From a virus: a stretch of 64,000 nucleotides of DNA. The notes beneath the pieces are model-generated. The model searched no databases and was not told the DNA's origin. It saw nothing but the letters and a program-made list of their open reading frames with translations. Positions 1-64,000 of this stretch are shown here, piece after piece. The translations under genes and the position numbers were made by a program. How positions within the stretch are numbered: the stretch's first letter is position 1; the number at the start of each line of letters is the position of its first letter. The stretch covers positions 1-64,000 of the IMG/VR virus record IMGVR_UViG_3300025138_000014, one strand, 5' to 3'.

Positions 1-49
1 TGCAAACAGTCTATTCTTATTCCTTGTTTAGGATTAGAGAAATGAGTAT

Positions 50-123
50 GTCGGTGAAGTGTTATGGTAGCACGTCAGTCTCCAAAACTGAAAGCCGGGG
101 TTCAACTCCCCGCACCGATGCCA
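50..123 (+). tRNA. tRNA-Trp (CCA anticodon)
   Basis: The segment folds as a complete 74-nt cloverleaf. The acceptor stem pairs gtcggtg with caccgat (first pair G-U). The five-base anticodon stem tcagt/actga holds the loop ctCCAaa. The T arm is cgggg-ttcaact-ccccg. The 3' CCA is encoded at 121-123. Anticodon CCA reads UGG, so this is a tryptophan tRNA. tRNA genes are common passengers of T4-like phages. Confidence 0.93.
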
Positions 124-127
124 AAAT
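115..127 (+). repeat. 13-bp direct repeat of the tRNA 3' end (copy 1)
   Basis: The tRNA 3' end plus four following bases, ccgatgccaaaat, recurs exactly at 232-244. The two copies bracket the small reading frame at 126-257. Such repeats can mark recombination or insertion at a tRNA 3' end, but a chance repeat is possible in AT-rich DNA. Confidence 0.6.
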
Positions 128-257
128 GAATAAAGAAGAACTTGATACAATACGAACTGCATACATTAGATTATATGGAGATCGTTGGAGACAACAGTTT
201 GCAAAGTATTATTGGTGTGTTTATGATGGGGCCGATGCCAAAATTAAATTAAATTAA
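126..257 (+). CDS. Possible 43-residue protein after tRNA-Trp
   Basis: A short ATG frame begins three bases after the tRNA CCA and runs to a TAA. The product is hydrophilic, with a Lys/Glu-rich start and a Trp/Tyr-rich middle (around WRQQFAKYYW), and I recognise no family. No clear ribosome binding site can exist independently of the tRNA, because the upstream bases are the tRNA itself. The same frame stays open upstream through the tRNA, which is fortuitous. The last residues are encoded by the second copy of the tRNA 3'-end repeat. It may be a real small phage gene or noise between tRNA and promoter; I lean slightly towards real because the composition is protein-like. Confidence 0.35.
   Translation: MNKEELDTIRTAYIRLYGDRWRQQFAKYYWCVYDGADAKIKLN
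232..244 (+). repeat. 13-bp direct repeat of the tRNA 3' end (copy 2)
   Basis: This is the second exact copy of ccgatgccaaaat, including an encoded CCA. No tRNA body lies in front of this copy, so it is either a remnant or a recombination footprint. Confidence 0.6.
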
Positions 258-270
258 TTGAATAAAGGGG

Positions 271-299
271 TTTACACTACCGACACTATAGTATAGAAT
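271..299 (+). promoter_or_regulatory. Sigma70-type promoter for the gene at 333
   Basis: TTTACA at 271-276 and TAGAAT at 294-299 are separated by 17 bp, close to the bacterial housekeeping consensus. The element lies 33 bp before the ATG at 333 and follows the tRNA region. It would let host polymerase transcribe the 333-2010 genes before late transcription starts. Confidence 0.6.
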
Positions 300-332
300 G
301 TTTATATCAGATAGAGAAAAGAGAGAGTAAAC

Positions 333-683
333 ATGAAAAGAGATCGTAGAACAAATACTTATACCGGCTACACTCAAGAAGCAGTAGTTGCTAAGTTTCA
401 AGATGCATACTCAGTCGGACATGTAGTTCGCTGGTTTTCAAATGCTCAAGTTCCTAACCCAGACATGATTGCAGACTGGTATGAAAATGATCTTATCTCT
501 CAAGAAGAACAAGTTTATTCTCTGACTATCCGAGATGAAGAGTTGTCTGCTTTTCTTAATGAATACATGGAAGCACAAGCTAATCGTAGCCCTGAACAAA
601 TCGCAGAAGAGCAAATGATGGCTAGAGATGCTTTTGGACCAGATGTAGCAGTTGTAAATGTAGTAACAGGAGAAACATTCTAA
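333..683 (+). CDS. Hypothetical protein (116 aa)
   Basis: I do not recognise this gene. The product is acidic and soluble with no membrane segment, and is probably mostly helical. The second half is rich in Glu, Ala and Met (EEQMMARDAF). The purine-rich stretch gagagag shortly before the ATG can act as a ribosome binding site. The stop overlaps the start of the next gene (TAATG), so it is translationally coupled to the 683-1780 gene and shares an operon with gp33. Its place in front of gp33 and gp32 suggests an early or middle role in replication or transcription rather than in the virion, but that is only context. Confidence 0.75.
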   Translation: MKRDRRTNTYTGYTQEAVVAKFQDAYSVGHVVRWFSNAQVPNPDMIADWYENDLISQEEQVYSLTIRDEELSAFLNEYMEAQANRSPEQIAEEQMMARDAFGPDVAVVNVVTGETF

Positions 684-1780
684 TGGCTAAAAAAATTAAA
701 AAGACTTTCGCCCGTCAACGTAAAACTGGTATCGGAGCTGCTCCTACAGACAGCTTTCATAAGTTCAATGATTATATCCGTATGGAAGTAGATAAGAAAG
801 AAATCGCTCAAGTCGTAAAAGCCTGGATTAAAGAAACCCAGACTAAAGAGGATCAGAAAACTATCTTTAGTGGCCCAGCTTGGATGTTTGAGAATGCACC
901 ACATATTGTTACTAATATTGTATGGGCTAAACTCGGCTTTGATTATCCTTCTAATTGGAATTCAGAGAAAGCATATGCTCGGTATATTAGTGAAGCAAAG
1001 CGTTGGGGTCTTATTAAGATAGAAGAACGTGGTGCACAAGATGATGTACCAGTTGCCAGTAGAACCCCTTCGGAAATCGCAGCAGAGAAATGTTCTGATT
1101 TCATTGCGGGCATTGAGGCTGAAGTAGATAACTGGAAAAACAGTGAAGCGTGTATCTATAGTAATCTGCAGAGTGCGGGTTCCCCAGTATCTACAGCACA
1201 CAAGATAGTGGCTTACTATAAGCCCCAGTGTGCAGAAATAGAAGAACTGATCAACGATAAGCCCGAGGATCTAGTAGAAGCATATGCTCATATGAGTAGA
1301 CCCGAGCAGAAGAAGTATGGTAAATTTCTCCAGTCAATTATAGACGCAGCCGATCGGTATCTGTCTAGTAAGAAAGCCACTCGGAAACCGCGGACCCCTG
1401 TAGTTAAGAGTGCTTTAAAGCAGACTGGCAAAGTACAGTATGAAGTTGAGAATAAGGAATTTCAGCTTACTTCTATTAACCCTATGCTGATCCCTGGTTC
1501 TTCCCGACTGCTTGTTTTCAATACTAAATATAAATTCGTTGCAGAGTATGTCTCTCACAGACCAAATGGTTTTGAGATTAAGGGTACTACTTTGCAGGGT
1601 TATGATGTAGAGCAATCTAGGGCTACAGCTCTCAGAAAGCCAACTGAATTCCTCAAGTCTTGTCTCAAGAAAACTGTAAAGCAGATAGACAAAGACTGGA
1701 GTGATCTAACTACAAAGAGCAGTGTGCCTAACGGTAGACTAAATAAAAACACAATCTTATTAAGAGTTATGGATAAATAA
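683..1780 (+). CDS. Conserved marine T4-like phage protein (365 aa)
   Basis: This is a soluble protein with a strongly basic N-terminus (AKKIKKTFARQRKTG), a helical middle, a Lys/Arg/Pro-rich linker around residues 228-240 (KKATRKPRTP), and a C-terminal domain of about 110 residues. The C-terminal pattern, with motifs such as SINPMLIPGSSRLLVFNTKY and ALRKPTEFL, looks familiar from uncharacterised conserved proteins of marine T4-like phages. Function is unknown. The basic ends and the neighbouring gp33 and gp32 genes suggest nucleic-acid work. T4 itself has gene 59 (helicase loader) near 33 and 32, but this protein is much longer and I see no basis for calling it gp59. Confidence 0.8.
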   Translation: MAKKIKKTFARQRKTGIGAAPTDSFHKFNDYIRMEVDKKEIAQVVKAWIKETQTKEDQKTIFSGPAWMFENAPHIVTNIVWAKLGFDYPSNWNSEKAYARYISEAKRWGLIKIEERGAQDDVPVASRTPSEIAAEKCSDFIAGIEAEVDNWKNSEACIYSNLQSAGSPVSTAHKIVAYYKPQCAEIEELINDKPEDLVEAYAHMSRPEQKKYGKFLQSIIDAADRYLSSKKATRKPRTPVVKSALKQTGKVQYEVENKEFQLTSINPMLIPGSSRLLVFNTKYKFVAEYVSHRPNGFEIKGTTLQGYDVEQSRATALRKPTEFLKSCLKKTVKQIDKDWSDLTTKSSVPNGRLNKNTILLRVMDK

Positions 1781-2010
1781 TGGTAGAAAAAGATTTTCTG
1801 TCAAAGGCCAAATTCTCTAAAATGGTAGAGAAGGAAGCCTTTGCAAAAAATATGAGTTACATGGATTCGATATTGTACAACTGTGAAAAGAATAATATTG
1901 AACCTGAGGACTCAAAGAAATTTCTCTCGAGTGTCATTCAAGAGAAACTTGAAGCAGAGGCGATGAATTTAAATTATATTCCTCGACAAAATACTTTGCC
2001 CTTTGACTGA
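1780..2010 (+). CDS. gp33: gp33-like late transcription coactivator
   Basis: In T4, gp33 bridges host RNA polymerase and the gp45 sliding clamp and, with sigma factor gp55, activates TATAAATA promoters. This 76-residue product is helical and charged. It ends with EAMNLNYIPRQNTLPFD, a short hydrophobic tail of the kind that binds sliding clamps, and it resembles the short gp33 of marine T4-like phages. The gene starts at the A of the previous stop codon and lies directly in front of gp32, matching the T4 neighbourhood of 33 and 32. T4 gp33 is longer (112 residues). The many TATAAATA boxes in this window need such a factor. Identification rests on context and the C-terminal tail. Confidence 0.65.
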   Translation: MVEKDFLSKAKFSKMVEKEAFAKNMSYMDSILYNCEKNNIEPEDSKKFLSSVIQEKLEAEAMNLNYIPRQNTLPFD

Positions 2011-2017
2011 TTTACTC

Positions 2018-2046
2018 TTTACAAATCGGTCAAATTATATTATAAT
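2018..2046 (+). promoter_or_regulatory. Strong sigma70-type promoter for gene 32
   Basis: TTTACA (2018-2023), a 17-bp spacer and a perfect TATAAT (2041-2046) lie just downstream of the gp33 stop. The leader runs about 45 bases to the gp32 ATG at 2097 and ends with an AAGGA-type ribosome binding site. A dedicated promoter fits the high gp32 level needed in T4-like replication. Confidence 0.75.
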
Positions 2047-2096
2047 ATACTACAGCTTATACAAAAACATATTACAGCAAATAAGGAAACATATAA

Positions 2097-2993
2097 ATGT
2101 CTTTTGCAAAACTAAAAACTAACCGAGATCAAATCTCTAAACTTATTCAGGCAGCAGAATCTGCTGGTGGTTCTGGAGAGAAGAAATCATATGGCGATGA
2201 TCGTCTATGGAAACCGACAGTAGATAAAGCAGGTAACGGGTATGCCGTTCTACGCTTTCTTCCAGCTACAGAAGGTTCTGAACTTCCATGGGTACGGTAC
2301 TGGGACCACGGATTTAAAGGACCAACTGGTCAGTGGTACATCGAGAAATCATTAACATCCATCGGCGGACAAGACCCTGTTGGTGAACTTAACTCTAAAC
2401 TATGGAACTCTGGTAACGATAAAGACAAAGAGACTGCCCGTAACCAGAAGCGTCGACTACACTATGTAGTAAATGCTTATATCGTATCTGATCCGAGTAA
2501 CCCTTCTCACGAAGGTAAAGTAATGCTTTATCAGTTCGGTAAGAAAATCTTTGACAAGATTATGGATCAAATGCAACCACAGTTTGCAGATGAAGAAGCC
2601 GTAAACCCATTTGATATGTGGGAAGGTTCGGACTTTAAACTCAAGATCCGCCAAGTAGAAGGTTATCGTAACTATGATAAGTCAGAATTTGCGAGCCAGA
2701 AGCCTTTGTCAGAATCAGATGAAACCCTAGAGAAAATATATGATAAGATGTATGACTTGACAGAGTTTACTGATGCCAAGAACTATAAGACGTATGAGGA
2801 ACTACAGACTAAATTGAATAGTGTTCTTCTGCTCAATACACCAAGTACATCAACAGCTGCTTATGTAGCACTAGATGAACCAGCCGAACCAGCTTTGGCT
2901 ATGGCAGCTCCAGTAACTGCAGAACAAATCTCAGAGACTGAAGACCCCGATGACACTATGAGTTATTTTGCGAAGCTAGCCGCTGACGAATAA
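2097..2993 (+). CDS. gp32: Single-stranded DNA-binding protein gp32
   Basis: gp32 coats ssDNA cooperatively during phage replication, recombination and repair. The product has 298 residues (T4: 301). It has the basic N-terminal self-interaction region (FAKLKTNRDQISKL), an OB-type core starting near WKPTVDKAGNGYAVLRFLP, the VRYWDHGFKGPTGQWYIEKS segment, and an acidic C-terminal tail (SETEDPDDTMSYFAKLAADE) like the protein-recruiting tail of T4. The Cys ligands that hold zinc in T4 gp32 are absent: the T4 CPVC stretch is replaced by DPVGE. It has its own sigma70 promoter and is followed by a strong hairpin terminator, so it is a single-gene transcription unit or the end of the 333 operon. Confidence 0.93.
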   Translation: MSFAKLKTNRDQISKLIQAAESAGGSGEKKSYGDDRLWKPTVDKAGNGYAVLRFLPATEGSELPWVRYWDHGFKGPTGQWYIEKSLTSIGGQDPVGELNSKLWNSGNDKDKETARNQKRRLHYVVNAYIVSDPSNPSHEGKVMLYQFGKKIFDKIMDQMQPQFADEEAVNPFDMWEGSDFKLKIRQVEGYRNYDKSEFASQKPLSESDETLEKIYDKMYDLTEFTDAKNYKTYEELQTKLNSVLLLNTPSTSTAAYVALDEPAEPALAMAAPVTAEQISETEDPDDTMSYFAKLAADE

Positions 2994-3007
2994 ACTTATA
3001 TAAAGAA

Positions 3008-3035
3008 TGAGGGGCATTAATTAGCCCCTCATTTT
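3008..3035. terminator. Bidirectional intrinsic terminator
   Basis: An eight-base-pair perfect stem, tgaggggc/gcccctca, with loop attaatta is followed by attttat on the + strand and by a T-rich stretch on the - strand. It sits between the convergent ends of gp32 (2993) and the tape-measure gene (3034), so it can stop transcription from both sides. Confidence 0.85.
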
Positions 3036-5040
3036 ATCCACCAAGACCTCTAGCCATATCGCCAGGCCACTGTGTAATACCATTTTTAAATACTCCACCT
3101 TGACCAGGGTAACCTTGATAGCCTCTAAATGCAGTAGACATACGTGAATTATTTAACACACTATTGTCTACCTGACTTGAAGAGTTGTCGGTATTAACTA
3201 TGTTTATTACAGGCGCCTGGCCGTTCATATTACCACCCATTAAATCTTCAGAAAGAGCGGCGGTCCGCCTAGCAATCATCATATCATTATCAGCTTTTCT
3301 CATTGCAGACATACCACGCATGCCGTTTAGTGCAGGATTTAATTTTCTTGATATTGAACCATCCTGCATTGCTTTAATACCATCAATGATCATGCTCTTA
3401 TCTTTATTCAATTCAAACTTTCGGTTTGATTCAAGCATATGCTCTTCCAAAGAATCGCCTATTCCCTTAGGTTCACTATTATCTCCAACGCCTGCCTTTG
3501 CAGGATTAAAGAATGATATGTTATTCTTTACCCAGTCTGGTAATATTCCAGCAAGTTTACTTTGTATGGTTGAAGATAACCCTTCCCAAGATGGAATGAA
3601 ATCCATAAACCATCCATAGAAATCACTAACCCAATCAGTTAGCATTGTTCCTATAGAGAACTCTTTACCGTCTGGTGTAGTAGGAGTTAAACCAGCCCAT
3701 GTAAATATTCCTTTAATCGCTCTTATAGCCATGTTTATCGGCATTAAGAATATATCAATGATACCAGCTGCTTTACCTGCACCATCCGAACCAGTAAACG
3801 TAGCAATCTTTTCATTGAACCATGTAGTAATAGCCTTTTTAGGATCTTTAAAGAATGTTACAATTTTATCAACGGCACTTCCTACGAATAAGAATAAGCC
3901 TTTTGTGATACCAGCTATACTTTTGGCAAAGCTAAAGTTTCCTAATTTAGCAGCTACAGCATTAGCCCAGTTTCCACTTCCCTCTATATACTTACCGTCT
4001 TTATCATATTTTGCTCCTTCGGCACCAAATGCATTTTTAATAATCCAAGAAACACCTGCTTTAAGAAAGTCAAATGGTGCTCCAAAGAATGAGCCTAGAA
4101 AAGCACCAACGCCGTCACCTAGTTTACCCAGCTGAGTTTCTTCTTCACTACCCGACCATGCTTTCCAACCGTCAAAGATAGAGATTAAGAATCCGATTGG
4201 TTTAAGTATTGCACCAAACTTACCTAAAATCTTTAGTGCTCCACCTGCACCTGCACCACCTAGTGTTTTAAACCATGAGAATACATAGCCAAATGTTCCT
4301 TTAGTTAAGTCTGCAGCAGCGTCTGTAACTCTTATTAGAGGACTTAACAATGAAGTAATAGCAGCTTTAACATTAGTAACAACTAATGGCATTCCTTTAG
4401 CTGCTCTCATTACACCATCTGGACCTCTTACTGGTAATGCTTTTCCAGTTATAGGATCCAAACCTAGCATCTTATAGAAACCACCACTAAAACCTTTGAA
4501 CCATGTGTTCATTTTACTTGTTAGCTGTGCAGTAAGTGGAACAGCTAACCTTCTTTGACCAGGGGCTCCGCCTATACGTTCTCCAGCTGGTCCTAATCTT
4601 GGATCAAGTCCTAGCTTACGAAAAAACTGTGCTCTAATATTAATAAACTTTTGATTGAGTGCTTTAGACCAACCGCCGAATGAATCAAGACTTTTAAGTG
4701 CTTTCAGTTCCCATCCTCTAAGGCCCATTGTAGCCGCAGTGATAGCAGCGAGACCTGCTGTAATAGTTCCGAGTCCAGCTGCTAAACCACCGAAACCTGC
4801 CATAGTGGCGAGACCGCCCATGCCGCCCGAACCATTTCTTGAACTACTATAACTCTGACCAGCTGCTCGGTTTGTACGACTTGCTTCTCGCGCATTCTCA
4901 GCTGCGTCAAGACGCCCACGTTCTATACTCTTAATAAACTTATTAAGTGCATCAGTGGTTTTTCTTTGGTCCTGATTACCCTCTTCCAACTTCTTAACTA
5001 CATCATTAAGTGTTAGAACTGCTCTTGTTCTGGATGCCAT
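3034..5040 (-). CDS. Probable tail tape-measure / hub protein (T4 gp29 analogue)
   Basis: This 668-residue protein has a charged coiled-coil-like N-terminus (residues 1-60), a Ser/Gly linker, then several long hydrophobic Ala/Gly-rich helices (for example near LATMAGFGGLAAGLGTITAG). The middle is rich in Phe/Trp amphipathic segments and the end is Gly/Asn-rich. Length (T4 gp29 is 590) and composition fit a tape measure that sets tail-tube length inside the tube. Position supports this strongly: it follows the gp26/frameshift tail-assembly chaperone pair, exactly where tape measures lie in many tailed phages. The ATG has an AAGGA ribosome binding site. No enzymatic domain is visible. It could be called a hub protein by T4 nomenclature. 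Confidence 0.65.
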   Translation of the reverse strand: MASRTRAVLTLNDVVKKLEEGNQDQRKTTDALNKFIKSIERGRLDAAENAREASRTNRAAGQSYSSSRNGSGGMGGLATMAGFGGLAAGLGTITAGLAAITAATMGLRGWELKALKSLDSFGGWSKALNQKFINIRAQFFRKLGLDPRLGPAGERIGGAPGQRRLAVPLTAQLTSKMNTWFKGFSGGFYKMLGLDPITGKALPVRGPDGVMRAAKGMPLVVTNVKAAITSLLSPLIRVTDAAADLTKGTFGYVFSWFKTLGGAGAGGALKILGKFGAILKPIGFLISIFDGWKAWSGSEEETQLGKLGDGVGAFLGSFFGAPFDFLKAGVSWIIKNAFGAEGAKYDKDGKYIEGSGNWANAVAAKLGNFSFAKSIAGITKGLFLFVGSAVDKIVTFFKDPKKAITTWFNEKIATFTGSDGAGKAAGIIDIFLMPINMAIRAIKGIFTWAGLTPTTPDGKEFSIGTMLTDWVSDFYGWFMDFIPSWEGLSSTIQSKLAGILPDWVKNNISFFNPAKAGVGDNSEPKGIGDSLEEHMLESNRKFELNKDKSMIIDGIKAMQDGSISRKLNPALNGMRGMSAMRKADNDMMIARRTAALSEDLMGGNMNGQAPVINIVNTDNSSSQVDNSVLNNSRMSTAFRGYQGYPGQGGVFKNGITQWPGDMARGLGG

Positions 5041-5057
5041 TTAGTTTCCTTATCAGT

Positions 5058-5258
5058 TTAACGGTTTCTAGCCGCCTGCTGCTCTTCTTGTAATTTCTTT
5101 TCCTTCAAGTGTTCAATTAAGAAAGTCATATATACTTCTTTCTCCCATGGTATAAGTCCGTCTATCTCAGTCAATGAATAATTATAATGATGTATTAAAG
5201 AAAAGTTTGTTTCATAATAATTTGATATATTGTTATGAGATAGACTTATTAGAAAAAA
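5058..5258 (-). CDS. gp51-like tail-assembly extension made by -1 frameshift from gp26
   Basis: In the -1 frame after the end of gp26 an open frame continues for about 64 codons, to a TAA at 5058-5060. It has no ATG of its own near the start; the only internal Met lies close to its C-terminus. The encoded segment includes NYYETNFSLIHHYNYSLTEI, then DGLIPWEKEVYMTFLIEHLK, and ends Arg-rich. The IPWE-x-E-x-Y pattern followed by a helix is what I expect of the short gp51-like proteins next to gp26 in marine T4-like phages and of frameshift products of tail chaperones. A slippery T TTT TTC sequence lies directly before the gp26 stop and leads into this frame, so it is most likely translated as a gp26 fusion. 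Confidence 0.7.
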   Translation of the reverse strand, partial: FFLISLSHNNISNYYETNFSLIHHYNYSLTEIDGLIPWEKEVYMTFLIEHLKEKKLQEEQQAARNR

Positions 5259-5974
5259 TTTTGCATACCCTCCAGTGTATGCTCATTCTTATGGCCACAA
5301 CTCTGGCACTCAAACTCTGCTTTATAAGTCATCTTTGGCATCTGTTCAACCCATTCTTGAATCTTTATAAACTGTGTGTTATTCATTGATTCAATAAATG
5401 CATTAATAGTTTCTACCGACTCGTGTTGAAATTCAATTCTTTCTTCATCAGTAATCAAAGTTTTTAATGAACTTCTAATAAGACCGAAAGCCTGTTCAGT
5501 AGAACTCTCCTCACCAACATCTTTCATAACTTGCATGACTTTAGTAAATGTAGGATATTCCATTTCAATAGAAATATTTTCATTTAATTTTATAGTCTTT
5601 TCATTATTATCCGTTTTTACATTATCAACCACAATAGTATCAAGAGGTATATTGTATTCAGTGGCATGCTTACAATCATTTGAGTTGCAAGATATATTTA
5701 CCTTTGCTGTTTCCCCTACTGACTTTGCTCTCAGTTGAGTAAAGAGATATTCAATATCAAAAGTTGCAAGTGACTGAACATTTAAATCATCTTGAACGCA
5801 CGCTTCGATAGTATCAATAACAGAGTTAAGAATTAATGCTGGGTCATTCGTTTCAATTGCCAACATCAATACCTTTTCTTCTTTAACTAGGAAAGGCCTA
5901 AACTTAATCGCTTTCCCTGTTGATGGTACTGTTAGTTCATATCTTGGTGAGTCATTTAGTTTTGGTAGTGCCAT
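5249..5974 (-). CDS. gp26: gp26-family baseplate hub / tail-assembly protein
   Basis: The 241-residue product begins with MALPKLNDSPRYELTVPSTG and continues with KFRPFLVKEEKVLMLAIET and ATFDIEYLFTQLRAKSVGE. These are typical of the T4 gp26 / T4-type baseplate protein family. Two Cys pairs (around C-x4-C near residue 100 and CQSCGH near the end) suggest a zinc-ribbon insertion. In T4, gp26 belongs to the central hub assembly pathway. The gene ends on a slippery heptamer with an open -1 frame beyond it, so two products are expected, the short gp26 and a gp26-51-like fusion, as with tail chaperones G/GT of lambda. A GGAG-type ribosome binding site precedes the ATG. Confidence 0.8.
   Translation of the reverse strand: MALPKLNDSPRYELTVPSTGKAIKFRPFLVKEEKVLMLAIETNDPALILNSVIDTIEACVQDDLNVQSLATFDIEYLFTQLRAKSVGETAKVNISCNSNDCKHATEYNIPLDTIVVDNVKTDNNEKTIKLNENISIEMEYPTFTKVMQVMKDVGEESSTEQAFGLIRSSLKTLITDEERIEFQHESVETINAFIESMNNTQFIKIQEWVEQMPKMTYKAEFECQSCGHKNEHTLEGMQNFF
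5252..5258 (-). other. Programmed -1 frameshift slippery heptamer T TTT TTC
   Basis: On the coding strand the gp26 end reads CAA AAT TTT TTC TAA. The bases TTTTTTC form a canonical X XXY YYZ slippery site in the gp26 zero frame, immediately before the stop codon. Slipping back one base gives TTT TTT CTA ATA and enters the downstream open frame. The stop next to the slip site would pause the ribosome and favour slippage. Confidence 0.7.
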
Positions 5975-5992
5975 AATTTACTCCACTTAGTG

Positions 5993-6733
5993 TTAAAATA
6001 ATCTGCTAGCTATTCCACCGATGGCTGCAGATAATAATGTATCTTTAATAGAACTTGACCCATCATTAGGAAAAGAACTTGTCCAGTGATCATAAGAAAA
6101 CTGTATGTTTAATTGTTGCTGGCCTTCACCAGTATTACTTAGCTGTATTGGATTCATAGTTGTCGGGAATGCATTATGTAAAGTACATTCGTAAACAATT
6201 TTATCTTTAGCCATAAAATTTAAATCTAACTCGCCTTGAGCAAAGTCAAATGGTCCGATTTTTGGTAATCTATTCTGTATCTCTGATGGTAATTTAGGTA
6301 CAGGAAATGCCTTCTTATATACTGGGATGCCTATACCTTTTTTCAGTTGTCTTATCTTTACTTGTCTTGCGTATCCATCGTTTCCACTCGTACCCTTTTT
6401 AAACATAACCTCATGAGTTATATCATCTCTCACTGTTGCTCTCATCCAATTTTCAAAGTATTTTTTTATCTGATAGTTATTAAGATTTAAAAATGTCGCT
6501 GATACATCTTCTTGCATATAACCATAAGCAACCTTTTTTGTTCTTAAACCTTCTTGCCTAATCTGTGTTGTAATCTGTTGGCCAGGTAATTGTATATCGG
6601 TACAAAGCATATCTAATTCTCTACCTCTGGCTGATGAGCCAAATCCTTCAGGTAATGTTACCCAATATAAATTGCTTTGTGCAAGTCCGCCACCTTTTGA
6701 CACTTGCGCTTTAAAGTCATCTATGCTAAACAT
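5993..6733 (-). CDS. Tail-tube-fold protein (gp19/gp54-like)
   Basis: The start is the ATG overlapping the previous stop (TAATG) at 6733; a longer frame upstream merely runs through the neighbouring gene. The 246-residue product begins MFSIDDFKAQVSKGG and has LDMLCTDIQLPGQQITT, VAYGYMQEDVSATFLNLN and KKYFENWM. This LPG ... DVSATF ... W arrangement is characteristic of myophage tail-tube proteins. In T4 the same fold occurs in tube protein gp19 and in baseplate/tube initiators gp48 and gp54. Because it is in a baseplate/hub operon with gp26 and a tape measure rather than next to a sheath gene, a gp54-like initiator role is more likely than the main tube. Confidence 0.65.
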   Translation of the reverse strand: MFSIDDFKAQVSKGGGLAQSNLYWVTLPEGFGSSARGRELDMLCTDIQLPGQQITTQIRQEGLRTKKVAYGYMQEDVSATFLNLNNYQIKKYFENWMRATVRDDITHEVMFKKGTSGNDGYARQVKIRQLKKGIGIPVYKKAFPVPKLPSEIQNRLPKIGPFDFAQGELDLNFMAKDKIVYECTLHNAFPTTMNPIQLSNTGEGQQQLNIQFSYDHWTSSFPNDGSSSIKDTLLSAAIGGIASRLF

Positions 6734-7317
6734 TAGATCATGCCTCTTGATTGTTTGTAAACGTAACCAGCTTTTTGTTTTTTCCACTGAGCAGTCGGAA
6801 GAAATGTAGCAATCTCCCAATCGTTGGCGGGTACTTTAGCAAAGCGTGACTTTACGTGTGGTGTTAAATAATGTTTGAAGCACGGAGCAAATAGTCTAAA
6901 CTTTGATGAACTCTTGATTAAGTCATAGCTCAATTTTAACCTAGTTGTATCGTTGTACTTATCGTTTGATTTTATTTCCAGAAGTTGATTTAAAAACTGT
7001 GCTCTCAGTATTGGTGGTAGGTAATGTAAGTTAAGACCATAGAATCCGCCTTTGGCCTTTTCAACCATAAAGATTAGAGGAAACGCATCATAGTACGGGA
7101 GTTTCTCTTTATGCTTTGGATCATAAAAGAACATATACATATGACCGACATAAGATCGGCCCTTTGTCTGTATATTATCCTCTTTCATTAATGCTGCCGG
7201 ATTAACTCTTGTCAACTTTTGCGCCTGCTTGCGAAACCACTCCCTGGACTCTGGTGTCCTAGGATTGATACCTGCTTTAAATGCAGCTGTGTTTATCTTT
7301 TTAAATATTTGGCTCAT
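6733..7317 (-). CDS. Conserved marine myovirus protein, tail region (194 aa)
   Basis: I recognise this type of protein as conserved in marine T4-like phages, without a firm function. Typical motifs are INPRTPESREWFRKQA near the N-terminus, then YVGHMYMFFYDPKHKEKLPYY, GGFYGLNLHYLPP and KFRLFAPCFKHYL. The protein is basic with no membrane segment or signal peptide. It lies between gp4 (head completion) and a tail-tube-like gene, all on the minus strand with 4-13 bp spacing or overlap, so a role in joining head and tail or in tail assembly is plausible. A TATAAATA box lies only a few bases upstream of its ATG, too close to give a normal leader. Confidence 0.7.
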   Translation of the reverse strand: MSQIFKKINTAAFKAGINPRTPESREWFRKQAQKLTRVNPAALMKEDNIQTKGRSYVGHMYMFFYDPKHKEKLPYYDAFPLIFMVEKAKGGFYGLNLHYLPPILRAQFLNQLLEIKSNDKYNDTTRLKLSYDLIKSSSKFRLFAPCFKHYLTPHVKSRFAKVPANDWEIATFLPTAQWKKQKAGYVYKQSRGMI

Positions 7318-7322
7318 AATTC

Positions 7323-7330
7323 TATTTATA
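7323..7330 (-). promoter_or_regulatory. Possible late promoter box (weak case)
   Basis: TATAAATA on the minus strand lies 5 bp before the ATG at 7317. A transcript from it would be almost leaderless for that gene, so it may serve downstream genes 6733-3034 or be coincidence in AT-rich DNA. Confidence 0.3.
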
Positions 7331-7813
7331 TCACTTGCTAGATTTTTTTCTGGAATAAGGCTTCAAAGGTTTTGTACTTTTTGGTTTTATACCCATATCA
7401 TGTAATGTGTGCTCTGTCCATATCTGAAAGTCCCAGTTTCTGTCTTTAGCAAACTTGTTAGCTGCTTCCCATTTGTTCATATTCTTCACATAAGTAAGAC
7501 CTTCTGATATATATTTTTTGGTTCTTTTTGCGCCTGTAGGTGGTCGAGTTTCTTTATCAGGTTTTATTTCAACTAGAATAGTCTTACCATCTTTAAATGT
7601 AATCTTTAGATCAATAAAATATCTATGGTATTTTTTATCCACTTCATAGAAATATGGAACAACTGTCTCTTCTGAAGACCAGCCTTTTATATCTTTGTTT
7701 AGATCACACCACTTGAAACAATGTCTTTCCCATAAAGAACGATATACAATCTTTGTATAATCACCTCTATATTTATTAACATTTTTAGGTTTAAATTTTC
7801 CAGAATAAGCCAT
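7331..7813 (-). CDS. gp4: Head completion protein gp4
   Basis: gp4 completes the filled T4 head before tail joining and has a nuclease-like fold. This 160-residue product (T4 gp4: 150) begins AYSGKFKPKNVNKYRGDY and has YRSLWERHCFKWCDLN, followed by the YFIDLKITFKDGKTILVEIK block. That block has the D-(x)n-E-x-K pattern of PD-(D/E)XK nuclease-like domains. The C-terminus is very basic. It is the first gene of the minus-strand operon 7813-3034 and diverges from gp48 at 7865. Confidence 0.85.
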   Translation of the reverse strand: MAYSGKFKPKNVNKYRGDYTKIVYRSLWERHCFKWCDLNKDIKGWSSEETVVPYFYEVDKKYHRYFIDLKITFKDGKTILVEIKPDKETRPPTGAKRTKKYISEGLTYVKNMNKWEAANKFAKDRNWDFQIWTEHTLHDMGIKPKSTKPLKPYSRKKSSK

Positions 7814-7822
7814 TATATCTCT

Positions 7823-7830
7823 TATAAATA
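7823..7830 (+). promoter_or_regulatory. T4-type late promoter for the hub operon
   Basis: An exact TATAAATA lies 35 bp before the gp48 ATG at 7865, in the intergenic region between divergent gp4 and gp48. Late sigma gp55 with gp33 recognises this octamer in T4. It would drive 48-53-27-5 and downstream genes. Confidence 0.75.
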
Positions 7831-7864
7831 ATATTACTATTATATATTTAGAGGGATCATAAAC

Positions 7865-8956
7865 ATGAAACGAGGCGAAATTACTGAGGGCGTAGCTGTC
7901 TATTCCTTTCCTTCAGATATTGCACCTATGTGGGCTGAACCAGGTAGTAGAACAGAATATGATGATCCTAGTCAACGCTCGGTAACTGCACAACTTAGAA
8001 TCCGTCCTATTATGAATAAGTATCTTACTGCGGCAGATTTTGCTTCAGCTGGTGGGGCAATTAAAGGTAAGACTGATGGAAGTGCAAATGCTCGTGGAGT
8101 TTTTGATAATGCAGCAGCCATAGCCGATGATAAAGCAGATACAGAGGGCGGTGGTCAACAACACGGACCATCCATTGATTATGGGGTACAAACGGATTTA
8201 CAGACTATTAAAAGATCAAATGATAAAGCAGATGGTGATTGGCAAATAAACTTATATTTACCTCAAGGTATTCCTTTCAGAGGTGAAGTATCTTATCAAA
8301 GTATCGACCTTGGTGTACTTGGTGCTACTGCAGCAAATGCTATCGCAGCAGGTTCTAGTATAAAGGATACAGGTACTAAATTAATTAAAGAAGAAGGTGG
8401 TAGAATCATTGATTCTTTATTAGGTAGTTTAACAGGAGAAGCAGCTTCACTAGCAGCTTTAAGATTAGCAAATAAAGCTGGATCTGAAATCGGTGGAATT
8501 GTAGCATCAGCTACTGGTGTTCAAACTAATCCAAACTCAAGAACTCTTTTTCAATCTGTGCCAATAAGAGGTTTTACTTTTAACTTTAAAATGATTCCAG
8601 AAAGTGAAAGAGAGCATAAAACAATTGTAAAAATTATTCAACTGCTCAGAGAAGAAATGTATCCAGATGAAATCGGTATCGACGAACTAGCTGTTGGTTA
8701 TAGATTTCCTAATAGAGTTGAAGTTGAAATGTTACACGTCAATGATTCAAAGAGACCTGAAGCGGACGGACTTCTTGAAGACCCTCATGTAATTTATCAT
8801 AAACTATTACCATGTTATATCAGAGACTGTAGTGTTGTTTATAATAGTCAAGGAATGGGTTATCACCCAGGAGGCAAATTTACAGATGTGGATATGTCTA
8901 TAACCTTAATGGAGGAAAGACCTCTTAATAAATCAGATATTAAGGACAATTACTAA
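7865..8956 (+). CDS. gp48: Baseplate tail-tube cap gp48
   Basis: gp48 joins the baseplate hub to the first tail-tube ring. The product has 363 residues, nearly the same as T4 gp48 (364). It has a Gly/Ala-rich middle and a C-terminal tube-like domain with FQSVPIRGFTFNFKMIPESE and IDELAVGYRFPNRVEVEM. That domain places a beta-rich tube fold after a variable insertion. A ribosome binding site (gaggg) sits before the ATG, and a TATAAATA late promoter lies just upstream. The stop overlaps the gp53 start (TAATG), so the two are coupled. Confidence 0.75.
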   Translation: MKRGEITEGVAVYSFPSDIAPMWAEPGSRTEYDDPSQRSVTAQLRIRPIMNKYLTAADFASAGGAIKGKTDGSANARGVFDNAAAIADDKADTEGGGQQHGPSIDYGVQTDLQTIKRSNDKADGDWQINLYLPQGIPFRGEVSYQSIDLGVLGATAANAIAAGSSIKDTGTKLIKEEGGRIIDSLLGSLTGEAASLAALRLANKAGSEIGGIVASATGVQTNPNSRTLFQSVPIRGFTFNFKMIPESEREHKTIVKIIQLLREEMYPDEIGIDELAVGYRFPNRVEVEMLHVNDSKRPEADGLLEDPHVIYHKLLPCYIRDCSVVYNSQGMGYHPGGKFTDVDMSITLMEERPLNKSDIKDNY

Positions 8957-9696
8957 TGTCATATTTTGCTTCCTTTCCACAAACATTCTATAAATTTGGT
9001 TCAAATGAACCTTCTGTTCTTTTTCAATCAATAAATTCATATGTATCCATACTTGAAGATGTAGCAGAAGATGTTAATTACTATACAAAACAACAAATCT
9101 TGCCAGGTGAAAGACCAGATCAACTTTCTTACAGAATATATGGAGATGATCAATTTTACTGGACTTTTTATGTAATGAATAAAAAGGTTAGAGAAAGTGG
9201 ATGGCCTTTACATCCGCAAACATTATATGATGAATCTTTGAAGCGGTATCCTCATAGAACAGTTGTAACTACAGAAAATATCTCTACGTCACATTTTGTT
9301 AGAGGTGCAATAGTCACAGGTAGTTCAAGTGGTACAATAGGAAAAATTATTGAGAGAAACTTAGAACTCGGTCAATTGGTTATTCAGCCTACTGTTAAGG
9401 ATGCTAAATTCTCAGCAGGTGAAGTTATTACAACTGTAAAAGATGGAGCAGTATTTGAATTTGTAGCATCAGCAGAAAGTGCTCAAATAGATTCAGTACA
9501 TCACTATGAGAATGCTGCAAAAGACTGGGTTGATATTAATCCTTATAATCCTTCTGTAAGTGGTCTGACTCCAGTAACAACCTTTAATAGATTTGAATTA
9601 AAAAATGATGATCTATCTTTTATTAAATGTTTGACTCCAAGTAATGTAGTTAATATTTCAAATCGGTTTAGAAAAGCAATGCGAGATGAAAGTTAA
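8956..9696 (+). CDS. gp53: Baseplate wedge protein gp53
   Basis: gp53 clamps baseplate wedges together around the hub. The N-terminal 100 residues carry the family pattern: FYKFGSNEPSVLFQSINSY, then RPDQLSYRIYGDDQFYWTFY, then a GWPL segment, equivalent to the T4 gp53 YG...YW core. The remaining part adds a small beta domain (HFVRGAIVTGSSSGTIGKII) not obvious in the 196-residue T4 protein, making this one 246 residues. It is coupled to gp48 upstream and to the hub gene downstream by TAATG overlaps. Confidence 0.8.
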   Translation: MSYFASFPQTFYKFGSNEPSVLFQSINSYVSILEDVAEDVNYYTKQQILPGERPDQLSYRIYGDDQFYWTFYVMNKKVRESGWPLHPQTLYDESLKRYPHRTVVTTENISTSHFVRGAIVTGSSSGTIGKIIERNLELGQLVIQPTVKDAKFSAGEVITTVKDGAVFEFVASAESAQIDSVHHYENAAKDWVDINPYNPSVSGLTPVTTFNRFELKNDDLSFIKCLTPSNVVNISNRFRKAMRDES

Positions 9697-10919
9697 TGTC
9701 TGGTCTTGAGTCCCAATTTCAGCTTAACTCTGTTGTTATGTATAAGAATACTGGCAGAGAAACCTTAACTATTACTGCTACAGTATTAGAACTTGAGTTG
9801 CATGAATCATTAGATCAACCTTTTCTAACAGGATTAATTGCCGTATCTGATGCTGAAGGTAAGATTGCTAATTTTGGTTTAAGTGGAACAGAATTTTTAG
9901 AGTTTACATTAACGAACATTCAGTTTGAAGTTTCTATTACAAAAAGATTTGTTATATCATCTACTGAAATAAAAGTGTCCAGTAATGAAATGTCGGAATT
10001 TTATGTATTAAATTTAATGGAAGAGCATGCGGTAGTTAGCTCACTTTCTGTATTTTCAAAATCATACACCGGTACTCCAGATCAAATTATAAAAAGAATT
10101 GTGACAGGAAAACTTAACAAGCAGCTTCTGATAGGAAACCTTAAACCCATTCAAGATCCTATAACTGTAGTCACACCTTATATTACTGCACTAGATGCAA
10201 TTGCTTGGATTAATAATAGAGCAACTACACTAGATGGTCATCCATATTTTGTTTATAGTACAATAAAAGATGATTTCATTAGAATGAGATGTATAGATGA
10301 AATGGCTGCTGATGAATCATTTAATAAACAGCCTTTTACTTATGGTACTGCTGCATCAGTTGCTGGACAATTAGTAAAATCATTACATGCTATTAAAACG
10401 ATGGATATTGGTGGCAGTAATGACTTAATGACAAAAGCGGTTAACGGTGGTTTAGCAGTTAAATATGAAGCTATGGATATTGTCACTGGTAACAGAGCAA
10501 GAAGAAAAAATATAAAACCTACCAATATGGGAAAAGAATTAACATCGGCAATATTTAAGGATAGACGTGTCTTCGATTCTATGAATCAAATAATCTTTGA
10601 TTTCCAAAATCCTAGTTATGAAACTTCTTCCAGTTATGGCGGAGGCAATATTGATACTTTATCAACTAAAATGAAACGTGTTCAGACCGCTGCTAGATAT
10701 AATGAGAATAAAATAGGATTCACTATGAATGGAGCCGTATGGATGGCTAATGATAAAGCAAGAGTTGGAATGCCTATGGATATTCGTACAGTAGAATTGG
10801 ATGGTGCTTTACTATTAAAAGAGGATAAACAGAAGAGCGGTAAATTTGTTGTAACATATGTTTGCCATAGATTTAGTAATAATAAACACGAAGTTGATGT
10901 AATAGGAATTAGACCATGA
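9696..10919 (+). CDS. gp27: Baseplate central hub protein, gp27-like
   Basis: In T4 a gp27 trimer forms the torus carrying the gp5 spike. This product has 407 residues (T4 gp27: 391), and the next gene encodes a gp5-type OB protein, matching the gp27-gp5 partnership. The N-terminal beta domain has ESLDQPFLTGLIAVSDAEG and FLEFTLTNIQFEVSITKRF, the middle has TPDQIIKRIVTGKL, and the C-terminus ends in a beta-rich VTYVCHRFSNNKHEVDVIGI, a form shared with gpD/gp44 hub proteins. The four-base overlap ATGA with the gp5 gene means tight coupling. Sequence similarity to T4 gp27 is judged weak, so the call rests on pattern and position. Confidence 0.65.
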   Translation: MSGLESQFQLNSVVMYKNTGRETLTITATVLELELHESLDQPFLTGLIAVSDAEGKIANFGLSGTEFLEFTLTNIQFEVSITKRFVISSTEIKVSSNEMSEFYVLNLMEEHAVVSSLSVFSKSYTGTPDQIIKRIVTGKLNKQLLIGNLKPIQDPITVVTPYITALDAIAWINNRATTLDGHPYFVYSTIKDDFIRMRCIDEMAADESFNKQPFTYGTAASVAGQLVKSLHAIKTMDIGGSNDLMTKAVNGGLAVKYEAMDIVTGNRARRKNIKPTNMGKELTSAIFKDRRVFDSMNQIIFDFQNPSYETSSSYGGGNIDTLSTKMKRVQTAARYNENKIGFTMNGAVWMANDKARVGMPMDIRTVELDGALLLKEDKQKSGKFVVTYVCHRFSNNKHEVDVIGIRP

Positions 10920-11809
10920 GTTTTTACGGTGATTCAATGCGTTGGTGGGTAGGTAGAGTTATATCTGTTAAAGATCCTCTCAAAGTCGGCAGAGTGCGTG
11001 TTAGAATTTATGGTGTGCACAATGATGATATTGCAGAAGTACCTGAACGTGATCTCCCTTGGGCAAGTGTGTTACTACCTACTACCGAAGCTGGAGTATC
11101 TGGCATAGGAAGATCAACTGGTATTAAAGCCGGGGCCCAAGTTATGGGTTTCTTTATGGATGGCGGATTTAGTCAACAGCCCATAGTTTGGGGTTCTATT
11201 CCAAGAATGGAAAAAGTTGATAAACATGGACCTCATGCTACAAGTTCAAGTTCAAGTGGTAATGAAATAGATGATCCTACTATTCCTAAAAATGAAAGAC
11301 GATCTGCTGGCCGCACTCCAGAAGTCCGTATATCAGGAACATTACCAGATATGAGTGCAGCAGTTGGATCTAATAATACAGAAAAAGCATTTAACTTTTT
11401 AGTCGGAAATGGTTTTACACAAAAACAATCAGCTGCAATATGTGGTAACTTTATTCAGGAGTCAGGAATGAATCCAGACATTGAATCTTCCTTTCCAGGT
11501 GAAGAATCATTTGGAATAGCACAATGGAATCCTGCGGCAAAGCGACGGCAGCAATTAGAAAGTTATGCAGCGCAAAGAGAGTTATCATATAAAAGATTAG
11601 AAACACAACTAGAATTTTTTCTGTGGGATTTTTCAGAAAATAGTCCTAAGTTTTTTGCATATAATAGATTTAAACAAACAGTAACAATAAATGCAGCAAG
11701 TGATTTATTTTGTGATAAGTATGAAAGACCACATAAAGATTATGCTCATAAAGCTGCTAGAAGAAAAAATGCTCGTCAAGTATTTGAAGCATATGGAAGT
11801 GACACATGA
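10916..11809 (+). CDS. gp5: Spike OB-fold protein with tail lysozyme domain (gp5 N-part)
   Basis: The N-terminal 95 residues form the gp5-type OB domain (RWWVGRVISVKDPLKVGRVR, then DLPWASVLLPTTEAG), which sits on the hub. A Ser-rich linker follows (residues 105-150). From about residue 155 there is a phage tail lysozyme-type domain with KAFNFLVGNGFTQKQSAAIC, GNFIQESGMNPDIE (likely catalytic Glu182) and SFGIAQWNP. This should cut peptidoglycan during injection. In T4, gp5 also carries the C-terminal beta-helix; here that part is in a separate gene at 13554, with an amidase gene in between. It overlaps both neighbours by four bases. Confidence 0.8.
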   Translation: MSFYGDSMRWWVGRVISVKDPLKVGRVRVRIYGVHNDDIAEVPERDLPWASVLLPTTEAGVSGIGRSTGIKAGAQVMGFFMDGGFSQQPIVWGSIPRMEKVDKHGPHATSSSSSGNEIDDPTIPKNERRSAGRTPEVRISGTLPDMSAAVGSNNTEKAFNFLVGNGFTQKQSAAICGNFIQESGMNPDIESSFPGEESFGIAQWNPAAKRRQQLESYAAQRELSYKRLETQLEFFLWDFSENSPKFFAYNRFKQTVTINAASDLFCDKYERPHKDYAHKAARRKNARQVFEAYGSDT

Positions 11810-13557
11810 CCACTATTAATACTTTAAAAGCAAAATTTAGTACAGCATTAAAAAATGCTAATCCAGGACAGATATCGGAAAAACTTAAAGCAGCTACATC
11901 ACAGGCCGAAGCAAAGTTTACTAGCGGAATGGTTGATGCTGGAAGTATTAAGTCTGGCATTAAAACTCTATCACAAGCAACCGATGATATTAATGATATA
12001 ACAGCCGACGCTGTAGATTCCATTGCTGAAATTACTGGAGACGTTCCCGGACTAGCAGAAGATTTAATACAAAACATTGATGAAAATTCTAGCACATTGG
12101 CTTCAGCAATTGGTGCAGGTGAAGAAGTATTAAATGGCAAACTTGATATGATTATCTCATCAGCCTCTCCAGAAGCAATTGCAAGATCACTTAAAGAAGT
12201 GACTGGAAAATCAGCTAGTGAAATACAAGGAGCATTAAAAGATATTGCTCCAGCTGGAGCACTTGAGGGGTTAGATAAAATTGATGATGCTATCGGAAAA
12301 GGTATTGCTGGAGCAAGTAAATTTACAGATGCTTTAAATGGCTTTAAAAAGAATTTTACAGATCTAGTACCTGACTTAACTGGAGGCATAATAACTGATG
12401 TTATTATGAATTTAAATGGTAGTATCAACTCAGCAATTAGAAATGTTATTCCAGATTTTTCCAAAGTACCTTTTGCTGAAAAAGAACTATTAGGATTTTT
12501 AGCATCAGGCAAGAAAATAGATGCTGCAAATTTAATAAGAGAAAGTTTTTCTGGTACAGAAGCAGAACTAGAAAAATTCATAAATGGAATTAAATTATCT
12601 CCACCTGATGCAATTGAAGTAGAAAGAAATCCAGCAGTTGGTACAAAAAGTACACAAGCATATATAATTGGTTCTAATAATAAACAATGGAAAGGCTCTG
12701 GTACAAATCATAAAGAGGATAAAACACAATTTACAACTATTGATTCTTCTGTAGAATTGGAGTTAGAGTTAAGAACGGCCAAAAGAGAAATTACTGAAGT
12801 TGTTGCACACTGGTCAGATACATTTACTAATCAAGATATAGGATCAGTTGAAATTCATAAATGGCACGAGGATGATGATGGTATACCTTATCACTTAATT
12901 ATTAGGCGTGATGGAACTTTACAAAGAGGACTTCCTCTGGATAGAGTTGGTTCACACGTAGCAAAAATGCAAAAACCAAATGAAATACCAAATTCTGATA
13001 AACAAACTTGGACTGATGCTGAAGAAAAAAATGTTGACGCATTTAGAGAATTTAATGAGTCAATCGGCGGTGGTCTTGCTCGTATGAAAATGACTGTTGG
13101 CGAAAGAGAATATGCACTATATAAAGGTTATATTAAGAGAGATGATAAAAATGTAGATGCTCAAAAAGCTGCGGCTAGTTTAACAAAAGATTCACCTGAA
13201 TCAATTAAAAACCAAGTTATATTAGAAACTCATAATAATCACTCAATAGGAATTTGTTTCATTGCAGGATATAATTGTCCAACAGGAACCCAAATGTCGC
13301 AACTAGCAAGAGGTTCAGATTCTATAACTCAAGCACAAATGAAAAAGTTTAGATCAGTTATGGAAGTATTCTATAATGTTGTTGGTGCTGGTCAAGCATT
13401 CGGTCACGCTGACTTAGATCACTCTATGATGGATCCTGGATTTGATGTACAGGAATATGTATTATCAGAATTTGACAAAACTAATATTAATAAAGATGGT
13501 ACGACAAAAGCACTATCTTACGAAGAAATAATTAATTACGATGGATGGTACGAATGA
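11806..13557 (+). CDS. Tail-associated N-acetylmuramoyl-L-alanine amidase
   Basis: The N-terminal 260 residues are Ala/Ser-rich and helical with no recognised domain, probably the virion anchor. The C-terminal half is an amidase-2/PGRP-type domain: VVAHWSDT (zinc ligand candidate His335), then YHLIIRRDGTLQRGLPLDRV, then HNNHSIGICFIAGYN, and FGHADLDHSMMDPGFDV with likely ligands His534 and Asp543. It should cleave the bond between MurNAc and the peptide stem. The gene lies between the gp5-like lysozyme and the spike beta-helix gene and overlaps both by four bases. The tail therefore appears to carry two cell-wall enzymes with different bond specificity. Some acidic linker residues make exact ligand choice uncertain. 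Confidence 0.82.
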   Translation: MTTINTLKAKFSTALKNANPGQISEKLKAATSQAEAKFTSGMVDAGSIKSGIKTLSQATDDINDITADAVDSIAEITGDVPGLAEDLIQNIDENSSTLASAIGAGEEVLNGKLDMIISSASPEAIARSLKEVTGKSASEIQGALKDIAPAGALEGLDKIDDAIGKGIAGASKFTDALNGFKKNFTDLVPDLTGGIITDVIMNLNGSINSAIRNVIPDFSKVPFAEKELLGFLASGKKIDAANLIRESFSGTEAELEKFINGIKLSPPDAIEVERNPAVGTKSTQAYIIGSNNKQWKGSGTNHKEDKTQFTTIDSSVELELELRTAKREITEVVAHWSDTFTNQDIGSVEIHKWHEDDDGIPYHLIIRRDGTLQRGLPLDRVGSHVAKMQKPNEIPNSDKQTWTDAEEKNVDAFREFNESIGGGLARMKMTVGEREYALYKGYIKRDDKNVDAQKAAASLTKDSPESIKNQVILETHNNHSIGICFIAGYNCPTGTQMSQLARGSDSITQAQMKKFRSVMEVFYNVVGAGQAFGHADLDHSMMDPGFDVQEYVLSEFDKTNINKDGTTKALSYEEIINYDGWYE

Positions 13558-16070
13558 GCAATCAAGATTTATACGAAGAAAGAGTGAAGAAAGAAGGTAA
13601 AGGTAATGCCGATACGGTTGGTGTATCAGGTGATTCTTTTGAAGATCCTTCTGGAGAATACCCAAAGGATTCTTATAAAGATCAGTCTAGTGTTAATAAA
13701 AATAGAGTAACTGGTAAACAATTTGGTATTGTAACTGGATCTGGACTAGAGGAAGATAACTCGTCTGGTTCTTCCTATGAAGAAGCAGATATAAAAGAAA
13801 CTGGCTGCGGCCATGTTCTAGCATTTGATGATACAGGTGGATCTGAAAGAATTACAATTCTACACGGTACTACAAAGTCTGGTTTGGAATTTAGAGCCAA
13901 CGGCAATATGATTATTTTTACCAAAGAAAATAAAATTGAAGTCGTTAATGGTACATCAGAAATTATTGTTAGAGGCGATGCTAATATTAGTTATGAAGGT
14001 AATTGTACTCTCAATGTATCAGGTGATTATGAAGTCAATTGTAATAACTATATTGTAAATGCTAAAGGTGATAAAAGAGAAACGATTGACGGTTCTTCAA
14101 GAAGTAAAGTTTTTGGGAATGTCGGTTATACAGTTTCTGGTAGTTTCTCTCAGACTGTAGGCGGAAGTAGTGTATTCACAAACCTGGGTAACGTGACTAC
14201 CGCTACTAAAGGAGATGTTAATAACACTACTGAAGGCGATGTGCAAGTAACATCATCTGGAAAATTAACTCAGACAGCTCAGGTTGAGATGAATCTTACT
14301 TCTCCGAAAATGCATCAAGCAGCTGATAAAATATTTATTGCAGGTGGTTTGGGAAGTACAATTGGTGGTGAGAACGTCATGATGTACTGTAAAAATATTT
14401 ACGGCACTTCTGGTAATTTCTCAGACGGATTTACAGCGCCAACTTTCCATGGCGATCTAAAAGGATTAGCTGTTCAGTCCATGAGGTCTGATATCACAAA
14501 CTCTCAAGACTATCCCGATCCAGATACACACCCAGGTGGTCCAGGTAACCAGGGACAATTGCGAGAATATGCTATAGTAGATACCGCTGTCAATACAGAT
14601 GCTACAGTTGAAATGACTTCAGCACTTGTTACAGATTGGTTGAAATCAGATAGAGGCGTTAGAAAACCTAAGATTGATGTTGATAACTTCTTACAGGAGA
14701 CTATGAGAAAAAGAAAATATACAGTCAAAGATGTTAGATCAAAGATGCGTGATAAGGTAAACTCAGACAATCCCGAATGGACTACCGAGCAAGCAGGTAA
14801 GGGTGTTCTATCAGAGACTCATAGTGAAAAAACTCCACCAGCTGGAACAGCAAGAGTTAGGGATGCTGGACCAACTGATATTTCTGTTGAGTCATTTGAA
14901 GGTACAAGAAACAACGCAAAAAATAAAACTATCAAGCTTGAAAAAATACAAACTGATATTCAGATAATACCTAGTAAAGAAATCCTTATAGGACTTAAAA
15001 AACCTATTACATCCAAAACACTTGTAACAAATAAAATACCTTTAGCAAAATTCTTATATGCTAATGATTCAGGTAGATTTGATTCTCTTCCAGAAGATGT
15101 TAAGAAACAGTTGGTTAGAAACTATATTGCTCATGGGCAATTATATAAACAACTACTTTCGGTAGAAGGCAAGTGGGCTAAACATAGACTTGAAGTTGTA
15201 GAAGGTTTCCATGCTGTTGAGAAATATGGACAAACAGGTGATGGAACAGCAGAGACTTTAACAGCTGATAGCATTTTAGAAAAGAGAACTAAAGGTCAAG
15301 CAGTTGTATATGAATTAATTGGGCCAAATGGTAAAACAGACAGAGATGGATCTTTTGAATTAGTAGATCATTGGAAACAATTTGGTATGTTTGATAAAAT
15401 CACTTTGGACTATGATACTTATGATAAAGATGAAGAACTTAATGTTCAAATTGTAGTGGAAGTACCAGATATACCTGAATCATTTAAAGTGACATACAAA
15501 GGTGAAATAGGAACCAACTTTAATAATTCTGTACAATCAACAGGTTCTGTAGTTGAGATATTATCTCCAGCTGATGAACCAGAAGCAGTTGAACTTAAAG
15601 ATAAAAATGTTCCAACTACTAAAGCACTAGAAAAAAAGTTTACACCACCTGCTACAACTGGTAAAACTTTTGATCACCTGCCAGACTTATATCACGCTGT
15701 TGGTGCATATGATTATCCAGTTGGCACAGTATTAACTTTTTATGATAGTTGGCAACATCAGACAGCTATTGATAATCAGAAAATTGCAGGCTTGAAAGGC
15801 TTAATAAACCCAAAGGATTATGTACCAGTTAGAATGGTTGTATGGGGAGCACAGGGTCAAAGTGGAACAAAGAAAGATGGATCATATTATGCTCCAGCAT
15901 ATATAGATGATCCTAAAAATAACCCAGCATTCGGCAGACATGGTGAAGATACAAAATCTATTCATAATTTAAATCTAAAACAAAATGGATTTTCAGTAGA
16001 TTATAAACACCCATCTGGTTCAAAGAAAATATACAGTACTTATCAATGGATTGAAGATAGCTTCTTCTGA
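13554..16070 (+). CDS. Central spike beta-helix protein (gp5 C-part, VgrG-like)
   Basis: I start it at the ATG that overlaps the amidase stop (ATGA) at 13554; three codons upstream is another, weaker ATG. From about residue 80 the sequence has VgrG/gp5-like features: GHVLAFDDTGGSERITILHG and SGLEFRANGNMIIFTKENK. A run of short alternating repeats follows (DANISYEGNCTLNVSGDYEV, GSSRSKVFGNVGYTVSGSFS, GDVNNTTEGDVQVTSSGKL) that would form the needle-like triple beta-helix that punctures the outer membrane. Residues from about 300 to 838 are a long extension of unknown fold, not present in T4 gp5. The last 120 residues (TVLTFYDSWQHQTAIDNQKI) might carry a further binding domain. Confidence 0.75.
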   Translation: MSNQDLYEERVKKEGKGNADTVGVSGDSFEDPSGEYPKDSYKDQSSVNKNRVTGKQFGIVTGSGLEEDNSSGSSYEEADIKETGCGHVLAFDDTGGSERITILHGTTKSGLEFRANGNMIIFTKENKIEVVNGTSEIIVRGDANISYEGNCTLNVSGDYEVNCNNYIVNAKGDKRETIDGSSRSKVFGNVGYTVSGSFSQTVGGSSVFTNLGNVTTATKGDVNNTTEGDVQVTSSGKLTQTAQVEMNLTSPKMHQAADKIFIAGGLGSTIGGENVMMYCKNIYGTSGNFSDGFTAPTFHGDLKGLAVQSMRSDITNSQDYPDPDTHPGGPGNQGQLREYAIVDTAVNTDATVEMTSALVTDWLKSDRGVRKPKIDVDNFLQETMRKRKYTVKDVRSKMRDKVNSDNPEWTTEQAGKGVLSETHSEKTPPAGTARVRDAGPTDISVESFEGTRNNAKNKTIKLEKIQTDIQIIPSKEILIGLKKPITSKTLVTNKIPLAKFLYANDSGRFDSLPEDVKKQLVRNYIAHGQLYKQLLSVEGKWAKHRLEVVEGFHAVEKYGQTGDGTAETLTADSILEKRTKGQAVVYELIGPNGKTDRDGSFELVDHWKQFGMFDKITLDYDTYDKDEELNVQIVVEVPDIPESFKVTYKGEIGTNFNNSVQSTGSVVEILSPADEPEAVELKDKNVPTTKALEKKFTPPATTGKTFDHLPDLYHAVGAYDYPVGTVLTFYDSWQHQTAIDNQKIAGLKGLINPKDYVPVRMVVWGAQGQSGTKKDGSYYAPAYIDDPKNNPAFGRHGEDTKSIHNLNLKQNGFSVDYKHPSGSKKIYSTYQWIEDSFF

Positions 16071-16074
16071 TAAG

Positions 16075-16082
16075 TATAAATA
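16075..16082 (+). promoter_or_regulatory. T4-type late promoter for gp25-gp6
   Basis: An exact TATAAATA follows the spike-gene stop by 5 bp and lies 22 bp before the gp25 ATG at 16104; a second near-copy (aaatataaat) follows it. The short leader fits a late promoter. Confidence 0.65.
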
Positions 16083-16103
16083 AATATAAATTAGGGTAAA
16101 TAA

Positions 16104-16544
16104 ATGGCAAGAATATTATCAACCGAAGATGGCAATACTAATGTAACATCTATAACTGTTGCTAGACAAAAAGTGTTTAGTGATATAGACTTGTCATTTG
16201 AAAATAAATCTGCTGGTGATATTTTTAAAAAGACCGATGCTGCATCGGTTAAACAAAGTGTACTAAATATAGTTAGTACAAATAAACTTGAAAAACCTTT
16301 TGAGTCCGATTATGGTGCTAATTTAAGAGCACTATTATTTGAGGGTGCTCATGGTACTTTAGGTTATGAGATTAAAAAAGAAATTCGCAGTGTAATTTAT
16401 GTGTATGAACCAAGAGCAGAAATTGATGATATACAAGTAAGATTAATGGCGGATAATAATTCACTCCACGTGACACTAACATTTCGGGTAGTTAATCAAC
16501 CAGAAATACAAACAGTAACCACATATGTTTCGAGGCTCAGATAA
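16104..16544 (+). CDS. gp25: Baseplate wedge protein gp25
   Basis: gp25 nucleates sheath polymerisation at the baseplate core and is related to type VI secretion TssE. The product has 146 residues (T4: 132). It contains the family features DIDLSFENKSAGDIFKKTDA, VKQSVLNIVSTNKLEKPFES, then GANLRALLFEG, and the diagnostic EPR motif in VYEPRAEIDDI, then a beta strand pair to the end. It overlaps gp6 by the TAATG junction, as in the T4 25-6 order, and follows a TATAAATA box. Confidence 0.93.
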   Translation: MARILSTEDGNTNVTSITVARQKVFSDIDLSFENKSAGDIFKKTDAASVKQSVLNIVSTNKLEKPFESDYGANLRALLFEGAHGTLGYEIKKEIRSVIYVYEPRAEIDDIQVRLMADNNSLHVTLTFRVVNQPEIQTVTTYVSRLR

Positions 16545-18364
16545 TGGCAACAACAATATCATCCACCGCACTTGATTTTACAAGTATAAAAAATAATTTA
16601 AAAACTTTTCTTGCAGCAAAGAGTGAGTATGCAGATTATAATTTTGAGGGTTCTGGTCTAAGTAATATTCTTGATGTGTTAGCATATAATACACATTATA
16701 ACGGTCTTGTTACAAACTTTGCTCTAAACGAATCTTATCTCAGTACAGCTCAATTACGTTCCTCAGTTGTATCACTAGCTGAAGGTATTGGTTATGTACC
16801 AAGATCCAAACAGGGTGCTATTGCTCAGGTAAATCTTTCTGTCAATACAGGCGATCTTGTTGGAAGACCTGTTCAATTACAAATTTCAAAAGGTACCAAA
16901 TTTACATCAGATGTTGATGGAATAACTTATACATTTCAAACGAGAGCAGATGCTGTAGCAACTGATAATGGTTTTGGGTTATATTCTTTTAAAGTAAATG
17001 AAGTTGAAGATATTATTATACAAGAAGGTGAAAGTCAAACAAAAACTTTTTATATCGGAGCTGATAGTATTGATAATGTTTATATTATCCCTGATGTTGA
17101 AATGGATATAACTTCAGCAGAGGTTAGAGTTTATGAAACTGTTTCATCTGAAGTATTCTCAATTTATACAAATATTAAAGATGCTACAACTTTCAGTTCG
17201 GCATCGACATTATATATTCTTAAAGAATCACCCAATAAATTCTTTGAGTTAACATTTGGAGATAATGTTACACTTGGTAAATCTCCAGTTGCTGGTAATA
17301 AAGTTGAAGTAGTATATTTAAGAACTAAAGGTAGTGTTGCAAATGGAGCAACTGTTTTTAGTCCATCAAGTCAGGTAACAGTAGGTGTTGATAACTTTCC
17401 AATTACAGTAACCACTGTGATAAACTCTTATAACGGTTCTGAAAAAGAATCAACCGAGTCAATTAGAAAAAATGCTCCGTTTCAATATGCAACACAAAAT
17501 AGAATGGTAACTGCAGATGATTATTCTTCTTTAGTACAGAGAAATTTTGGTTCACTCATTACTGATATTAAAGCCTTTGGTGGTGAAGATGCACTCTTAC
17601 CTCAATACGGCTGTGTATTCCTATCTATTGTTTTTAATGATAATATTACAACTGCTCAAATAAATGCAACAAAGCAGTCTATAGTAGAGTTAGCAGATCA
17701 GCTATCTATAGTAGGTTTCGATTTAAAATTTGAAGATCCTATTCAGACGTTCGTTGAAACACAAGTGTATTTCCAATTTAATCCTAAACTTTCACCTAAA
17801 GCGCTTAACACAATTAGCGAAGAAGTGCAAACAGCTGTTACTGGTTACTTCACAGGTGCTGTTGGTAAATTTGGCCAATCATTTAGAAGATCAAATATGT
17901 TAGCACTTATTGACGATGTAGATCCAGCTGTTCTTTCGTCTCGTGCAGATATTTTGGTGCAGCATAGATTTACACCAACTCTAAATAAAGTTGAAGATCA
18001 TAAACTTAGGTATCCAGTATCTATTGATTCTCCAGATGATAAATTATTTAAAGTTACATCAACAGTATTTAACTATGCAGGCATAACAAGTAGAATTAAA
18101 AATAAACTTTCTTCTAATACTTTACAGGTTGTTGCACTTATAGATGAAACAGTACAAAATGATAACATTGGATCTTATGATCCAACCTCTGGCATTGTTG
18201 ATATTGTTGCACTAAAAGTTGATGGTTTAATATCAGGTGATGACTTTATTAAAATGTCTATTGTTCCAGCTAATCAGTCGGCTATCTCTCCAGTTAGAAA
18301 TGATATATTGAGCTATGATTTAGCTACATCATTCTCATCTGGTATCATTGTAACATCAACATAA
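16544..18364 (+). CDS. gp6: Baseplate wedge protein gp6
   Basis: gp6 forms the inner ring of the baseplate and undergoes the main conformational change on contraction. The product has 606 residues (T4: 660). The N-terminus ALDFTSIKNNLKTFLAAKSE, the helix ILDVLAYNTHYNGLVTNFAL and ESYLSTAQLRSSVVSLAEGI are typical gp6/gpJ-like core motifs. The middle has FQYATQNRMVTADDYSSLVQ, a hallmark shared with baseplate J proteins. It is coupled to gp25 and followed within 12 bp by the 18376 gene, in the T4 wedge gene order. Confidence 0.92.
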   Translation: MATTISSTALDFTSIKNNLKTFLAAKSEYADYNFEGSGLSNILDVLAYNTHYNGLVTNFALNESYLSTAQLRSSVVSLAEGIGYVPRSKQGAIAQVNLSVNTGDLVGRPVQLQISKGTKFTSDVDGITYTFQTRADAVATDNGFGLYSFKVNEVEDIIIQEGESQTKTFYIGADSIDNVYIIPDVEMDITSAEVRVYETVSSEVFSIYTNIKDATTFSSASTLYILKESPNKFFELTFGDNVTLGKSPVAGNKVEVVYLRTKGSVANGATVFSPSSQVTVGVDNFPITVTTVINSYNGSEKESTESIRKNAPFQYATQNRMVTADDYSSLVQRNFGSLITDIKAFGGEDALLPQYGCVFLSIVFNDNITTAQINATKQSIVELADQLSIVGFDLKFEDPIQTFVETQVYFQFNPKLSPKALNTISEEVQTAVTGYFTGAVGKFGQSFRRSNMLALIDDVDPAVLSSRADILVQHRFTPTLNKVEDHKLRYPVSIDSPDDKLFKVTSTVFNYAGITSRIKNKLSSNTLQVVALIDETVQNDNIGSYDPTSGIVDIVALKVDGLISGDDFIKMSIVPANQSAISPVRNDILSYDLATSFSSGIIVTST

Positions 18365-18375
18365 GAAACTGAAAC

Positions 18376-19668
18376 ATGAGTAGTAAAGATAAAACATTAA
18401 CGGATAATAACCGAAGAGAAATAAATTTACAGGATTATCATCCAGTAAAAGAAATCTTGCCAAGTTATTTTCAAGATCAGTATCCTAAGTTTATTAAATT
18501 CCTAGAAAATTACTATGACTTTATGGATAGTGATCAGAGTCCTAGTAAACTGATAGATGATTTATTTTTATCCAGAGATATTACAGCTGTTGATTTAGAA
18601 CTCTTAAACTTTATTGAAGATGAACTTTTACTTGGTACTCAATACTTTGAAGGGTTTACTAATAAAAGAGCAGCAGCAAAATATTCAAATACTCTTTATA
18701 GATCAAAAGGTTCTCTTTATAGTATACAACAATTTTTTAGAACATTCTTTTCAATATCTCCTGATGTGGTATATACAAAGAAGAATATATTTGAAATTGG
18801 TGTATCTGAAATTGGACCTGAATCACTAAGATATATTACTGATAATAAACTTTATCAAAAATATGCAATCTTAATTAAAGCTGCTATTCCTATTAATGAG
18901 TGGCTAGATGCTTATAAACTATTTGTACATCCATCTGGTATGTATATCGGTGGTGAAGTTCAAATTTTATCTAATAATACTTCACCTAGTACAAGTATGC
19001 CAATTGCAGTTATTGATGAAACGGCGCAAGGTCTAGTCATTCAAGGCGAAGCAGCTGTCACCTTTATTACTGTCCCAGAAATTGTAGGCAATAGCTTAAA
19101 TGATTCTGGCAATAATATAGTGACTGATCTAAATAATATGATTCTACATTATCAGCACATGTCAATTGCAGAGTTACATAATAATTTTGATGATCTTTCA
19201 TCATTAGTTAAAATGAATTCAATGACTATGGATAATAATAGTAAACCTACAATGGATATGATAGGATATGAACCATTTAACTGGACCAACAGTTCAACCT
19301 CATTCGACTACCCGTCCCTCGAAGGCGATCTTTTAGCCCTCGCCAATGGCCTGTCGAGTCCTAGATTGGTACCCCTATATGATAGTATCATACCCGGTAC
19401 TAACCGAAAATACGGTGATATAAACGGGGATAGTGATATTTCTTCGGTGGATTATCAACTTCTGAGAAGCTATGGTCAACAGTATATAAATAATACATTA
19501 AGAGCACCTACTTATAAACCTACTTTTGTACCAGGTGACGATGAGTACCATATTGAGGAAGTATTACTACCCGCAATCGCTAAAGAACTGGGCATTGATC
19601 CAGAAAGAAAATCTTTTATCAATTTTGCTGATGATAAATTAGTTTTTAACTCCCCGGATTCAGCATAA
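18376..19668 (+). CDS. Baseplate wedge-region protein with dockerin-like motif (gp7 position)
   Basis: This 430-residue protein follows gp6, where T4 has gp7, but is much shorter than T4 gp7 (1032). The N-terminal half is helical and seems conserved in marine T4-like phages (PSYFQDQYPKFIKFLENYYD, LYRSKGSLYSIQQFFRTFF). Near residues 345-365 there is a single dockerin-like calcium loop, YGDINGDSDISSVDYQLLRS, matching the D-x-N-x-D-x-x-x-x-x-D pattern. The DNA from about 19290 to 19450 has more G/C and different codon use (ccc, ctc, cgg) than its surroundings, suggesting that this end came from elsewhere. The virion role is inferred from position only. Confidence 0.65.
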   Translation: MSSKDKTLTDNNRREINLQDYHPVKEILPSYFQDQYPKFIKFLENYYDFMDSDQSPSKLIDDLFLSRDITAVDLELLNFIEDELLLGTQYFEGFTNKRAAAKYSNTLYRSKGSLYSIQQFFRTFFSISPDVVYTKKNIFEIGVSEIGPESLRYITDNKLYQKYAILIKAAIPINEWLDAYKLFVHPSGMYIGGEVQILSNNTSPSTSMPIAVIDETAQGLVIQGEAAVTFITVPEIVGNSLNDSGNNIVTDLNNMILHYQHMSIAELHNNFDDLSSLVKMNSMTMDNNSKPTMDMIGYEPFNWTNSSTSFDYPSLEGDLLALANGLSSPRLVPLYDSIIPGTNRKYGDINGDSDISSVDYQLLRSYGQQYINNTLRAPTYKPTFVPGDDEYHIEEVLLPAIAKELGIDPERKSFINFADDKLVFNSPDSA

Positions 19669-19674
19669 AAACTA

Positions 19675-19682
19675 TATAAATA
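19675..19682 (+). promoter_or_regulatory. T4-type late promoter
   Basis: An exact TATAAATA lies 30 bp before the ATG at 19713 and just after the stop at 19668. It should drive the 19713-29097 structural genes. Confidence 0.7.
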
Positions 19683-19712
19683 TAATTAACTCTAACAACT
19701 GGAAACTATACA

Positions 19713-20696
19713 ATGGCTAGACAGAATGTAAATACTGGCACAAGTGCAAACGATGGTACTGGTGATACCCTTCGTAGTGCTGGTAATAAAATAAATTTTA
19801 ATTTTCAGGAGTTGTATTCAGCACTCGGTGGTGACTCATCTGAACTTTCAAGTGGTATTACTTTAACTGACGATGCTGTTGTTTTTGAAGGCAGCTCAGT
19901 AGATAATCACGAAACATTTTTAAAAGCTGGAAATCCAACTGGCGATGTAAATGTAGTTTTACCAAATACAGCAGATACATTAGTTGGAAAAGCAACTACA
20001 GATACTCTTACAAATAAAACTCTTACATCACCAGTTTTAACTACTCCACAAATTAATGATACAAGTTCAAACCACCAATATATTATTGCAGTTAGTGAGT
20101 TGGCAGCAGATAGGACTATTACTCTTCCGCTACTTGTTGCAGATGATCAGGTTACATTTAATGCTCACACACAAACATTAACAAACAAAACTTTAACAAC
20201 TCCAGTTTTAACTAACCCTCGTGTTACAGGTGGTTTTAATGATGCAAACGGTAATGAATTTGTTAAATTTGTACACAACACTTCAGCAGTAAATGAATTA
20301 CAGATTACAAATAACTCAACTGGTAATTCGCCAAACATTGCGGCAACTGGTACAGATGCTAATATATCATTAGAGATTTATGCTAAAGGAACAGGTGCTG
20401 TTTCAATTGCTAATAAACTTGTAAATAAAGCTGAAACTCTAACTTCAAATGGGGCTTGCTCTACAACTTTACCATTAACAATTTTTAATAGTGGATCAGC
20501 TTTAGCTATGACACTTGCAGCCGGTAGTATAATCGGTGAAACAAAATATTTTATTAACAGAAACTCAGGTACAGCGACTGTAACAGCAAATATGGCTGGT
20601 TCAGTTACAACAGTAGCCTTTACCGCAAGCCAAGCTGGATTCATGATATGGTCTGGCGCAGATTGGCACTTGCTCTCCAAGTCAGTCGCAACGTAG
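19713..20696 (+). CDS. Fibre-like structural protein (327 aa)
   Basis: The N-terminal block NVNTGTSANDGTGDTLRSAG followed by KINFNFQELYSALGG is a pattern I know from virion proteins of marine T4-like phages. It is followed by low-complexity Thr/Asn/Ala repeats of the type TLTNKTLTSPVLTTPQIND, which recur at residues 94-110 and 150-165. The same TLTNKT/TLTDKT repeat appears in the collagen-like fibre at 46027. The C-terminal 90 residues form a beta-rich domain ending in GFMIWSGADWHLLSKS, resembling fibre head domains. It lies between the gp6/gp7-position genes and gp8, so it is probably attached to the baseplate edge. No enzyme motif is seen. Confidence 0.7.
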   Translation: MARQNVNTGTSANDGTGDTLRSAGNKINFNFQELYSALGGDSSELSSGITLTDDAVVFEGSSVDNHETFLKAGNPTGDVNVVLPNTADTLVGKATTDTLTNKTLTSPVLTTPQINDTSSNHQYIIAVSELAADRTITLPLLVADDQVTFNAHTQTLTNKTLTTPVLTNPRVTGGFNDANGNEFVKFVHNTSAVNELQITNNSTGNSPNIAATGTDANISLEIYAKGTGAVSIANKLVNKAETLTSNGACSTTLPLTIFNSGSALAMTLAAGSIIGETKYFINRNSGTATVTANMAGSVTTVAFTASQAGFMIWSGADWHLLSKSVAT

Positions 20697-20707
20697 GAAT
20701 TAATTAG

Positions 20708-22084
20708 ATGACAGCTATTATTACAGATTTATTAAGACAACAGATATTGAACTCTGTATTTACCGACATCGATAGTTCGGCAAATAATTATTATATAGGG
20801 CTAGGTAAGTCTGAAGTATGGGACTCAGCAGATACTGCTCCAAGTCCTCAGGCAAGCCTACGTGACGAAAGGCAAGCCAGAAATTCTCTACAATCAGTAA
20901 AACTTGTTACTAATAAAAGCCTTGTCATTCCAAGAAATAACTGGTCTATTGGTACAGTTTATAATGGCTATAATGATGATACACCTGGGCATCCAAATCC
21001 AGGTTACTTTGTTTATACTGATGCAAATAATGTTTATCTTTGTCTACAACAAGGACGCAACGTTGCTGGAGCTGCTGTAACTTCTACTGTTAAACCAGTT
21101 TCAACTGCAGATCAAGCTTTTAAACTTTCTGATGGATATGTATGGAAATATATGTATAATGTTGGTGCTTTATCTTCATCTAAATTTGTTGCTTCAAACT
21201 TCATACCTGTAACAAAGATTGATTCAGCTGATGCTAATAATAATACAACTTCTGAAGTTGATCAAAAGAGAATTCAAGATGCTGCCTCTCCAGGTGAGAT
21301 TGTTGGTTATAATATAATTGCTGGTGGATCAGGATATACAAGTACACCAACAGTTACAGTAACGGGTAATGGAACGGCTGCTAGAGCAACTGCTACTGCT
21401 TCAGGTGGGGCTATTTCTAAAATTGAAATGAAAGATTCAGGGGGCACTCTGGCTACTGGTTCTAATTATACATTTGCAGATGTGATAATTTCAGGCGGCG
21501 GTGGATCTGGAGCAATAGCAAGACCTATATTCGGTCCAGCAGCAGGCTTTGGAGCAGATCCAACAGTTGACTTGAGAGCAAAAGCGCTTATGTTTAATGT
21601 TAAGCCAAGTGGAGATGAGAATACAGACTTTATTATCGGAAACGATTTTAGACAAGTTGTAGTAATGAAGAATCCTAAGAAGAACCAAGCAGCTGATTCT
21701 GACTTTATAGCAGATACAGGAATCGTTCTTAATAGATTAAAATTTGCTTCAGTCGGGGTTGCATTTACTCCAGACAATGTTATTTTAGGAGCAAGTTCGG
21801 GAGCAAAAGCCGTTATTGACAAAAAAGATGCTGATGAAATTTGGTATCACCAAAACGAAGATACAGGATTTGGATTATTTACAGAAGGTGAAGCTGTTTC
21901 TGAAACAGGTGGCGGTAACGGAAGTGGCACACTAGATGCTTCAGGTGTTGATGGTGATTCACTAGCATATATTGCAGGTGAAGTTGATCAACATAGCGGC
22001 CAGATACTCTATATAGATAATAGAGCTGCAGTAACTAGGTCTGCTGAACAGACGGAAGATATTAAAATTGTTATTCAATTATAA
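20708..22084 (+). CDS. gp8: Baseplate wedge protein gp8-like
   Basis: The 458-residue product begins with TAIITDLLRQQILNSVFTDI, then NNYYIGLGKSEVWDSADTAP, SPQASLRDERQARNSLQSVK and DGYVWKYMYNVG. This N-terminal half fits the gp8 pattern of marine T4-like phages, where gp8 supports the wedge rim. The C-terminal half adds Gly-rich beta repeats (GGSGYTSTPTVTVTGNGTAA) and is longer than T4 gp8 (334 residues). It has an AGGAATT-type ribosome binding site and follows the 19713 gene by 11 bp. Assignment rests on family resemblance and on position after gp6. Confidence 0.65.
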   Translation: MTAIITDLLRQQILNSVFTDIDSSANNYYIGLGKSEVWDSADTAPSPQASLRDERQARNSLQSVKLVTNKSLVIPRNNWSIGTVYNGYNDDTPGHPNPGYFVYTDANNVYLCLQQGRNVAGAAVTSTVKPVSTADQAFKLSDGYVWKYMYNVGALSSSKFVASNFIPVTKIDSADANNNTTSEVDQKRIQDAASPGEIVGYNIIAGGSGYTSTPTVTVTGNGTAARATATASGGAISKIEMKDSGGTLATGSNYTFADVIISGGGGSGAIARPIFGPAAGFGADPTVDLRAKALMFNVKPSGDENTDFIIGNDFRQVVVMKNPKKNQAADSDFIADTGIVLNRLKFASVGVAFTPDNVILGASSGAKAVIDKKDADEIWYHQNEDTGFGLFTEGEAVSETGGGNGSGTLDASGVDGDSLAYIAGEVDQHSGQILYIDNRAAVTRSAEQTEDIKIVIQL

Positions 22085-22099
22085 AGACGGTAGGAATCT

Positions 22100-25000
22100 A
22101 TGACCACATCATTTACTAAAAATATATTTGCATCTACATATAAAGATGACTGGACTGATAGTGCGAATTATCATAAGATTCTTTTTAATAGTGGTAAAGC
22201 ACTCCAAGCACGTGAACTTACTCAACTTCAAACTATTACGCAAGCTGAGATTTCACGACTAGGTAGACACATTTTTAAACAAGGGGCTGCAGTTAATCCA
22301 GGTGGTGTAACTGTTAATAACGCTTATGAATTTATTAAATTGTCAGGGGCTTTACCTTCTGGAACAGTTGGTATAACATTTACAGCTTCGAGTGGAAATA
22401 TACAATTTGAAGTATTAGAAGCACTCGATGCTACTGATACTGATCCAGCTACAATATATGTAAAATATGTAAACACTTCGGCTAGTAATCAAGCAAGCAC
22501 TTCTCCAATTAGAGTAGAAGCCGGTGATACTGCATCAGGCGGAAGTATCTCATTAACTGTTCAAGCTACAAATGATACAACTAACCCAGCTACAGGTGTT
22601 GGTACCAAATGTTATATTCACGCTGGAGACTTCTTCGTAGCTGATAGATTTGTATTTGGTAAAGAACAGTCCGTAATTATATCAAAATACACAAACAATC
22701 CAAGTGCTATTATCGGATTCACAATGGCTCAGTCCATTGTTTCAGCTTCTGATGATTCTACTCTATATGATAATCAAGGTGCAACCCCGAACACATCTTC
22801 ACCTGGCGCAGACAGATATAAAATTTCTCTTACCATGGCTTCATTTGCAACTTCAGATTTAGCTGTTGCTTCAGACGATAGTTTTGTATATGTTGCAAAG
22901 GTTGTAAACGGTAAGATAGAAACACAAGTAACTGCAATTGATTCTTATGATAAAATTGAAGACAGACTAGCACTTAGAACTAGGGAAGAAAGCGGTAACT
23001 ATATTACTCGTAGGTTTAGGATCGGTTTTGATACTAATCCCACAGATGAGTCAAAAGTTGATTTAGATATTAGTCCTGGTGTTGCTTATGTAGATGGTTA
23101 TAGATCAGTTGTAGATGCACCAATTTCTCTTACAGTTAATAAACCAAGAACTACAATATCAAGAAACAATGATGTTATTGCAGCAGACTATGGAAACTAC
23201 TTTATTGTTGCTAATGGTAAAGGCATTCAGCCAACCGCAACAACGCTGGTAAATCTTTATGTCGGCAATGCGGGAAGCGGCACTGTACTTGGTAGTGCCA
23301 GAGTGGGACACATCAGACCAGATGGTATCAACTGGAGACTATATTTATTCGATATTAGAATTGCAGCTGGAAAGAATAAAAGAGATATTCAATCAGTAGG
23401 CACAGGCACAGCAGTATATAATCCACTTGTACTTGAAAATGGTAAAGCTATTCTTAAAGAAGAAAAAAATTCAGCATATCTTTTCCCTTTATCAAACATT
23501 AGACCTAAAGCACTAAGCGACATATCTCTTACTGTTCAGAGACGAGGACAAGTTTCTATATCTGGTGGTACAGGAACATTCAGTTTAACAGCATCTGGAG
23601 AAACATTTGCTAATACTGACGAATGGACTTCATCTCTTGCTAATACTGCAATAGATACTGCCGCAACATATTCAGGTGCGGGTACAACAACTGCTCAAAT
23701 AGCCAATGCTTCAAACGGAACTCAAGACATTGTTTATTATGTCAATATCGGTTCTGGAGCTGTTAGAACAAAAACTTTAACTGAATTTACCGAAGCAGCA
23801 GTCGATTCAGACTCACTTGGTAACCTAGTACTTGATAAACCTGATGTTTATGAAATAGTTGACTTGAAAGAAACAAACTCAGCAGGCGCTTCAATTAAGA
23901 ATGATTTTGAATTTGATGATGGACAAAGAGATTTTGGCTATGTACAAGCAAGAATGATTAAAAAGCCTGGTGTTACAATTCCATCTACAATTTATGCAAA
24001 ATACAAATACTTTGCTCACGGAGCAACAGGTAACTTCTTTGCAGCAAACTCTTATATCGGACAAGTAGATTACGGTAAGGTTCCTAATTATACAACAAGT
24101 AATGGTGTTAAGCATAGTCTTAATAATGTGTTAGACTTTAGATCAAGTGTAATAAACGGTGCCCTAGGTGCGGGTTCAACCCCGTCCTCAGTCGCTAATT
24201 ATAGTATTATTAATGCTTTACCAAAACCTACAGCTTTGATAACTTCTGATATTGAATACTACCTTGGTAGAAAAATTCGAGTTGTAATTAATAGAAATAA
24301 TGAAGTAAGTGCTATTGATGGTGATCCTGCTCTTGATCCAACAATGCCTATGGCTCCAAATAATTCTCTTGATCTTTTTCATATCAATCTAAACCCGTTT
24401 ATGATTAATGACTCTGATGTAGTTTCTAAAACTATCCGATCAAAAGCATATACTATGGCAGATATTGGTAAAATAGAAGAAAGAATTGATAAGTTAGAAG
24501 AAACAACTTCACTCTCACTTCTTGAGGTAGCGACAGAAAACTTTGCAGTTCTCGACTCAGCAGGCAATAATAGAACTAAATCTGGTTTCTTTGTTGATAA
24601 CTTTGTTGATCATACTAGATCATTTACTGACGGAACAGATTATAGAGCCTCACTTGATCCAGAACAGAAAATTATAAGACCATGGTTTTATGAAAATAAT
24701 GTAAGACTTATCTATGATTCAGCTTCATCTACAGGTGTGATTAAAAAGGGTGATACCGTTTATCTTAATCACGAAAATATTAACTATATCAATCAGCCTG
24801 AAGCTACAGAAACAATGAATATTAACCCATTTGCGGTTGTTATCAACGAAGGTTTTGTAGAGTTATCTCCATCATCTGATGAGTGGACCGAAGTTAATAT
24901 GGTTCCAGATCACGAAGTTAAAGGTCCAACAGTACTTGAAAATAGAGATGCTTTGCTTTGGAATAGATGGCGTTGGAATTGGGTCGGACGAGAAGATGAA

Positions 25001-27130
25001 CTTCAAGTAGGTCAAGTTCTTTCTGATACTGGAATGGTAGGTAATGTTCAACAGATTGACAGAGTTGTAGCATCGAGATCAGTTAGAGAATTTACAAATA
25101 ACAGGTTGTTAGATACTGCATTTATTCCGTTTATGAGATCACGTAAAATTAACTTTAGAGCATTTGGTTTAAAACCTAGTACACAAGTTTATGCATTCTT
25201 TAATAATAAACCAATTGCAGACTTTGTTAGATCACAAACATTTAGTAGATTTTCTGATAATATAGAACATTATGGAAATCAATATAGAGATGTAACCGAG
25301 CATCCCGACACTAAAAGCACATTAACTACAGATACTGAAGGTTATGTTGCAGGAAACTTCTTTATACCTAATGGTGGCCCTGGAGGAACTAGATTTAGTA
25401 CAGGTACAAAAGAATTTAAGTTACTTGATATTTCGGTAGCAGATGAATCAAATTCCACATCTATTGCTAAAACACCATTTACTTCAACAGGTATTCTGGA
25501 AACTAGACAAGACACATTTACAACTACACGTGTTCTTACTATCGGTGGTACAACTAATCGCCGCCGAGGTCGTGGCTTTGATCCACTAGCACAGACATTT
25601 AGAGTTGAAGAAGCTGAAGGTATTTATGTTACAAGAATTGGTGTTAAGTTTGCAACAAAATCTACAGATACTCCTGTAGTTTGTCAAATTAGACCTACAG
25701 TAAACGGTATACCTTCATCTGATGATATTGTGCCAAACGGAATTAAAGTATTATCTCCCGGGTCTATTACAACATCTAGTGACGCAACTACAATTACATA
25801 TTTTGAATTTGACGAACCAGTATTACTTAATGGTAACCTTGAGTATTGTTTGGTTCTACTTTCTGACACAATTGATTATACTGTATATGTATCAAAAGCA
25901 GGCGACCTAAAGTTTGGTTCAACTGAGAAAAGAGTTATGAAGCAACCTTCACTTGGTTCACTCTTTAAATCTCAGAACTCAACTACTTGGACTGCAGATC
26001 AAGATAGAGATTTAACTTTTGTACTTGATAGAGCAAATTTCACTAGCTTGAGCGGGACTGTAGTATTACACGCAGGTGCGCCAACAATAGAATTGCTAGA
26101 AGCAGATGCTCTTGGAACAACAAGCGGTTCGGCTACAATGGGCCTATTTTTAGTTGGTCACGGTCTTACTATAAGTGATACTGTTACAATTGCAGGTGCT
26201 ACTGATACAAACGGAATTGCAGCTGCTAATATTAACGGAACTAGAACAGTCACAAAAGTAGATGGTTTTGGATTCCAGTTTGTTGCGGGTTCAAGTGATA
26301 CTGCTTCATCTACTGGATCAGGAGGCGGAAGTGCCGTCACCATTACAAGAAATGCCCAGTTTGATACAGCCATACCTTACTTAGAAACTTTAAGTCCTCC
26401 ACAAACACTTATTAGTAATAAAGCTAAATTTACAACAGGTAAATCAATTGCTGGAACTGAAACAGCTTATGCTAAGGATACAACATACTCAACTGTAACA
26501 ATGAGAGCAAATAATTATTTTAATGCTCCTAGGTTAGTTAGTTCAGTTGAAAATAAATCTAAAGTTACACCATCTTTGAGTGGTAATGAAACAGCACTTA
26601 CACACAAAGTTGAAATATCTACAAATTCAGCTTTAGTTACACCAGTAGTTGATCTACAGCGTGCTTCATATACTCTTGTTAGTAATCTTATTGACCAACA
26701 GGATACAAGTACCCAACAAAATGCTCTATTGCAATATGCTTCTGAAACTAATTCAATCGGTGGTTCAACACTTGCTAAACATATCACACAACCAGTTGCC
26801 CTTGAAAATGACGCAGTTGGAATTAAAGTTTTAATCGCAGCTAATAGACCATCGGTAACAGACTTTGATGTTTATTATAGAACTAATACATCAGATACAA
26901 ATGCTGTCGGTAGTCTATTGAATACAAGTTGGGTATTAGTTAATCCAGAATCACCTATGCCAGCCGATGATAATCCTAATATCTTCAGAGATTATAGATA
27001 CCTTATTGGTGGCGATGGTGGCGATCTACCCGGCTTCAGTCAATTCCAGATTAAAGTTGTATTCAAGAGTTTAAATTCTACTTATGTACCAGTCCTTAAA
27101 GACCTTAGAGTGATTGCGCTAACAACATGA
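22100..27130 (+). CDS. Very large baseplate/fibre-attachment protein (1676 aa)
   Basis: This is the largest gene of the window. The N-terminus (NIFASTYKDDWTDSANYHKI, GKALQARELTQLQTITQAEI, RLGRHIFKQGAAVNPGG) is characteristic of large DUF4815-type structural proteins found near gp8 in marine myoviruses. The long middle contains many beta-rich segments, and a coiled-coil-like stretch lies around residues 785-810 (KIEERIDKLEETTSLSLLEV). One module near residues 1350-1400 (FLVGHGLTISDTVTIAG) resembles three modules in the 43066 protein. The C-terminus (FRDYRYLIGGDGGDLPGFSQ) may be a wedge or fibre contact. It likely occupies the role of T4 gp7/gp10, connecting wedges with fibres, but I cannot assign it to one. 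It overlaps the next gene by four bases. Confidence 0.72.
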   Translation: MTTSFTKNIFASTYKDDWTDSANYHKILFNSGKALQARELTQLQTITQAEISRLGRHIFKQGAAVNPGGVTVNNAYEFIKLSGALPSGTVGITFTASSGNIQFEVLEALDATDTDPATIYVKYVNTSASNQASTSPIRVEAGDTASGGSISLTVQATNDTTNPATGVGTKCYIHAGDFFVADRFVFGKEQSVIISKYTNNPSAIIGFTMAQSIVSASDDSTLYDNQGATPNTSSPGADRYKISLTMASFATSDLAVASDDSFVYVAKVVNGKIETQVTAIDSYDKIEDRLALRTREESGNYITRRFRIGFDTNPTDESKVDLDISPGVAYVDGYRSVVDAPISLTVNKPRTTISRNNDVIAADYGNYFIVANGKGIQPTATTLVNLYVGNAGSGTVLGSARVGHIRPDGINWRLYLFDIRIAAGKNKRDIQSVGTGTAVYNPLVLENGKAILKEEKNSAYLFPLSNIRPKALSDISLTVQRRGQVSISGGTGTFSLTASGETFANTDEWTSSLANTAIDTAATYSGAGTTTAQIANASNGTQDIVYYVNIGSGAVRTKTLTEFTEAAVDSDSLGNLVLDKPDVYEIVDLKETNSAGASIKNDFEFDDGQRDFGYVQARMIKKPGVTIPSTIYAKYKYFAHGATGNFFAANSYIGQVDYGKVPNYTTSNGVKHSLNNVLDFRSSVINGALGAGSTPSSVANYSIINALPKPTALITSDIEYYLGRKIRVVINRNNEVSAIDGDPALDPTMPMAPNNSLDLFHINLNPFMINDSDVVSKTIRSKAYTMADIGKIEERIDKLEETTSLSLLEVATENFAVLDSAGNNRTKSGFFVDNFVDHTRSFTDGTDYRASLDPEQKIIRPWFYENNVRLIYDSASSTGVIKKGDTVYLNHENINYINQPEATETMNINPFAVVINEGFVELSPSSDEWTEVNMVPDHEVKGPTVLENRDALLWNRWRWNWVGREDELQVGQVLSDTGMVGNVQQIDRVVASRSVREFTNNRLLDTAFIPFMRSRKINFRAFGLKPSTQVYAFFNNKPIADFVRSQTFSRFSDNIEHYGNQYRDVTEHPDTKSTLTTDTEGYVAGNFFIPNGGPGGTRFSTGTKEFKLLDISVADESNSTSIAKTPFTSTGILETRQDTFTTTRVLTIGGTTNRRRGRGFDPLAQTFRVEEAEGIYVTRIGVKFATKSTDTPVVCQIRPTVNGIPSSDDIVPNGIKVLSPGSITTSSDATTITYFEFDEPVLLNGNLEYCLVLLSDTIDYTVYVSKAGDLKFGSTEKRVMKQPSLGSLFKSQNSTTWTADQDRDLTFVLDRANFTSLSGTVVLHAGAPTIELLEADALGTTSGSATMGLFLVGHGLTISDTVTIAGATDTNGIAAANINGTRTVTKVDGFGFQFVAGSSDTASSTGSGGGSAVTITRNAQFDTAIPYLETLSPPQTLISNKAKFTTGKSIAGTETAYAKDTTYSTVTMRANNYFNAPRLVSSVENKSKVTPSLSGNETALTHKVEISTNSALVTPVVDLQRASYTLVSNLIDQQDTSTQQNALLQYASETNSIGGSTLAKHITQPVALENDAVGIKVLIAANRPSVTDFDVYYRTNTSDTNAVGSLLNTSWVLVNPESPMPADDNPNIFRDYRYLIGGDGGDLPGFSQFQIKVVFKSLNSTYVPVLKDLRVIALTT

Positions 27131-27354
27131 CACAGCGATTAAAAGTTGAAGGACACAGTGATTATGTTAGAGACCCTAATAGTCATGCAATCTTGAATAT
27201 AAATACTTCTGCTATAGAAAAAGCACGTATAGTAAAAGAGCGTCGGCAACAAACCAAAGATGAGTATCATCTTTTAAAAACTGATGTGTCTGAATTGAAA
27301 GATACAATGAAAGATATACAAATGATGCTGAAACAATTAACAAGAGATTCATAA
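27127..27354 (+). CDS. Small conserved coiled-coil protein (75 aa)
   Basis: The sequence begins TQRLKVEGHSDYVRDPNSHA and ends with a heptad-like Lys/Leu/Asp helix (LKTDVSELKDTMKDIQMMLK). This form, a short RLKVEGH head and a coiled-coil tail, is familiar from marine T4-like phages beside the large structural gene. It overlaps its neighbours by four bases upstream and abuts the fibre gene downstream, so it is made together with them. It may be a virion linker or fibre chaperone; there is no direct indication which. Confidence 0.7.
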   Translation: MTQRLKVEGHSDYVRDPNSHAILNINTSAIEKARIVKERRQQTKDEYHLLKTDVSELKDTMKDIQMMLKQLTRDS

Positions 27355-29097
27355 ATGGCCAAAACTGTAGTAAACTTAACTGACTCAATACTGTCTTTTA
27401 AAGATAAAGTAAATGCTGTATCGGATGATATAGGTGATATTTCTAACCTTAGTACAACAGGTGCTGATAGTGATTTAGTTCAGTCTATAAACACAAATGC
27501 AACTAATATTGCAACTAATCTTGCAAGCATTAATGGTAATAATACTGATATTACTGCTATTCAAAATAGAGCAAACGCAGATTCGGATAAATTATCAGTC
27601 CTTGATTCAGATGTAGGTCTAAGAGCATCTTTAACAGCATCTATCGGTCCAAATTATTCTATTGTTGGAGCAATTAACTCTTTAAAGACATCTGTTACAG
27701 CTGTTGAAATTATTGCCGCTACTCTTGATTCCGATAAAGCAAGAAGTATTTTTACTGCTGTAAATAGCGGAACAGGTTATGGTGGTTTAACATATGATAG
27801 TGATAACGGCGAATTTACTTTTGGAAAAGTTACAGATGCTAATATTAGAGGTAGAGTAAGTGTTACAGACGCTGGCGGTGATGGTTCTTTAGCTTACAAC
27901 ACCAGCACAGGTGTTATTACATACACAGGACCGAGTGCAACTGAAGTACGAGCACACATTACAGCAGGCGAAGGTATTGATATATTAAATGGTTCTATTA
28001 GTGGCGAAGATGCTACTAAGGATAATAAAGGTATTGCATCCTATGATTCAGATCAATTTCTAATTGTAAGCGGAAAAGTTTTTATTAAAGGAGATGCTGT
28101 TGGATCTGCCCAGATTGCAGCAGGTTCAATTGGAACTACCCAACTAGCAGATGATGCTGTTAACGGTGATAAGATTGCAGACAATGCAATCAACTCCGAG
28201 CACTATGTAGACGGATCTATTGATAATGAACACATTGCCGATGATGCTATTAATTCTGAGCACTATGCAGATGGATCTATTGACACGGCTCATATAGCAG
28301 CGTCTCAAGTTACAAATGCTAAATTAGCCAATATGGCTGCTAATACAGTAAAGGTTAGAAATGCCAACTCAGCAGGTGCTCCCTCAGATATTGCACTGGC
28401 TACTACAAAAATTCTAATTGGTAACGGTGCTGGCTTTACTGCAGCTTCGTTATCTGGTGATGCTACCATGACAAATACCGGAGCTGTAACAGTTACAGGC
28501 GGCGATGTTGATTTTGCAACTCTTTCAACTAATGCTAATAACATCAACGTTGATGAGGCAAACGGAAATACAAACTATCAAGTATTGTTTAGTGATAATA
28601 ATGCAGCAGGATATCAACGGCCATACATTGATACAGATAATTCTCACTTCATGTATAATCCTTCAACACATACACTTACTGCGGGTACTTTCTCGGGTAA
28701 TGCCACAACTGCAAACTTTGCCGACCTTGCGGAGAAATACACTACAAGTGAAGTGCATAAAACTGGAACAGTAATGATGGTATCATCAAATGAAACTGAA
28801 GAAACAGTAGCATGTACTGCAAATGGAATTCCTATGGGTGTGGTTTCAGCTGATCCTGCATATTTAATGAACGCAGATATAGATGGACAAGCACTTGCTC
28901 TTAAAGGACGTGTTCCAGTTAGAATAGTTGGAGCTGTTAATAAAGGTGATCCCGTATATGCCCACCATAATGGATGCGCAGGCAAAGAGTTTAATGGCTT
29001 TGCACCAGATGGTTCTCATGCTGAAATAATAGGCATTGCTTTAGAATCATCCAATGTAACAGAAGAAAAATTGATAGAATGTGTACTTAAATTCTAA
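27355..29097 (+). CDS. Tail fibre protein with DLAEKY C-terminal domain
   Basis: This 580-residue fibre protein has a helical Asn/Asp-rich N-terminus, then repeated units such as GDKIADNAINSEHYVDGSID (residues about 270-310, two near-copies). It ends with a C-terminal domain from about residue 455: FADLAEKYTTSEVHKTGTVM, then LKGRVPVRIVGAVNKGDPVY, and HAEIIGIALESS. The same domain type ends the collagen-like fibre at 46027. The unit SVTDAGGDGSLAYNTSTGVI also recurs in the fibre at 40825. It begins directly after the coiled-coil gene stop and is followed by the first rSAM gene at 29116. Confidence 0.78.
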   Translation: MAKTVVNLTDSILSFKDKVNAVSDDIGDISNLSTTGADSDLVQSINTNATNIATNLASINGNNTDITAIQNRANADSDKLSVLDSDVGLRASLTASIGPNYSIVGAINSLKTSVTAVEIIAATLDSDKARSIFTAVNSGTGYGGLTYDSDNGEFTFGKVTDANIRGRVSVTDAGGDGSLAYNTSTGVITYTGPSATEVRAHITAGEGIDILNGSISGEDATKDNKGIASYDSDQFLIVSGKVFIKGDAVGSAQIAAGSIGTTQLADDAVNGDKIADNAINSEHYVDGSIDNEHIADDAINSEHYADGSIDTAHIAASQVTNAKLANMAANTVKVRNANSAGAPSDIALATTKILIGNGAGFTAASLSGDATMTNTGAVTVTGGDVDFATLSTNANNINVDEANGNTNYQVLFSDNNAAGYQRPYIDTDNSHFMYNPSTHTLTAGTFSGNATTANFADLAEKYTTSEVHKTGTVMMVSSNETEETVACTANGIPMGVVSADPAYLMNADIDGQALALKGRVPVRIVGAVNKGDPVYAHHNGCAGKEFNGFAPDGSHAEIIGIALESSNVTEEKLIECVLKF

Positions 29098-29115
29098 TTT
29101 TTCACAGGATATACT

Positions 29116-30135
29116 ATGAATTGGTTGATGTACTTAAAGACGACAGAAACCTGCCAACTAAATTGTAGCCATTGTTTCACGAGTGGTCGTAATGGGCAGA
29201 AAATATATTGGAACACTACTAAAATTGTAGATTGGCTTCAAAGGTTTCGTGAAGAAAAACCCTCAAAAAATGATACAGCTCATATGGAGTTTCATGGCGG
29301 CGAACCATTCTTGGTTCCTGTTGGCCAAATGAGAAAAGTTTATGATGCTTGTGATGGTTTATGGGATCACATGACTTGGGGAGCAACTACAAATCTTGTT
29401 TTTAAATTAAAAGACGAACATAAAGAATTTATTAAAGGTCCTCTTGGTAATAGACTAGGTACATCTTGGGATCGTAAAATAAGATTTGAAAATAAAGCGC
29501 AATACAATCTTTGGCATAAAAATATTAAAACACTTCTATCTGAAGGCGTGACAATACGTCTTTTTATTAGTCTAACAAAGGATACCATTAAAAAAGATCC
29601 AATCGTACTATTAAGATGGATAAAAAGACTTGGAGTGCAAGAGGTTTCACTAGAAAGACTAACAAATAACGGTTCTGCTCGGAAACAAAGCTCAATTTTT
29701 CCATCAAATAAAGAATTAGACGAATATTTCCTTAAAATGCACATGCAAAGTGAGAAATATGGGGCACGAGAATGGTTTGATAATGATTTTTTAGAGAATA
29801 TATACGCTAAATTTGAGAAAACTCAGACAAATTGCGGTACTTTTTGTAGAGATTGTGAAGAAAAACTATTTACAATCAATGGGAATGGTACTATAGCAGG
29901 TTGTCCGAATTCTGCTCCAGAACAAGCATTTGGACACTTAGACGAACCAATAGATGTTATGTTAAAAAGTCCTAAAAGGATTAGAGGTATTCTTGAAGAA
30001 AGAATCCGAAATCCTATTTGTTATACGTGTCCTGTTACAAAATGGTGTGGTGGTGATTGCCATCAATTGGGATGGGATGGAGATACCTGTGGCGCACCAA
30101 AAAGTCTGATGAAAGAACTCGCTGGATTTGTATAA
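29116..30135 (+). CDS. Radical SAM enzyme with SPASM-type C-terminus (rSAM 1)
   Basis: The 339-residue product has the 4Fe-4S binding motif C-x3-C-x2-C at Cys13, 17 and 20 (TETCQLNCSHCF), then HMEFHGGEPFLVP, the GGE SAM-contact motif. The C-terminus has extra cysteines typical of auxiliary clusters in SPASM proteins: CGTFCRDCEEKL from Cys240, AGCPNSAPE, and the final CYTCPVTKWCGGDCHQLGW. SPASM enzymes mostly act on peptides. It lies immediately before a protein with a CHxS-repeat tail; its stop overlaps the late promoter of that gene. A close paralogue is rSAM 12 (58760-59791), sharing GTSWD-x2-IRF and the same cysteine spacing. Peptide modification is inferred. Confidence 0.9.
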   Translation: MNWLMYLKTTETCQLNCSHCFTSGRNGQKIYWNTTKIVDWLQRFREEKPSKNDTAHMEFHGGEPFLVPVGQMRKVYDACDGLWDHMTWGATTNLVFKLKDEHKEFIKGPLGNRLGTSWDRKIRFENKAQYNLWHKNIKTLLSEGVTIRLFISLTKDTIKKDPIVLLRWIKRLGVQEVSLERLTNNGSARKQSSIFPSNKELDEYFLKMHMQSEKYGAREWFDNDFLENIYAKFEKTQTNCGTFCRDCEEKLFTINGNGTIAGCPNSAPEQAFGHLDEPIDVMLKSPKRIRGILEERIRNPICYTCPVTKWCGGDCHQLGWDGDTCGAPKSLMKELAGFV

Positions 30136-30138
30136 ATA
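30131..30138 (+). promoter_or_regulatory. T4-type late promoter before the CHxS-tail gene
   Basis: An exact TATAAATA overlaps the last codons of rSAM 1 (gta taa) and lies 34 bp before the ATG at 30172. A ribosome binding site (cggaga) follows. The CHxS-tail protein therefore has its own late expression signal. Confidence 0.7.
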
Positions 30139-30171
30139 GAGTAAAAGAACAAGGTATTTACGGAGAACAAC

Positions 30172-30759
30172 ATGGTATCACTAACCAATCCAATAACTGC
30201 TCAAAATATAGTAAATAGATATGCTGATTATGTAGTTGCAACTTCAAACTCAGGCATTGTTTGGGGTACTAATTCAGTTCCGTTTAGTGATTTTTCTACA
30301 TCATATTTTGGTGGAACGACTGCTGGTCGGAGCATTGGAATTACTGGAGCCGATATAGACAACAATGTTAATAAAATTGATGCTTCCGAAATTAATGATG
30401 CTTTGGCAACAGAGACGGCAGCTTATAGTAACATACGTAAACTTAGGGCAATATTAAATTATACCGGTGTTGGTGACGGAGCAGGTGGCGCAGGTAACAC
30501 TGGAACTTGGCTCGGGACTCCAGGTGTTAACTTTGATCAGACTCAAGTTGCTTATCTGAATAACCAATATTTACAAACAATAAGTGCAACCACCAATTTA
30601 GGTGCAGGAGATATAATTGATGATTCTGTATTAGAAACTAAATTTGGCGCATTATCAACAGTCTATACAGCTGCTAGAAATAATACTCAGACAATTCAAA
30701 TTGATGTTTGTCACTCATCTTGTCACAGTAGTTGCCACGGATCAAGAGGACGCAGATAA
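30172..30759 (+). CDS. CHxS-repeat-tail protein 1 (probable rSAM substrate)
   Basis: This is a 195-residue soluble protein, rich in Asn, Thr, Ala and Gly like a fibre component. It ends with CHSSCHSSCHGSRGRR (codons 30709-30756). The tail is three CHxS units plus RGRR. The same tail ends the proteins at 48124 and 48510, although the N-terminal part here is longer and diverged. His-Xaa-Ser repeats at a C-terminus are the hallmark of HxsA-type substrates handled by paired rSAM maturases in bacteria; here each repeat also has a Cys. The gene follows rSAM 1 and has a dedicated late promoter. An alternative is an unmodified metal-binding tip (Cys/His ligands). No other cysteines are present outside the tail. 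Confidence 0.8.
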   Translation: MVSLTNPITAQNIVNRYADYVVATSNSGIVWGTNSVPFSDFSTSYFGGTTAGRSIGITGADIDNNVNKIDASEINDALATETAAYSNIRKLRAILNYTGVGDGAGGAGNTGTWLGTPGVNFDQTQVAYLNNQYLQTISATTNLGAGDIIDDSVLETKFGALSTVYTAARNNTQTIQIDVCHSSCHSSCHGSRGRR

Positions 30760-30762
30760 ATT

Positions 30763-31437
30763 ATGAACAATGTTGTTGAGACTACAGCACCAATTGATAT
30801 TAATGAATTAAAAAAGTTTTTTGAAAACAAAGACACATTTTATTTGATCAATTATGAGGAATCAGGACTCCAAGGCGTGAATCTATTAACGTATATGAGT
30901 AATCTTGATCTACCAGCTGATGTAGGATTTCAAACTCAAAAGGGTTTTGATGATCTTACTACAGCTTACTTACATGAGGAAGTAATATTAACTGTTCCTA
31001 TTTTGGAAATGAGAGTTATCGAACTTTTACTCCAAATGAAAGGTATGGTAGAGCCGAGAGAAAAAGATTTTATTGATGCGAATGTGGATATTCTAAAACT
31101 TTGGGCTAAAAAGTTGGATTCTCTTACACTCTTTAATATGTATTCTATTGGTCAAGAATCCTTTCACGATTATGTTAAATCTTATCCAATTGATAAAACT
31201 ATTTCAAATAAAGGTATAAATTTTGTATCTTTATTGAAGCATGAAAGATTTTTTATGTTTTATGGTAATATATATGAAGAACATAAAATATACTATGAAT
31301 CATACTTTAACGATTATATGTTCAAAGGTAACAATCTATTTCACTATTGGGCAAACGAAAATAATCCAATGTTTCTGTTAACGCAAGGGATTGCTTCAGG
31401 ATCACTACAGGAGAATCCAAATGTTCCATCTATTTAA
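30763..31437 (+). CDS. Unrecognised helper protein of the rSAM cassette (224 aa)
   Basis: I do not recognise the family. The product is acidic, mostly helical, with no Cys cluster, signal peptide or membrane segment. The middle is rich in charged helices (EMRVIELLLQMKGMVEPREK), and the last part is aromatic-rich (FFMFYGNIYEEHKIYYESYF). It starts 4 bp after the CHxS-tail protein and overlaps the next gene, so it is coexpressed with a presumed substrate. It may be a substrate-binding adaptor or chaperone, analogous to recognition proteins of peptide-modifying systems. That role is a guess from context only. Confidence 0.75.
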   Translation: MNNVVETTAPIDINELKKFFENKDTFYLINYEESGLQGVNLLTYMSNLDLPADVGFQTQKGFDDLTTAYLHEEVILTVPILEMRVIELLLQMKGMVEPREKDFIDANVDILKLWAKKLDSLTLFNMYSIGQESFHDYVKSYPIDKTISNKGINFVSLLKHERFFMFYGNIYEEHKIYYESYFNDYMFKGNNLFHYWANENNPMFLLTQGIASGSLQENPNVPSI

Positions 31438-32569
31438 AAGAGTATATGTTGCTAGTGATGATATAATTGACTTTTCTATTAATAGAGTTGTTATATCTGA
31501 TATAAACGGTTTTCATGATGCAGGTTCTTCCGTTAATCAAATAGCATTTGCAAAAGACTGTTCAGATTTAATAGGTAGTGGTAAAGATAAACAGTTTAAA
31601 AGTTGGATTGATTTTTTTAGAACTATGTCTGATTTTACAGATACATTTAATAACGATAAAAAAGTGGTTATTTACTGTGATGATGATAATTTTATTAAAG
31701 TCATGTGTGCTTGGTATAAAATTATTTTTAAAGATCCTAGTGAAAAAACTTGTTTAAATTTATTAGAATCCAATGTGTTTAGATATAGAGTATTTGGTCA
31801 AGGCAGATGGGCTAAATCTTTTGCGGGAGATGCTAATAAATCATTCGACTTAAAGAACTTTAAAACTCATTGGGCAGCTAATAAAAAGCCGACCATTGCA
31901 TTGAGAAATAAATTTATTGAAGACTTCAAAGGCAGTCTTAATGTAGAACTATTGCTAGCAACATATCTTGCCAATGGAGAGATGAAAGTTGAACTGAAAA
32001 AAGCAGTAAAAACTATGCTATCTCTTGATTTGGAAAAATACCTATATGAACTAAAAGAATTATTCTTTACGCATATTATGACCAAAAAATATCACGCACG
32101 TTTACCAAAACCACTCAAAATGCAATTTGTATATCATTTCGGTAACTATGATACATCGCTTAATGATGACTCACCTATTGCAGAACTATTCTTATCTGAA
32201 CGTATATGGAACTCCAAGACCATGCGCAAACCCACTGCTGGTAAGAATATAAAATTCAATAATATCACTAGTGCTGATATCAAATTATTTAAACACTTTG
32301 ATAGTACATTCTTTAATACAGATACAGATAATCCAAAAATGATGAAGTCGGAATCATATAAACTAAACTGGATAGATGCTGTTAATGAAAATGAATTTTC
32401 AGACAAGCTGTTAAATAAGATTATTGAAAACGAATCATCATTTAATAATCTTCTAACCCCTGTGTTTTCCATGGAACAATCTACAGTAAATAATTATTTG
32501 GTAACAGCTTTATTTGAAGCACGAAATGATAATGATAAAGGTTTCTTAAAGAATTTTGCGATCATGTAA
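31421..32569 (+). CDS. Unrecognised helper protein of the rSAM cassette (382 aa)
   Basis: I place the start at the ATG at 31421, giving MFHLFKRVYVASDD. The longer frame would run 30 bases further into the previous gene and lacks a better ribosome binding site, whereas caggagaat lies just before 31421. The protein is mixed helix/strand, with KKVVIYCDDDNFIKVMCAWY near residues 80-100 and Lys/Leu-rich helices in the second half. The protein at 50077, also beside rSAM genes and CHxS-tail genes, has a comparable layout (a strand, then a helical segment IILFATVEDMITVLVRYTAG), which may be distant homology. The function is unknown. The stop abuts the start of rSAM 2. Confidence 0.72.
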   Translation: MFHLFKRVYVASDDIIDFSINRVVISDINGFHDAGSSVNQIAFAKDCSDLIGSGKDKQFKSWIDFFRTMSDFTDTFNNDKKVVIYCDDDNFIKVMCAWYKIIFKDPSEKTCLNLLESNVFRYRVFGQGRWAKSFAGDANKSFDLKNFKTHWAANKKPTIALRNKFIEDFKGSLNVELLLATYLANGEMKVELKKAVKTMLSLDLEKYLYELKELFFTHIMTKKYHARLPKPLKMQFVYHFGNYDTSLNDDSPIAELFLSERIWNSKTMRKPTAGKNIKFNNITSADIKLFKHFDSTFFNTDTDNPKMMKSESYKLNWIDAVNENEFSDKLLNKIIENESSFNNLLTPVFSMEQSTVNNYLVTALFEARNDNDKGFLKNFAIM

Positions 32570-33589
32570 ATGTCTATATATGATCTATTAGAAAACAAAA
32601 TAACAACTTATGGTGAGATTGTTTGCTGCTTATTTGAGCACTGCAATCTAAAATGTGTTTTCTGCCCTCAAGATCATAATGATATACAAGGTGCTGACCG
32701 TGATGCTATTATGGCTAAAGTGCCACAGATTGTAGATTGGATTAATAATAATAGAAGAACTCAGGCTTATAAATTACATTTAATGGGCGGAGAACTCTTT
32801 CAAGATGAATGGATAGATAAAGGTTTCCTAGAAATATATCAGGACTTTATTGATTCTATTATAGCACAAACGGAAGCTGATGTCTACATAAATTTTATAA
32901 CTAATTTATGTTTTACTAAGTCAGATGTTGTAATGGAATTTTTAGAAGCAAATGATTTAACTATCTCTGTAAGTTATGATCCAGCTGGTAGATTTACTCC
33001 TAAAGCACATGAGATTTTTGTTTCTAATATTGAAACATATAAAGATAAGATTGAAATGATCTCGCTAGTTGCCACAAAACAGAATATAGCAAAAATTCAA
33101 CGTGGTGATAATTTATTTACATATCTTTACAATACATATCCTTGTGACTTTGACTCATTCTTACCTTCTGTAGATAACTCAAGAAAACTAATGCCTAGTG
33201 AAAGAACTCTTTTTGAGTTTAACAAATTGCTTGTATCTAAATATCCGAAATGTTTAAATGTTGATCATTTCGTTAATCAAAAAACACAGAATAAAATGAT
33301 TTGTACAAGAGGCAATTCTCTTACTGTAATGCCAGACGGATCTATTCCAACTGGTTGTTCTGGAGCAGTATTCTTAAAAGAAGCATCAACACCTGACCTG
33401 GCTGGTCCGGTGATCGTTGAAAAGTTTATGGCTAAATATAATTGCTTCGAGTGTAAATACTTTGCCCGATGCCCATTTAGCTGTTTCATTAAACAAGATT
33501 ATAAACACATTGAGCAAGATATGGACGAATGTGTATTTAAGGCGACATTCAAATATGCAGATAGCATTCATCAACCCACCGCATGCTGA
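32570..33589 (+). CDS. Radical SAM enzyme (rSAM 2)
   Basis: The 4Fe-4S motif is at Cys25, 29 and 32 (FEHCNLKCVFCPQDHND), followed by LHLMGGELFQDEW, the GGE equivalent. The last third carries auxiliary-cluster cysteines: CTRGNSLTVMPDGSIPTGCS and then CFECKYFARCPFSCF, ending with a Cys in DMDECVFK, a SPASM-type arrangement. rSAM 10 (56199-57323, minus strand) is a clear paralogue with the same MLGGELFQD block, P-S-x8-F backbone segment and terminal cysteines. The gene abuts the 31421 gene and overlaps the cobalamin-type rSAM by 35 bp. The substrate is unknown; the context suggests a phage virion protein or peptide. Confidence 0.88.
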   Translation: MSIYDLLENKITTYGEIVCCLFEHCNLKCVFCPQDHNDIQGADRDAIMAKVPQIVDWINNNRRTQAYKLHLMGGELFQDEWIDKGFLEIYQDFIDSIIAQTEADVYINFITNLCFTKSDVVMEFLEANDLTISVSYDPAGRFTPKAHEIFVSNIETYKDKIEMISLVATKQNIAKIQRGDNLFTYLYNTYPCDFDSFLPSVDNSRKLMPSERTLFEFNKLLVSKYPKCLNVDHFVNQKTQNKMICTRGNSLTVMPDGSIPTGCSGAVFLKEASTPDLAGPVIVEKFMAKYNCFECKYFARCPFSCFIKQDYKHIEQDMDECVFKATFKYADSIHQPTAC

Positions 33590-35252
33590 TTGGTCATTAG
33601 CTAATAACTTCACATTTCTACTCATGCAAAGTTATTATAATCGCTTTGGTAAATATGCTGGGCAGATAGAATGGCTTGAATCTCCATATAAATGGAATAC
33701 CTATGAATCCTATGACGAAGTAACATCAGAGGTTATTAGTGCTGATGTAATTATGTTTTCATCTTATACATGGAACTATGTTATCTGTGATGAAATTTCG
33801 GCTAAAATTAAAAAAGAATATCCAAACAAAATATTAGTTTTAGGCGGTCCTCATATAGGTACAAATGAACCAGAACTATTAGCATCACGTCCGCAGTATG
33901 ATTTAATTTGTAGACCTACCAAACCAGGTGAGCCTTTTATGGCCGAGTTGATTGACCAGTTTATTGAAAAGAGAATTGATCCAACATATATCCCATGGGA
34001 GTTAAGGTCTGATATAGAAGTCATACACGATATAAGCAAAGAGGATTATTCAGTTTATGAAGATCACTTAGAATATATTACAAAGCTATTAGATTATTCA
34101 AGAGAACATAAGATGGAGCCTTTCATTGTTTTAGAGACAACAAGAGGTTGTCCTTACAAGTGTGTATTCTGTGAATGGGGTGGCGGTATCAATACAAAGA
34201 TTTATAAAAAGTCTGTAGATATTGTAAAGCGTGATATTAATGCTATGATAAAAGCTGGATATAGAGATGCTTATTTAACTGATGCAAATTTCGGAGCATT
34301 TCTAAAACGTGACTTTGAAATATTTGAATATGCTTGGGATAACAGTTTTAATTTAACAGATATATCCACTATGAAGTCAAAAGATTTACCAAGAAGAAAA
34401 GAGCTGATTGATAAGTGGTTTGAAATAGTAGATAAGCACGTTAAGGCGCCAGGTTCTACCGATGGTGAGGATATGTGGACTGAAACAGCTTTTGTTTCAT
34501 TAGTCCCAACTGTATCCATTCAAAGCAGTTCTGATACAGCCATGAAGTTAGCCGATCGTGTTGATTTAAATACTTATGATAAATTAAAATTAAGTGAATA
34601 TATTAATGAAAGATGTACTGAACACGGATATCCAATTCCAGCATTAGAGTTAATTCTTGCTATGCCCGGTTCTACAATAGATGACTTTTATTTTGAAATG
34701 GAATATATTTGGAACTTTAAAGCATTCGGTTCTTATCGGCACGACTATATGTTTTTGCCTGACTCAAGACTGAACTCTCCAGAATATAAGAAAAAACATA
34801 ATATTGAAACAGTAGAAGTATATTCAGATATTGTAGATGAACACGGCTCTGATAATTGGAACAGTTTATATAAAGACAAGAAATCATATTTTAGAACTAT
34901 CCTATCTTGTTTCTCTTTTACAAAAGAGGAGATGTATGAGATGTGGTTTATGAATAATGCGTGCAACTATATTCTACAGAAATTTTATCCACCTTTTGAG
35001 AAAAAAATGTCACCATCGGTATTTACAAAAGCAGTATATAATATTATAATAGAGTTAGACGAATGGATAGATATATATAATGAGATTAAAGATATTTACG
35101 ACCCAAATACTGCGCCTAAAAGTATTAGACAATTAGGTGGAAAATTTAGAACAGATTTTATAAATGATGTTCTGGAAAAAAATAGAATTATTATTATGTC
35201 GGAGGTTCATGGGGCATGTCAGGGAAGCAACTCACATTACAACTCACATTAA
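33555..35252 (+). CDS. Cobalamin-binding-type radical SAM enzyme (rSAM 3)
   Basis: The start at 33555 (MQIAFINPPHADWS) gives the typical beginning of B12-binding rSAM proteins; the longer open frame upstream lies inside rSAM 2. The N-terminal domain has ADVIMFSSYTWN and ILVLGGPHIGTNEPELL, matching the Rossmann-like cobalamin-binding fold of this class. The rSAM motif is at Cys199, 203 and 206 (TTRGCPYKCVFCEWGGG). Members of this family often methylate unreactive carbons or make rearrangements, on peptides as well as small molecules. The protein (565 residues) ends with a helical domain. The free His of the classical DxHxxG motif is not obvious, so base-off cofactor binding may be as in other GGPH proteins. 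It overlaps the oxygenase gene by 37 bp. Confidence 0.85.
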   Translation: MQIAFINPPHADWSLANNFTFLLMQSYYNRFGKYAGQIEWLESPYKWNTYESYDEVTSEVISADVIMFSSYTWNYVICDEISAKIKKEYPNKILVLGGPHIGTNEPELLASRPQYDLICRPTKPGEPFMAELIDQFIEKRIDPTYIPWELRSDIEVIHDISKEDYSVYEDHLEYITKLLDYSREHKMEPFIVLETTRGCPYKCVFCEWGGGINTKIYKKSVDIVKRDINAMIKAGYRDAYLTDANFGAFLKRDFEIFEYAWDNSFNLTDISTMKSKDLPRRKELIDKWFEIVDKHVKAPGSTDGEDMWTETAFVSLVPTVSIQSSSDTAMKLADRVDLNTYDKLKLSEYINERCTEHGYPIPALELILAMPGSTIDDFYFEMEYIWNFKAFGSYRHDYMFLPDSRLNSPEYKKKHNIETVEVYSDIVDEHGSDNWNSLYKDKKSYFRTILSCFSFTKEEMYEMWFMNNACNYILQKFYPPFEKKMSPSVFTKAVYNIIIELDEWIDIYNEIKDIYDPNTAPKSIRQLGGKFRTDFINDVLEKNRIIIMSEVHGACQGSNSHYNSH

Positions 35253-35764
35253 AAAAATGTTTAGATCAATTCGGATTTGCACAGCTATCTGAACCTGAAG
35301 GTCTTGGCGTGATAGATATTGATCAGTTTCAGTTAAGAAATACTGAAGAGCGAGCAAGAGATAATGGAGTTAATGATATACCACCATTTTTACAACTTCG
35401 CTTACACACATTCGGACACTTTTTATATGAAAAATATATTTTAAAAGATTGGCCGGATGCAGTTTTTAATAAGTATCTAATTTGGGACGGAGTGGATAAA
35501 GATAATCAAGGATGGCACACTGATATGTTTGAATCATATGACGTGTTTCTTTTATATTACTTAGATGACACATTTCCAGAAACTGGAGGCAGTATAAACT
35601 TTAAATGGAAAAATGAAGAAGGTATATCTGAAGAATTGTCTTTTCAACCAACAGCTGGAGACTTGTTTATGATTTCTAATAAAAGAGGTTTCTGGCACAA
35701 AGCTGGTCAGTCATCAATACAACGGAGGGTTTGTTCTTTTGACTTTAATACAAACGATAGTTGA
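35216..35764 (+). CDS. Fe(II)/2-oxoglutarate-dependent oxygenase
   Basis: The 182-residue product has a cupin-like double-stranded beta-helix with the facial triad HTD (His101, Asp103) in QGWHTDMFESYDVFLLYYLD and a distal His161 in RGFWHKAG. A likely 2-oxoglutarate-binding Arg follows in QRRVCSFDF. Such enzymes hydroxylate amino-acid side chains or nucleobases. It overlaps the cobalamin rSAM gene and precedes a second oxygenase gene at 36053, with a 105-residue helper between. Prolyl/asparaginyl/lysyl hydroxylation of a virion protein is the likely use given the neighbours. The substrate cannot be read from the sequence. Confidence 0.85.
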   Translation: MSGKQLTLQLTLKKCLDQFGFAQLSEPEGLGVIDIDQFQLRNTEERARDNGVNDIPPFLQLRLHTFGHFLYEKYILKDWPDAVFNKYLIWDGVDKDNQGWHTDMFESYDVFLLYYLDDTFPETGGSINFKWKNEEGISEELSFQPTAGDLFMISNKRGFWHKAGQSSIQRRVCSFDFNTNDS

Positions 35765-36056
35765 CGAAAAAAATATTCTTTGTAAGGAAAGAGACTTGAC
35801 TGCAGAATTATATAATCTTTGGATTACTAAACTGCATGACTTTGAAGATATTCCAGAAAAATACGAACAGTATATGAAAATGATTGATAATCTTGAACCT
35901 TATGCAAATATGCTTAAAGAAGCCATAAGAGAAAAGAATAGTGAAATATGTAAACACTATGGAGTTAATTCTATTTCAGATACACCTCATTCAGTAGAAT
36001 GTATAAACAAATATGGTTATGATAGACCTAATGGAGCCGTACTGGAAAGAGGATGA
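35739..36056 (+). CDS. Small helical helper protein (105 aa, TTG start)
   Basis: The frame starts at TTG 35739, with the strong ribosome binding site ggaggg at 35724-35729, inside the end of the previous oxygenase gene. The product is highly charged and helical (ERDLTAELYNLWITKLHDFE), and looks like a small acyl-carrier-sized helical bundle without a Ser attachment motif. It has two Cys in the C-terminal part (EICKHYG, VECINKYGY). I do not recognise a family. It overlaps both oxygenase genes, so it is probably made with them; it could be a partner or inhibitor of one of these enzymes. Confidence 0.6.
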   Translation: MTLIQTIVDEKNILCKERDLTAELYNLWITKLHDFEDIPEKYEQYMKMIDNLEPYANMLKEAIREKNSEICKHYGVNSISDTPHSVECINKYGYDRPNGAVLERG

Positions 36057-36526
36057 TTGCTTTTGACACAGATCTGCTTGTAAATGGATATAAAGTTTTT
36101 GAGGATAAAAAAATACTCTTTACTTTAGGTAAAATACCTGATATAAAAGAATGGGAAGGAGATCAAGTAAAGTCTCCAAAAGGCTTTGATCTCCGACTAG
36201 CTCAAAATTATATTAACAATAAGTATGTTGCGCCAGTATTTGGTGGAGCAGTATTTGGTTATAGTAATATATGGAGTGGAACAGATAGCAATAGTAAAGA
36301 ATGGCACAATGATTTAATTGAAGGTTTTAATCTATTTTTTATGTATTACCTAAGTGATATAACAGAAGGCGGAGAGTTATGTTTCAGAGTTAATGGTAAA
36401 GAAACTGGTTCAATTCAGCCTAAGAAAGATATGCTGGTAATGGGATCTCAAGAAAGATACGTTGAGCATAAAGTGAACGACTGCAATCAGGAAAGAATAG
36501 TGTGTAACTTTGGATACAATATATAA
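36053..36526 (+). CDS. Fe(II)/2-oxoglutarate-dependent oxygenase
   Basis: This second small oxygenase (157 residues) has the triad HND (His85, Asp87) in KEWHNDLIEGFNLFFMYYLS, the distal His139 in RYVEHKV and the 2-oxoglutarate Arg148 in QERIVCNFGY. The core resembles that of the 35216 protein (H-x-D followed by hydrophobic Leu/Phe/Tyr strands, then YYL-S/D-D), so they are likely paralogues. The start ATG overlaps the preceding stop (ATGA), giving tight coupling, and the next frame begins inside its end. Adjacent paralogous oxygenases may act on two positions of the same substrate. Confidence 0.85.
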   Translation: MIAFDTDLLVNGYKVFEDKKILFTLGKIPDIKEWEGDQVKSPKGFDLRLAQNYINNKYVAPVFGGAVFGYSNIWSGTDSNSKEWHNDLIEGFNLFFMYYLSDITEGGELCFRVNGKETGSIQPKKDMLVMGSQERYVEHKVNDCNQERIVCNFGYNI

Positions 36527-37190
36527 AATAGAAGAATATCTGCCTAAAATAGGTCCCTTTAGCATATACGCTCTATCTCATTTAATAACTCAAAGTGAAA
36601 AGTTTAATAATCACTTAGCTATGACTCAGCCAGATAATAAGTTTGAGTTAATGTATGCCAACTGGATAGCCACTGGTAATGAAAGTTTCATAGATTATTA
36701 TAAAGATATAGTTGCTCAAGCGTGCTTTGCTGAATTTCTTGAATGGTATGAGTACATAGCAAAGAACATACTACGAGATGATGTTCAAAGTGAACTTGGT
36801 ATTAAGTTTGACTATGATGCAATTAATTGGGAAAATGAAGTAAAAAAGTCCGAACTATTTGGATGGGCTTGGAGAACAACAGACTACAAACACTTTATGA
36901 ATAATTTGGATAAAGTCAGCAAAATCGGTGCTATGATGAACAACTTTTTTAATGATAGAAAACCGTTAAGCACTTTAGATGCAGATTACTTTGAATCAGA
37001 TCATGCTCAACTTGTACTCGACTCAATAGATAAAATTTTAATAAATAATGATAGACAAGAAATAATAGATCATTTAAATACAGAGAAAATTCTGTGTATG
37101 ATAGAAGTGTACGGTTGGGACAATCGGTTTAATAATATTCTATTGAAATGGATTTCAGACAATAGGAATAAAGTAAAACACTGGGCATGA
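36510..37190 (+). CDS. Unrecognised helical helper protein (226 aa, probable TTG start)
   Basis: The frame opens with TTG at 36510 within the end of the oxygenase gene; no good ATG is near, and the coding potential is continuous from about this point. The protein is all-helical and acidic with many Trp/Tyr. The segment MYANWIATGNESFIDYYKDI is similar in pattern to CYAKWISEDFNEDFFAALDD of the 57310-57717 minus-strand gene, which also sits next to an rSAM gene. This suggests a shared helper family. The stop overlaps the start of rSAM 4 (ATGA). The function is unknown; substrate recognition for the partner rSAM is one possibility. Confidence 0.65.
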   Translation: MDTIYKIEEYLPKIGPFSIYALSHLITQSEKFNNHLAMTQPDNKFELMYANWIATGNESFIDYYKDIVAQACFAEFLEWYEYIAKNILRDDVQSELGIKFDYDAINWENEVKKSELFGWAWRTTDYKHFMNNLDKVSKIGAMMNNFFNDRKPLSTLDADYFESDHAQLVLDSIDKILINNDRQEIIDHLNTEKILCMIEVYGWDNRFNNILLKWISDNRNKVKHWA

Positions 37191-38089
37191 TAATATCAAT
37201 AAACCCAACCTACTTTTGTAACTTTAGATGTGATTTCTGCTATCTATCTCCTAAACAATTGGGTGACCAGAAACAGATTTACCTTGAAAAACTAGATGAA
37301 TTATTAGCCCAAGTCCCAGATATAGAACACATTGACTTGTACGGCGGCGAAGTCGGCGCAATGAAAAAGTCCTATTTTTATGGCCTTAAAGAAGTCATTA
37401 GAAAATATTACTCTGGTACAATTAATATAAACACAAATTATTCTATGATGCATCCAGGCTTCTTTGACCCAGATGTTTATCTTTCTGTATCGTATGATTT
37501 TGAAGCAAGAGAAAAGTCTGAACTTGTCTTTAATAATATGATGATGGCTACAGCTCCAATGGCTGTTCTAGTCTTGGCTTCACCAACAGTATTAAAAAAA
37601 GATGTACTGGAGATGATAAGTTTACTAAATATGTGTAGTTCAGTCAGGTCTGTTGAAATTAAACCATATTCTACCAATCAAGCAAATGCTCATCCAGTAA
37701 CACATAAAGATTTTGAAGATCACGTTATTAAGTGGTTAGAGTATGAAGATGAAATGAAGTTCCAGTTTGTAAATGCAGATAGAATCATAGACTCATTGGA
37801 AGGCAACTATAATGCATTCTCTGACGATCATATTTATATTACACCAAATGGAAAATTCGGAGTATTAGAATTTGACAAAGAGGATAAAGAATACTTCCTA
37901 GAACTGGACAGTTGGGACGACTATATACTATGGACTCAAAAAGAAAAAACTGAAATGTCTCCTATCTGTACTTCTTGTAAGTATTTTGGTAAGTGCTTAA
38001 CAGAACATTATAGATATGTGAAAGACCTTACAAATAGTTGTAATGGATATAAAGGATTACTAGATTGGGCTGATTTAAATCTAAATTAG
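37187..38089 (+). CDS. Radical SAM enzyme (rSAM 4)
   Basis: The 300-residue product has the cluster motif at Cys11, 15 and 18 (PTYFCNFRCDFCYL) and a GGE-like DLYGGEVGAM. The C-terminal part has CTSCKYFGKCLTEHYRY and a final Cys in NSCNGY, giving a single twitch-like auxiliary cluster set rather than full SPASM. It is smaller than its neighbours. The ATG overlaps the previous stop (ATGA), coupling it to the 36510 helper. It is the last gene of the 29116-38089 cassette; a late promoter for the fibre module follows. Confidence 0.87.
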   Translation: MIISINPTYFCNFRCDFCYLSPKQLGDQKQIYLEKLDELLAQVPDIEHIDLYGGEVGAMKKSYFYGLKEVIRKYYSGTININTNYSMMHPGFFDPDVYLSVSYDFEAREKSELVFNNMMMATAPMAVLVLASPTVLKKDVLEMISLLNMCSSVRSVEIKPYSTNQANAHPVTHKDFEDHVIKWLEYEDEMKFQFVNADRIIDSLEGNYNAFSDDHIYITPNGKFGVLEFDKEDKEYFLELDSWDDYILWTQKEKTEMSPICTSCKYFGKCLTEHYRYVKDLTNSCNGYKGLLDWADLNLN

Positions 38090-38112
38090 TGTTATCTGAA
38101 GATTAGAACCAT

Positions 38113-38120
38113 TATAAATA
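38113..38120 (+). promoter_or_regulatory. T4-type late promoter for the fibre module
   Basis: An exact TATAAATA lies 33 bp before the ATG at 38153 and just after the end of the rSAM/oxygenase cassette. It should drive the fibre genes up to 48896 and perhaps the rSAM genes beyond. Confidence 0.7.
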
Positions 38121-38152
38121 AACTAAACCACTATAACATTGGATTTAGTTGA

Positions 38153-38506
38153 ATGGCACAATTCGAGCAATTAGAAATTGATCAGGGCACAGATGTCGCT
38201 GTTGAAATGCACCTGACAGATAAGGACGGTTCGGCAAAGAACCTTACTAATCATACAATAACAGCTAAACTTAAAAAGAATTACAGTTCTGATAGCGCAG
38301 ATACGACAAACTTTAATTGTATTGTTGTTTCTCCTGCTACATCAGGTATTGCTACAATCTCTTTAACAAACTCACAAACAAGTGCGCTTAGATCAGGCAA
38401 ATACGTGTATGACGTAGAAATGGCCTTTGTAGATAGCGACTCTAATACAATTATTGAAAGAGTGTTAGAAGGTCAAGCTATTGTAACACCGAGTGTGACA
38501 AGATGA
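38153..38506 (+). CDS. Small beta-rich virion protein (117 aa)
   Basis: The product begins QLEIDQGTDVAVEMHLTDKD and has NLTNHTITAKLKKNYSSDSA, then ISLTNSQTSALRSGKYVYDV and ERVLEGQAIVTPSVTR. This is the pattern of small Ig-like proteins (BppU N-terminal/phage adhesin-attachment type) found at the start of fibre modules. It overlaps the next gene by four bases and lies right after a late promoter. It is probably a structural connector for the fibres encoded downstream. No cysteine cluster or enzyme motif is present. Confidence 0.72.
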   Translation: MAQFEQLEIDQGTDVAVEMHLTDKDGSAKNLTNHTITAKLKKNYSSDSADTTNFNCIVVSPATSGIATISLTNSQTSALRSGKYVYDVEMAFVDSDSNTIIERVLEGQAIVTPSVTR

Positions 38507-38736
38507 GTTTTTCAATAAAACTTAGTGGCGGAACAACGCAAGTAAAAAAAGTTGTTGTCGGAACTCCAGTCAGAAAAGTAACATCAGGTTCTTTTTCTGT
38601 TAACAATATTGCTGGGATTAATCTCTCAGTAGGAGAGAAAATTGAAGGTTCTCTATTAGTATTTGATTCAGCGAGTGGGAATTTTATTCCTGCACAGACC
38701 CTCACAAACACTAATATAACAGGAGAGTCCTACTAA
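38503..38736 (+). CDS. Small virion connector protein (77 aa)
   Basis: This short protein (SFSIKLSGGTTQVKKVVVGT ... NTNITGESY) is beta-rich with a Lys/Val repeat and no recognised domain. It overlaps the 38153 gene (ATGA) and the large fibre gene at 38736 (TAATG), so the three are translated together. A role as fibre connector or chaperone is inferred from this coupling and from similar small genes before fibre genes in marine myoviruses. Confidence 0.65.
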   Translation: MSFSIKLSGGTTQVKKVVVGTPVRKVTSGSFSVNNIAGINLSVGEKIEGSLLVFDSASGNFIPAQTLTNTNITGESY

Positions 38737-40781
38737 TGGCTTCGATAGTACGAATAAAAAGATCAGCAACGGGAGGCGATCCGGCCAGTCTTGCTACAGG
38801 CGAATTAGCATACTCAAATTTACAGTCAAATGTATCTGGCTCTAATGGTGGTGATAAACTCTATATCGGACACGGTGCCGAAAATGCTGGGAATGCAGCA
38901 GTTCATGAAGTCATCGGTGGTAAGTATTTTACCAGTAAGTTAGACCATGCGATTGGTGTTCTTACAGGATCATCTGCTATTCTTGTTGACTCTGATAAGA
39001 AAATTGACGTGTTAAATGTTGATAATTTAACCTTAAATTTAAACACTATATCATCAACAAATACTAATGGTAATATTAATCTTATTCCAAATGGCTCTGG
39101 AGAAGTAGTTGCTGCAAATCTTAAAGTTAGTGACCTAACAGATAACAGAATTGTTATATCGGGTGCTGCTGGTAATATTGAAGATGACGCAACCTTTACT
39201 TTTGATGGCCAAACTTTAACAGTCGGTTCTACTACTATTGAAAAAGGTAGTACAGGAATTAATACTACAGGTCTTGAAGCTGACTCGGCTACTATAGGCA
39301 ACTTCACTCTTACATCTGGTACTTTTGGTACTGCTAAAGTTACTGATCTAACAAATAATAGAATTGTTATTGCTGGTGCATCAGGAGAACTTGAAGATGA
39401 TGCAAATCTAACATTTGACGGTAGTACATTTACAGTTAATACTACTACAATAAATCAAACAGGTTCTACAATAAATCAAACAGGTTCTGTTAATATTACT
39501 GGAGACTTGGACGTTGATAATCTTAATATCAACGGAAATAAAATTATTTCTACAAACACTAATGGAAATATTGAACTTGAACCTAACGGTTTAGGCTCTA
39601 TTGAAGTATTTGGTGCAGAAATTAAACAGGTTGGTAATGCTACTGATTCCGCCGATGCAGTTAATCTAAACACTTTAAATCAATATAATAACGCACAGAC
39701 ATTTAATTTTAGAGATGACGCAAACGATTCTGATGCTCTTATTATTAATAGTGAGATGTTTAATTTTATTGGTGGTACTGGTCTTACAACCTCTAAGGGT
39801 AATAATACAATTACCCACACACTCGACAATACTGCAGTATCAGCTGGCTCATATGGTAATGCTACAAACATTCCATCTTTTACTGTTGACGCACAAGGTA
39901 GATTAACAGCTGCTTCACAGACTTCAGTTGCTACAACATTAAATCTTACAGCTGATTCTGCCAGTACCGGTGCAGTTTCTATTCTTACCCAAGGACTAAA
40001 AATTATAGGTGGAGAAGGGCTAGATGTTAATGTAGCCAATCAACAATTTGTAATATCAGGTGAAAATGCAGCTTATGCTAATAAAGGTATTGCATCATTT
40101 GATAATACTGACTTTACAGTAACCAATGGTGCGGTTGCAGTAAATGCTACTACTCTCGGTTCTACAGCAATTAATCCGGGTCAAACAACTACAGCTATTG
40201 CAGGAATGACCCAACTAGATGTTGATAATGTAAGATTAGACGGAAATATAATCTCTACAACTGACTCAGCAGCATCTGTCATGTTCCTAGACCCAGGTAA
40301 TAATAATGCGGTTGCAGGTAAAGTTGTTATCAGAGGTGACTTGCAGATTGACGGTGTGACTACAACTGTTAATTCTACAACACTAGCTGTAGCCGATAAG
40401 AATATTGTACTAGCAGATGGCGCTGCTGATTCAGCCGCTTCTGATGGGGCAGGACTTACAGTTGAAGGTTCGGGTGCTAGCATTATATATAATTCTGGTA
40501 CTAATGCATGGGATATGAATCGCCATGTAAATATTACATCAGGTCACGATTTCAAGATCGGTGGAGTTGGGTTTGATGAGCGTGTAGATGATCGACTAAA
40601 TAGTTTACTGCTAGCAGGTGAAGCTATAGACTTGGTATATAATGATGGATCAAACTCTTTAACTATTTCATCAGAAACGGCGACAGCTTCAAATCTTGGT
40701 GTTTCTAAATTCAATACAGCAAACTTTGCAATTGCTTCTGGAGATGTTACAGTGACTGAGATTAATGGCGGAACATACTAA
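38736..40781 (+). CDS. Tail fibre protein (681 aa)
   Basis: The N-terminus ASIVRIKRSATGGDPASLAT is a common tail-fibre start in marine phages, followed by a YIGHGAEN segment. The shaft is made of repeats: NNRIVIAGASGELEDDANLT resembles an earlier copy (DNRIVISGAAGNIEDDATFT), and STNTNGNIELEPNG resembles STNTNGNINLIPNG. A perfect 21-bp tandem duplication at 39447-39488 gives TINQTGS twice. The C-terminus ends with ASGDVTVTEINGGTY. It has no Cys in the tail and no CHxS motif. It is the first large fibre of the module and is probably part of a trimeric shaft. Confidence 0.78.
   Translation: MASIVRIKRSATGGDPASLATGELAYSNLQSNVSGSNGGDKLYIGHGAENAGNAAVHEVIGGKYFTSKLDHAIGVLTGSSAILVDSDKKIDVLNVDNLTLNLNTISSTNTNGNINLIPNGSGEVVAANLKVSDLTDNRIVISGAAGNIEDDATFTFDGQTLTVGSTTIEKGSTGINTTGLEADSATIGNFTLTSGTFGTAKVTDLTNNRIVIAGASGELEDDANLTFDGSTFTVNTTTINQTGSTINQTGSVNITGDLDVDNLNINGNKIISTNTNGNIELEPNGLGSIEVFGAEIKQVGNATDSADAVNLNTLNQYNNAQTFNFRDDANDSDALIINSEMFNFIGGTGLTTSKGNNTITHTLDNTAVSAGSYGNATNIPSFTVDAQGRLTAASQTSVATTLNLTADSASTGAVSILTQGLKIIGGEGLDVNVANQQFVISGENAAYANKGIASFDNTDFTVTNGAVAVNATTLGSTAINPGQTTTAIAGMTQLDVDNVRLDGNIISTTDSAASVMFLDPGNNNAVAGKVVIRGDLQIDGVTTTVNSTTLAVADKNIVLADGAADSAASDGAGLTVEGSGASIIYNSGTNAWDMNRHVNITSGHDFKIGGVGFDERVDDRLNSLLLAGEAIDLVYNDGSNSLTISSETATASNLGVSKFNTANFAIASGDVTVTEINGGTY
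39447..39488 (+). repeat. Two tandem 21-bp repeats inside a fibre gene
   Basis: The unit acaataaatcaaacaggttct occurs twice without a gap and adds seven residues in frame (TINQTGS type). It is identical at base level, so the duplication is recent, and it can change shaft length. Confidence 0.85.
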
Positions 40782-40782
40782 A

Positions 40783-40813
40783 CTAGATTTATTAATCTGG
40801 TTAATACTTTTTT
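40783..40813 (+). terminator. Weak intrinsic terminator candidate
   Basis: A stem ctagatt/aatctgg (one G-U pair) with loop tatt lies just after the fibre stop at 40781, and a run of six T's follows 7 bp later. The gap between stem and T-run is longer than usual, so it may only be partial attenuation between two fibre genes. Confidence 0.3.
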
Positions 40814-40824
40814 AAGGACGAATT

Positions 40825-43062
40825 ATGGCAACTAACATTATCCATAAGAAAAGTTCGGTTGCAGGAAAACAACCGAACGATAGTAGCGACCTAGTTTATG
40901 GCGAACTAGCTATTAACTATCAGGATGGTTACTTATACTATAAAGATACCTCTAATACAATTAGGAAATTTATGGATTCTGCTAAAACGCAGGGTCTTAT
41001 TGATAATGAATTAAATTCATTTGTAACTCCTACAGCCAGAGCGGCTATCTCTGTAGTATCTAATGGAACTGACGGATCCCTAGCTTATAACAATTCTACT
41101 GGTGTAATTACTTACACTGGAATTATTGACTCAGATGTTCGTTCAAGATTAAGTGCCACCGGAGATATTGCATACAATCAATCGACTGGTGTTTTCTCGG
41201 CCACAACTTACAAAACTGCTAATCATGATTCTGACTTTAATATAAGCCTTGCCACCAAAACAACAGCAAATCTAGCTGAAAACACAAATCTTTATTTTAC
41301 TAATACAAGAGCAGATGCCAGAGTACAAGCAGTACACCCAAATACTGGTAGTTTATCAGAAGGTTCAAATTTATATTATACTGATGCTAGAGCAGATGCC
41401 AGAGTACAAACAAGACTTGGTTCAAATCTAAAACTTGGTGATTCTGCTGGAAACTTTAATTATGTTTACCCTCAAACATTCGAAGGTTTATCGTGGAATC
41501 AAAATGCGCAACATGGGGATTCTAATCATACAGTTTATCATTTTGGTGGAGATTCATCTAGGGATACTATAGTATCTGTTGGTAAAAATGATCAATTTAA
41601 TCACGCAATCGGCGTTAAGGGAACAGCCGCAGCCAATGATTTTATTATCGGCTTTGATGGGCACGCAACTAATTTTAGAATCCAGAAAACAGTAGGATCA
41701 ACATATGATCTATCAGCTGGAACCGATGTTTTCTCAATCGACTCAGAAGGTCGTGCTAATATTCCATCAGCTCAAGCAGCTACTAATAAAACTACAGGTG
41801 CGCTAGTAATTGCAGGTGGTCTCGGTGTAAGCGGAGATATTAAAGCATCAGATATTGAAACTTCTGGGAATGTTCAAGCACAAGGTAGTTTTATTGGTAA
41901 CGTAACCGGCCAAATTTCTACTTTATCAAATCATAATACAGGCGCTTTAGCTGAAGGAACTAATCTTTATTATCTAAAGTCAAGAGCAGACTCAGATATT
42001 GATTCCGCTTTTGATAGTAGAAATACTGGAGGTCTATCTGAAGGATCCAATCTTTATTATACAACAGCACGAGCCGACTCAGATGCTAAAAACGCAATAT
42101 CTGTAGTAGATGGTGGTGGCGATGGAGCACTAAGTTATAATGCAGCAACTGGGGTTATATCTTACACAGGTCCAACCCCTGCGCAAACTAGAGCACATTT
42201 ATCTGGTGGAACAGGTGTAAGTCTTGCTAGCAATGGTGCTATTAGTATCGGACAAGCAGTTGGAGTTACTGACTCAGCTACACTAGGTGGTTTAGGTGTG
42301 AACGGCGATGTTCAAATCTTTGGCGACTTATTTGTTAGCGGATCCCAAGTTCAAACAGCTTCATCTACTTTATCCATTAACAGTTCAATGATTAGACTAG
42401 CTGATTCCAATACAGCAGATACTGTTGATATTGGTATTATCGGTAGATATTCAGAGGACGGCGGAACAACTATTAAAAGAACTGGTTTTATTCGTGATGC
42501 ATCAAACGGTGAATTTTATGTATTTGATGGATTAGTTCAAGACGGTATTGATAGTGGTGCAGAGTTTGACCAAACTGTTAATGTTGGTGGTACAGGTTGG
42601 AATTTACCAATTTGGAACTTTGGTGGACTTAGAGGGCAATACTTAGGATTTGATTCAGACTTTAGAGTATTTCAATCTGACTATAAAGTAAAAACTGCAA
42701 ATTATACAGCAGTAGCTGGAGACAGATTAGCAATCAATACATCAGGGGGAGCATTTACCGTAACTCTTCCAGCTAGCCCTGTAACAGGAAACACAGTTCG
42801 CTTTATAGATATAGGCAACTGGAATAATACAAATTATTTAGACGTTGCTAGAAATGGTAATACTATTGAAGGAGCGGCAGATAATTTTAGACTCGACATC
42901 GGACAGAATACAGTCGATTTTATCTTTATAAATAGTACATGGAACGTGTATGCGGCAATAGGACAAGTTGGACCAACAGGGCCACAAGGTGCAGCAGGCA
43001 TAAACGCAGACAGCGATACACTTAACCAAAATGCAATAGCATATGCAATAGCCTTAGGATAG
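40825..43062 (+). CDS. Tail fibre protein with short collagen-like end (745 aa)
   Basis: The N-terminus NIIHKKSSVAGKQPNDSSDL followed by VYGELAINYQDGYLYYKDTS is a typical fibre start. The shaft contains repeats NLYYTDARADARVQ / NLYYTTARADSDAK (residues about 150-195, 385-420) and VSNGTDGSLAYNNSTGVITY, also seen in the 27355 fibre. The C-terminal region from about residue 610 is beta-rich (GDRLAINTSGGAFTVTLPAS), and the end has a short collagen-like piece, GPTGPQGAAG, after GQV. A good ribosome binding site (aaggacga) precedes the ATG. The next gene starts 4 bp after its stop. Confidence 0.78.
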   Translation: MATNIIHKKSSVAGKQPNDSSDLVYGELAINYQDGYLYYKDTSNTIRKFMDSAKTQGLIDNELNSFVTPTARAAISVVSNGTDGSLAYNNSTGVITYTGIIDSDVRSRLSATGDIAYNQSTGVFSATTYKTANHDSDFNISLATKTTANLAENTNLYFTNTRADARVQAVHPNTGSLSEGSNLYYTDARADARVQTRLGSNLKLGDSAGNFNYVYPQTFEGLSWNQNAQHGDSNHTVYHFGGDSSRDTIVSVGKNDQFNHAIGVKGTAAANDFIIGFDGHATNFRIQKTVGSTYDLSAGTDVFSIDSEGRANIPSAQAATNKTTGALVIAGGLGVSGDIKASDIETSGNVQAQGSFIGNVTGQISTLSNHNTGALAEGTNLYYLKSRADSDIDSAFDSRNTGGLSEGSNLYYTTARADSDAKNAISVVDGGGDGALSYNAATGVISYTGPTPAQTRAHLSGGTGVSLASNGAISIGQAVGVTDSATLGGLGVNGDVQIFGDLFVSGSQVQTASSTLSINSSMIRLADSNTADTVDIGIIGRYSEDGGTTIKRTGFIRDASNGEFYVFDGLVQDGIDSGAEFDQTVNVGGTGWNLPIWNFGGLRGQYLGFDSDFRVFQSDYKVKTANYTAVAGDRLAINTSGGAFTVTLPASPVTGNTVRFIDIGNWNNTNYLDVARNGNTIEGAADNFRLDIGQNTVDFIFINSTWNVYAAIGQVGPTGPQGAAGINADSDTLNQNAIAYAIALG

Positions 43063-43065
43063 AAA

Positions 43066-46014
43066 ATGGGAAAAAAACTAATACGTGATTATGTGTACGC
43101 ACCAGGTAATGCGGGAGCAGGAACAGTTCAGATACCTGGAACTTACAGTATGGACCAGATACTAATCATTACCAACGTAACAGATAATGTTGTAATCTAC
43201 AATTTTGCTTCAACTGAACATGCAGGTACAACTGTTACAGTAACAAATGCAAATACAGCCGCAGATGGGCATTGGGCCCATATAATGGAAATAGCAAATG
43301 GTTTTACTACTATCACTCTTGCTAAAAGTACAGCAGGGCAATCCGCTTCTGATGCTCTTCAAATATTTGTAGAGGACTCAGAAGGTGATATGGTTGTCAG
43401 ACCGTATAACTTTGGTACAGATGCTATTGAACGAATGCGTGTATCTCTTCCAGAGTCAATGATTGACGCAGACTTTGAGTACGGATTGCAGCCTACTAAA
43501 TGGGCTGGTTATGGTACTATTAAAGGTTACCCTTCTGTTTATTCTACCGAAGGCGTTGATCTTGATACTACAGCAGTTACAACTGATTATAATACAGGAT
43601 CATCCACAAACTCATTAATCACAGTTACATTTGGATCAGCTCATGGTTTATCTGTTAATGATGTTGTTAATGTAACTGGCTTAGATTCTGGGGTCCCAGG
43701 TTTCTCAAGAGCAGATGGTTCATTTCTAGTCGAGACAGTTGTTAGCAGTACAGTAATTAAATACTTTGCACGTGGTATTGTTGGCAGCAGTAATAATCAA
43801 TCATTATATACAGAAGAAACTTTAACAAAACTCGGAGGCATTTATGCAGGCGCATCTATCCCAGTTCAAAGTGCATCTTCAAACGGTGCTAACCCTAGTG
43901 TAATTACACTAACTTTTGCTAATCCACACGGACTTATCCCTGGTACAAATATTCATACATCAGTTGCGTCTGGTACTAACAAAGAGGAAGCCTCAGGGCC
44001 TTTCTTTATTAAATCGGTACCAACAGAGACAACATTTACATATACTGCACGAGGGGGTGCAGTAGTCGGCAGTCCAGCAACTGTTACACTCTTTGCTCTT
44101 TCTAATGCTACAATTCTTCACAGACCTGCTGATGGCGGAGTTATTCTACAAACAAAAACACCAACATATGCAGCTTCGGTTGTTCGTGTTAGTAAACGAT
44201 ATTTCAGGTATCAGTCTGGTAAGGGATTCCTATTCTCAACTGGTACATTAATGAAACCTAACTATGATATTAGAAGCATTTCAGCTGCTGGTACAGGCGT
44301 AGGACAATTAATTACTATCGGTACAGATGAGATTGATCACGGTCTACAACCCGGTGCTAAAGTTAGATTAGAAGGAATTGAAACTTCTGGATATGAAAAT
44401 ACTTATACGGTAAATTCTATTATAGATGATTACACATATACAGTTGCTGCTCTTGGAACTTTAGGATCTACAAACCCGGTACTCAAAAGAGTATGTACAA
44501 TGTATGTTACTGAGTGGCGTGGAGCAGCTGTTCGTGCAGGTATGTTTGATGATGTTAACGGAATTTTCTATGAGTTTGACGGAAAACAATTCTATGTTTG
44601 TAAAAGAAATTCAACTCAACAGATTTCTGGTACATTAGGAGTTACTGCTAACGGAAGTGCAGTTACAGGAGCCAATACTAGACTTACTGAACAATGTAAA
44701 GCTGGAGATAGAATTTCAATTCGTGGTATGATTCACTTCATTACTAAAGTTGCTTCAGATACTTCAATGTTTGTTACACCAGATTATCGTGGTATCACAG
44801 CCAGCGGTATCAAGGGAAGTATTGTTATTGACCACAAAGTTCCTCAATCACGCTGGAACATTGATAGAATGGATGGAACAGGTATTCACAATCCATCATT
44901 GCACACCCTTGATCTTAATAAAATGCAAATGGTTGGATTCCAATATTCATGGTATGGTGCTGGTTTCATTGACTTTATGATCCGTGGTCACGATGGCAAT
45001 TGGTGTTACATTCATAGAATGAAAAATAACAACATTAATAATGAAGCATTTATGAGGTCTGGTAACCTTCCAGTGAGATACTCTATTGAGAATGACTCAC
45101 CTGTTTCAAACCTAACTGCTTCGATTAACTCATCAGTCACGACTATTCCAATTGCAGAAATTAATGAGTTTGATGATACTGGTATTATTATGGTAGACAA
45201 CGAGATTATCTCATACACTGGAAGATCTGCTACAACTGGTCCAGCTAACTTTACAGGTTGTACAAGATCAGCTACTCTGACTCAATATCAACAAGGTAGT
45301 ACAAATAATCTTACTGCCGGAGCTGCAGCAAGTCACACAAATAAAACAGGTGTTATTGAGATTTCAAATACTTGTTCTCCAACACTATCACACTGGGGAT
45401 CTGCCCTAGTTATTGATGGAGACTTTGACTTTGATCGTGGTTATATCTTTAATTACTCAAACTCACATAACACTAATTCAGACCAGATTGTTACAACTCC
45501 AATTACATCGTTTGTAATTAGACTTGCGCCTTCGGTATCTAACTCATCAGTGGGTAGACTTGGAGCCAAGGACCTTCTCAATAGATCGCAGTTACTTCTT
45601 AAAGAATGTGCTGTTGTGTGTGGGCGTGGTTCATCATCATCCGGTGAGGTTCATATTCAAGGTATTATTAATCCTAAGAACTTCTCAGATGCTACATGGA
45701 AAGGTCTATCAGGATCTGCAGAAGGTGGTCAACCTAGTTTTGCTGAAGTTGCTAATAAAAATGATATTACATGGAGTAGTGGTTCATATGCGCAACCAGG
45801 AGAAAGAGTTTTCTCATTCGTTGCTGGTACAAGTAGACAAGACTCAGTTGTTACTACTGCTGATATTGATCAGCTTAAAGAATTATCAGGTGCTCCTCTA
45901 GGAGGAGATTATCAGTTCCCAGATGGGCCAGATGTTCTAGCAGTTAATGCATTCTGTTTATCAGGTGATGTTAAAGCGTCTATCCAGCTTCGCTGGTCTG
46001 AAGCACAAGCATAA
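43066..46014 (+). CDS. Large virion adhesion protein with repeated beta modules (982 aa)
   Basis: The start KKLIRDYVYAPGNAGAGTVQ and the block VRPYNFGTDAIERMRVSLPE, then DADFEYGLQPTKWAGYG, are recognisable from large structural proteins conserved in marine T4-like phages. At least three related beta modules occur at residues about 180-245, 275-340 and 408-465, each with an H-G-L ... G ... V pattern and Thr-rich ends (AHGLSVNDVVNVTGL, PHGLIPGTNIHTSV, DHGLQPGAKVRLEG). The second half is rich in Ser/Asn with QFYVCKRNSTQQISGTLGVT and YIHRMKNNNINNEAFMRSGN. It is probably a surface adhesin or fibre base. No enzyme signature is seen. Confidence 0.75.
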   Translation: MGKKLIRDYVYAPGNAGAGTVQIPGTYSMDQILIITNVTDNVVIYNFASTEHAGTTVTVTNANTAADGHWAHIMEIANGFTTITLAKSTAGQSASDALQIFVEDSEGDMVVRPYNFGTDAIERMRVSLPESMIDADFEYGLQPTKWAGYGTIKGYPSVYSTEGVDLDTTAVTTDYNTGSSTNSLITVTFGSAHGLSVNDVVNVTGLDSGVPGFSRADGSFLVETVVSSTVIKYFARGIVGSSNNQSLYTEETLTKLGGIYAGASIPVQSASSNGANPSVITLTFANPHGLIPGTNIHTSVASGTNKEEASGPFFIKSVPTETTFTYTARGGAVVGSPATVTLFALSNATILHRPADGGVILQTKTPTYAASVVRVSKRYFRYQSGKGFLFSTGTLMKPNYDIRSISAAGTGVGQLITIGTDEIDHGLQPGAKVRLEGIETSGYENTYTVNSIIDDYTYTVAALGTLGSTNPVLKRVCTMYVTEWRGAAVRAGMFDDVNGIFYEFDGKQFYVCKRNSTQQISGTLGVTANGSAVTGANTRLTEQCKAGDRISIRGMIHFITKVASDTSMFVTPDYRGITASGIKGSIVIDHKVPQSRWNIDRMDGTGIHNPSLHTLDLNKMQMVGFQYSWYGAGFIDFMIRGHDGNWCYIHRMKNNNINNEAFMRSGNLPVRYSIENDSPVSNLTASINSSVTTIPIAEINEFDDTGIIMVDNEIISYTGRSATTGPANFTGCTRSATLTQYQQGSTNNLTAGAAASHTNKTGVIEISNTCSPTLSHWGSALVIDGDFDFDRGYIFNYSNSHNTNSDQIVTTPITSFVIRLAPSVSNSSVGRLGAKDLLNRSQLLLKECAVVCGRGSSSSGEVHIQGIINPKNFSDATWKGLSGSAEGGQPSFAEVANKNDITWSSGSYAQPGERVFSFVAGTSRQDSVVTTADIDQLKELSGAPLGGDYQFPDGPDVLAVNAFCLSGDVKASIQLRWSEAQA

Positions 46015-46026
46015 GAAAGAAAAGAA

Positions 46027-48123
46027 ATGGTAACTAAACTCAGTACACATCTAAATACAAGCCTAGGTAATGTTGTACAAGGTGTAGACTCAGAAGATGT
46101 AATTACACTAATCGGCACCACAAAAGTAGCTGTTGACTCAGGTACTATTGGTAACTTTATTGCAACCATTTCACCAACTTCACCAAACCCTGGCATTGTT
46201 ATTACAGGATCTGGTTCAAACAGTGCAGCGGCTTTTCTAAGGTTAGATTCAGCCGTTGCAGTAACGAAAACTGGTACACAAACATTAACAAATAAAACAA
46301 TTAACCTTACTGCTAATACTTTGACTGGAACTGCAGCTCAATTTAATGCAGCTATGAGTAATGGTTCATTTGCTACTATCGGTGGAACAGAAACTTTAAC
46401 AGATAAAACTTTAACAAGTCCAGTAATTAACTCTGCAACAATTAATAATGGTACAGCAAATAATCTAGCAACACTTAGTTTAAGAGATGCTACAACTAAT
46501 ACTAAAAAACTTATAGTAACATCCAATGCCGCAAGCCCAGTTTTATCGGCTGATAGAACACTAACACTTGATGTTAACAATGCAGATAGAACATTATCAC
46601 TAATGGGTAATGTTACATTAGGCGGAGCATTAACTACATCAGGCGCTCACGCAACAACATTTACTACAGGCGGAACAACCGCACTTACTTTGCCAACATC
46701 TGGTACAGTTGTTACAAAAGATTCAGCTGGTGGAACAATCTCAGCTAACTATTTTATTGGTAATGGTGCACAGTTAACAGGTGTTGCTTCAGGCGATATC
46801 GTAGCTGATACTACTCCACAATTAGGAGGAGATTTAGATGCAAACGGAAACAATATTCTATTAGACAATGCTACAAAAATTAGTTTTGGTTCAGACACAC
46901 TTCAAGTAAAAACTGATGGAAGTAGTAATAGTATTATTCAAGGTTCCAGTACAACATACCTCAGAGGCAGTAGTGTTAATATCGGATCAAATGGCGGCAG
47001 TGGAGGATATCCAAATACAATACTTGTAACTGGAAACACAAGTACAAGTCACGTTGAAATGCTTTATGGCACAAGTAAAAAGTTTGAAACAACCAGTACA
47101 GGTGTTACAGTAACAGGTAATATAACTGTATCTGGTACAGTTGATGGTGTAGATGTTCTAACAATTGGTAATAAAGTAAATGGTATTGAAGCATCAGCTG
47201 ATGTTACAGATGCTACTAATGTTGGAACATCTCTTACAGCATTTAGCACATCAACAGATGATGCGCCAGGAGATTTAATTCCAGTCTATGATGTTTCAGC
47301 TAGTGCTTGGAAAAAGATGACTATTGCTAATGCGGCTCTTGGTGGAGCCCAAGGTAACAAAGGTCAAAAAGGTGAAGTAGGTGGAGACGGTGGAGCGGGT
47401 AGTAAAGGACAAAAAGGTGAAGTCGGCGGAGACGGTGGAGCGGGTAGTAAAGGCCAAAAAGGCGAAGTAGGTGGCACAGGTGGAGCAGGTGGAGCGGGTA
47501 GTAAAGGACAAAAAGGTGAAGTAGGAACATTTGGTGGCGGAAACATCACAATAACCAACCAAGCAATTTTATCTAATGCGTCATCTAACTGGACAGGTGA
47601 TCCAGGCACCCAAGGTAAAATTCAGTACCACTCAAATAGATGGTATATTGTTTCAGACCAATCTTCAGACAGAATTGTTCAGTTTAGAAGAAATGGAACA
47701 GATGTGTCATATGTAGATAACTCAGGTGTGTATCAGGGTACAGCAACGTCAGCAAATTGGTCTGACTTAGCGGAGAAATATAAAGCAGATGCAGTTTATG
47801 AAGCAGGTGATTTAGTAGGTATCGGCGGAGCTGAAGAGATTACTAAATACACTAAAGATATGCCATTTGCTGGAGTTATATCGGAAAAACCTGGCGTGAG
47901 AATGAATTGCAATGAAGAAAATATGGATGATCCACTATGGCCATATGTTTGTTTAAAAGGTCGTGTTCCAGTTAAGATTAATGGAACAGCAATTAAAGGC
48001 GATTATATTATTACAGACGATAATGGAAAAGCAAAGTCTAGCAAAGTTAAGCCAGATGATTTAAGTCTGCTTATCGGCATTGCTCTTGAAGATGGGACAG
48101 ACGAGGTAGAGGTTAAAATTTAA
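46027..48123 (+). CDS. Collagen-like tail fibre protein (698 aa)
   Basis: The first 440 residues are fibre shaft with TLTNKTI and TLTDKTLTSPVINS repeats, as in the 19713 protein. Residues 443-499 are a collagen-like rod of 19 Gly-X-Y triplets built from GQKGEVGGDGGAGSK units, without proline. All eight lysines there are in the Y position and are followed by Gly (GNKG, GQKG, GSKG), the canonical lysyl-hydroxylase context. After the rod comes a short domain, then SANWSDLAEKYKADAVYEAG and LKGRVPVKINGTAIKGDYII, the same C-terminal domain as in the 27355 fibre. The gene is followed with no gap by two CHxS-tail genes. A collagen hydroxylase-like enzyme is encoded at 60844. Confidence 0.88.
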   Translation: MVTKLSTHLNTSLGNVVQGVDSEDVITLIGTTKVAVDSGTIGNFIATISPTSPNPGIVITGSGSNSAAAFLRLDSAVAVTKTGTQTLTNKTINLTANTLTGTAAQFNAAMSNGSFATIGGTETLTDKTLTSPVINSATINNGTANNLATLSLRDATTNTKKLIVTSNAASPVLSADRTLTLDVNNADRTLSLMGNVTLGGALTTSGAHATTFTTGGTTALTLPTSGTVVTKDSAGGTISANYFIGNGAQLTGVASGDIVADTTPQLGGDLDANGNNILLDNATKISFGSDTLQVKTDGSSNSIIQGSSTTYLRGSSVNIGSNGGSGGYPNTILVTGNTSTSHVEMLYGTSKKFETTSTGVTVTGNITVSGTVDGVDVLTIGNKVNGIEASADVTDATNVGTSLTAFSTSTDDAPGDLIPVYDVSASAWKKMTIANAALGGAQGNKGQKGEVGGDGGAGSKGQKGEVGGDGGAGSKGQKGEVGGTGGAGGAGSKGQKGEVGTFGGGNITITNQAILSNASSNWTGDPGTQGKIQYHSNRWYIVSDQSSDRIVQFRRNGTDVSYVDNSGVYQGTATSANWSDLAEKYKADAVYEAGDLVGIGGAEEITKYTKDMPFAGVISEKPGVRMNCNEENMDDPLWPYVCLKGRVPVKINGTAIKGDYIITDDNGKAKSSKVKPDDLSLLIGIALEDGTDEVEVKI
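47353..47523 (+). repeat. Collagen-like Gly-X-Y repeat region
   Basis: The region encodes 19 uninterrupted Gly-X-Y triplets, with four GQKGEV units separated by GGDGGAGSK-type spacers. The DNA repeat (about 45 bp unit) is nearly exact, so length variation by slippage is expected. Lysines occur only in Y positions. Confidence 0.95.
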
Positions 48124-48510
48124 ATGCCCGATTATAATACACTAGATGCTTCACTACAAGCAAAAGCGGGTGGGGCACTGAGAACTTTTGATAAAACTAT
48201 GACTTTTACTGTAACTGCATATGTATTACAATCAGTTACTACTACTCAAGCAGGCCCTACAAGCACACTTGGCGTTACTCAAAGATTTGAATTTACAGGT
48301 GCTGCCGATTCACTTTACGACGATTATCTTGACTCTGGTATTTACACTGGGGCACGTATATATTCTCAAGATGTTATTGACTCAATTTCTAATACAATAC
48401 AAAGAACTGTAGATCAGATAGAAAGTCGAATCACTGATAGATCAATCTCAGCTTTAATTTGCCACAATAGTTGTCATACTAGCTGCCATACTTCAAGAGG
48501 GCGCAGATAA
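48124..48510 (+). CDS. CHxS-repeat-tail protein 2 (probable rSAM substrate)
   Basis: This 128-residue protein starts immediately after the collagen-like fibre gene. Its N-terminal part has a fibre-like beta region (TFDKTMTFTVTAYVLQSVTT), then RFEFTGAADSLYDDYLDSGI and a helix ending VDQIESRITDRSIS. The C-terminus is CHNSCHTSCHTSRGRR (codons 48460-48507): three CHxS units and RGRR, the same as in the proteins at 30172 and 48510. The next protein shares most of the sequence (TFDKT, GAADSL-[YF]-D, IESRI-x-RSIS). All Cys are in the tail. Its stop overlaps the next start (TAATG). The conserved repeat at the end, close to rSAM genes, suggests modification at the tail. Confidence 0.85.
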   Translation: MPDYNTLDASLQAKAGGALRTFDKTMTFTVTAYVLQSVTTTQAGPTSTLGVTQRFEFTGAADSLYDDYLDSGIYTGARIYSQDVIDSISNTIQRTVDQIESRITDRSISALICHNSCHTSCHTSRGRR

Positions 48511-48896
48511 TGGGAAATATGACGAGAGACAGTGTCGACTCTTATATCCAAACTTATTCTGGAGCGAAGTTAAGAACATTTGACAAAACTATTACTATAA
48601 CAACTACAGCATATCAGAATAACAATCCCACTGCTATGGGTGGAACAGGTACTAATACTACGACACATAGGTTTGAATATACAGGTGCTGCCGATTCACT
48701 ATTCGATAACTATATTGATGGAGGTATCGCAGTGGGCCAAAGAGTTTATGCGCAAGATATTGTAGACACTTTAGAGGATGCAGTACAAAGAACAGTTGAT
48801 TTGATTGAAAGTCGAATTGATAACAGATCTATCAGCGCAGCGTTATGTCACAGTAGTTGTCATACAAGCTGTCACACATCGAGAGGAAGACGCTAA
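48510..48896 (+). CDS. CHxS-repeat-tail protein 3 (probable rSAM substrate)
   Basis: This is a paralogue of the preceding protein, 128 residues long, with TFDKTITITTTAYQNNNPTA, RFEYTGAADSLFDNYIDGGI and VDLIESRIDNRSISAALCHS. It ends CHSSCHTSCHTSRGRR (codons 48846-48893). The start overlaps the previous stop, and its own stop overlaps the start of rSAM 5 (TAATG), so substrate candidate and enzyme are translated in series. That order (small protein followed directly by an rSAM gene) is typical of peptide-modifying systems. The protein body is conserved between copies as well as the tail, which would fit a fibre or spike tip that must also fold. Confidence 0.87.
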   Translation: MGNMTRDSVDSYIQTYSGAKLRTFDKTITITTTAYQNNNPTAMGGTGTNTTTHRFEYTGAADSLFDNYIDGGIAVGQRVYAQDIVDTLEDAVQRTVDLIESRIDNRSISAALCHSSCHTSCHTSRGRR

Positions 48897-50080
48897 TGGC
48901 GATGCAAGAATCATATTGTAAGCAAATGAGATATTCTGGACCAGAAAGTCTAGCACCATCAGATGCTACAAAGTTTGATGTTTTAATTCAAATGGAAGTA
49001 TTAGCTGGATGTGAGCAAGGATGTTTAGGTTGTTTTGTAGATAAGGCTATTGATCCAAAAAGTAATCAGCAAATTATTGATCGTGCTAAAGAACTGGCAG
49101 ATGGTGTAAAAAGAACTGGTCTTAATTTAAGAGAATTTGTTATAGGACCAACGGATCTGTTTTCTGCTAAAAACACTAAAGAAGTATTGGAGAATAAAGT
49201 TGTCCAAGAAATTATGCGAGAACATACAGGCGCTAGAATTGCATCCCCTGCAAAATTTGATAAAGCGCCTATGGAAAAAGTTAGAGAAATATTTGATATC
49301 CTAGATGATGAGAATAAATTCCGTCGTGATATGATTATTGAGTTTATTATGCCTATTGGCCGTATTAACGAGATGTTAGATGACGAGGACTATTATAAGT
49401 CTGTTATGGAAAAAGTTGACTTTTTTAAGAACGATACTCCTAAGATGATGGATTGGTCTTGGACTTTACAGGCTTCAAATGTAGTCGGTAAACAAATAGA
49501 CAAAGAAAAATACAACAGACTTATTAAAAGATCAGTTGAAGATTTTGGTACTATCATGGAAATGAACCCAGCGTTCTCCCGTGCACCAAATCAGATAATT
49601 CAAAGAAAAAATCTATTCGGTTGGAATAAATTCCTTAGTTCTGTTATTGATGAAGATAATGCTAAAGAGACAGTAATGTCCATGGCTAATTTATATTGTA
49701 ATTCAATAAACTTTATTGGTATTACTATTGTACCCGGAGAAAATGGACCGACTACACATCTTAATGTTATGCTTCACGAGCAAGCATTTTTCTTATCAAA
49801 TAAAAATCTTGATGTTACTGGACTTACATTTGAAGAAATTCTACAACGTAAACACGAGTTGGTTACAAAAGGTATAAATAAATCAAGTAAGGTAAAAGAT
49901 TGTCAAGACTGCCAGTTCGCTATGGCTTGTGCAAATAGATTAGTATTTGAGGCTCAAGAGTCAATGAATATTAATGGTTGTGTTTTACCAAAAGAAACAT
50001 TAGAGCATTATAATCCATTCGACTTTACATGGAATGACGATGCAGAAAAATATAATATGAAAAACGGAGCAAGAGCATGA
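48896..50080 (+). CDS. Radical SAM enzyme, GPTD family (rSAM 5)
   Basis: I start at the ATG overlapping the previous stop (48896); a longer frame runs back into that gene. The 394-residue product has the cluster motif at Cys39, 43 and 46 (LAGCEQGCLGCFVDK) and the block FVIGPTDLFSA, which is shared by all five genes of this array. The C-terminus has CQDCQFAMACANR and a further Cys in NGCVLPKE, a twitch-type auxiliary cluster. It is directly after the CHxS-tail proteins 2 and 3, so it is the leading candidate for modifying their tails. Its sequence differs from the other four by a longer N-terminus. Confidence 0.88.
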   Translation: MAMQESYCKQMRYSGPESLAPSDATKFDVLIQMEVLAGCEQGCLGCFVDKAIDPKSNQQIIDRAKELADGVKRTGLNLREFVIGPTDLFSAKNTKEVLENKVVQEIMREHTGARIASPAKFDKAPMEKVREIFDILDDENKFRRDMIIEFIMPIGRINEMLDDEDYYKSVMEKVDFFKNDTPKMMDWSWTLQASNVVGKQIDKEKYNRLIKRSVEDFGTIMEMNPAFSRAPNQIIQRKNLFGWNKFLSSVIDEDNAKETVMSMANLYCNSINFIGITIVPGENGPTTHLNVMLHEQAFFLSNKNLDVTGLTFEEILQRKHELVTKGINKSSKVKDCQDCQFAMACANRLVFEAQESMNINGCVLPKETLEHYNPFDFTWNDDAEKYNMKNGARA

Positions 50081-51183
50081 TTGGTCAAAATCTATACTAT
50101 CTTAACAGTTCAAAATATGTGAGTAATACGAGCAATCTTGGAACAGTAATCGGTGAATTAAACTCATACTACCACACCAAAACTCCTAGAAATATAGTTA
50201 TTGTTCATATGCAAAATGGTGCACAACATATAGCCGGAGCGCATGAACACATTGCCAATGAAATTAGAGCAGGTGCTGCAGATTTAATTAGCTATAAGAC
50301 TTGGGACGAAGTTGACAATATTGATTATATTCAGAATAGTGAAAAAGCAATTATTCTGTTTGCTACAGTTGAAGATATGATAACAGTCTTGGTAAGATAT
50401 ACAGCTGGGCTTATAAAAGCGTCAGGTTTCTATCCAGCAGATTCAGACTTCCAAGCCATAACCAGTGCATTTGTAAATAAGATATTTGATGTTGACTTAA
50501 TGTTTACATATATTAATAATCACGAAATTGTTGCTGATATTCCTGGTCACTTAACTTCTTTTTGGGCAGGCGATACTAGACCAGCAGGTAGAAACACTCC
50601 TTATGAAGTAATTTTCCAGAATGGTAAAAACTTCAGCTATGATCTTTTGTTTTTCTTAAATGATTATTATAGATGTAGCGGAGTCCAAGGTTTAATTAAA
50701 GAGAAATTTACAGTTCATCAATCTACTATGGCACAAGATGTTATGGAACACTTTACATCACGTCGGCACTATATGGCTTATATTTTATCAGTCATTGATT
50801 GGATGAATGCAAATGTGTCACGTAACTCTCAATATGCTACAGATAAGAAACCATGGATTGTTGATGCTTATATCACTAAAGCCAATTCTGGCAACTATAC
50901 AGCTGCTTTTTATAAGCTGGAAGAGTTATGGAACCTAGTCAAAGATGATACGGCATTTATTGCAGCACACCAAGACAAAGCTGATTCGGATGCTACTGGT
51001 TGGGAATATATGGATTTATATACAGAATTTAAAAATGTATTTCCCATTGTCAGAAAAGTTTTACAGAATGATTTTGATATGAATAATCTTACTATGGAAT
51101 TAAGGCTTATTAATACAGACGTTCAGTTTTTCTCAAAAAGACAAAACAGGATCCCATACTTAATTCACAAATACCCTTTATAG
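50077..51183 (+). CDS. Unrecognised helper protein of the rSAM cassette (368 aa)
   Basis: The family is not known to me. The protein is mixed helix/strand. It has KAIILFATVEDMITVLVRYT near residue 90, a second helical part, and a basic C-terminus (FFSKRQNRIPYLIHKYPL). The layout is similar to that of the 31421 protein of the first cassette. It overlaps rSAM 5 by four bases (ATGA) and is followed by the 51198 gene. I see no Cys cluster, no signal peptide and no transmembrane helix. A scaffold or recognition role in the same pathway as rSAM 5 is the best contextual guess. Confidence 0.72.
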   Translation: MIGQNLYYLNSSKYVSNTSNLGTVIGELNSYYHTKTPRNIVIVHMQNGAQHIAGAHEHIANEIRAGAADLISYKTWDEVDNIDYIQNSEKAIILFATVEDMITVLVRYTAGLIKASGFYPADSDFQAITSAFVNKIFDVDLMFTYINNHEIVADIPGHLTSFWAGDTRPAGRNTPYEVIFQNGKNFSYDLLFFLNDYYRCSGVQGLIKEKFTVHQSTMAQDVMEHFTSRRHYMAYILSVIDWMNANVSRNSQYATDKKPWIVDAYITKANSGNYTAAFYKLEELWNLVKDDTAFIAAHQDKADSDATGWEYMDLYTEFKNVFPIVRKVLQNDFDMNNLTMELRLINTDVQFFSKRQNRIPYLIHKYPL

Positions 51184-51197
51184 GATTATAATATATC

Positions 51198-51962
51198 ATG
51201 AATGAAAAAACAGACATTGAAGCTAAGTGCTATGTGCTACCATTAGCACCTCAAGACTTAGTGGGAATTTACAAGCATAAAGAAACTGTTGAAGATTTTA
51301 CTTTATGGGTAGATTATTTAATATCTAAAGAAAAGCTATCAGCAAAACACATAATTATATATTTGGCTAATACTAATTTTAGAGCATCATTTGCGCAAAT
51401 TGATGATGATCTTATTCGTGAGTATATTAAATCAGATTTCATGGTAGATTGCCCTTTACTTGCAAGGATAGTTGTTCTAATAGTTAAACATTATTATAGA
51501 CATGAACCAAATGAACAAGAGCGTGAATTGTATAGTATATTCTCACCTTCAAATATTAATATTTTTATCAGAGATAATAACGATCTAGTCAAAGAGTTAG
51601 TTCGTACTATAGCAAGTGCTATACCATTTGTATTAAATAAATTTTATGATGGTCTTGACGAAGAGGGTAAAGAAAAAGAAATTAATATAAGAGAATTTGT
51701 AAACGATATTACTATAGCAGATAAACCATCTAATTGCGGTCCGAATATTGCTAGATTGCTCACAGTAGGTTTTGATGCATTCTTACTTATTATTCAAAAA
51801 GAAGGCTTGTCTATGGAATACAATAAGCAAGTTTATAACGATGCTCCTAAATTTCTGGGAAAAGATTTATATTTTATTTTCTGTAACACTAAAATTACAG
51901 ATCATATTATGGATTTCTTTCCTGACGACTGGATAAAATCATATGATAGTACATCTGAATGA
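51198..51962 (+). CDS. Unrecognised helper protein of the rSAM cassette (254 aa)
   Basis: This is an acidic, largely helical protein (EDFTLWVDYLISKEKLSAKH, LARIVVLIVKHYYRHEPNEQ, LVKELVRTIASAIPFVLNKF). It has a few scattered Cys but no C-x2-C motif. I recognise no family. It lies between the 50077 helper and rSAM 6 and overlaps rSAM 6 by 20 bp. The number of such acidic helical proteins beside the rSAM genes (six in this window) is notable and suggests that they belong to the system. Confidence 0.72.
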   Translation: MNEKTDIEAKCYVLPLAPQDLVGIYKHKETVEDFTLWVDYLISKEKLSAKHIIIYLANTNFRASFAQIDDDLIREYIKSDFMVDCPLLARIVVLIVKHYYRHEPNEQERELYSIFSPSNINIFIRDNNDLVKELVRTIASAIPFVLNKFYDGLDEEGKEKEINIREFVNDITIADKPSNCGPNIARLLTVGFDAFLLIIQKEGLSMEYNKQVYNDAPKFLGKDLYFIFCNTKITDHIMDFFPDDWIKSYDSTSE

Positions 51963-52965
51963 TACATATGCTGGATACTGGAATTTCAAAAAAGATAAAT
52001 CTCCAGTAAATCAGGCATTTTTAAGAACAGAGATCAACCTTGACATTCTTCACGGCTGTAGCCAGATGTGTCCAGGCTGTTTTATTCCCAGAAAAAACTT
52101 AACTGATCCAAATGGAATGATAGAACTTCATAAGTTGCTTATCAATGGGCAATTTTATCCAGATGAAATCACTATTGGTCCAACTGATATATTTGATGCA
52201 GAAAATTTTGATGAAGTTATGAGACATCCTGGGCTCAAACTTCTTTATGAAATATCAGGTGTCGGATATACAACTACTTTACTACAACATGAAGAAGTTG
52301 TAAAGAGAAAACTTGCTATGATCTGGGATATTTATCAGCACATACATAGAATGCCAGATATGGATTTCAAAATTGTATTTGATATTGACAAATATCTTGA
52401 TGGAGAACTAGATGATTGGTATAAAAAATTAGAGTTATTCAATCTAGGTTCCGTTCAATTTAGGGTAAACTACCATAAAGGTGTGTTTGATAGAATTGGA
52501 TATAATGAGTTATGTAAAAGAGTTAAAGAGGATTTTAATACTCCGATTATTATTACTCCAAGTTTCTTAACTGATAGAAATGTAAGAGGAAAGGTTGATC
52601 AACATCTTGCTTCATTTAGACAAGAGTTATTAGATCAGAAAATAGATAGAGAATGGCTTCAGTATTATACATTCTTTGACGCCGAGTTTAATGGACTTGG
52701 TTGCCAGAACTATTCTTTTTATAATGGAAAGCTATATACAAATCCATTTTTATATGATAATATAATCCAGAGAACACCTAAGTTTGAAACAACTATGGAT
52801 GAAAATACCCTGTTTGATAATATAGATTATGCTCAACAGGTAGATGACTGTAATGGGTGTGAATATATGATGAGTTGTGCAGAGCGCAATATTCACTTAT
52901 ATATGGAGTCACGTAATTTGGAATCATGCGTTGCTCTTAAAGAGTATATGTATGCCCCTCATTAA
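51943..52965 (+). CDS. Radical SAM enzyme, GPTD family (rSAM 6)
   Basis: The 340-residue product has the cluster motif at Cys39, 43 and 46 (LHGCSQMCPGCFIPRKN), the family block ITIGPTDIFDAENFDEV, and a C-terminal CNGCEYMMSCAERN with a final Cys in LESCVALKE. The ATG at 51943 lies within the end of the previous gene. The last 14 bases overlap the start of rSAM 7. It belongs to the array of five tandem paralogues (48896-56241). The strand and helix pattern after the motif fits a partial TIM barrel. The substrate is unknown. Confidence 0.88.
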   Translation: MIVHLNDTYAGYWNFKKDKSPVNQAFLRTEINLDILHGCSQMCPGCFIPRKNLTDPNGMIELHKLLINGQFYPDEITIGPTDIFDAENFDEVMRHPGLKLLYEISGVGYTTTLLQHEEVVKRKLAMIWDIYQHIHRMPDMDFKIVFDIDKYLDGELDDWYKKLELFNLGSVQFRVNYHKGVFDRIGYNELCKRVKEDFNTPIIITPSFLTDRNVRGKVDQHLASFRQELLDQKIDREWLQYYTFFDAEFNGLGCQNYSFYNGKLYTNPFLYDNIIQRTPKFETTMDENTLFDNIDYAQQVDDCNGCEYMMSCAERNIHLYMESRNLESCVALKEYMYAPH

Positions 52966-54115
52966 AAATAATCTATTCTATGAATTAACTACAGAGACAC
53001 AAACCAAACCAGTATCAGCCGTAAAACTTCAGCTTGATGTATTAGACGGATGCCATCATAAGTGTCCGGGTTGTTTTGTTCACAGACGTGGTAATTCTAG
53101 TAATAAACATCAGTTAAGTGATGCTAAAAAATTCATAAGAAGTATAACAGACCAGGGTATTCTAGTTGATGAAATGCTTATTGGTCCTACAGATTTTCTT
53201 GCTTCAGAAAATTTCTATGAAGTTATGCCAGATCTGTTAGATATAATTAATGAAAATTCTCCTATTCTTGCATTTGTTTCAACTCTTATTGATGGAGACT
53301 TGAAGCGATGGACTCAATATATTACAGATAATATTAATATCAATACTGAAATAGAAATTGGTATTGCTACAAATCCTGCAAAGTTTTATGAAGAAGGCTA
53401 TAGACAACTGATTCAAGATAAGTTAGATTATATAGATAAGAATTTGGAACACGAGGTAACTTATACTTTTGTTGTAAATATTAGAGATTATGGTATTGAC
53501 TATGAAAAATTACATAACCATTCTGTCGTTTGTTTTAAAACGGTTTTAGACTTTGTTCCGTCTGTTAGTAGGTCACATAAGAATTACCTCATATTAAAGA
53601 TTTTAGATAAATTTAACGTGTTTTTTAATGAGCTAAGTGCTTATAAAGAAAGCAAAATAAATAACATTATGGTAGACCATTCACACGGTGGTCTGAATTA
53701 TACTGTTTTAAACTACAAGACAGGCAAGTGGTATTTAAGTCCTTTTATGTATGAGAACATGGCTATCTATGATGATATGTTTCATATAGATAATTTCAAT
53801 GATGTTACTGCTATTGTGGAGAAACAGATACAAAGAGCAAAAGGAACTGAGTGCGAAGATTGCCCTCTATTCTTTAGTTGCTATAATAGAAAAATTATAT
53901 TACTCAGAGATTATCTTGGCGTTGATAGATGTATTGCACCTAAAGAAAACATGATGGCACATATACATAACTACAACGGTCCTGCTCAGACTATGTATGA
54001 CTGGGATGGTTATTCAGTTGAGAACGATAAAAACGGATATAGAAAAAAGTTTTTAGTGACTCAAGAGAATGACCCAGAATTAGAACGACTCAGAGAAATA
54101 TCCTATGTTAAATAA
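52952..54115 (+). CDS. Radical SAM enzyme, GPTD family (rSAM 7)
   Basis: The start at 52952 (MPLIKNNLFYEL) is chosen because the upstream part of the open frame is only the overlapping end of rSAM 6. The 387-residue product carries Cys34, 38 and 41 (LDGCHHKCPGCFVHRRGN), LIGPTDFLASENFYEV, and CEDCPLFFSCYNRK with a later Cys in DRCIAPKEN. It has an extra C-terminal tail of about 55 residues after the auxiliary-cluster region (NYNGPAQTMYDWDGYSVEND), a feature shared in part with rSAM 5. It overlaps both neighbours. Confidence 0.88.
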   Translation: MPLIKNNLFYELTTETQTKPVSAVKLQLDVLDGCHHKCPGCFVHRRGNSSNKHQLSDAKKFIRSITDQGILVDEMLIGPTDFLASENFYEVMPDLLDIINENSPILAFVSTLIDGDLKRWTQYITDNININTEIEIGIATNPAKFYEEGYRQLIQDKLDYIDKNLEHEVTYTFVVNIRDYGIDYEKLHNHSVVCFKTVLDFVPSVSRSHKNYLILKILDKFNVFFNELSAYKESKINNIMVDHSHGGLNYTVLNYKTGKWYLSPFMYENMAIYDDMFHIDNFNDVTAIVEKQIQRAKGTECEDCPLFFSCYNRKIILLRDYLGVDRCIAPKENMMAHIHNYNGPAQTMYDWDGYSVENDKNGYRKKFLVTQENDPELERLREISYVK

Positions 54116-55241
54116 CGATTGGGCAGACATTGTAAATAACGGCAAAATGTTAGAAGAATATTCTGCAATTAGCCAAATGAAACAATACAAGATTCAAGTA
54201 ACTCTTGAGCTGCTTGAAGGCTGTTCTTATCTTTGCCCGGGTTGTTTTGTAAAACGTAGGGGTAATTGGCATCCAAAATCAATAGCATTATTTCATAGTT
54301 TAGCATATGAACTTAAAGATAGAACTGATATTGTTCTTGATGATATTGTTATCGGACCTACAGATTTCTATGGCGCAGAAAACTTAGAAGAAATACTTGA
54401 TGATCCTAGATTGGCTGATGCTATTCTTATGATGCCTGAGGATAATAGAAACATACAACATAACTGTTCTATTTTAGGTTCTCTATCTGAAAAAGATATT
54501 GAGAGTAAAATTAAGAAAGTTGAAAATTCTAGGCTGGGAGCTGTAGTTAAATGTTGGGATGTGCAAATTGCACTAGATTTAAATAGGTTACTTAACGATG
54601 ATGATTATAGACAAGCACTTGAAAATAGAGTAAAGATGTTTGAAGATAGTTCACTAGAATTTGAAATATCAATGGCAACTAACATTGTAAATAATATTGA
54701 AAGTATATTATTTGAAGCCATAAATTACACTAGAGAAAAATATTCTACAGTTATAGAAATACTTCCATCTGTAGTTAGGTCATTAAGTGCTAATAGCAAA
54801 CATGCCGTGAAACTATTTAAGTGGAACTCCATGCTTGATACTTTTGCCAAAGAGCCGGATTTTAAAAATAAGTTTCATTTCCTACAAGGAGATATATCTC
54901 ATAAGACTTTTCAATATGCAGTTGTTAATATACATTTTGGAAAGTTTTATGCTTCACCATTTATTTATGAAAATGCTCAGATTTATAAAGAATCATTTGA
55001 AATTAAAATTAATGATTCTATCCATGAATCTATACTAGCACATAAAGATGCAATTGTAAACAAACAAATAGAAAGTAGTGCAAATAAAGAGTGTGGTTCT
55101 TGTAAATATTTAACCATATGTTCTCATAGAATGATTCCACAAGTAATGGACACATTTTTTAAAGACCGATATGAGTGCATATTAAATAAAGATGTAATAA
55201 GTATCTGGGATTATGAGGTGTATCGTGGGAATAGTTATTAA
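54105..55241 (+). CDS. Radical SAM enzyme, GPTD family (rSAM 8)
   Basis: The 378-residue product has Cys40, 44 and 47 (LEGCSYLCPGCFVKRRGN), DIVIGPTDFYGAENLEEI and a C-terminal CGSCKYLTICSHRM with a final Cys in RYECILNKD. The CFVKRRGN stretch is very similar to CFVHRRGN of rSAM 7, so these two are the closest pair in the array. The start ATG overlaps the end of rSAM 7 by 11 bases and the gene end overlaps rSAM 9 by 29 bases. One protein can be mistaken for a housekeeping enzyme, but the array as a whole cannot. Confidence 0.88.
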   Translation: MLNNDWADIVNNGKMLEEYSAISQMKQYKIQVTLELLEGCSYLCPGCFVKRRGNWHPKSIALFHSLAYELKDRTDIVLDDIVIGPTDFYGAENLEEILDDPRLADAILMMPEDNRNIQHNCSILGSLSEKDIESKIKKVENSRLGAVVKCWDVQIALDLNRLLNDDDYRQALENRVKMFEDSSLEFEISMATNIVNNIESILFEAINYTREKYSTVIEILPSVVRSLSANSKHAVKLFKWNSMLDTFAKEPDFKNKFHFLQGDISHKTFQYAVVNIHFGKFYASPFIYENAQIYKESFEIKINDSIHESILAHKDAIVNKQIESSANKECGSCKYLTICSHRMIPQVMDTFFKDRYECILNKDVISIWDYEVYRGNSY

Positions 55242-56241
55242 CAATAAAAGAGCTGCCCAAGCAGATGCAGACTTTGATGTAAGTTTAGGTCAAGGACATG
55301 AAATAAAAGTCCAGTTCAATTGTGAGATATTATCTGGCTGTGAGTTTAAATGTAAAGGATGTTTTGTTAATAAATTAGGCAACAATGTTGGGTCATTTGA
55401 TAGGTTAAACAATGCCATTGATCTGTTTAGCGCAAATGGATATAGAGTATCAACAATTAATATCGGACCCACAGATTTATTCGGTAATAATAATGTTATT
55501 GAGTTATTGAAAGATGAAACCTTTCGTGAATGTTTAAGCAAAGTTTCTACTATACAATTCGTCACGACCCTAATAAACATTTCGTCAGAAGTAATTGATT
55601 TACTTAACAGCATACCTAAAATAGATGGGTTTATGTATGATGCAAACATAGCTTTACAACCACCAGTAAATTGGGATATGATAGAGGAACGGCTAAAACT
55701 ACTCAACGGTTTTACCGATGATCTAAATTATTATATGGTTTATAATATGGGTAATGATGACGAGTACAATAATAAAGTATTAGAAATGTCTGATATTGTA
55801 GATGATAGATTTGATTCTATTCTTACATTAAATCCATCATTCTTTAGAGCGCCAAAAAGTAAAGTACAAACACATCTAATTGAGAAGTGGAAAAATTATG
55901 ACTTTTCACCTGACTTATATCCAAAGACAATTATTGATAAATCGCAAGGTGGAAGTCTTGAACTAAATTACACATACTGTAATGGTAGGTTTTTCTGGAC
56001 TCCATTTGTATATGATATTGCTATGATCGGAACTAAGGAGTTTGAAGTCAAAGATGAGAACGATATTGAATCTTGGACTGAAGCTAAATCATTTCAATTT
56101 ATGAAACAATTAACGTATTCTAGTGAAACGGAAAACTGTGGTTCTTGCGGTAACATGATGACTTGTATAGACAAAGGGGTTCTAAGTTATATGGAACATC
56201 ATTCAATTAAATCTTGTGTCTTTCCTGGAGTCTTTTCATAA
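55213..56241 (+). CDS. Radical SAM enzyme, GPTD family (rSAM 9)
   Basis: The 342-residue product has Cys43, 47 and 50 (LSGCEFKCKGCFVNKLGN), INIGPTDLFGNNNVIEL and CGSCGNMMTCIDKG with a final Cys in IKSCVFPG. An alternative start is the GTG at 55225, which has GAGG in front of it. It is the last + strand gene of the array, and its 3' end overlaps the 3' end of the opposite-strand rSAM 10 by 43 bp, so the two convergent transcripts are complementary at their ends. No terminator is visible between them. Confidence 0.87.
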   Translation: MRCIVGIVINNKRAAQADADFDVSLGQGHEIKVQFNCEILSGCEFKCKGCFVNKLGNNVGSFDRLNNAIDLFSANGYRVSTINIGPTDLFGNNNVIELLKDETFRECLSKVSTIQFVTTLINISSEVIDLLNSIPKIDGFMYDANIALQPPVNWDMIEERLKLLNGFTDDLNYYMVYNMGNDDEYNNKVLEMSDIVDDRFDSILTLNPSFFRAPKSKVQTHLIEKWKNYDFSPDLYPKTIIDKSQGGSLELNYTYCNGRFFWTPFVYDIAMIGTKEFEVKDENDIESWTEAKSFQFMKQLTYSSETENCGSCGNMMTCIDKGVLSYMEHHSIKSCVFPGVFS

Positions 56242-57323
56242 TCAAATCCTGTTATAAGATTTTGACCAGTTTTATCCATGTAATTAAACCACATTCTCAT
56301 AATACAATCTGGTAAATCTCTCTCACGATTTTTCCAGTCCCATTGTGTATAGCATCTAAATCCACACTTGTTGTACCACTTACATGATAAGCAACCATTT
56401 TCATCCATATAAGCCTGCATCATGCCAGTATTATCTTTACGCTCAAACTTTGTATTAAAGTCCCTTTGATCGTATCTATCCCATCTACAATTAGATGTAG
56501 AATTATCTGGAAATATGGTAACTTTATTCAGAGCCAAACAGTGCATGTGATTAGACTCATTATAGATTAGATCCTTAATAGGGTTAATATCAGGATAGTT
56601 GTGATATACAAACTTTAGAAACTCCAGATATTTACTATCGGACGGAATCATATAATCATATCCACGGTCTGGAATATAATCGTCAAAATAGAAGTTGTCA
56701 AATTTATCATACAGATAATGAAAATACTCATCATCATCTGCCATGAACTTTTCTATACTGAGAGTAGTTGCTACCATATTAATTGAAGTAATATAATCAG
56801 CAAAATATTCAATGTTCTTTGCGTAGGGACCTTTTGTTGGTCTCCCGTCAAAGTCATAAGAGCAAATAATAAAGCTAGGTATATCAATAGCATTTAAATC
56901 ATCTAATAACTTTTTTAGTCTTTCTCTTTTACTAAATTGAAAAGAAGTAACCCACACAATTTTTATTGTTTGATCATGCTCGTCATAAATCTTTTTAACA
57001 GCTACTAGGAAATCATAATAATATGGATAAAACTCTTCCGATATTCTATCTTGAAATAATTCTCCTCCAAGCATATTGATCTGAATAATATCAGCACGAC
57101 CTTTCATCTTTATAACGTGTTCTTCAACCAATTCAAGCTTTGAAAATATACCCTCACGAGATAGTCCAACTTCAGACTTTTTATCATGGTGGCAGAACGA
57201 GCAGTTGAGATGACAATTCTCAAATAGAGTCATCTCAATCTCTGCTATATCAGGCCGTTTAGCCTCAAGCAAAGTTCTTGTAAAATCATATTCTGGGTTC
57301 GACTGAACCTTAGAGTTGATCAA
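56199..57323 (-). CDS. Radical SAM enzyme (rSAM 10), paralogue of rSAM 2
   Basis: The 374-residue product carries Cys37, 41 and 44 (FENCHLNCSFCHHDKKSE) and INMLGGELFQDRI. The C-terminal part has CRWDRYDQRDF, then CLSCKWYNKCGFRCYTQWDW and a final Cys in LPDCIMR, an auxiliary-cluster set. The MLGGELFQD block, the P-S-x8-F segment (MIPSDSKYLEFLKFVY) and the terminal cysteines match those of rSAM 2. The start overlaps the end of the 57310 helper by 14 bp. It is the last gene of the minus-strand operon from 60206. Confidence 0.87.
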   Translation of the reverse strand: MINSKVQSNPEYDFTRTLLEAKRPDIAEIEMTLFENCHLNCSFCHHDKKSEVGLSREGIFSKLELVEEHVIKMKGRADIIQINMLGGELFQDRISEEFYPYYYDFLVAVKKIYDEHDQTIKIVWVTSFQFSKRERLKKLLDDLNAIDIPSFIICSYDFDGRPTKGPYAKNIEYFADYITSINMVATTLSIEKFMADDDEYFHYLYDKFDNFYFDDYIPDRGYDYMIPSDSKYLEFLKFVYHNYPDINPIKDLIYNESNHMHCLALNKVTIFPDNSTSNCRWDRYDQRDFNTKFERKDNTGMMQAYMDENGCLSCKWYNKCGFRCYTQWDWKNRERDLPDCIMRMWFNYMDKTGQNLITGFDYEKTPGKTQDLIE

Positions 57324-57717
57324 ACATCATTTCCTCTTCATAGTATTTCCTTATATCTGGAACCATTCCTCTGCTTTCATCCCAATCTTCAAGTACAATA
57401 TCTAGGATAGCATGATAAACATCTGGATCGGTAGTATATCTTTTAAAGTATGGATCGTTATTAAAAAGTAAATCTACATCATCTAGTGCGGCAAAGAAGT
57501 CTTCGTTAAAATCTTCGGAGATCCATTTAGCATAACAGATAGCCACGGCATATGATTTTGCTGGATAAAGCCAAATATCCACTTTCTCATAAAAGTGCAT
57601 GATTGCATTATTAATAATTTCTTCATCAATAACAATATCAACTTTGTTTAGATCATCTTCATGTTCTGTTACCATATGGTGAAATGCTTTTTGTCTTACT
57701 TTCCATTCCTGCATCAC
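57310..57717 (-). CDS. Unrecognised helical helper protein (135 aa)
   Basis: This acidic, helical protein lies between rSAM 11 and rSAM 10 and overlaps both by a few bases. The segment AVAICYAKWISEDFNEDFFA resembles MYANWIATGNESFIDYYKDI of the 36510 protein, which also precedes an rSAM gene. The C-terminus is strongly acidic (RKYYEEEMMFDQL). I know no family with certainty. The repeated association with rSAM genes suggests an accessory role, perhaps a substrate-recognition partner. Confidence 0.7.
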   Translation of the reverse strand: MMQEWKVRQKAFHHMVTEHEDDLNKVDIVIDEEIINNAIMHFYEKVDIWLYPAKSYAVAICYAKWISEDFNEDFFAALDDVDLLFNNDPYFKRYTTDPDVYHAILDIVLEDWDESRGMVPDIRKYYEEEMMFDQL

Positions 57718-58769
57718 GCAACTCCTTCTAAATACATTTGCGATTCATCAACATAAGGTGTAATAGCATTTTCACTCATACCATTCATCTTTAATATTTG
57801 AGGTGCTAGTCCTTTCATCTGTTTACAATGTGCTTCAACAGTCTTTTCTCTTTTCATGTCACGTACTGTCTTTTTACAACCATTACATATTTCAAACATA
57901 GGACAACTAAAGCAAGACATTTTCATAGACTGAATATTTGGATCATGCTGTAACGGAGTTTGCATTTTTCCATTCATCTCTTCCTCAAAGTTGATTGGAT
58001 AATCCATATCATCTGCAAAAGAGCCACATGAATAATAATCTCCACCTGGATTAAATGCTCTAATTCCTTCATCACATTTTCTATTTTGCGGACAAGTTGT
58101 AGCACTTCCACCCAGCCGTCTTACCAACTGCTTTGTATTATATTCCCATTCGGTAAGACCTTGGTTATACACGTCAACGTAAATGGCATACATCTTACTT
58201 AATCTGTAAGTACTGCCTTGAACTCCAGAAGCCATAGCATAATTTAATTTACATTCGACATTCATTTCTTTAGCCAGCTTCACATTATCAATAGCACGAT
58301 AATCACTCATATCAGTCATAACGGAAATAAAGTCTGCTCTTTCACCGCAATACTTCAACATAGCATCTTGGCATCTCCAAAAGTCCTCTACAGTAAATTC
58401 GGTAAAATCACCTTTTAATCTACCACCACCAAATTGGAAAGATGTAGCAATACCCATTCGTTCGTGATTAAATAGATCAACCCACTTTTGTGGCTTCATT
58501 AAGAATGGCCATAAGTTTGTAGTGAAACTGATACTGGCTTTATAGTCATGTTCATCTAAGTGATCAATTAGATCCCAATAATATTTGGGCTTGACCATAA
58601 GTGGATCGCCACCATTAATAATTAAAGTATTGGTTTCTGGGTATCTTTTAAGGAATCTGTAGATATAATCTAAATCTAGTAACCCGGCTTTATCTGGGTC
58701 AATAGCGGTAGATGAACAGAATGAGCATTTAAAGTTACACGCTTCTGTAGGTTTAATAATTAGATCCAT
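57714..58769 (-). CDS. SPASM-domain radical SAM enzyme (rSAM 11)
   Basis: The 351-residue product has the cluster motif near its start (Cys11, 15 and 18 in TEACNFKCSFCSS) and LIINGGDPLM, the GGE-like motif with Asp. Its C-terminus is a classical SPASM region: CPQNRKCDEG, YYSCGSF, then SCFSCPMFEICNGCKKT and a final Cys in EAHCKQ. Enzymes of this class usually modify ribosomally made peptides or proteins (sactipeptide, quinohaemoprotein and anaerobic sulfatase maturases). It overlaps rSAM 12 by 10 bp and the small helper by 4 bp, in an operon that starts with a cupin. Confidence 0.9.
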   Translation of the reverse strand: MDLIIKPTEACNFKCSFCSSTAIDPDKAGLLDLDYIYRFLKRYPETNTLIINGGDPLMVKPKYYWDLIDHLDEHDYKASISFTTNLWPFLMKPQKWVDLFNHERMGIATSFQFGGGRLKGDFTEFTVEDFWRCQDAMLKYCGERADFISVMTDMSDYRAIDNVKLAKEMNVECKLNYAMASGVQGSTYRLSKMYAIYVDVYNQGLTEWEYNTKQLVRRLGGSATTCPQNRKCDEGIRAFNPGGDYYSCGSFADDMDYPINFEEEMNGKMQTPLQHDPNIQSMKMSCFSCPMFEICNGCKKTVRDMKREKTVEAHCKQMKGLAPQILKMNGMSENAITPYVDESQMYLEGVA

Positions 58770-59791
58770 TGCTTTTCTTCCGCTAGAGTCATCATCAAGG
58801 TTTTAGGTGCAGGACAGACATCATCCATCCAATAGAGTTGGTGACAATCAGATTTACAATATAAGAAAACTGGGCACTTATAACATCTCTCATCTCTATC
58901 GTTTATTTCTTCACTTATTGTGCACATTCGTGCAGGATTTAATTTTACTACCTCTGCTGGAGTATTTATAGTATCGTAATGTTTTGTTGGTGCAGTATTT
59001 GGACAACCCGCTACTGTTCCATCAGCATTAATAGTAAAAATTTTCTGCTCACAGTCACGACAAAAAGTACCAATACTAAATTGCCCATGTGAAAATTTCT
59101 TATAAACTGAGTCTAAAAATCCATTAAAGACATTATGATCTTTAGTTGTTTTGTGCATCTTCATCCACCAAGCATCTAATTCTCTATTATGTGGAAAAAT
59201 ATCAGTATTAATTTTAGCATTACCATCGTGGGTTAATCTCTCATAACTAATTTCATCAATGCCTATTGATTCCATATAGTCCGCTATCCATAGAGGTTCT
59301 AGTTTTAGAATGTCCTTAGATACCGAAATAAAACATTTCATTCTGTGACCACGAGAAGCTAAAAACTTTACATTGTTTTCCCATAGTTCTCTTTGTTTTT
59401 CATTAGAAAATCTAATATTTGGATCCCAGCTGGTTCCAATACTTCCGCCATCAATACATTCTTCAAGGAATGATAATCTTGCTTCATTTAATTTAAAAAC
59501 TAGATTGCTAGTTATTCCATGGGTACAACGGTCTCCCCATTGATCTTTAGTTATCCGATGAAATTCACGTAAATGATCCATTGGTGCAAGAAGAGGTTCT
59601 CCACCGTGATATTCTAAATGAATTTGATTTGTTCCGTTATCTAATTGATTGACCCAGTTAGCAGTCTTTATATGGTCAAAATAAATCTTTCTACCATTCT
59701 TACCGCTAGTGAAGCAATGGAAACAATTAAGATTGCAGGTTTCCGTTGTCTTCACATACACGCAAGTAAATTTTTGTGTCACTAATGCCAT
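58760..59791 (-). CDS. Radical SAM enzyme with SPASM-type C-terminus (rSAM 12), paralogue of rSAM 1
   Basis: The 343-residue product has Cys19, 23 and 26 (TETCNLNCFHCFTSGKNG), IHLEYHGGEPLLAPMDHL and IGTSWDPNIRFSNEKQRELW. Its C-terminus has CRDCEQKIFTINADGTVAGC and CYKCPVFLYCKSDCHQLYWM. All of these blocks match rSAM 1 nearly residue for residue. The start ATG lies inside the cupin gene (65-bp overlap). A GTG three codons on is also possible. The pair rSAM 1/rSAM 12 and the pair rSAM 2/rSAM 10 indicate that this minus-strand block is a partial, rearranged copy of the 29116-38089 cassette. Confidence 0.9.
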   Translation of the reverse strand: MALVTQKFTCVYVKTTETCNLNCFHCFTSGKNGRKIYFDHIKTANWVNQLDNGTNQIHLEYHGGEPLLAPMDHLREFHRITKDQWGDRCTHGITSNLVFKLNEARLSFLEECIDGGSIGTSWDPNIRFSNEKQRELWENNVKFLASRGHRMKCFISVSKDILKLEPLWIADYMESIGIDEISYERLTHDGNAKINTDIFPHNRELDAWWMKMHKTTKDHNVFNGFLDSVYKKFSHGQFSIGTFCRDCEQKIFTINADGTVAGCPNTAPTKHYDTINTPAEVVKLNPARMCTISEEINDRDERCYKCPVFLYCKSDCHQLYWMDDVCPAPKTLMMTLAEEKQWI

Positions 59792-60206
59792 AACTGAATA
59801 TCAATGCTTCCTGAGTGTTTAATGCACGATGTTTTGTGCCTTTTGGTATTTCTACTTGTTCACCTGGATTTAGTAACTTTGTAGAACCTTCAATTTCTAA
59901 TATTTTATTACCATCGCAGCAATATATTACTACATCTACTGGATCTGTATGTTCTTCAAAAGATGGACCATCAATAGGATTATAAAATATATGCATCGTG
60001 CCTTCATTATAATCAACAATCTTTTCATACATCTCAATTTTTAATGTATTCTTTTCTGCGATTAAAGCCGAAATTTTACCATAATATACCCAATAGTTAT
60101 CTTGTTCAACATACTGTATTCTGTGTTCACTATCTATAACCGAAACATTACAAACATTGAAGCACTGTTCGGAGAGAATAAACTCAAAGAACTGTTCAAA
60201 ATTCAT
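59727..60206 (-). CDS. Cupin-domain protein, possible oxygenase
   Basis: The 159-residue product has a single cupin barrel in its second half. It has FEEHTDPVDVVIYCCDGNKI with His86-x-Asp88, then NPGEQVEIPKGTKHRALN with His126. The H-x-D ... H set is the metal triad also used by Fe/2OG enzymes, and P-G-x5-P-x-G-x2-H is the second cupin motif. The N-terminal half is helical. It may be an iron enzyme or a small-ligand binder such as a sugar-binding cupin. It is the first gene of the minus-strand rSAM operon, behind a TATAAATA late promoter. Confidence 0.72.
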   Translation of the reverse strand: MNFEQFFEFILSEQCFNVCNVSVIDSEHRIQYVEQDNYWVYYGKISALIAEKNTLKIEMYEKIVDYNEGTMHIFYNPIDGPSFEEHTDPVDVVIYCCDGNKILEIEGSTKLLNPGEQVEIPKGTKHRALNTQEALIFSYGISDTKIYLRVCEDNGNLQS

Positions 60207-60237
60207 TTTTAAATCCCTACTAAATAATCATATATTA

Positions 60238-60245
60238 TATTTATA
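60238..60245 (-). promoter_or_regulatory. T4-type late promoter for the minus-strand rSAM operon
   Basis: An exact TATAAATA on the minus strand lies 31 bp before the cupin ATG at 60206. It should drive the cupin, rSAM 12, rSAM 11, the 57310 helper and rSAM 10. Late timing matches production of virion proteins. Confidence 0.7.
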
Positions 60246-60262
60246 ACTGCAGTGAGGACTTC

Positions 60263-60847
60263 ATGATAAAGCAAGCATTTGCAACACCCATATCCATAGA
60301 AAAAATTACTGTGGATGATATTGTCGAAACCATCTTTTTAGAATATGATTTATCTAAGCCCCCTGATGATAAGTATAACATATTCGAAGGTGATTGTAAA
60401 CCCGCCGTTAAAGAATTAGAAAAAATAGCCTATGATAGATTTCGTAATTATGTTGACAAAGCATTTGATATTGATATAGACAAATATGAGTCGGCGATGA
60501 AAGCATGGATAACAGGTCATGGGGAACAATATTCTATGGCTATACATAATCATTCTGGTTCTTGGTTCTCTGCTGTATACTATGCACTTGCAGAAGAACA
60601 AGGTCGTGGAGGAGCAATTTCTTTTCATGATCCAAGAACTAATGCAAATCGTGGATATGATGCTAATTTTGCACCACATTTTGCAGCAGAAAAGTTACAA
60701 CCAGAAACTGGAGACCTTGTGATATTTCCATCATTTTTATATCATCATGTAGATCCATATTTCTCAAAATTTAGAATAGCAATTCCAATTGATTTGTATC
60801 TGGCAGATTGGCCAGATGGAAAAGATAATGAAAGAATTTTTGAATGA
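60263..60847 (+). CDS. Fe(II)/2-oxoglutarate-dependent oxygenase
   Basis: The 194-residue product resembles the putative 2OG-Fe(II) oxygenase family with N-terminal ATPIS and the core MAIHNHSGSWFSAVYYALAE, then GGAISFHDPR, LQPETGDLVIFPSFLYHHVD and RIAIPIDLY. His95 or His97 and His161/162 are metal ligand candidates, and Arg (FRIAIPI) binds 2-oxoglutarate. Such enzymes are common in marine myoviruses, often near fibre genes. It ends with a four-base overlap with the collagen-hydroxylase-like gene, so both act at the same time and perhaps on related targets. The ribosome binding site is gtgagga. No late promoter is obvious on the + strand here. Confidence 0.85.
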   Translation: MIKQAFATPISIEKITVDDIVETIFLEYDLSKPPDDKYNIFEGDCKPAVKELEKIAYDRFRNYVDKAFDIDIDKYESAMKAWITGHGEQYSMAIHNHSGSWFSAVYYALAEEQGRGGAISFHDPRTNANRGYDANFAPHFAAEKLQPETGDLVIFPSFLYHHVDPYFSKFRIAIPIDLYLADWPDGKDNERIFE

Positions 60848-62781
60848 AAAAATTTATTATACACTTAGATGAAGATATTGACCGTAAAAATATATGGGAA
60901 TTTAATAATAGTTGGTTAGAGGATGCTCAATTCGTTAAAGCTATCAATGGTAAAGATATTGACCATCAGTTAATGGAAATAAAAAAGTTTGGAATTAACC
61001 ATACTTGGAGAGATCCATTTAAAAATAGAAGAATTACACGTGGTGAAGTAGGTTGCTTTATATCTCACTATGAAACGTGGAAGCACGTTATTCAAGAAAA
61101 TAAGCCTTGTCTTATTCTTGAAGATGATGCTGTTCTGGATAAAGATTTATGGGATGAAGAAACTTGGCTCTTTCATATGCAAGAACACAAGCTTGATATA
61201 TTATATCTAGGATACAATGAAAATGAACCAAAAGAAGTTGAAGACCTTGGAGATGTTGTTAAAGTAGGTTATCCATATAATGCTCACGCATATATCCTTA
61301 GTCCAGAAATGGCTAATGAATTAGTGTATTCTGGTTATCATCGCAAAATTATTCCAGTAGATGAAATTCTTTCTCAAAAAACTTTAACACATAACCTTGG
61401 CGCATTAAAAGTAGAAGTCGCTGGACAAACTCCAAGAAGTATCTCACCATCTAAAATAGAACCGATGGATGATGACGATTGGTTTTTAAACTTTAAAACC
61501 CATGCTATTACTGTTGGTACCGATAGATCATTGTGCTCTGCTCTTAATGATACTGCAACAGAACAAGGATTTGTTAGTAAGAATTTAGGTTCTAATGTAA
61601 CATGGCGTGGAACGGATATGAGTGGACCGGGTGGTGGCCACAAAATTAACCTAGTCAGAGATCATTTAGATACATTAAATCCGAATGATGTAGTATTATT
61701 CACTGATGCATATGACGTATTCTTTATTAGGTCATTAGAAGAAATTACAAAGCGATATTTATCTATGAGTACTGAAATTGTATTTAGTGCAGAAAGCACA
61801 TGTTGGCCAGATGAAAGTATGACTACTTTACATCCTAAAGCATTATATGATAGTAAATATAAATTTTTAAATGCTGGCGCATATATTGGAAGAGTTGCTA
61901 GTTTAAAAGAATTTTTTGCAGAAAGAGTAGATGACGAAGACGATGATCAGTTGTATATGCAAAGAGTTTGGACGAATAACTTAAAAAGCAAAAAACCACT
62001 TTCTATTACATTAGATTATGAGCAATATATTTTTCAGACTCACGAGCCAGAATGCGTTACTATAGAAAAAGATATTCTAAATCCTATTACAAACACACAC
62101 CCTTGCTTATATCACGGAAACGGCGGACCAGAAGCAAAAGCTAAATTTGCCGAAATGTATAAAGCTATTACTACTCCGAATCGCTTCAAAGCAACAAAGA
62201 GTTTAAAAAGTGAAACAAATAGTGGCGGTCCTATGTTTATTAAACACAGAGGAGCGATAGAAATAATTAGTGATGATATGATGATTATGGACTTTATGAA
62301 TCAGTCTCAGTGTGAAAGAATGATAGAGATTGCAGATAAGAAAAATACTTGGGCACCAATGCCAGAAGATAAGTTTCCAGCATATGAAATTAGATTAACT
62401 GAACTAGGTTTATGGGATGAAATTAGTAGGCATTGGCAAGAGCATGTATTTCCTATTGTAGAAAGATATTGGGCTCCCATGCAGATGTACGGAATGAGAG
62501 ACGGTTTCGTAATGAGGTATTCAGCCGAAACTCAAAAGAGTTTATCAATGCACTGTGATGCATCTATGGTTACTGGTTCAGTTAAATTAAATGAAGAATA
62601 TCAAGGAGCATCATTAAGATTTCCTAGACAAAGAGTGAATAACGATGATGTACCAGTTGGTAAAATGATTCTATTCCCTGGACAAGTTACCCACGGTCAT
62701 GAATGTACCGAACTCACTTCTGGAGTGAAGTATAGCTTGACGATGTGGACTAGCAGGTATCCAGGTGATGTAAATGTATAA
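60844..62781 (+). CDS. Fused GT25 glycosyltransferase - PLOD-type glycosyltransferase - lysyl hydroxylase
   Basis: Three domains are seen in this 645-residue protein. Residues 1-190 are a GT25 domain (TRGEVGCFISHYETWKHVIQ, LILEDDAVL with Glu93-Asp94-Asp95), the family of collagen galactosyltransferases. Residues about 215-430 resemble the PLOD/LH3 glycosyltransferase region (VVLFTDAYDVFF with Asp288 and Asp291, FLNAGAYIGRV). The C-terminal part is a Fe/2OG hydroxylase: HCDAS (His570, Asp572), then THGHECTELTSGVKY (His619 and Lys629), closely following the lysyl hydroxylase pattern THYHE ... TRY. Together they could hydroxylate lysine and add two sugars. The likely target is the X-Lys-Gly collagen-like rod at 47353-47523. 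Similar enzymes are known from Mimivirus. Confidence 0.88.
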   Translation: MKKFIIHLDEDIDRKNIWEFNNSWLEDAQFVKAINGKDIDHQLMEIKKFGINHTWRDPFKNRRITRGEVGCFISHYETWKHVIQENKPCLILEDDAVLDKDLWDEETWLFHMQEHKLDILYLGYNENEPKEVEDLGDVVKVGYPYNAHAYILSPEMANELVYSGYHRKIIPVDEILSQKTLTHNLGALKVEVAGQTPRSISPSKIEPMDDDDWFLNFKTHAITVGTDRSLCSALNDTATEQGFVSKNLGSNVTWRGTDMSGPGGGHKINLVRDHLDTLNPNDVVLFTDAYDVFFIRSLEEITKRYLSMSTEIVFSAESTCWPDESMTTLHPKALYDSKYKFLNAGAYIGRVASLKEFFAERVDDEDDDQLYMQRVWTNNLKSKKPLSITLDYEQYIFQTHEPECVTIEKDILNPITNTHPCLYHGNGGPEAKAKFAEMYKAITTPNRFKATKSLKSETNSGGPMFIKHRGAIEIISDDMMIMDFMNQSQCERMIEIADKKNTWAPMPEDKFPAYEIRLTELGLWDEISRHWQEHVFPIVERYWAPMQMYGMRDGFVMRYSAETQKSLSMHCDASMVTGSVKLNEEYQGASLRFPRQRVNNDDVPVGKMILFPGQVTHGHECTELTSGVKYSLTMWTSRYPGDVNV

Positions 62782-62784
62782 ATA
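62777..62784 (+). promoter_or_regulatory. T4-type late promoter for neck genes
   Basis: An exact TATAAATA overlaps the stop codon of the hydroxylase fusion and lies 34 bp before the gp13 ATG at 62818. It separates the accessory region from the neck genes. Confidence 0.7.
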
Positions 62785-62817
62785 GAAGAAACAAAAACTT
62801 TAGTTTAGGATTAAGCA

Positions 62818-63570
62818 ATGGCGATTAACTCAAAGCAAACTCTAATTGATTATTGTAAACGGCGTCTGGGTGATCCCGTAATTGAGATTAATGTTGATGA
62901 AGATCAAGTAGATGATAGAATAGACGAAGCACTAGATTTATTTAAAGAGTTTCATTCCGATGGTGTTTTAAAAATGTATTTGAAACATCAAATTACAGCG
63001 GATGATGTCACGAATGGATATATTAGTGTTGCTTCTGACGTTGCTCATGTAACTAGAATGATGGCGGGTAGTTCAAGTAACTCTACAATGGGTGGAAGCT
63101 GGAGTGTTAAATATCAGCTAATGCTTAATGACGTTATGAACTATTCTACTTGGATGGCAGACCTTGCATACTATACTATGATTCAAACTAACCTAGCTAT
63201 GCTTGATATGCAACTTAATGGTTTACCGATTGTAAATTTCAGTCAACACGCAAATAAAGTTTATATTCACGGCGAGTTTGAAACTAAGTCCATTAAAGCG
63301 GGCGACTATGTAGTTTTTGAAATATATCAGGTTCTTGACCCAGATACACATACATCAATATATAATGATAAATTCATTAAGGCTATGTCTACAGCTCTTA
63401 TCAAACAGCAGTGGGGAACTAATCTTTCCAAGTTTGAGGGGATGCAACTTCCAGGTGGTGTTACGATGAATGGTGCAACTATTTACGAACAAGCTACAGC
63501 TGAAGTTGAAAAGCTGAAAGAAGATTTAAGAATGGAACACGAATTACCAGCAGACTTTTTTGTAGGATAA
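62818..63570 (+). CDS. gp13: Neck protein gp13
   Basis: gp13 and gp14 form the head-tail neck in T4. This 250-residue product (T4 gp13: 309) begins AINSKQTLIDYCKRRLGDPV, followed by VDEDQVDDRIDEALDLFKEF, typical of the family. The core has KYQLMLNDVMNYSTWMADLA and VNFSQHANKVYIHGEF, and it ends with MEHELPADFFVG. It starts after a TATAAATA box with ribosome binding site aggat, and the gp14 start lies 7 bp after its stop, as in T4 order 13-14. Confidence 0.87.
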   Translation: MAINSKQTLIDYCKRRLGDPVIEINVDEDQVDDRIDEALDLFKEFHSDGVLKMYLKHQITADDVTNGYISVASDVAHVTRMMAGSSSNSTMGGSWSVKYQLMLNDVMNYSTWMADLAYYTMIQTNLAMLDMQLNGLPIVNFSQHANKVYIHGEFETKSIKAGDYVVFEIYQVLDPDTHTSIYNDKFIKAMSTALIKQQWGTNLSKFEGMQLPGGVTMNGATIYEQATAEVEKLKEDLRMEHELPADFFVG

Positions 63571-63576
63571 TATTAA

Positions 63577-64000
63577 ATGGCACGTAACTTATATTTTTCG
63601 GCTGGACATAAACAAGAGCAAAATCTATATGAAGATTTAATCATTGAATCTTTAAAGATTTATGGTCAAGACCTATATTACTTGCCAAGAGATTTAGTGA
63701 AAATAGATGATGTATTCAGAGAGGATCCAGCATCTAAATTTAACTCATCTTATATGATGGAAATGTATGTTGATAATCAAGAAGGATATGACGGAGAAGG
63801 AGATTTATTCTCAAAGTTCGGAATAGAAATCAGAGATGCTATTAATATCACTTTATCACGTAAAAGATGGGAAAATGCAGTAAAGAGATATGATAATGAA
63901 ATAAAAGGCGCTAGACCATTTGAGGGTGATTTAATCTTTGTTCCATTTTCTAAAAAGATATTTCAGATTATGCACGTTGAACATGAGCAACCTTTTTATC
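63577..64000 (+). CDS. gp14: Neck protein gp14 (partial, cut at window end)
   Basis: The first 141 residues are visible; the window ends inside the gene. It begins ARNLYFSAGHKQEQNLYEDL, then IIESLKIYGQDLYYLPRDLV, followed by a DDVFREDP segment and EGDLIFVPFSKKIFQIMHVE. This is the gp14 N-terminal pattern (T4 gp14: 256 residues). It closes the neck with gp13 and receives the completed tail. The position directly after gp13 supports the assignment. Confidence 0.87.
   Translation, partial: MARNLYFSAGHKQEQNLYEDLIIESLKIYGQDLYYLPRDLVKIDDVFREDPASKFNSSYMMEMYVDNQEGYDGEGDLFSKFGIEIRDAINITLSRKRWENAVKRYDNEIKGARPFEGDLIFVPFSKKIFQIMHVEHEQPFY

Follow-up and report, generated by a model that had tools for sequence, protein, structure and literature searches.

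Two gene cassettes of the window (the whole stretch of 64,000 nucleotides analysed here) probably encode a RiPP-like (ribosomally made, enzyme-modified) pathway, in which multiple radical SAM (rSAM) enzymes modify the tail at the C terminus of a fibre-associated protein. The proposed substrates, called CHxS proteins after the repeat unit of their tails, are encoded among fibre, rSAM and accessory genes (Table 1). The virus record containing the window is 151,329 bases long and includes T4-type baseplate and neck genes.

Tail proteins and cassettes of the window

The three CHxS proteins of the window share the common end CHxSCHxSCHxSRGRR, and the motif occurs exactly three times in the 151 kb virus record, at 30709, 48460 and 48846. 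The class A pair consists, as the earlier note had described and an ORF check confirmed, of two paralogues of 128 residues each. The TAA of the fibre gene abuts the ATG at 48124 with no gap, the two tail genes overlap by TAATG, and the second tail gene overlaps in the same way with the rSAM gene GCF1 (ATG at 48896), whose MxMQ start is kept among homologues. The tails had also been described as identical; they follow the same pattern and resemble each other closely without being identical.

Within the tandem pair, 58 of 110 body residues are identical. The body of the third protein agrees with them at 23 of 111 and 26 of 112 positions, with negative alignment scores and no recognisable similarity. 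The profiles of class A and class B CHxS proteins match over the last 56 residues only, and the tail may be responsible for this match. When the codons of the tandem tails are compared, 9 differences are synonymous and 1 is non-synonymous, which argues for purifying selection; together with the invariance of the tails over diverging bodies, this bears out the earlier proposal of selection on the tail. The same differences rule out a recent gene conversion of the tandem tails. All three proteins match the C-terminal part of phrog_35144, and none of them has a family above the cut-off in Pfam or NCBIfam.

Table 1. Features of the two cassettes, tails of cultured-phage homologues, and small proteins found near Bdellovibrionota cassettes.
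Feature	Position or gene	Strand	Tail or remark
Fibre protein, 'DLAEKY' C-terminal domain	27355..29097	+	upstream of class B cassette
HCFT-type rSAM/SPASM, class B cassette copy	29116..30135	+	
CHxS protein, class B, 195 aa (third copy)	30172..30759	+	CHSSCHSSCHGSRGRR
Accessory protein X	30763..31437	+	
Accessory protein Y ('FHLFxRVY')	31421..32569	+	
QDH-type rSAM	32570..33589	+	
B12-binding rSAM	33555..35252	+	nearest named family KedN5-like C-methyltransferase, below cut-off
2OG-Fe(II) oxygenase	35216..35764	+	below Pfam cut-off
2OG-Fe(II) oxygenase	36053..36526	+	
CYLS-type rSAM	37187..38089	+	
Fibre protein, conserved 'DLAEKY' C-terminal domain and collagen-like repeats	46027..48123	+	directly upstream of tandem CHxS genes
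CHxS protein, class A, first copy	48124..48510	+	CHNSCHTSCHTSRGRR
CHxS protein, class A, second copy	48510..48896	+	CHSSCHTSCHTSRGRR
rSAM 'GCF1' (CEQGCLGCF)	48896..50080	+	class A-specific; partial C-terminal Cys set CX2CX5C..C
Accessory protein A368, class A	50077..51183	+	Y profile match absent
Accessory protein A254, homologue of protein X	51198..51962	+	hhalign 99%, E 3.7e-18
GCF-type rSAM 2	51943..52965	+	
GCF-type rSAM 3	52955..54115	+	start uncertain
GCF-type rSAM 4	54105..55241	+	
GCF-type rSAM 5	55213..56241	+	
HHDK/QDH-type rSAM	56199..57323	-	
d135, small conserved protein	57310..57717	-	
CSST-type rSAM	57714..58769	-	weak matches: sulfatase maturase, DynA, SPASM models
HCFT-type rSAM/SPASM, class A cassette copy	58760..59791	-	
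Cupin protein	59727..60206	-	usual neighbour of HCFT rSAM
2OG-Fe(II) oxygenase	60263..60847	+	
CHxS protein, Pseudomonas phage DT01	PA10_00065		CHTSCHTSCHSARGRR
CHxS protein, Burkholderia phages FLC6, FLC8, S13	gp72 in FLC6 and S13		CHSSCHTSCHGSRGRR
CHxS protein, Agrobacterium phage Atu_ph07	gp170		CHSSCHASCHNSRSRR
CHxS protein, Sinorhizobium phage Phosso			CHTSCHASCHSSRSRR
RHWV[KR]V[KR]-end protein	L286:7195-7824		
RHWV[KR]V[KR]-end protein	L287:17051-17605		
RHWV[KR]V[KR]-end protein	L288:1130-1729		
RHWV[KR]V[KR]-end protein	L290:15229-15855		
RHWV[KR]V[KR]-end protein	L292:1563-2156		

Class B cassettes follow the order fibre, cupin, HCFT rSAM, CHxS, X, Y, QDH/HHDK rSAM, B12 or GCF rSAM, 2OG oxygenase, CSST rSAM and CYLS rSAM, with variation between lineages. 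In the case of class A the order is fibre, CHxS, CHxS, GCF1 rSAM, A368, A254 and the GCF2 to GCF5 rSAMs, and on long-enough contigs HHDK, CSST, HCFT and cupin are found farther along. The order of substrate before enzyme, which had been pointed out for this DNA, holds in the tandem-pair layout of class A only, whereas in class B an rSAM precedes the substrate. Protein X is common to both classes (A254 is its class A homologue). No homology between Y and A368 was detected by profile comparison, which leaves X, HCFT and the rSAM types present in both as the basis of the parallel between the cassettes. The 'DLAEKY' fibre domain precedes CHxS cassettes at many loci.

Several rSAM families differ from lineage to lineage. 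The B12-dependent rSAM (33555-35252) is present in many class B cassettes, and elsewhere it is missing or GCF-type rSAMs are found instead. It is nearest to methylcobalamin-dependent C-methyltransferases and could possibly provide a lineage-specific extra methylation.

At 60844-62781 of the window there is a fusion of GT25 and PLOD glycosyltransferase with a 2OG oxygenase, resembling procollagen lysyl hydroxylase/glycosyltransferase. A fibre of the same phage contains GxKGQKGEV collagen-like repeats (~47341-47523), and the model of the fusion finds one relative only among the fetched loci.

An obligate and widespread partnership with radical SAM enzymes

The tail motif is widespread and no local oddity. 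The motif search across phage sequences that the earlier note had proposed finds at least 118 IMG/VR contigs with the exact degenerate pattern. It always forms the very C terminus, and the bodies before it, ~100-300 residues long, are divergent beyond recognition. The pattern read backwards has 0 matches in 369 bacterial genomes and 0 in 18 virus records. Among 132 distinct tails, collected with Ser not imposed, the three Cys, the three His and the R.RR end are all invariant, position 4 of the unit is mostly Ser (at times Asn or Ala), and position 3 is mostly small or polar. None of these 132 tails has two or four units or is extended past the end, and most of the bodies in the set have no other Cys.

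The exact-pattern search itself imposes the motif, and the survey was therefore repeated from motif-free anchors, namely the HCFT rSAM, the GCF1 rSAM and the fibre C-terminal domain. With the HCFT anchor (best 80 of 376 relatives), a CH..CH..CH..R.RR protein is found in all 74 loci with enough flank, its gene directly or closely downstream; the remaining 6 loci end within 300 bp. The GCF1 anchor gives a tail protein in 47 of 47 loci, with two copies in 41. The fibre domain gives 80 loci, 11 with both a tail protein and an rSAM, 69 with neither and 0 mixed (Fisher p ~1e-13, indicative only, as the loci share descent and some are near-duplicates). The enrichment of rSAM genes beside the motif in other phages, on which the earlier proposal had been made to depend, is thus present in all three sets, and the partnership between tail protein and rSAM is obligate and widespread. 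Since just 11 of the 80 fibre-domain loci have the cassette, it is dispensable for the fibre itself.

The strictness of this pairing makes it extremely improbable that the rSAMs are anti-defence or viperin-like enzymes with no relation to the CHxS proteins. The weak PADLOC matches to prokaryotic viperins that favour such a role span ~60-120 N-terminal residues with E of 1e-7 or weaker, as expected of any rSAM core. A viperin identity was rejected, with a full-length pVip match absent and the viperin NCBIfam model reaching 26 bits versus 180.

Exactly one HCFT gene per cassette is found in 17 of 18 large virus records (ten of class B and seven of class A); the remaining one, an eighth class A record, ends 9.6 kb past the tail genes, and in class A records HCFT lies ~5-12 kb from them. 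The phage of the window has both cassettes and two HCFT genes. With one HCFT per cassette in both classes, HCFT is the enzyme common to all tails. Attention had earlier been centred on the adjacent enzyme, there named rSAM 5 (GCF1), which turns out to be a class A-specific addition; the partner found throughout is HCFT, the SPASM-type rSAM.

HCFT has a CxxxCxxC cluster motif near the N terminus (C13, C17 and C20 invariant in 26 sequences) and a complete SPASM motif, C-X10-G-X4-C...CX2CX5CX3C...C, for which the required form is CX9-15GX4C - CX2CX5CX3C - C. The invariant SPASM positions are C247, G258, C263, C302, C305, C311, C315 and C325. The SPASM-domain model matches the class B copy (29116-30132) with 28.3 bits, just above the 27-bit cut-off. 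HCFT passes none of the NCBIfam maturase cut-offs; among the solved structures, rSAM peptide-modifying enzymes and sulfatase maturases are some of its nearest relatives. The complete SPASM motif is absent in GCF1, where the C-terminal invariants are just C336, C339, C345 and C362, and the HCFT and GCF1 profiles do not align.

The system had been framed as one of phages, and it is not restricted to them. The strict tail pattern is present in 9 of 369 Bdellovibrionota genomes, where the longer contigs have ordinary chromosomal neighbours (3-hydroxyacyl-CoA dehydrogenase, cbb3 oxidase, FeoB); the remaining strict-pattern matches among the collected genomes appear to come from phage contigs within metagenome bins. 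Each of the Bdellovibrionota genomes has 1-5 peptidase S74 fibre-chaperone genes, and in 6 genomes the distance from an S74 gene to the CHxS gene is 3.4, 9.0, 6.0, 2.6, 13.7 and 4.9 kb, by a limit picked after the data had been seen and with CHxS contigs of 6-12 kb in the other 3. Two S74 proteins match the type IV pilin N-methylation motif (one of them just under the cut-off) and a third starts similarly; these fibres are apparently anchored as pilins, to judge from their N termini.

At the loci L286, L287, L288 and L292 the S74 proteins adjoin the CHxS cassette, and the N termini are pilin-like in three. Small proteins ending in RHWV[KR]V[KR] are encoded beside S74 genes near CHxS cassettes (Table 1); four of them were scanned and gave no Pfam match.

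Proposed maturation and placement on surface fibres

The cassette is also found in cultured jumbo phages, in which the CHxS genes are annotated as hypothetical proteins (Table 1). These relatives were reached via the rSAM genes; tblastn searches of annotated phages with a class A protein, and with a query of 41 residues that was composed in part, gave no matches. For one of them, Atu_ph07, published virion mass spectrometry defines a cluster 'CDS 170-215' (PMC6102473), of which the first gene is the CHxS gene gp170. The numbering is consistent, gp215 being the major head (capsid) protein both in the annotation and in the paper. The cluster boundary hints that gp170 may be present in the virions.

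In the AlphaFold monomer models of both classes, a body of helices and strands is followed by a low-confidence tail. In class B the body is confident, the tail is unstructured (pLDDT ~54), and a beta-strand precedes it. Neither class model has a PDB match (Foldseek, E <= 0.001), and so no known fibre or tip fold was found. The monomer models therefore lend no support to the earlier suggestion that the proteins are fibre tips, or to a trimeric state. The matches in the viral structure library are family members, including Atu_ph07 gp170, and proteins of Myoviridae sp. ctijX18. The latter (A0A8S5USJ7, A0A8S5USJ8 and A0A8S5USV2; 504-660 aa) match the fold of the class B body.

The tail could be a plain metal-binding tip, with Cys/His ligands from three chains, comparable to the HxH iron sites of T4 gp37 or of P2-type spikes, and with unmodified residues, and the rSAMs would then target something else, for example the fibre. 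The alternating Cys-His pairs, their fixed spacing and the fixed number of three units suit coordination, as does the beta-strand before the tail in the class B model. We regard this as unlikely, as it is the tail gene, not the fibre gene, with which the rSAMs are linked (neither tail protein nor rSAM is present at 69 of the 80 fibre loci), the HCFT layout is that of a peptide-modifying SPASM enzyme, and the pairing persists in Bdellovibrionota despite their different fibres.

That the tail is the substrate of the enzymes is, by contrast with the metal tip, very likely, and the product quite likely sits on the fibre. The layout is RiPP-like, in that the precursor gene adjoins the modifying enzymes and the core is conserved while the remainder is divergent. 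The enzyme set (rSAMs, 2OG oxygenases, cupin) is what would be needed by a heavily modifying pathway of this kind. The CHxS proteins would be the dedicated substrates of the maturation, with the folded N-terminal body as a scaffold and recognition domain and the 16-residue C-terminal tail (three CHxS units and RxRR) as the modified core. The HCFT-type rSAM/SPASM, helped by protein X, would act first on the tail, the QDH/HHDK-, CSST- and CYLS-type rSAMs would presumably act next, and the B12-rSAM, GCF-type rSAMs, cupin and 2OG oxygenases would be lineage-dependent additions. The matured protein would most likely be a component of trimeric surface fibres. In the phages these are tail fibres; in Bdellovibrionota they are S74 fibres, of which some have a pilin-like anchor. 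The matured Cys/His tail, probably cross-linked or oxidised, would help in binding the target cell or reacting with it.

Two other uses of the same enzymes were considered. Tail-repeat precursors encoded with SPASM rSAMs are typical for RiPP clusters, and there are weak matches to the PapB, DynA and DarE maturases, so that the product could be a diffusible RiPP freed from the tail and used against competing phages or bacteria. This is quite unlikely in view of the large (~100-300 aa) and foldable bodies, the position of the genes directly behind fibre genes, the Atu_ph07 virion cluster that starts at the CHxS gene, and the annotated cassettes, in which no peptidase or exporter is seen. Very unlikely, too, is a role of the CHxS protein as a chaperone or scaffold holding an iron-sulphur or metal cofactor for rSAMs that make a small molecule or modify glycans. 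A tail rich in Cys and His and the nearby 2OG oxygenases, cupin and glycosyltransferase are in its favour; the proteins match none of the known Fe-S carrier families in Pfam and NCBIfam, tandem copies with highly divergent bodies are unusual for a carrier, and the genes lie within fibre gene clusters.

For the fibre-borne, enzyme-modified tail, we tentatively suggest a covalently matured adhesin tip, in which the Cys-His-Ser tail may be turned by at least four rSAMs into an undescribed cross-linked, reactive or metal-binding group for target contact. If true, this would be rSAM maturation of a virion attachment protein and an attachment chemistry common to phages and bacterial predators; as Bdellovibrionota have this cassette close to S74 fibre genes, phage adsorption and bacterial predation may be connected. 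Enzyme-made groups on phage attachment proteins would then be a layer of host recognition missed by sequence or structure prediction alone. The rSAM genes of phages have until now mostly been left as annotations without explanation. Here about a dozen rSAMs of one phage are connected with just one short tail motif, giving a testable prediction of their role, and the enzymes form a large set of uncharacterised catalysts, probably peptide-modifying.

Comparison with known systems

The view of the earlier note that no phage system with this layout had been described agrees with our literature search, which found neither a description of such a system nor a precedent for rSAM maturation of a virion attachment protein in open-licence PMC papers. 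A jumbo-phage review (PMC7824862) contains no mention of radical SAM.

The Hxs (His-Xaa-Ser) system of Haft and Basu, discussed in PMC9062424, comprises the repeat protein HxsA and the rSAM maturases HxsB and HxsC, with an unknown product. It is similar in having a series of H-x-S repeats in a protein encoded beside paired rSAM enzymes. The CHxS tail differs in the Cys before each His, the exact number of three units and the fixed RxRR end, and the system differs in its location in a phage fibre locus with several further rSAM families. The HxsA model gave no match, and none of the three CHxS proteins matched an NCBIfam family, even with E up to 10. The rSAMs stay far under the cut-offs of HxsB (best 26.4 versus 370 bits) or HxsC (26.1 versus 267.9).

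T4-type fibre tips with HxH metal sites (gp37) and trimeric tail-spike tips offer a parallel, in that an attachment structure ends there in a segment rich in His. Such tips need no enzymes, whereas the Cys-His pairs of CHxS accompany a conserved rSAM set and the CHxS models are without a structural match to them. In the case of phrog_35144, the library gives no function, enzyme linkage or description.

The SPASM RiPP maturases (PapB ranthipeptide, DarE/DynA, CteB) and the anaerobic sulfatase maturase resemble the enzymes described here in the rSAM core and the SPASM cysteines. Maturases of this type usually have the substrate gene adjacent, as here, and some of the families act on Cys or Ser side chains. 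They differ in that their known substrates are small peptides or sulfatases, while here they would be fibre-linked phage proteins, and the matches of the window rSAMs are far below the family cut-offs. In general, among the known systems, the proposed mechanism is closest to SPASM rSAM peptide maturation.
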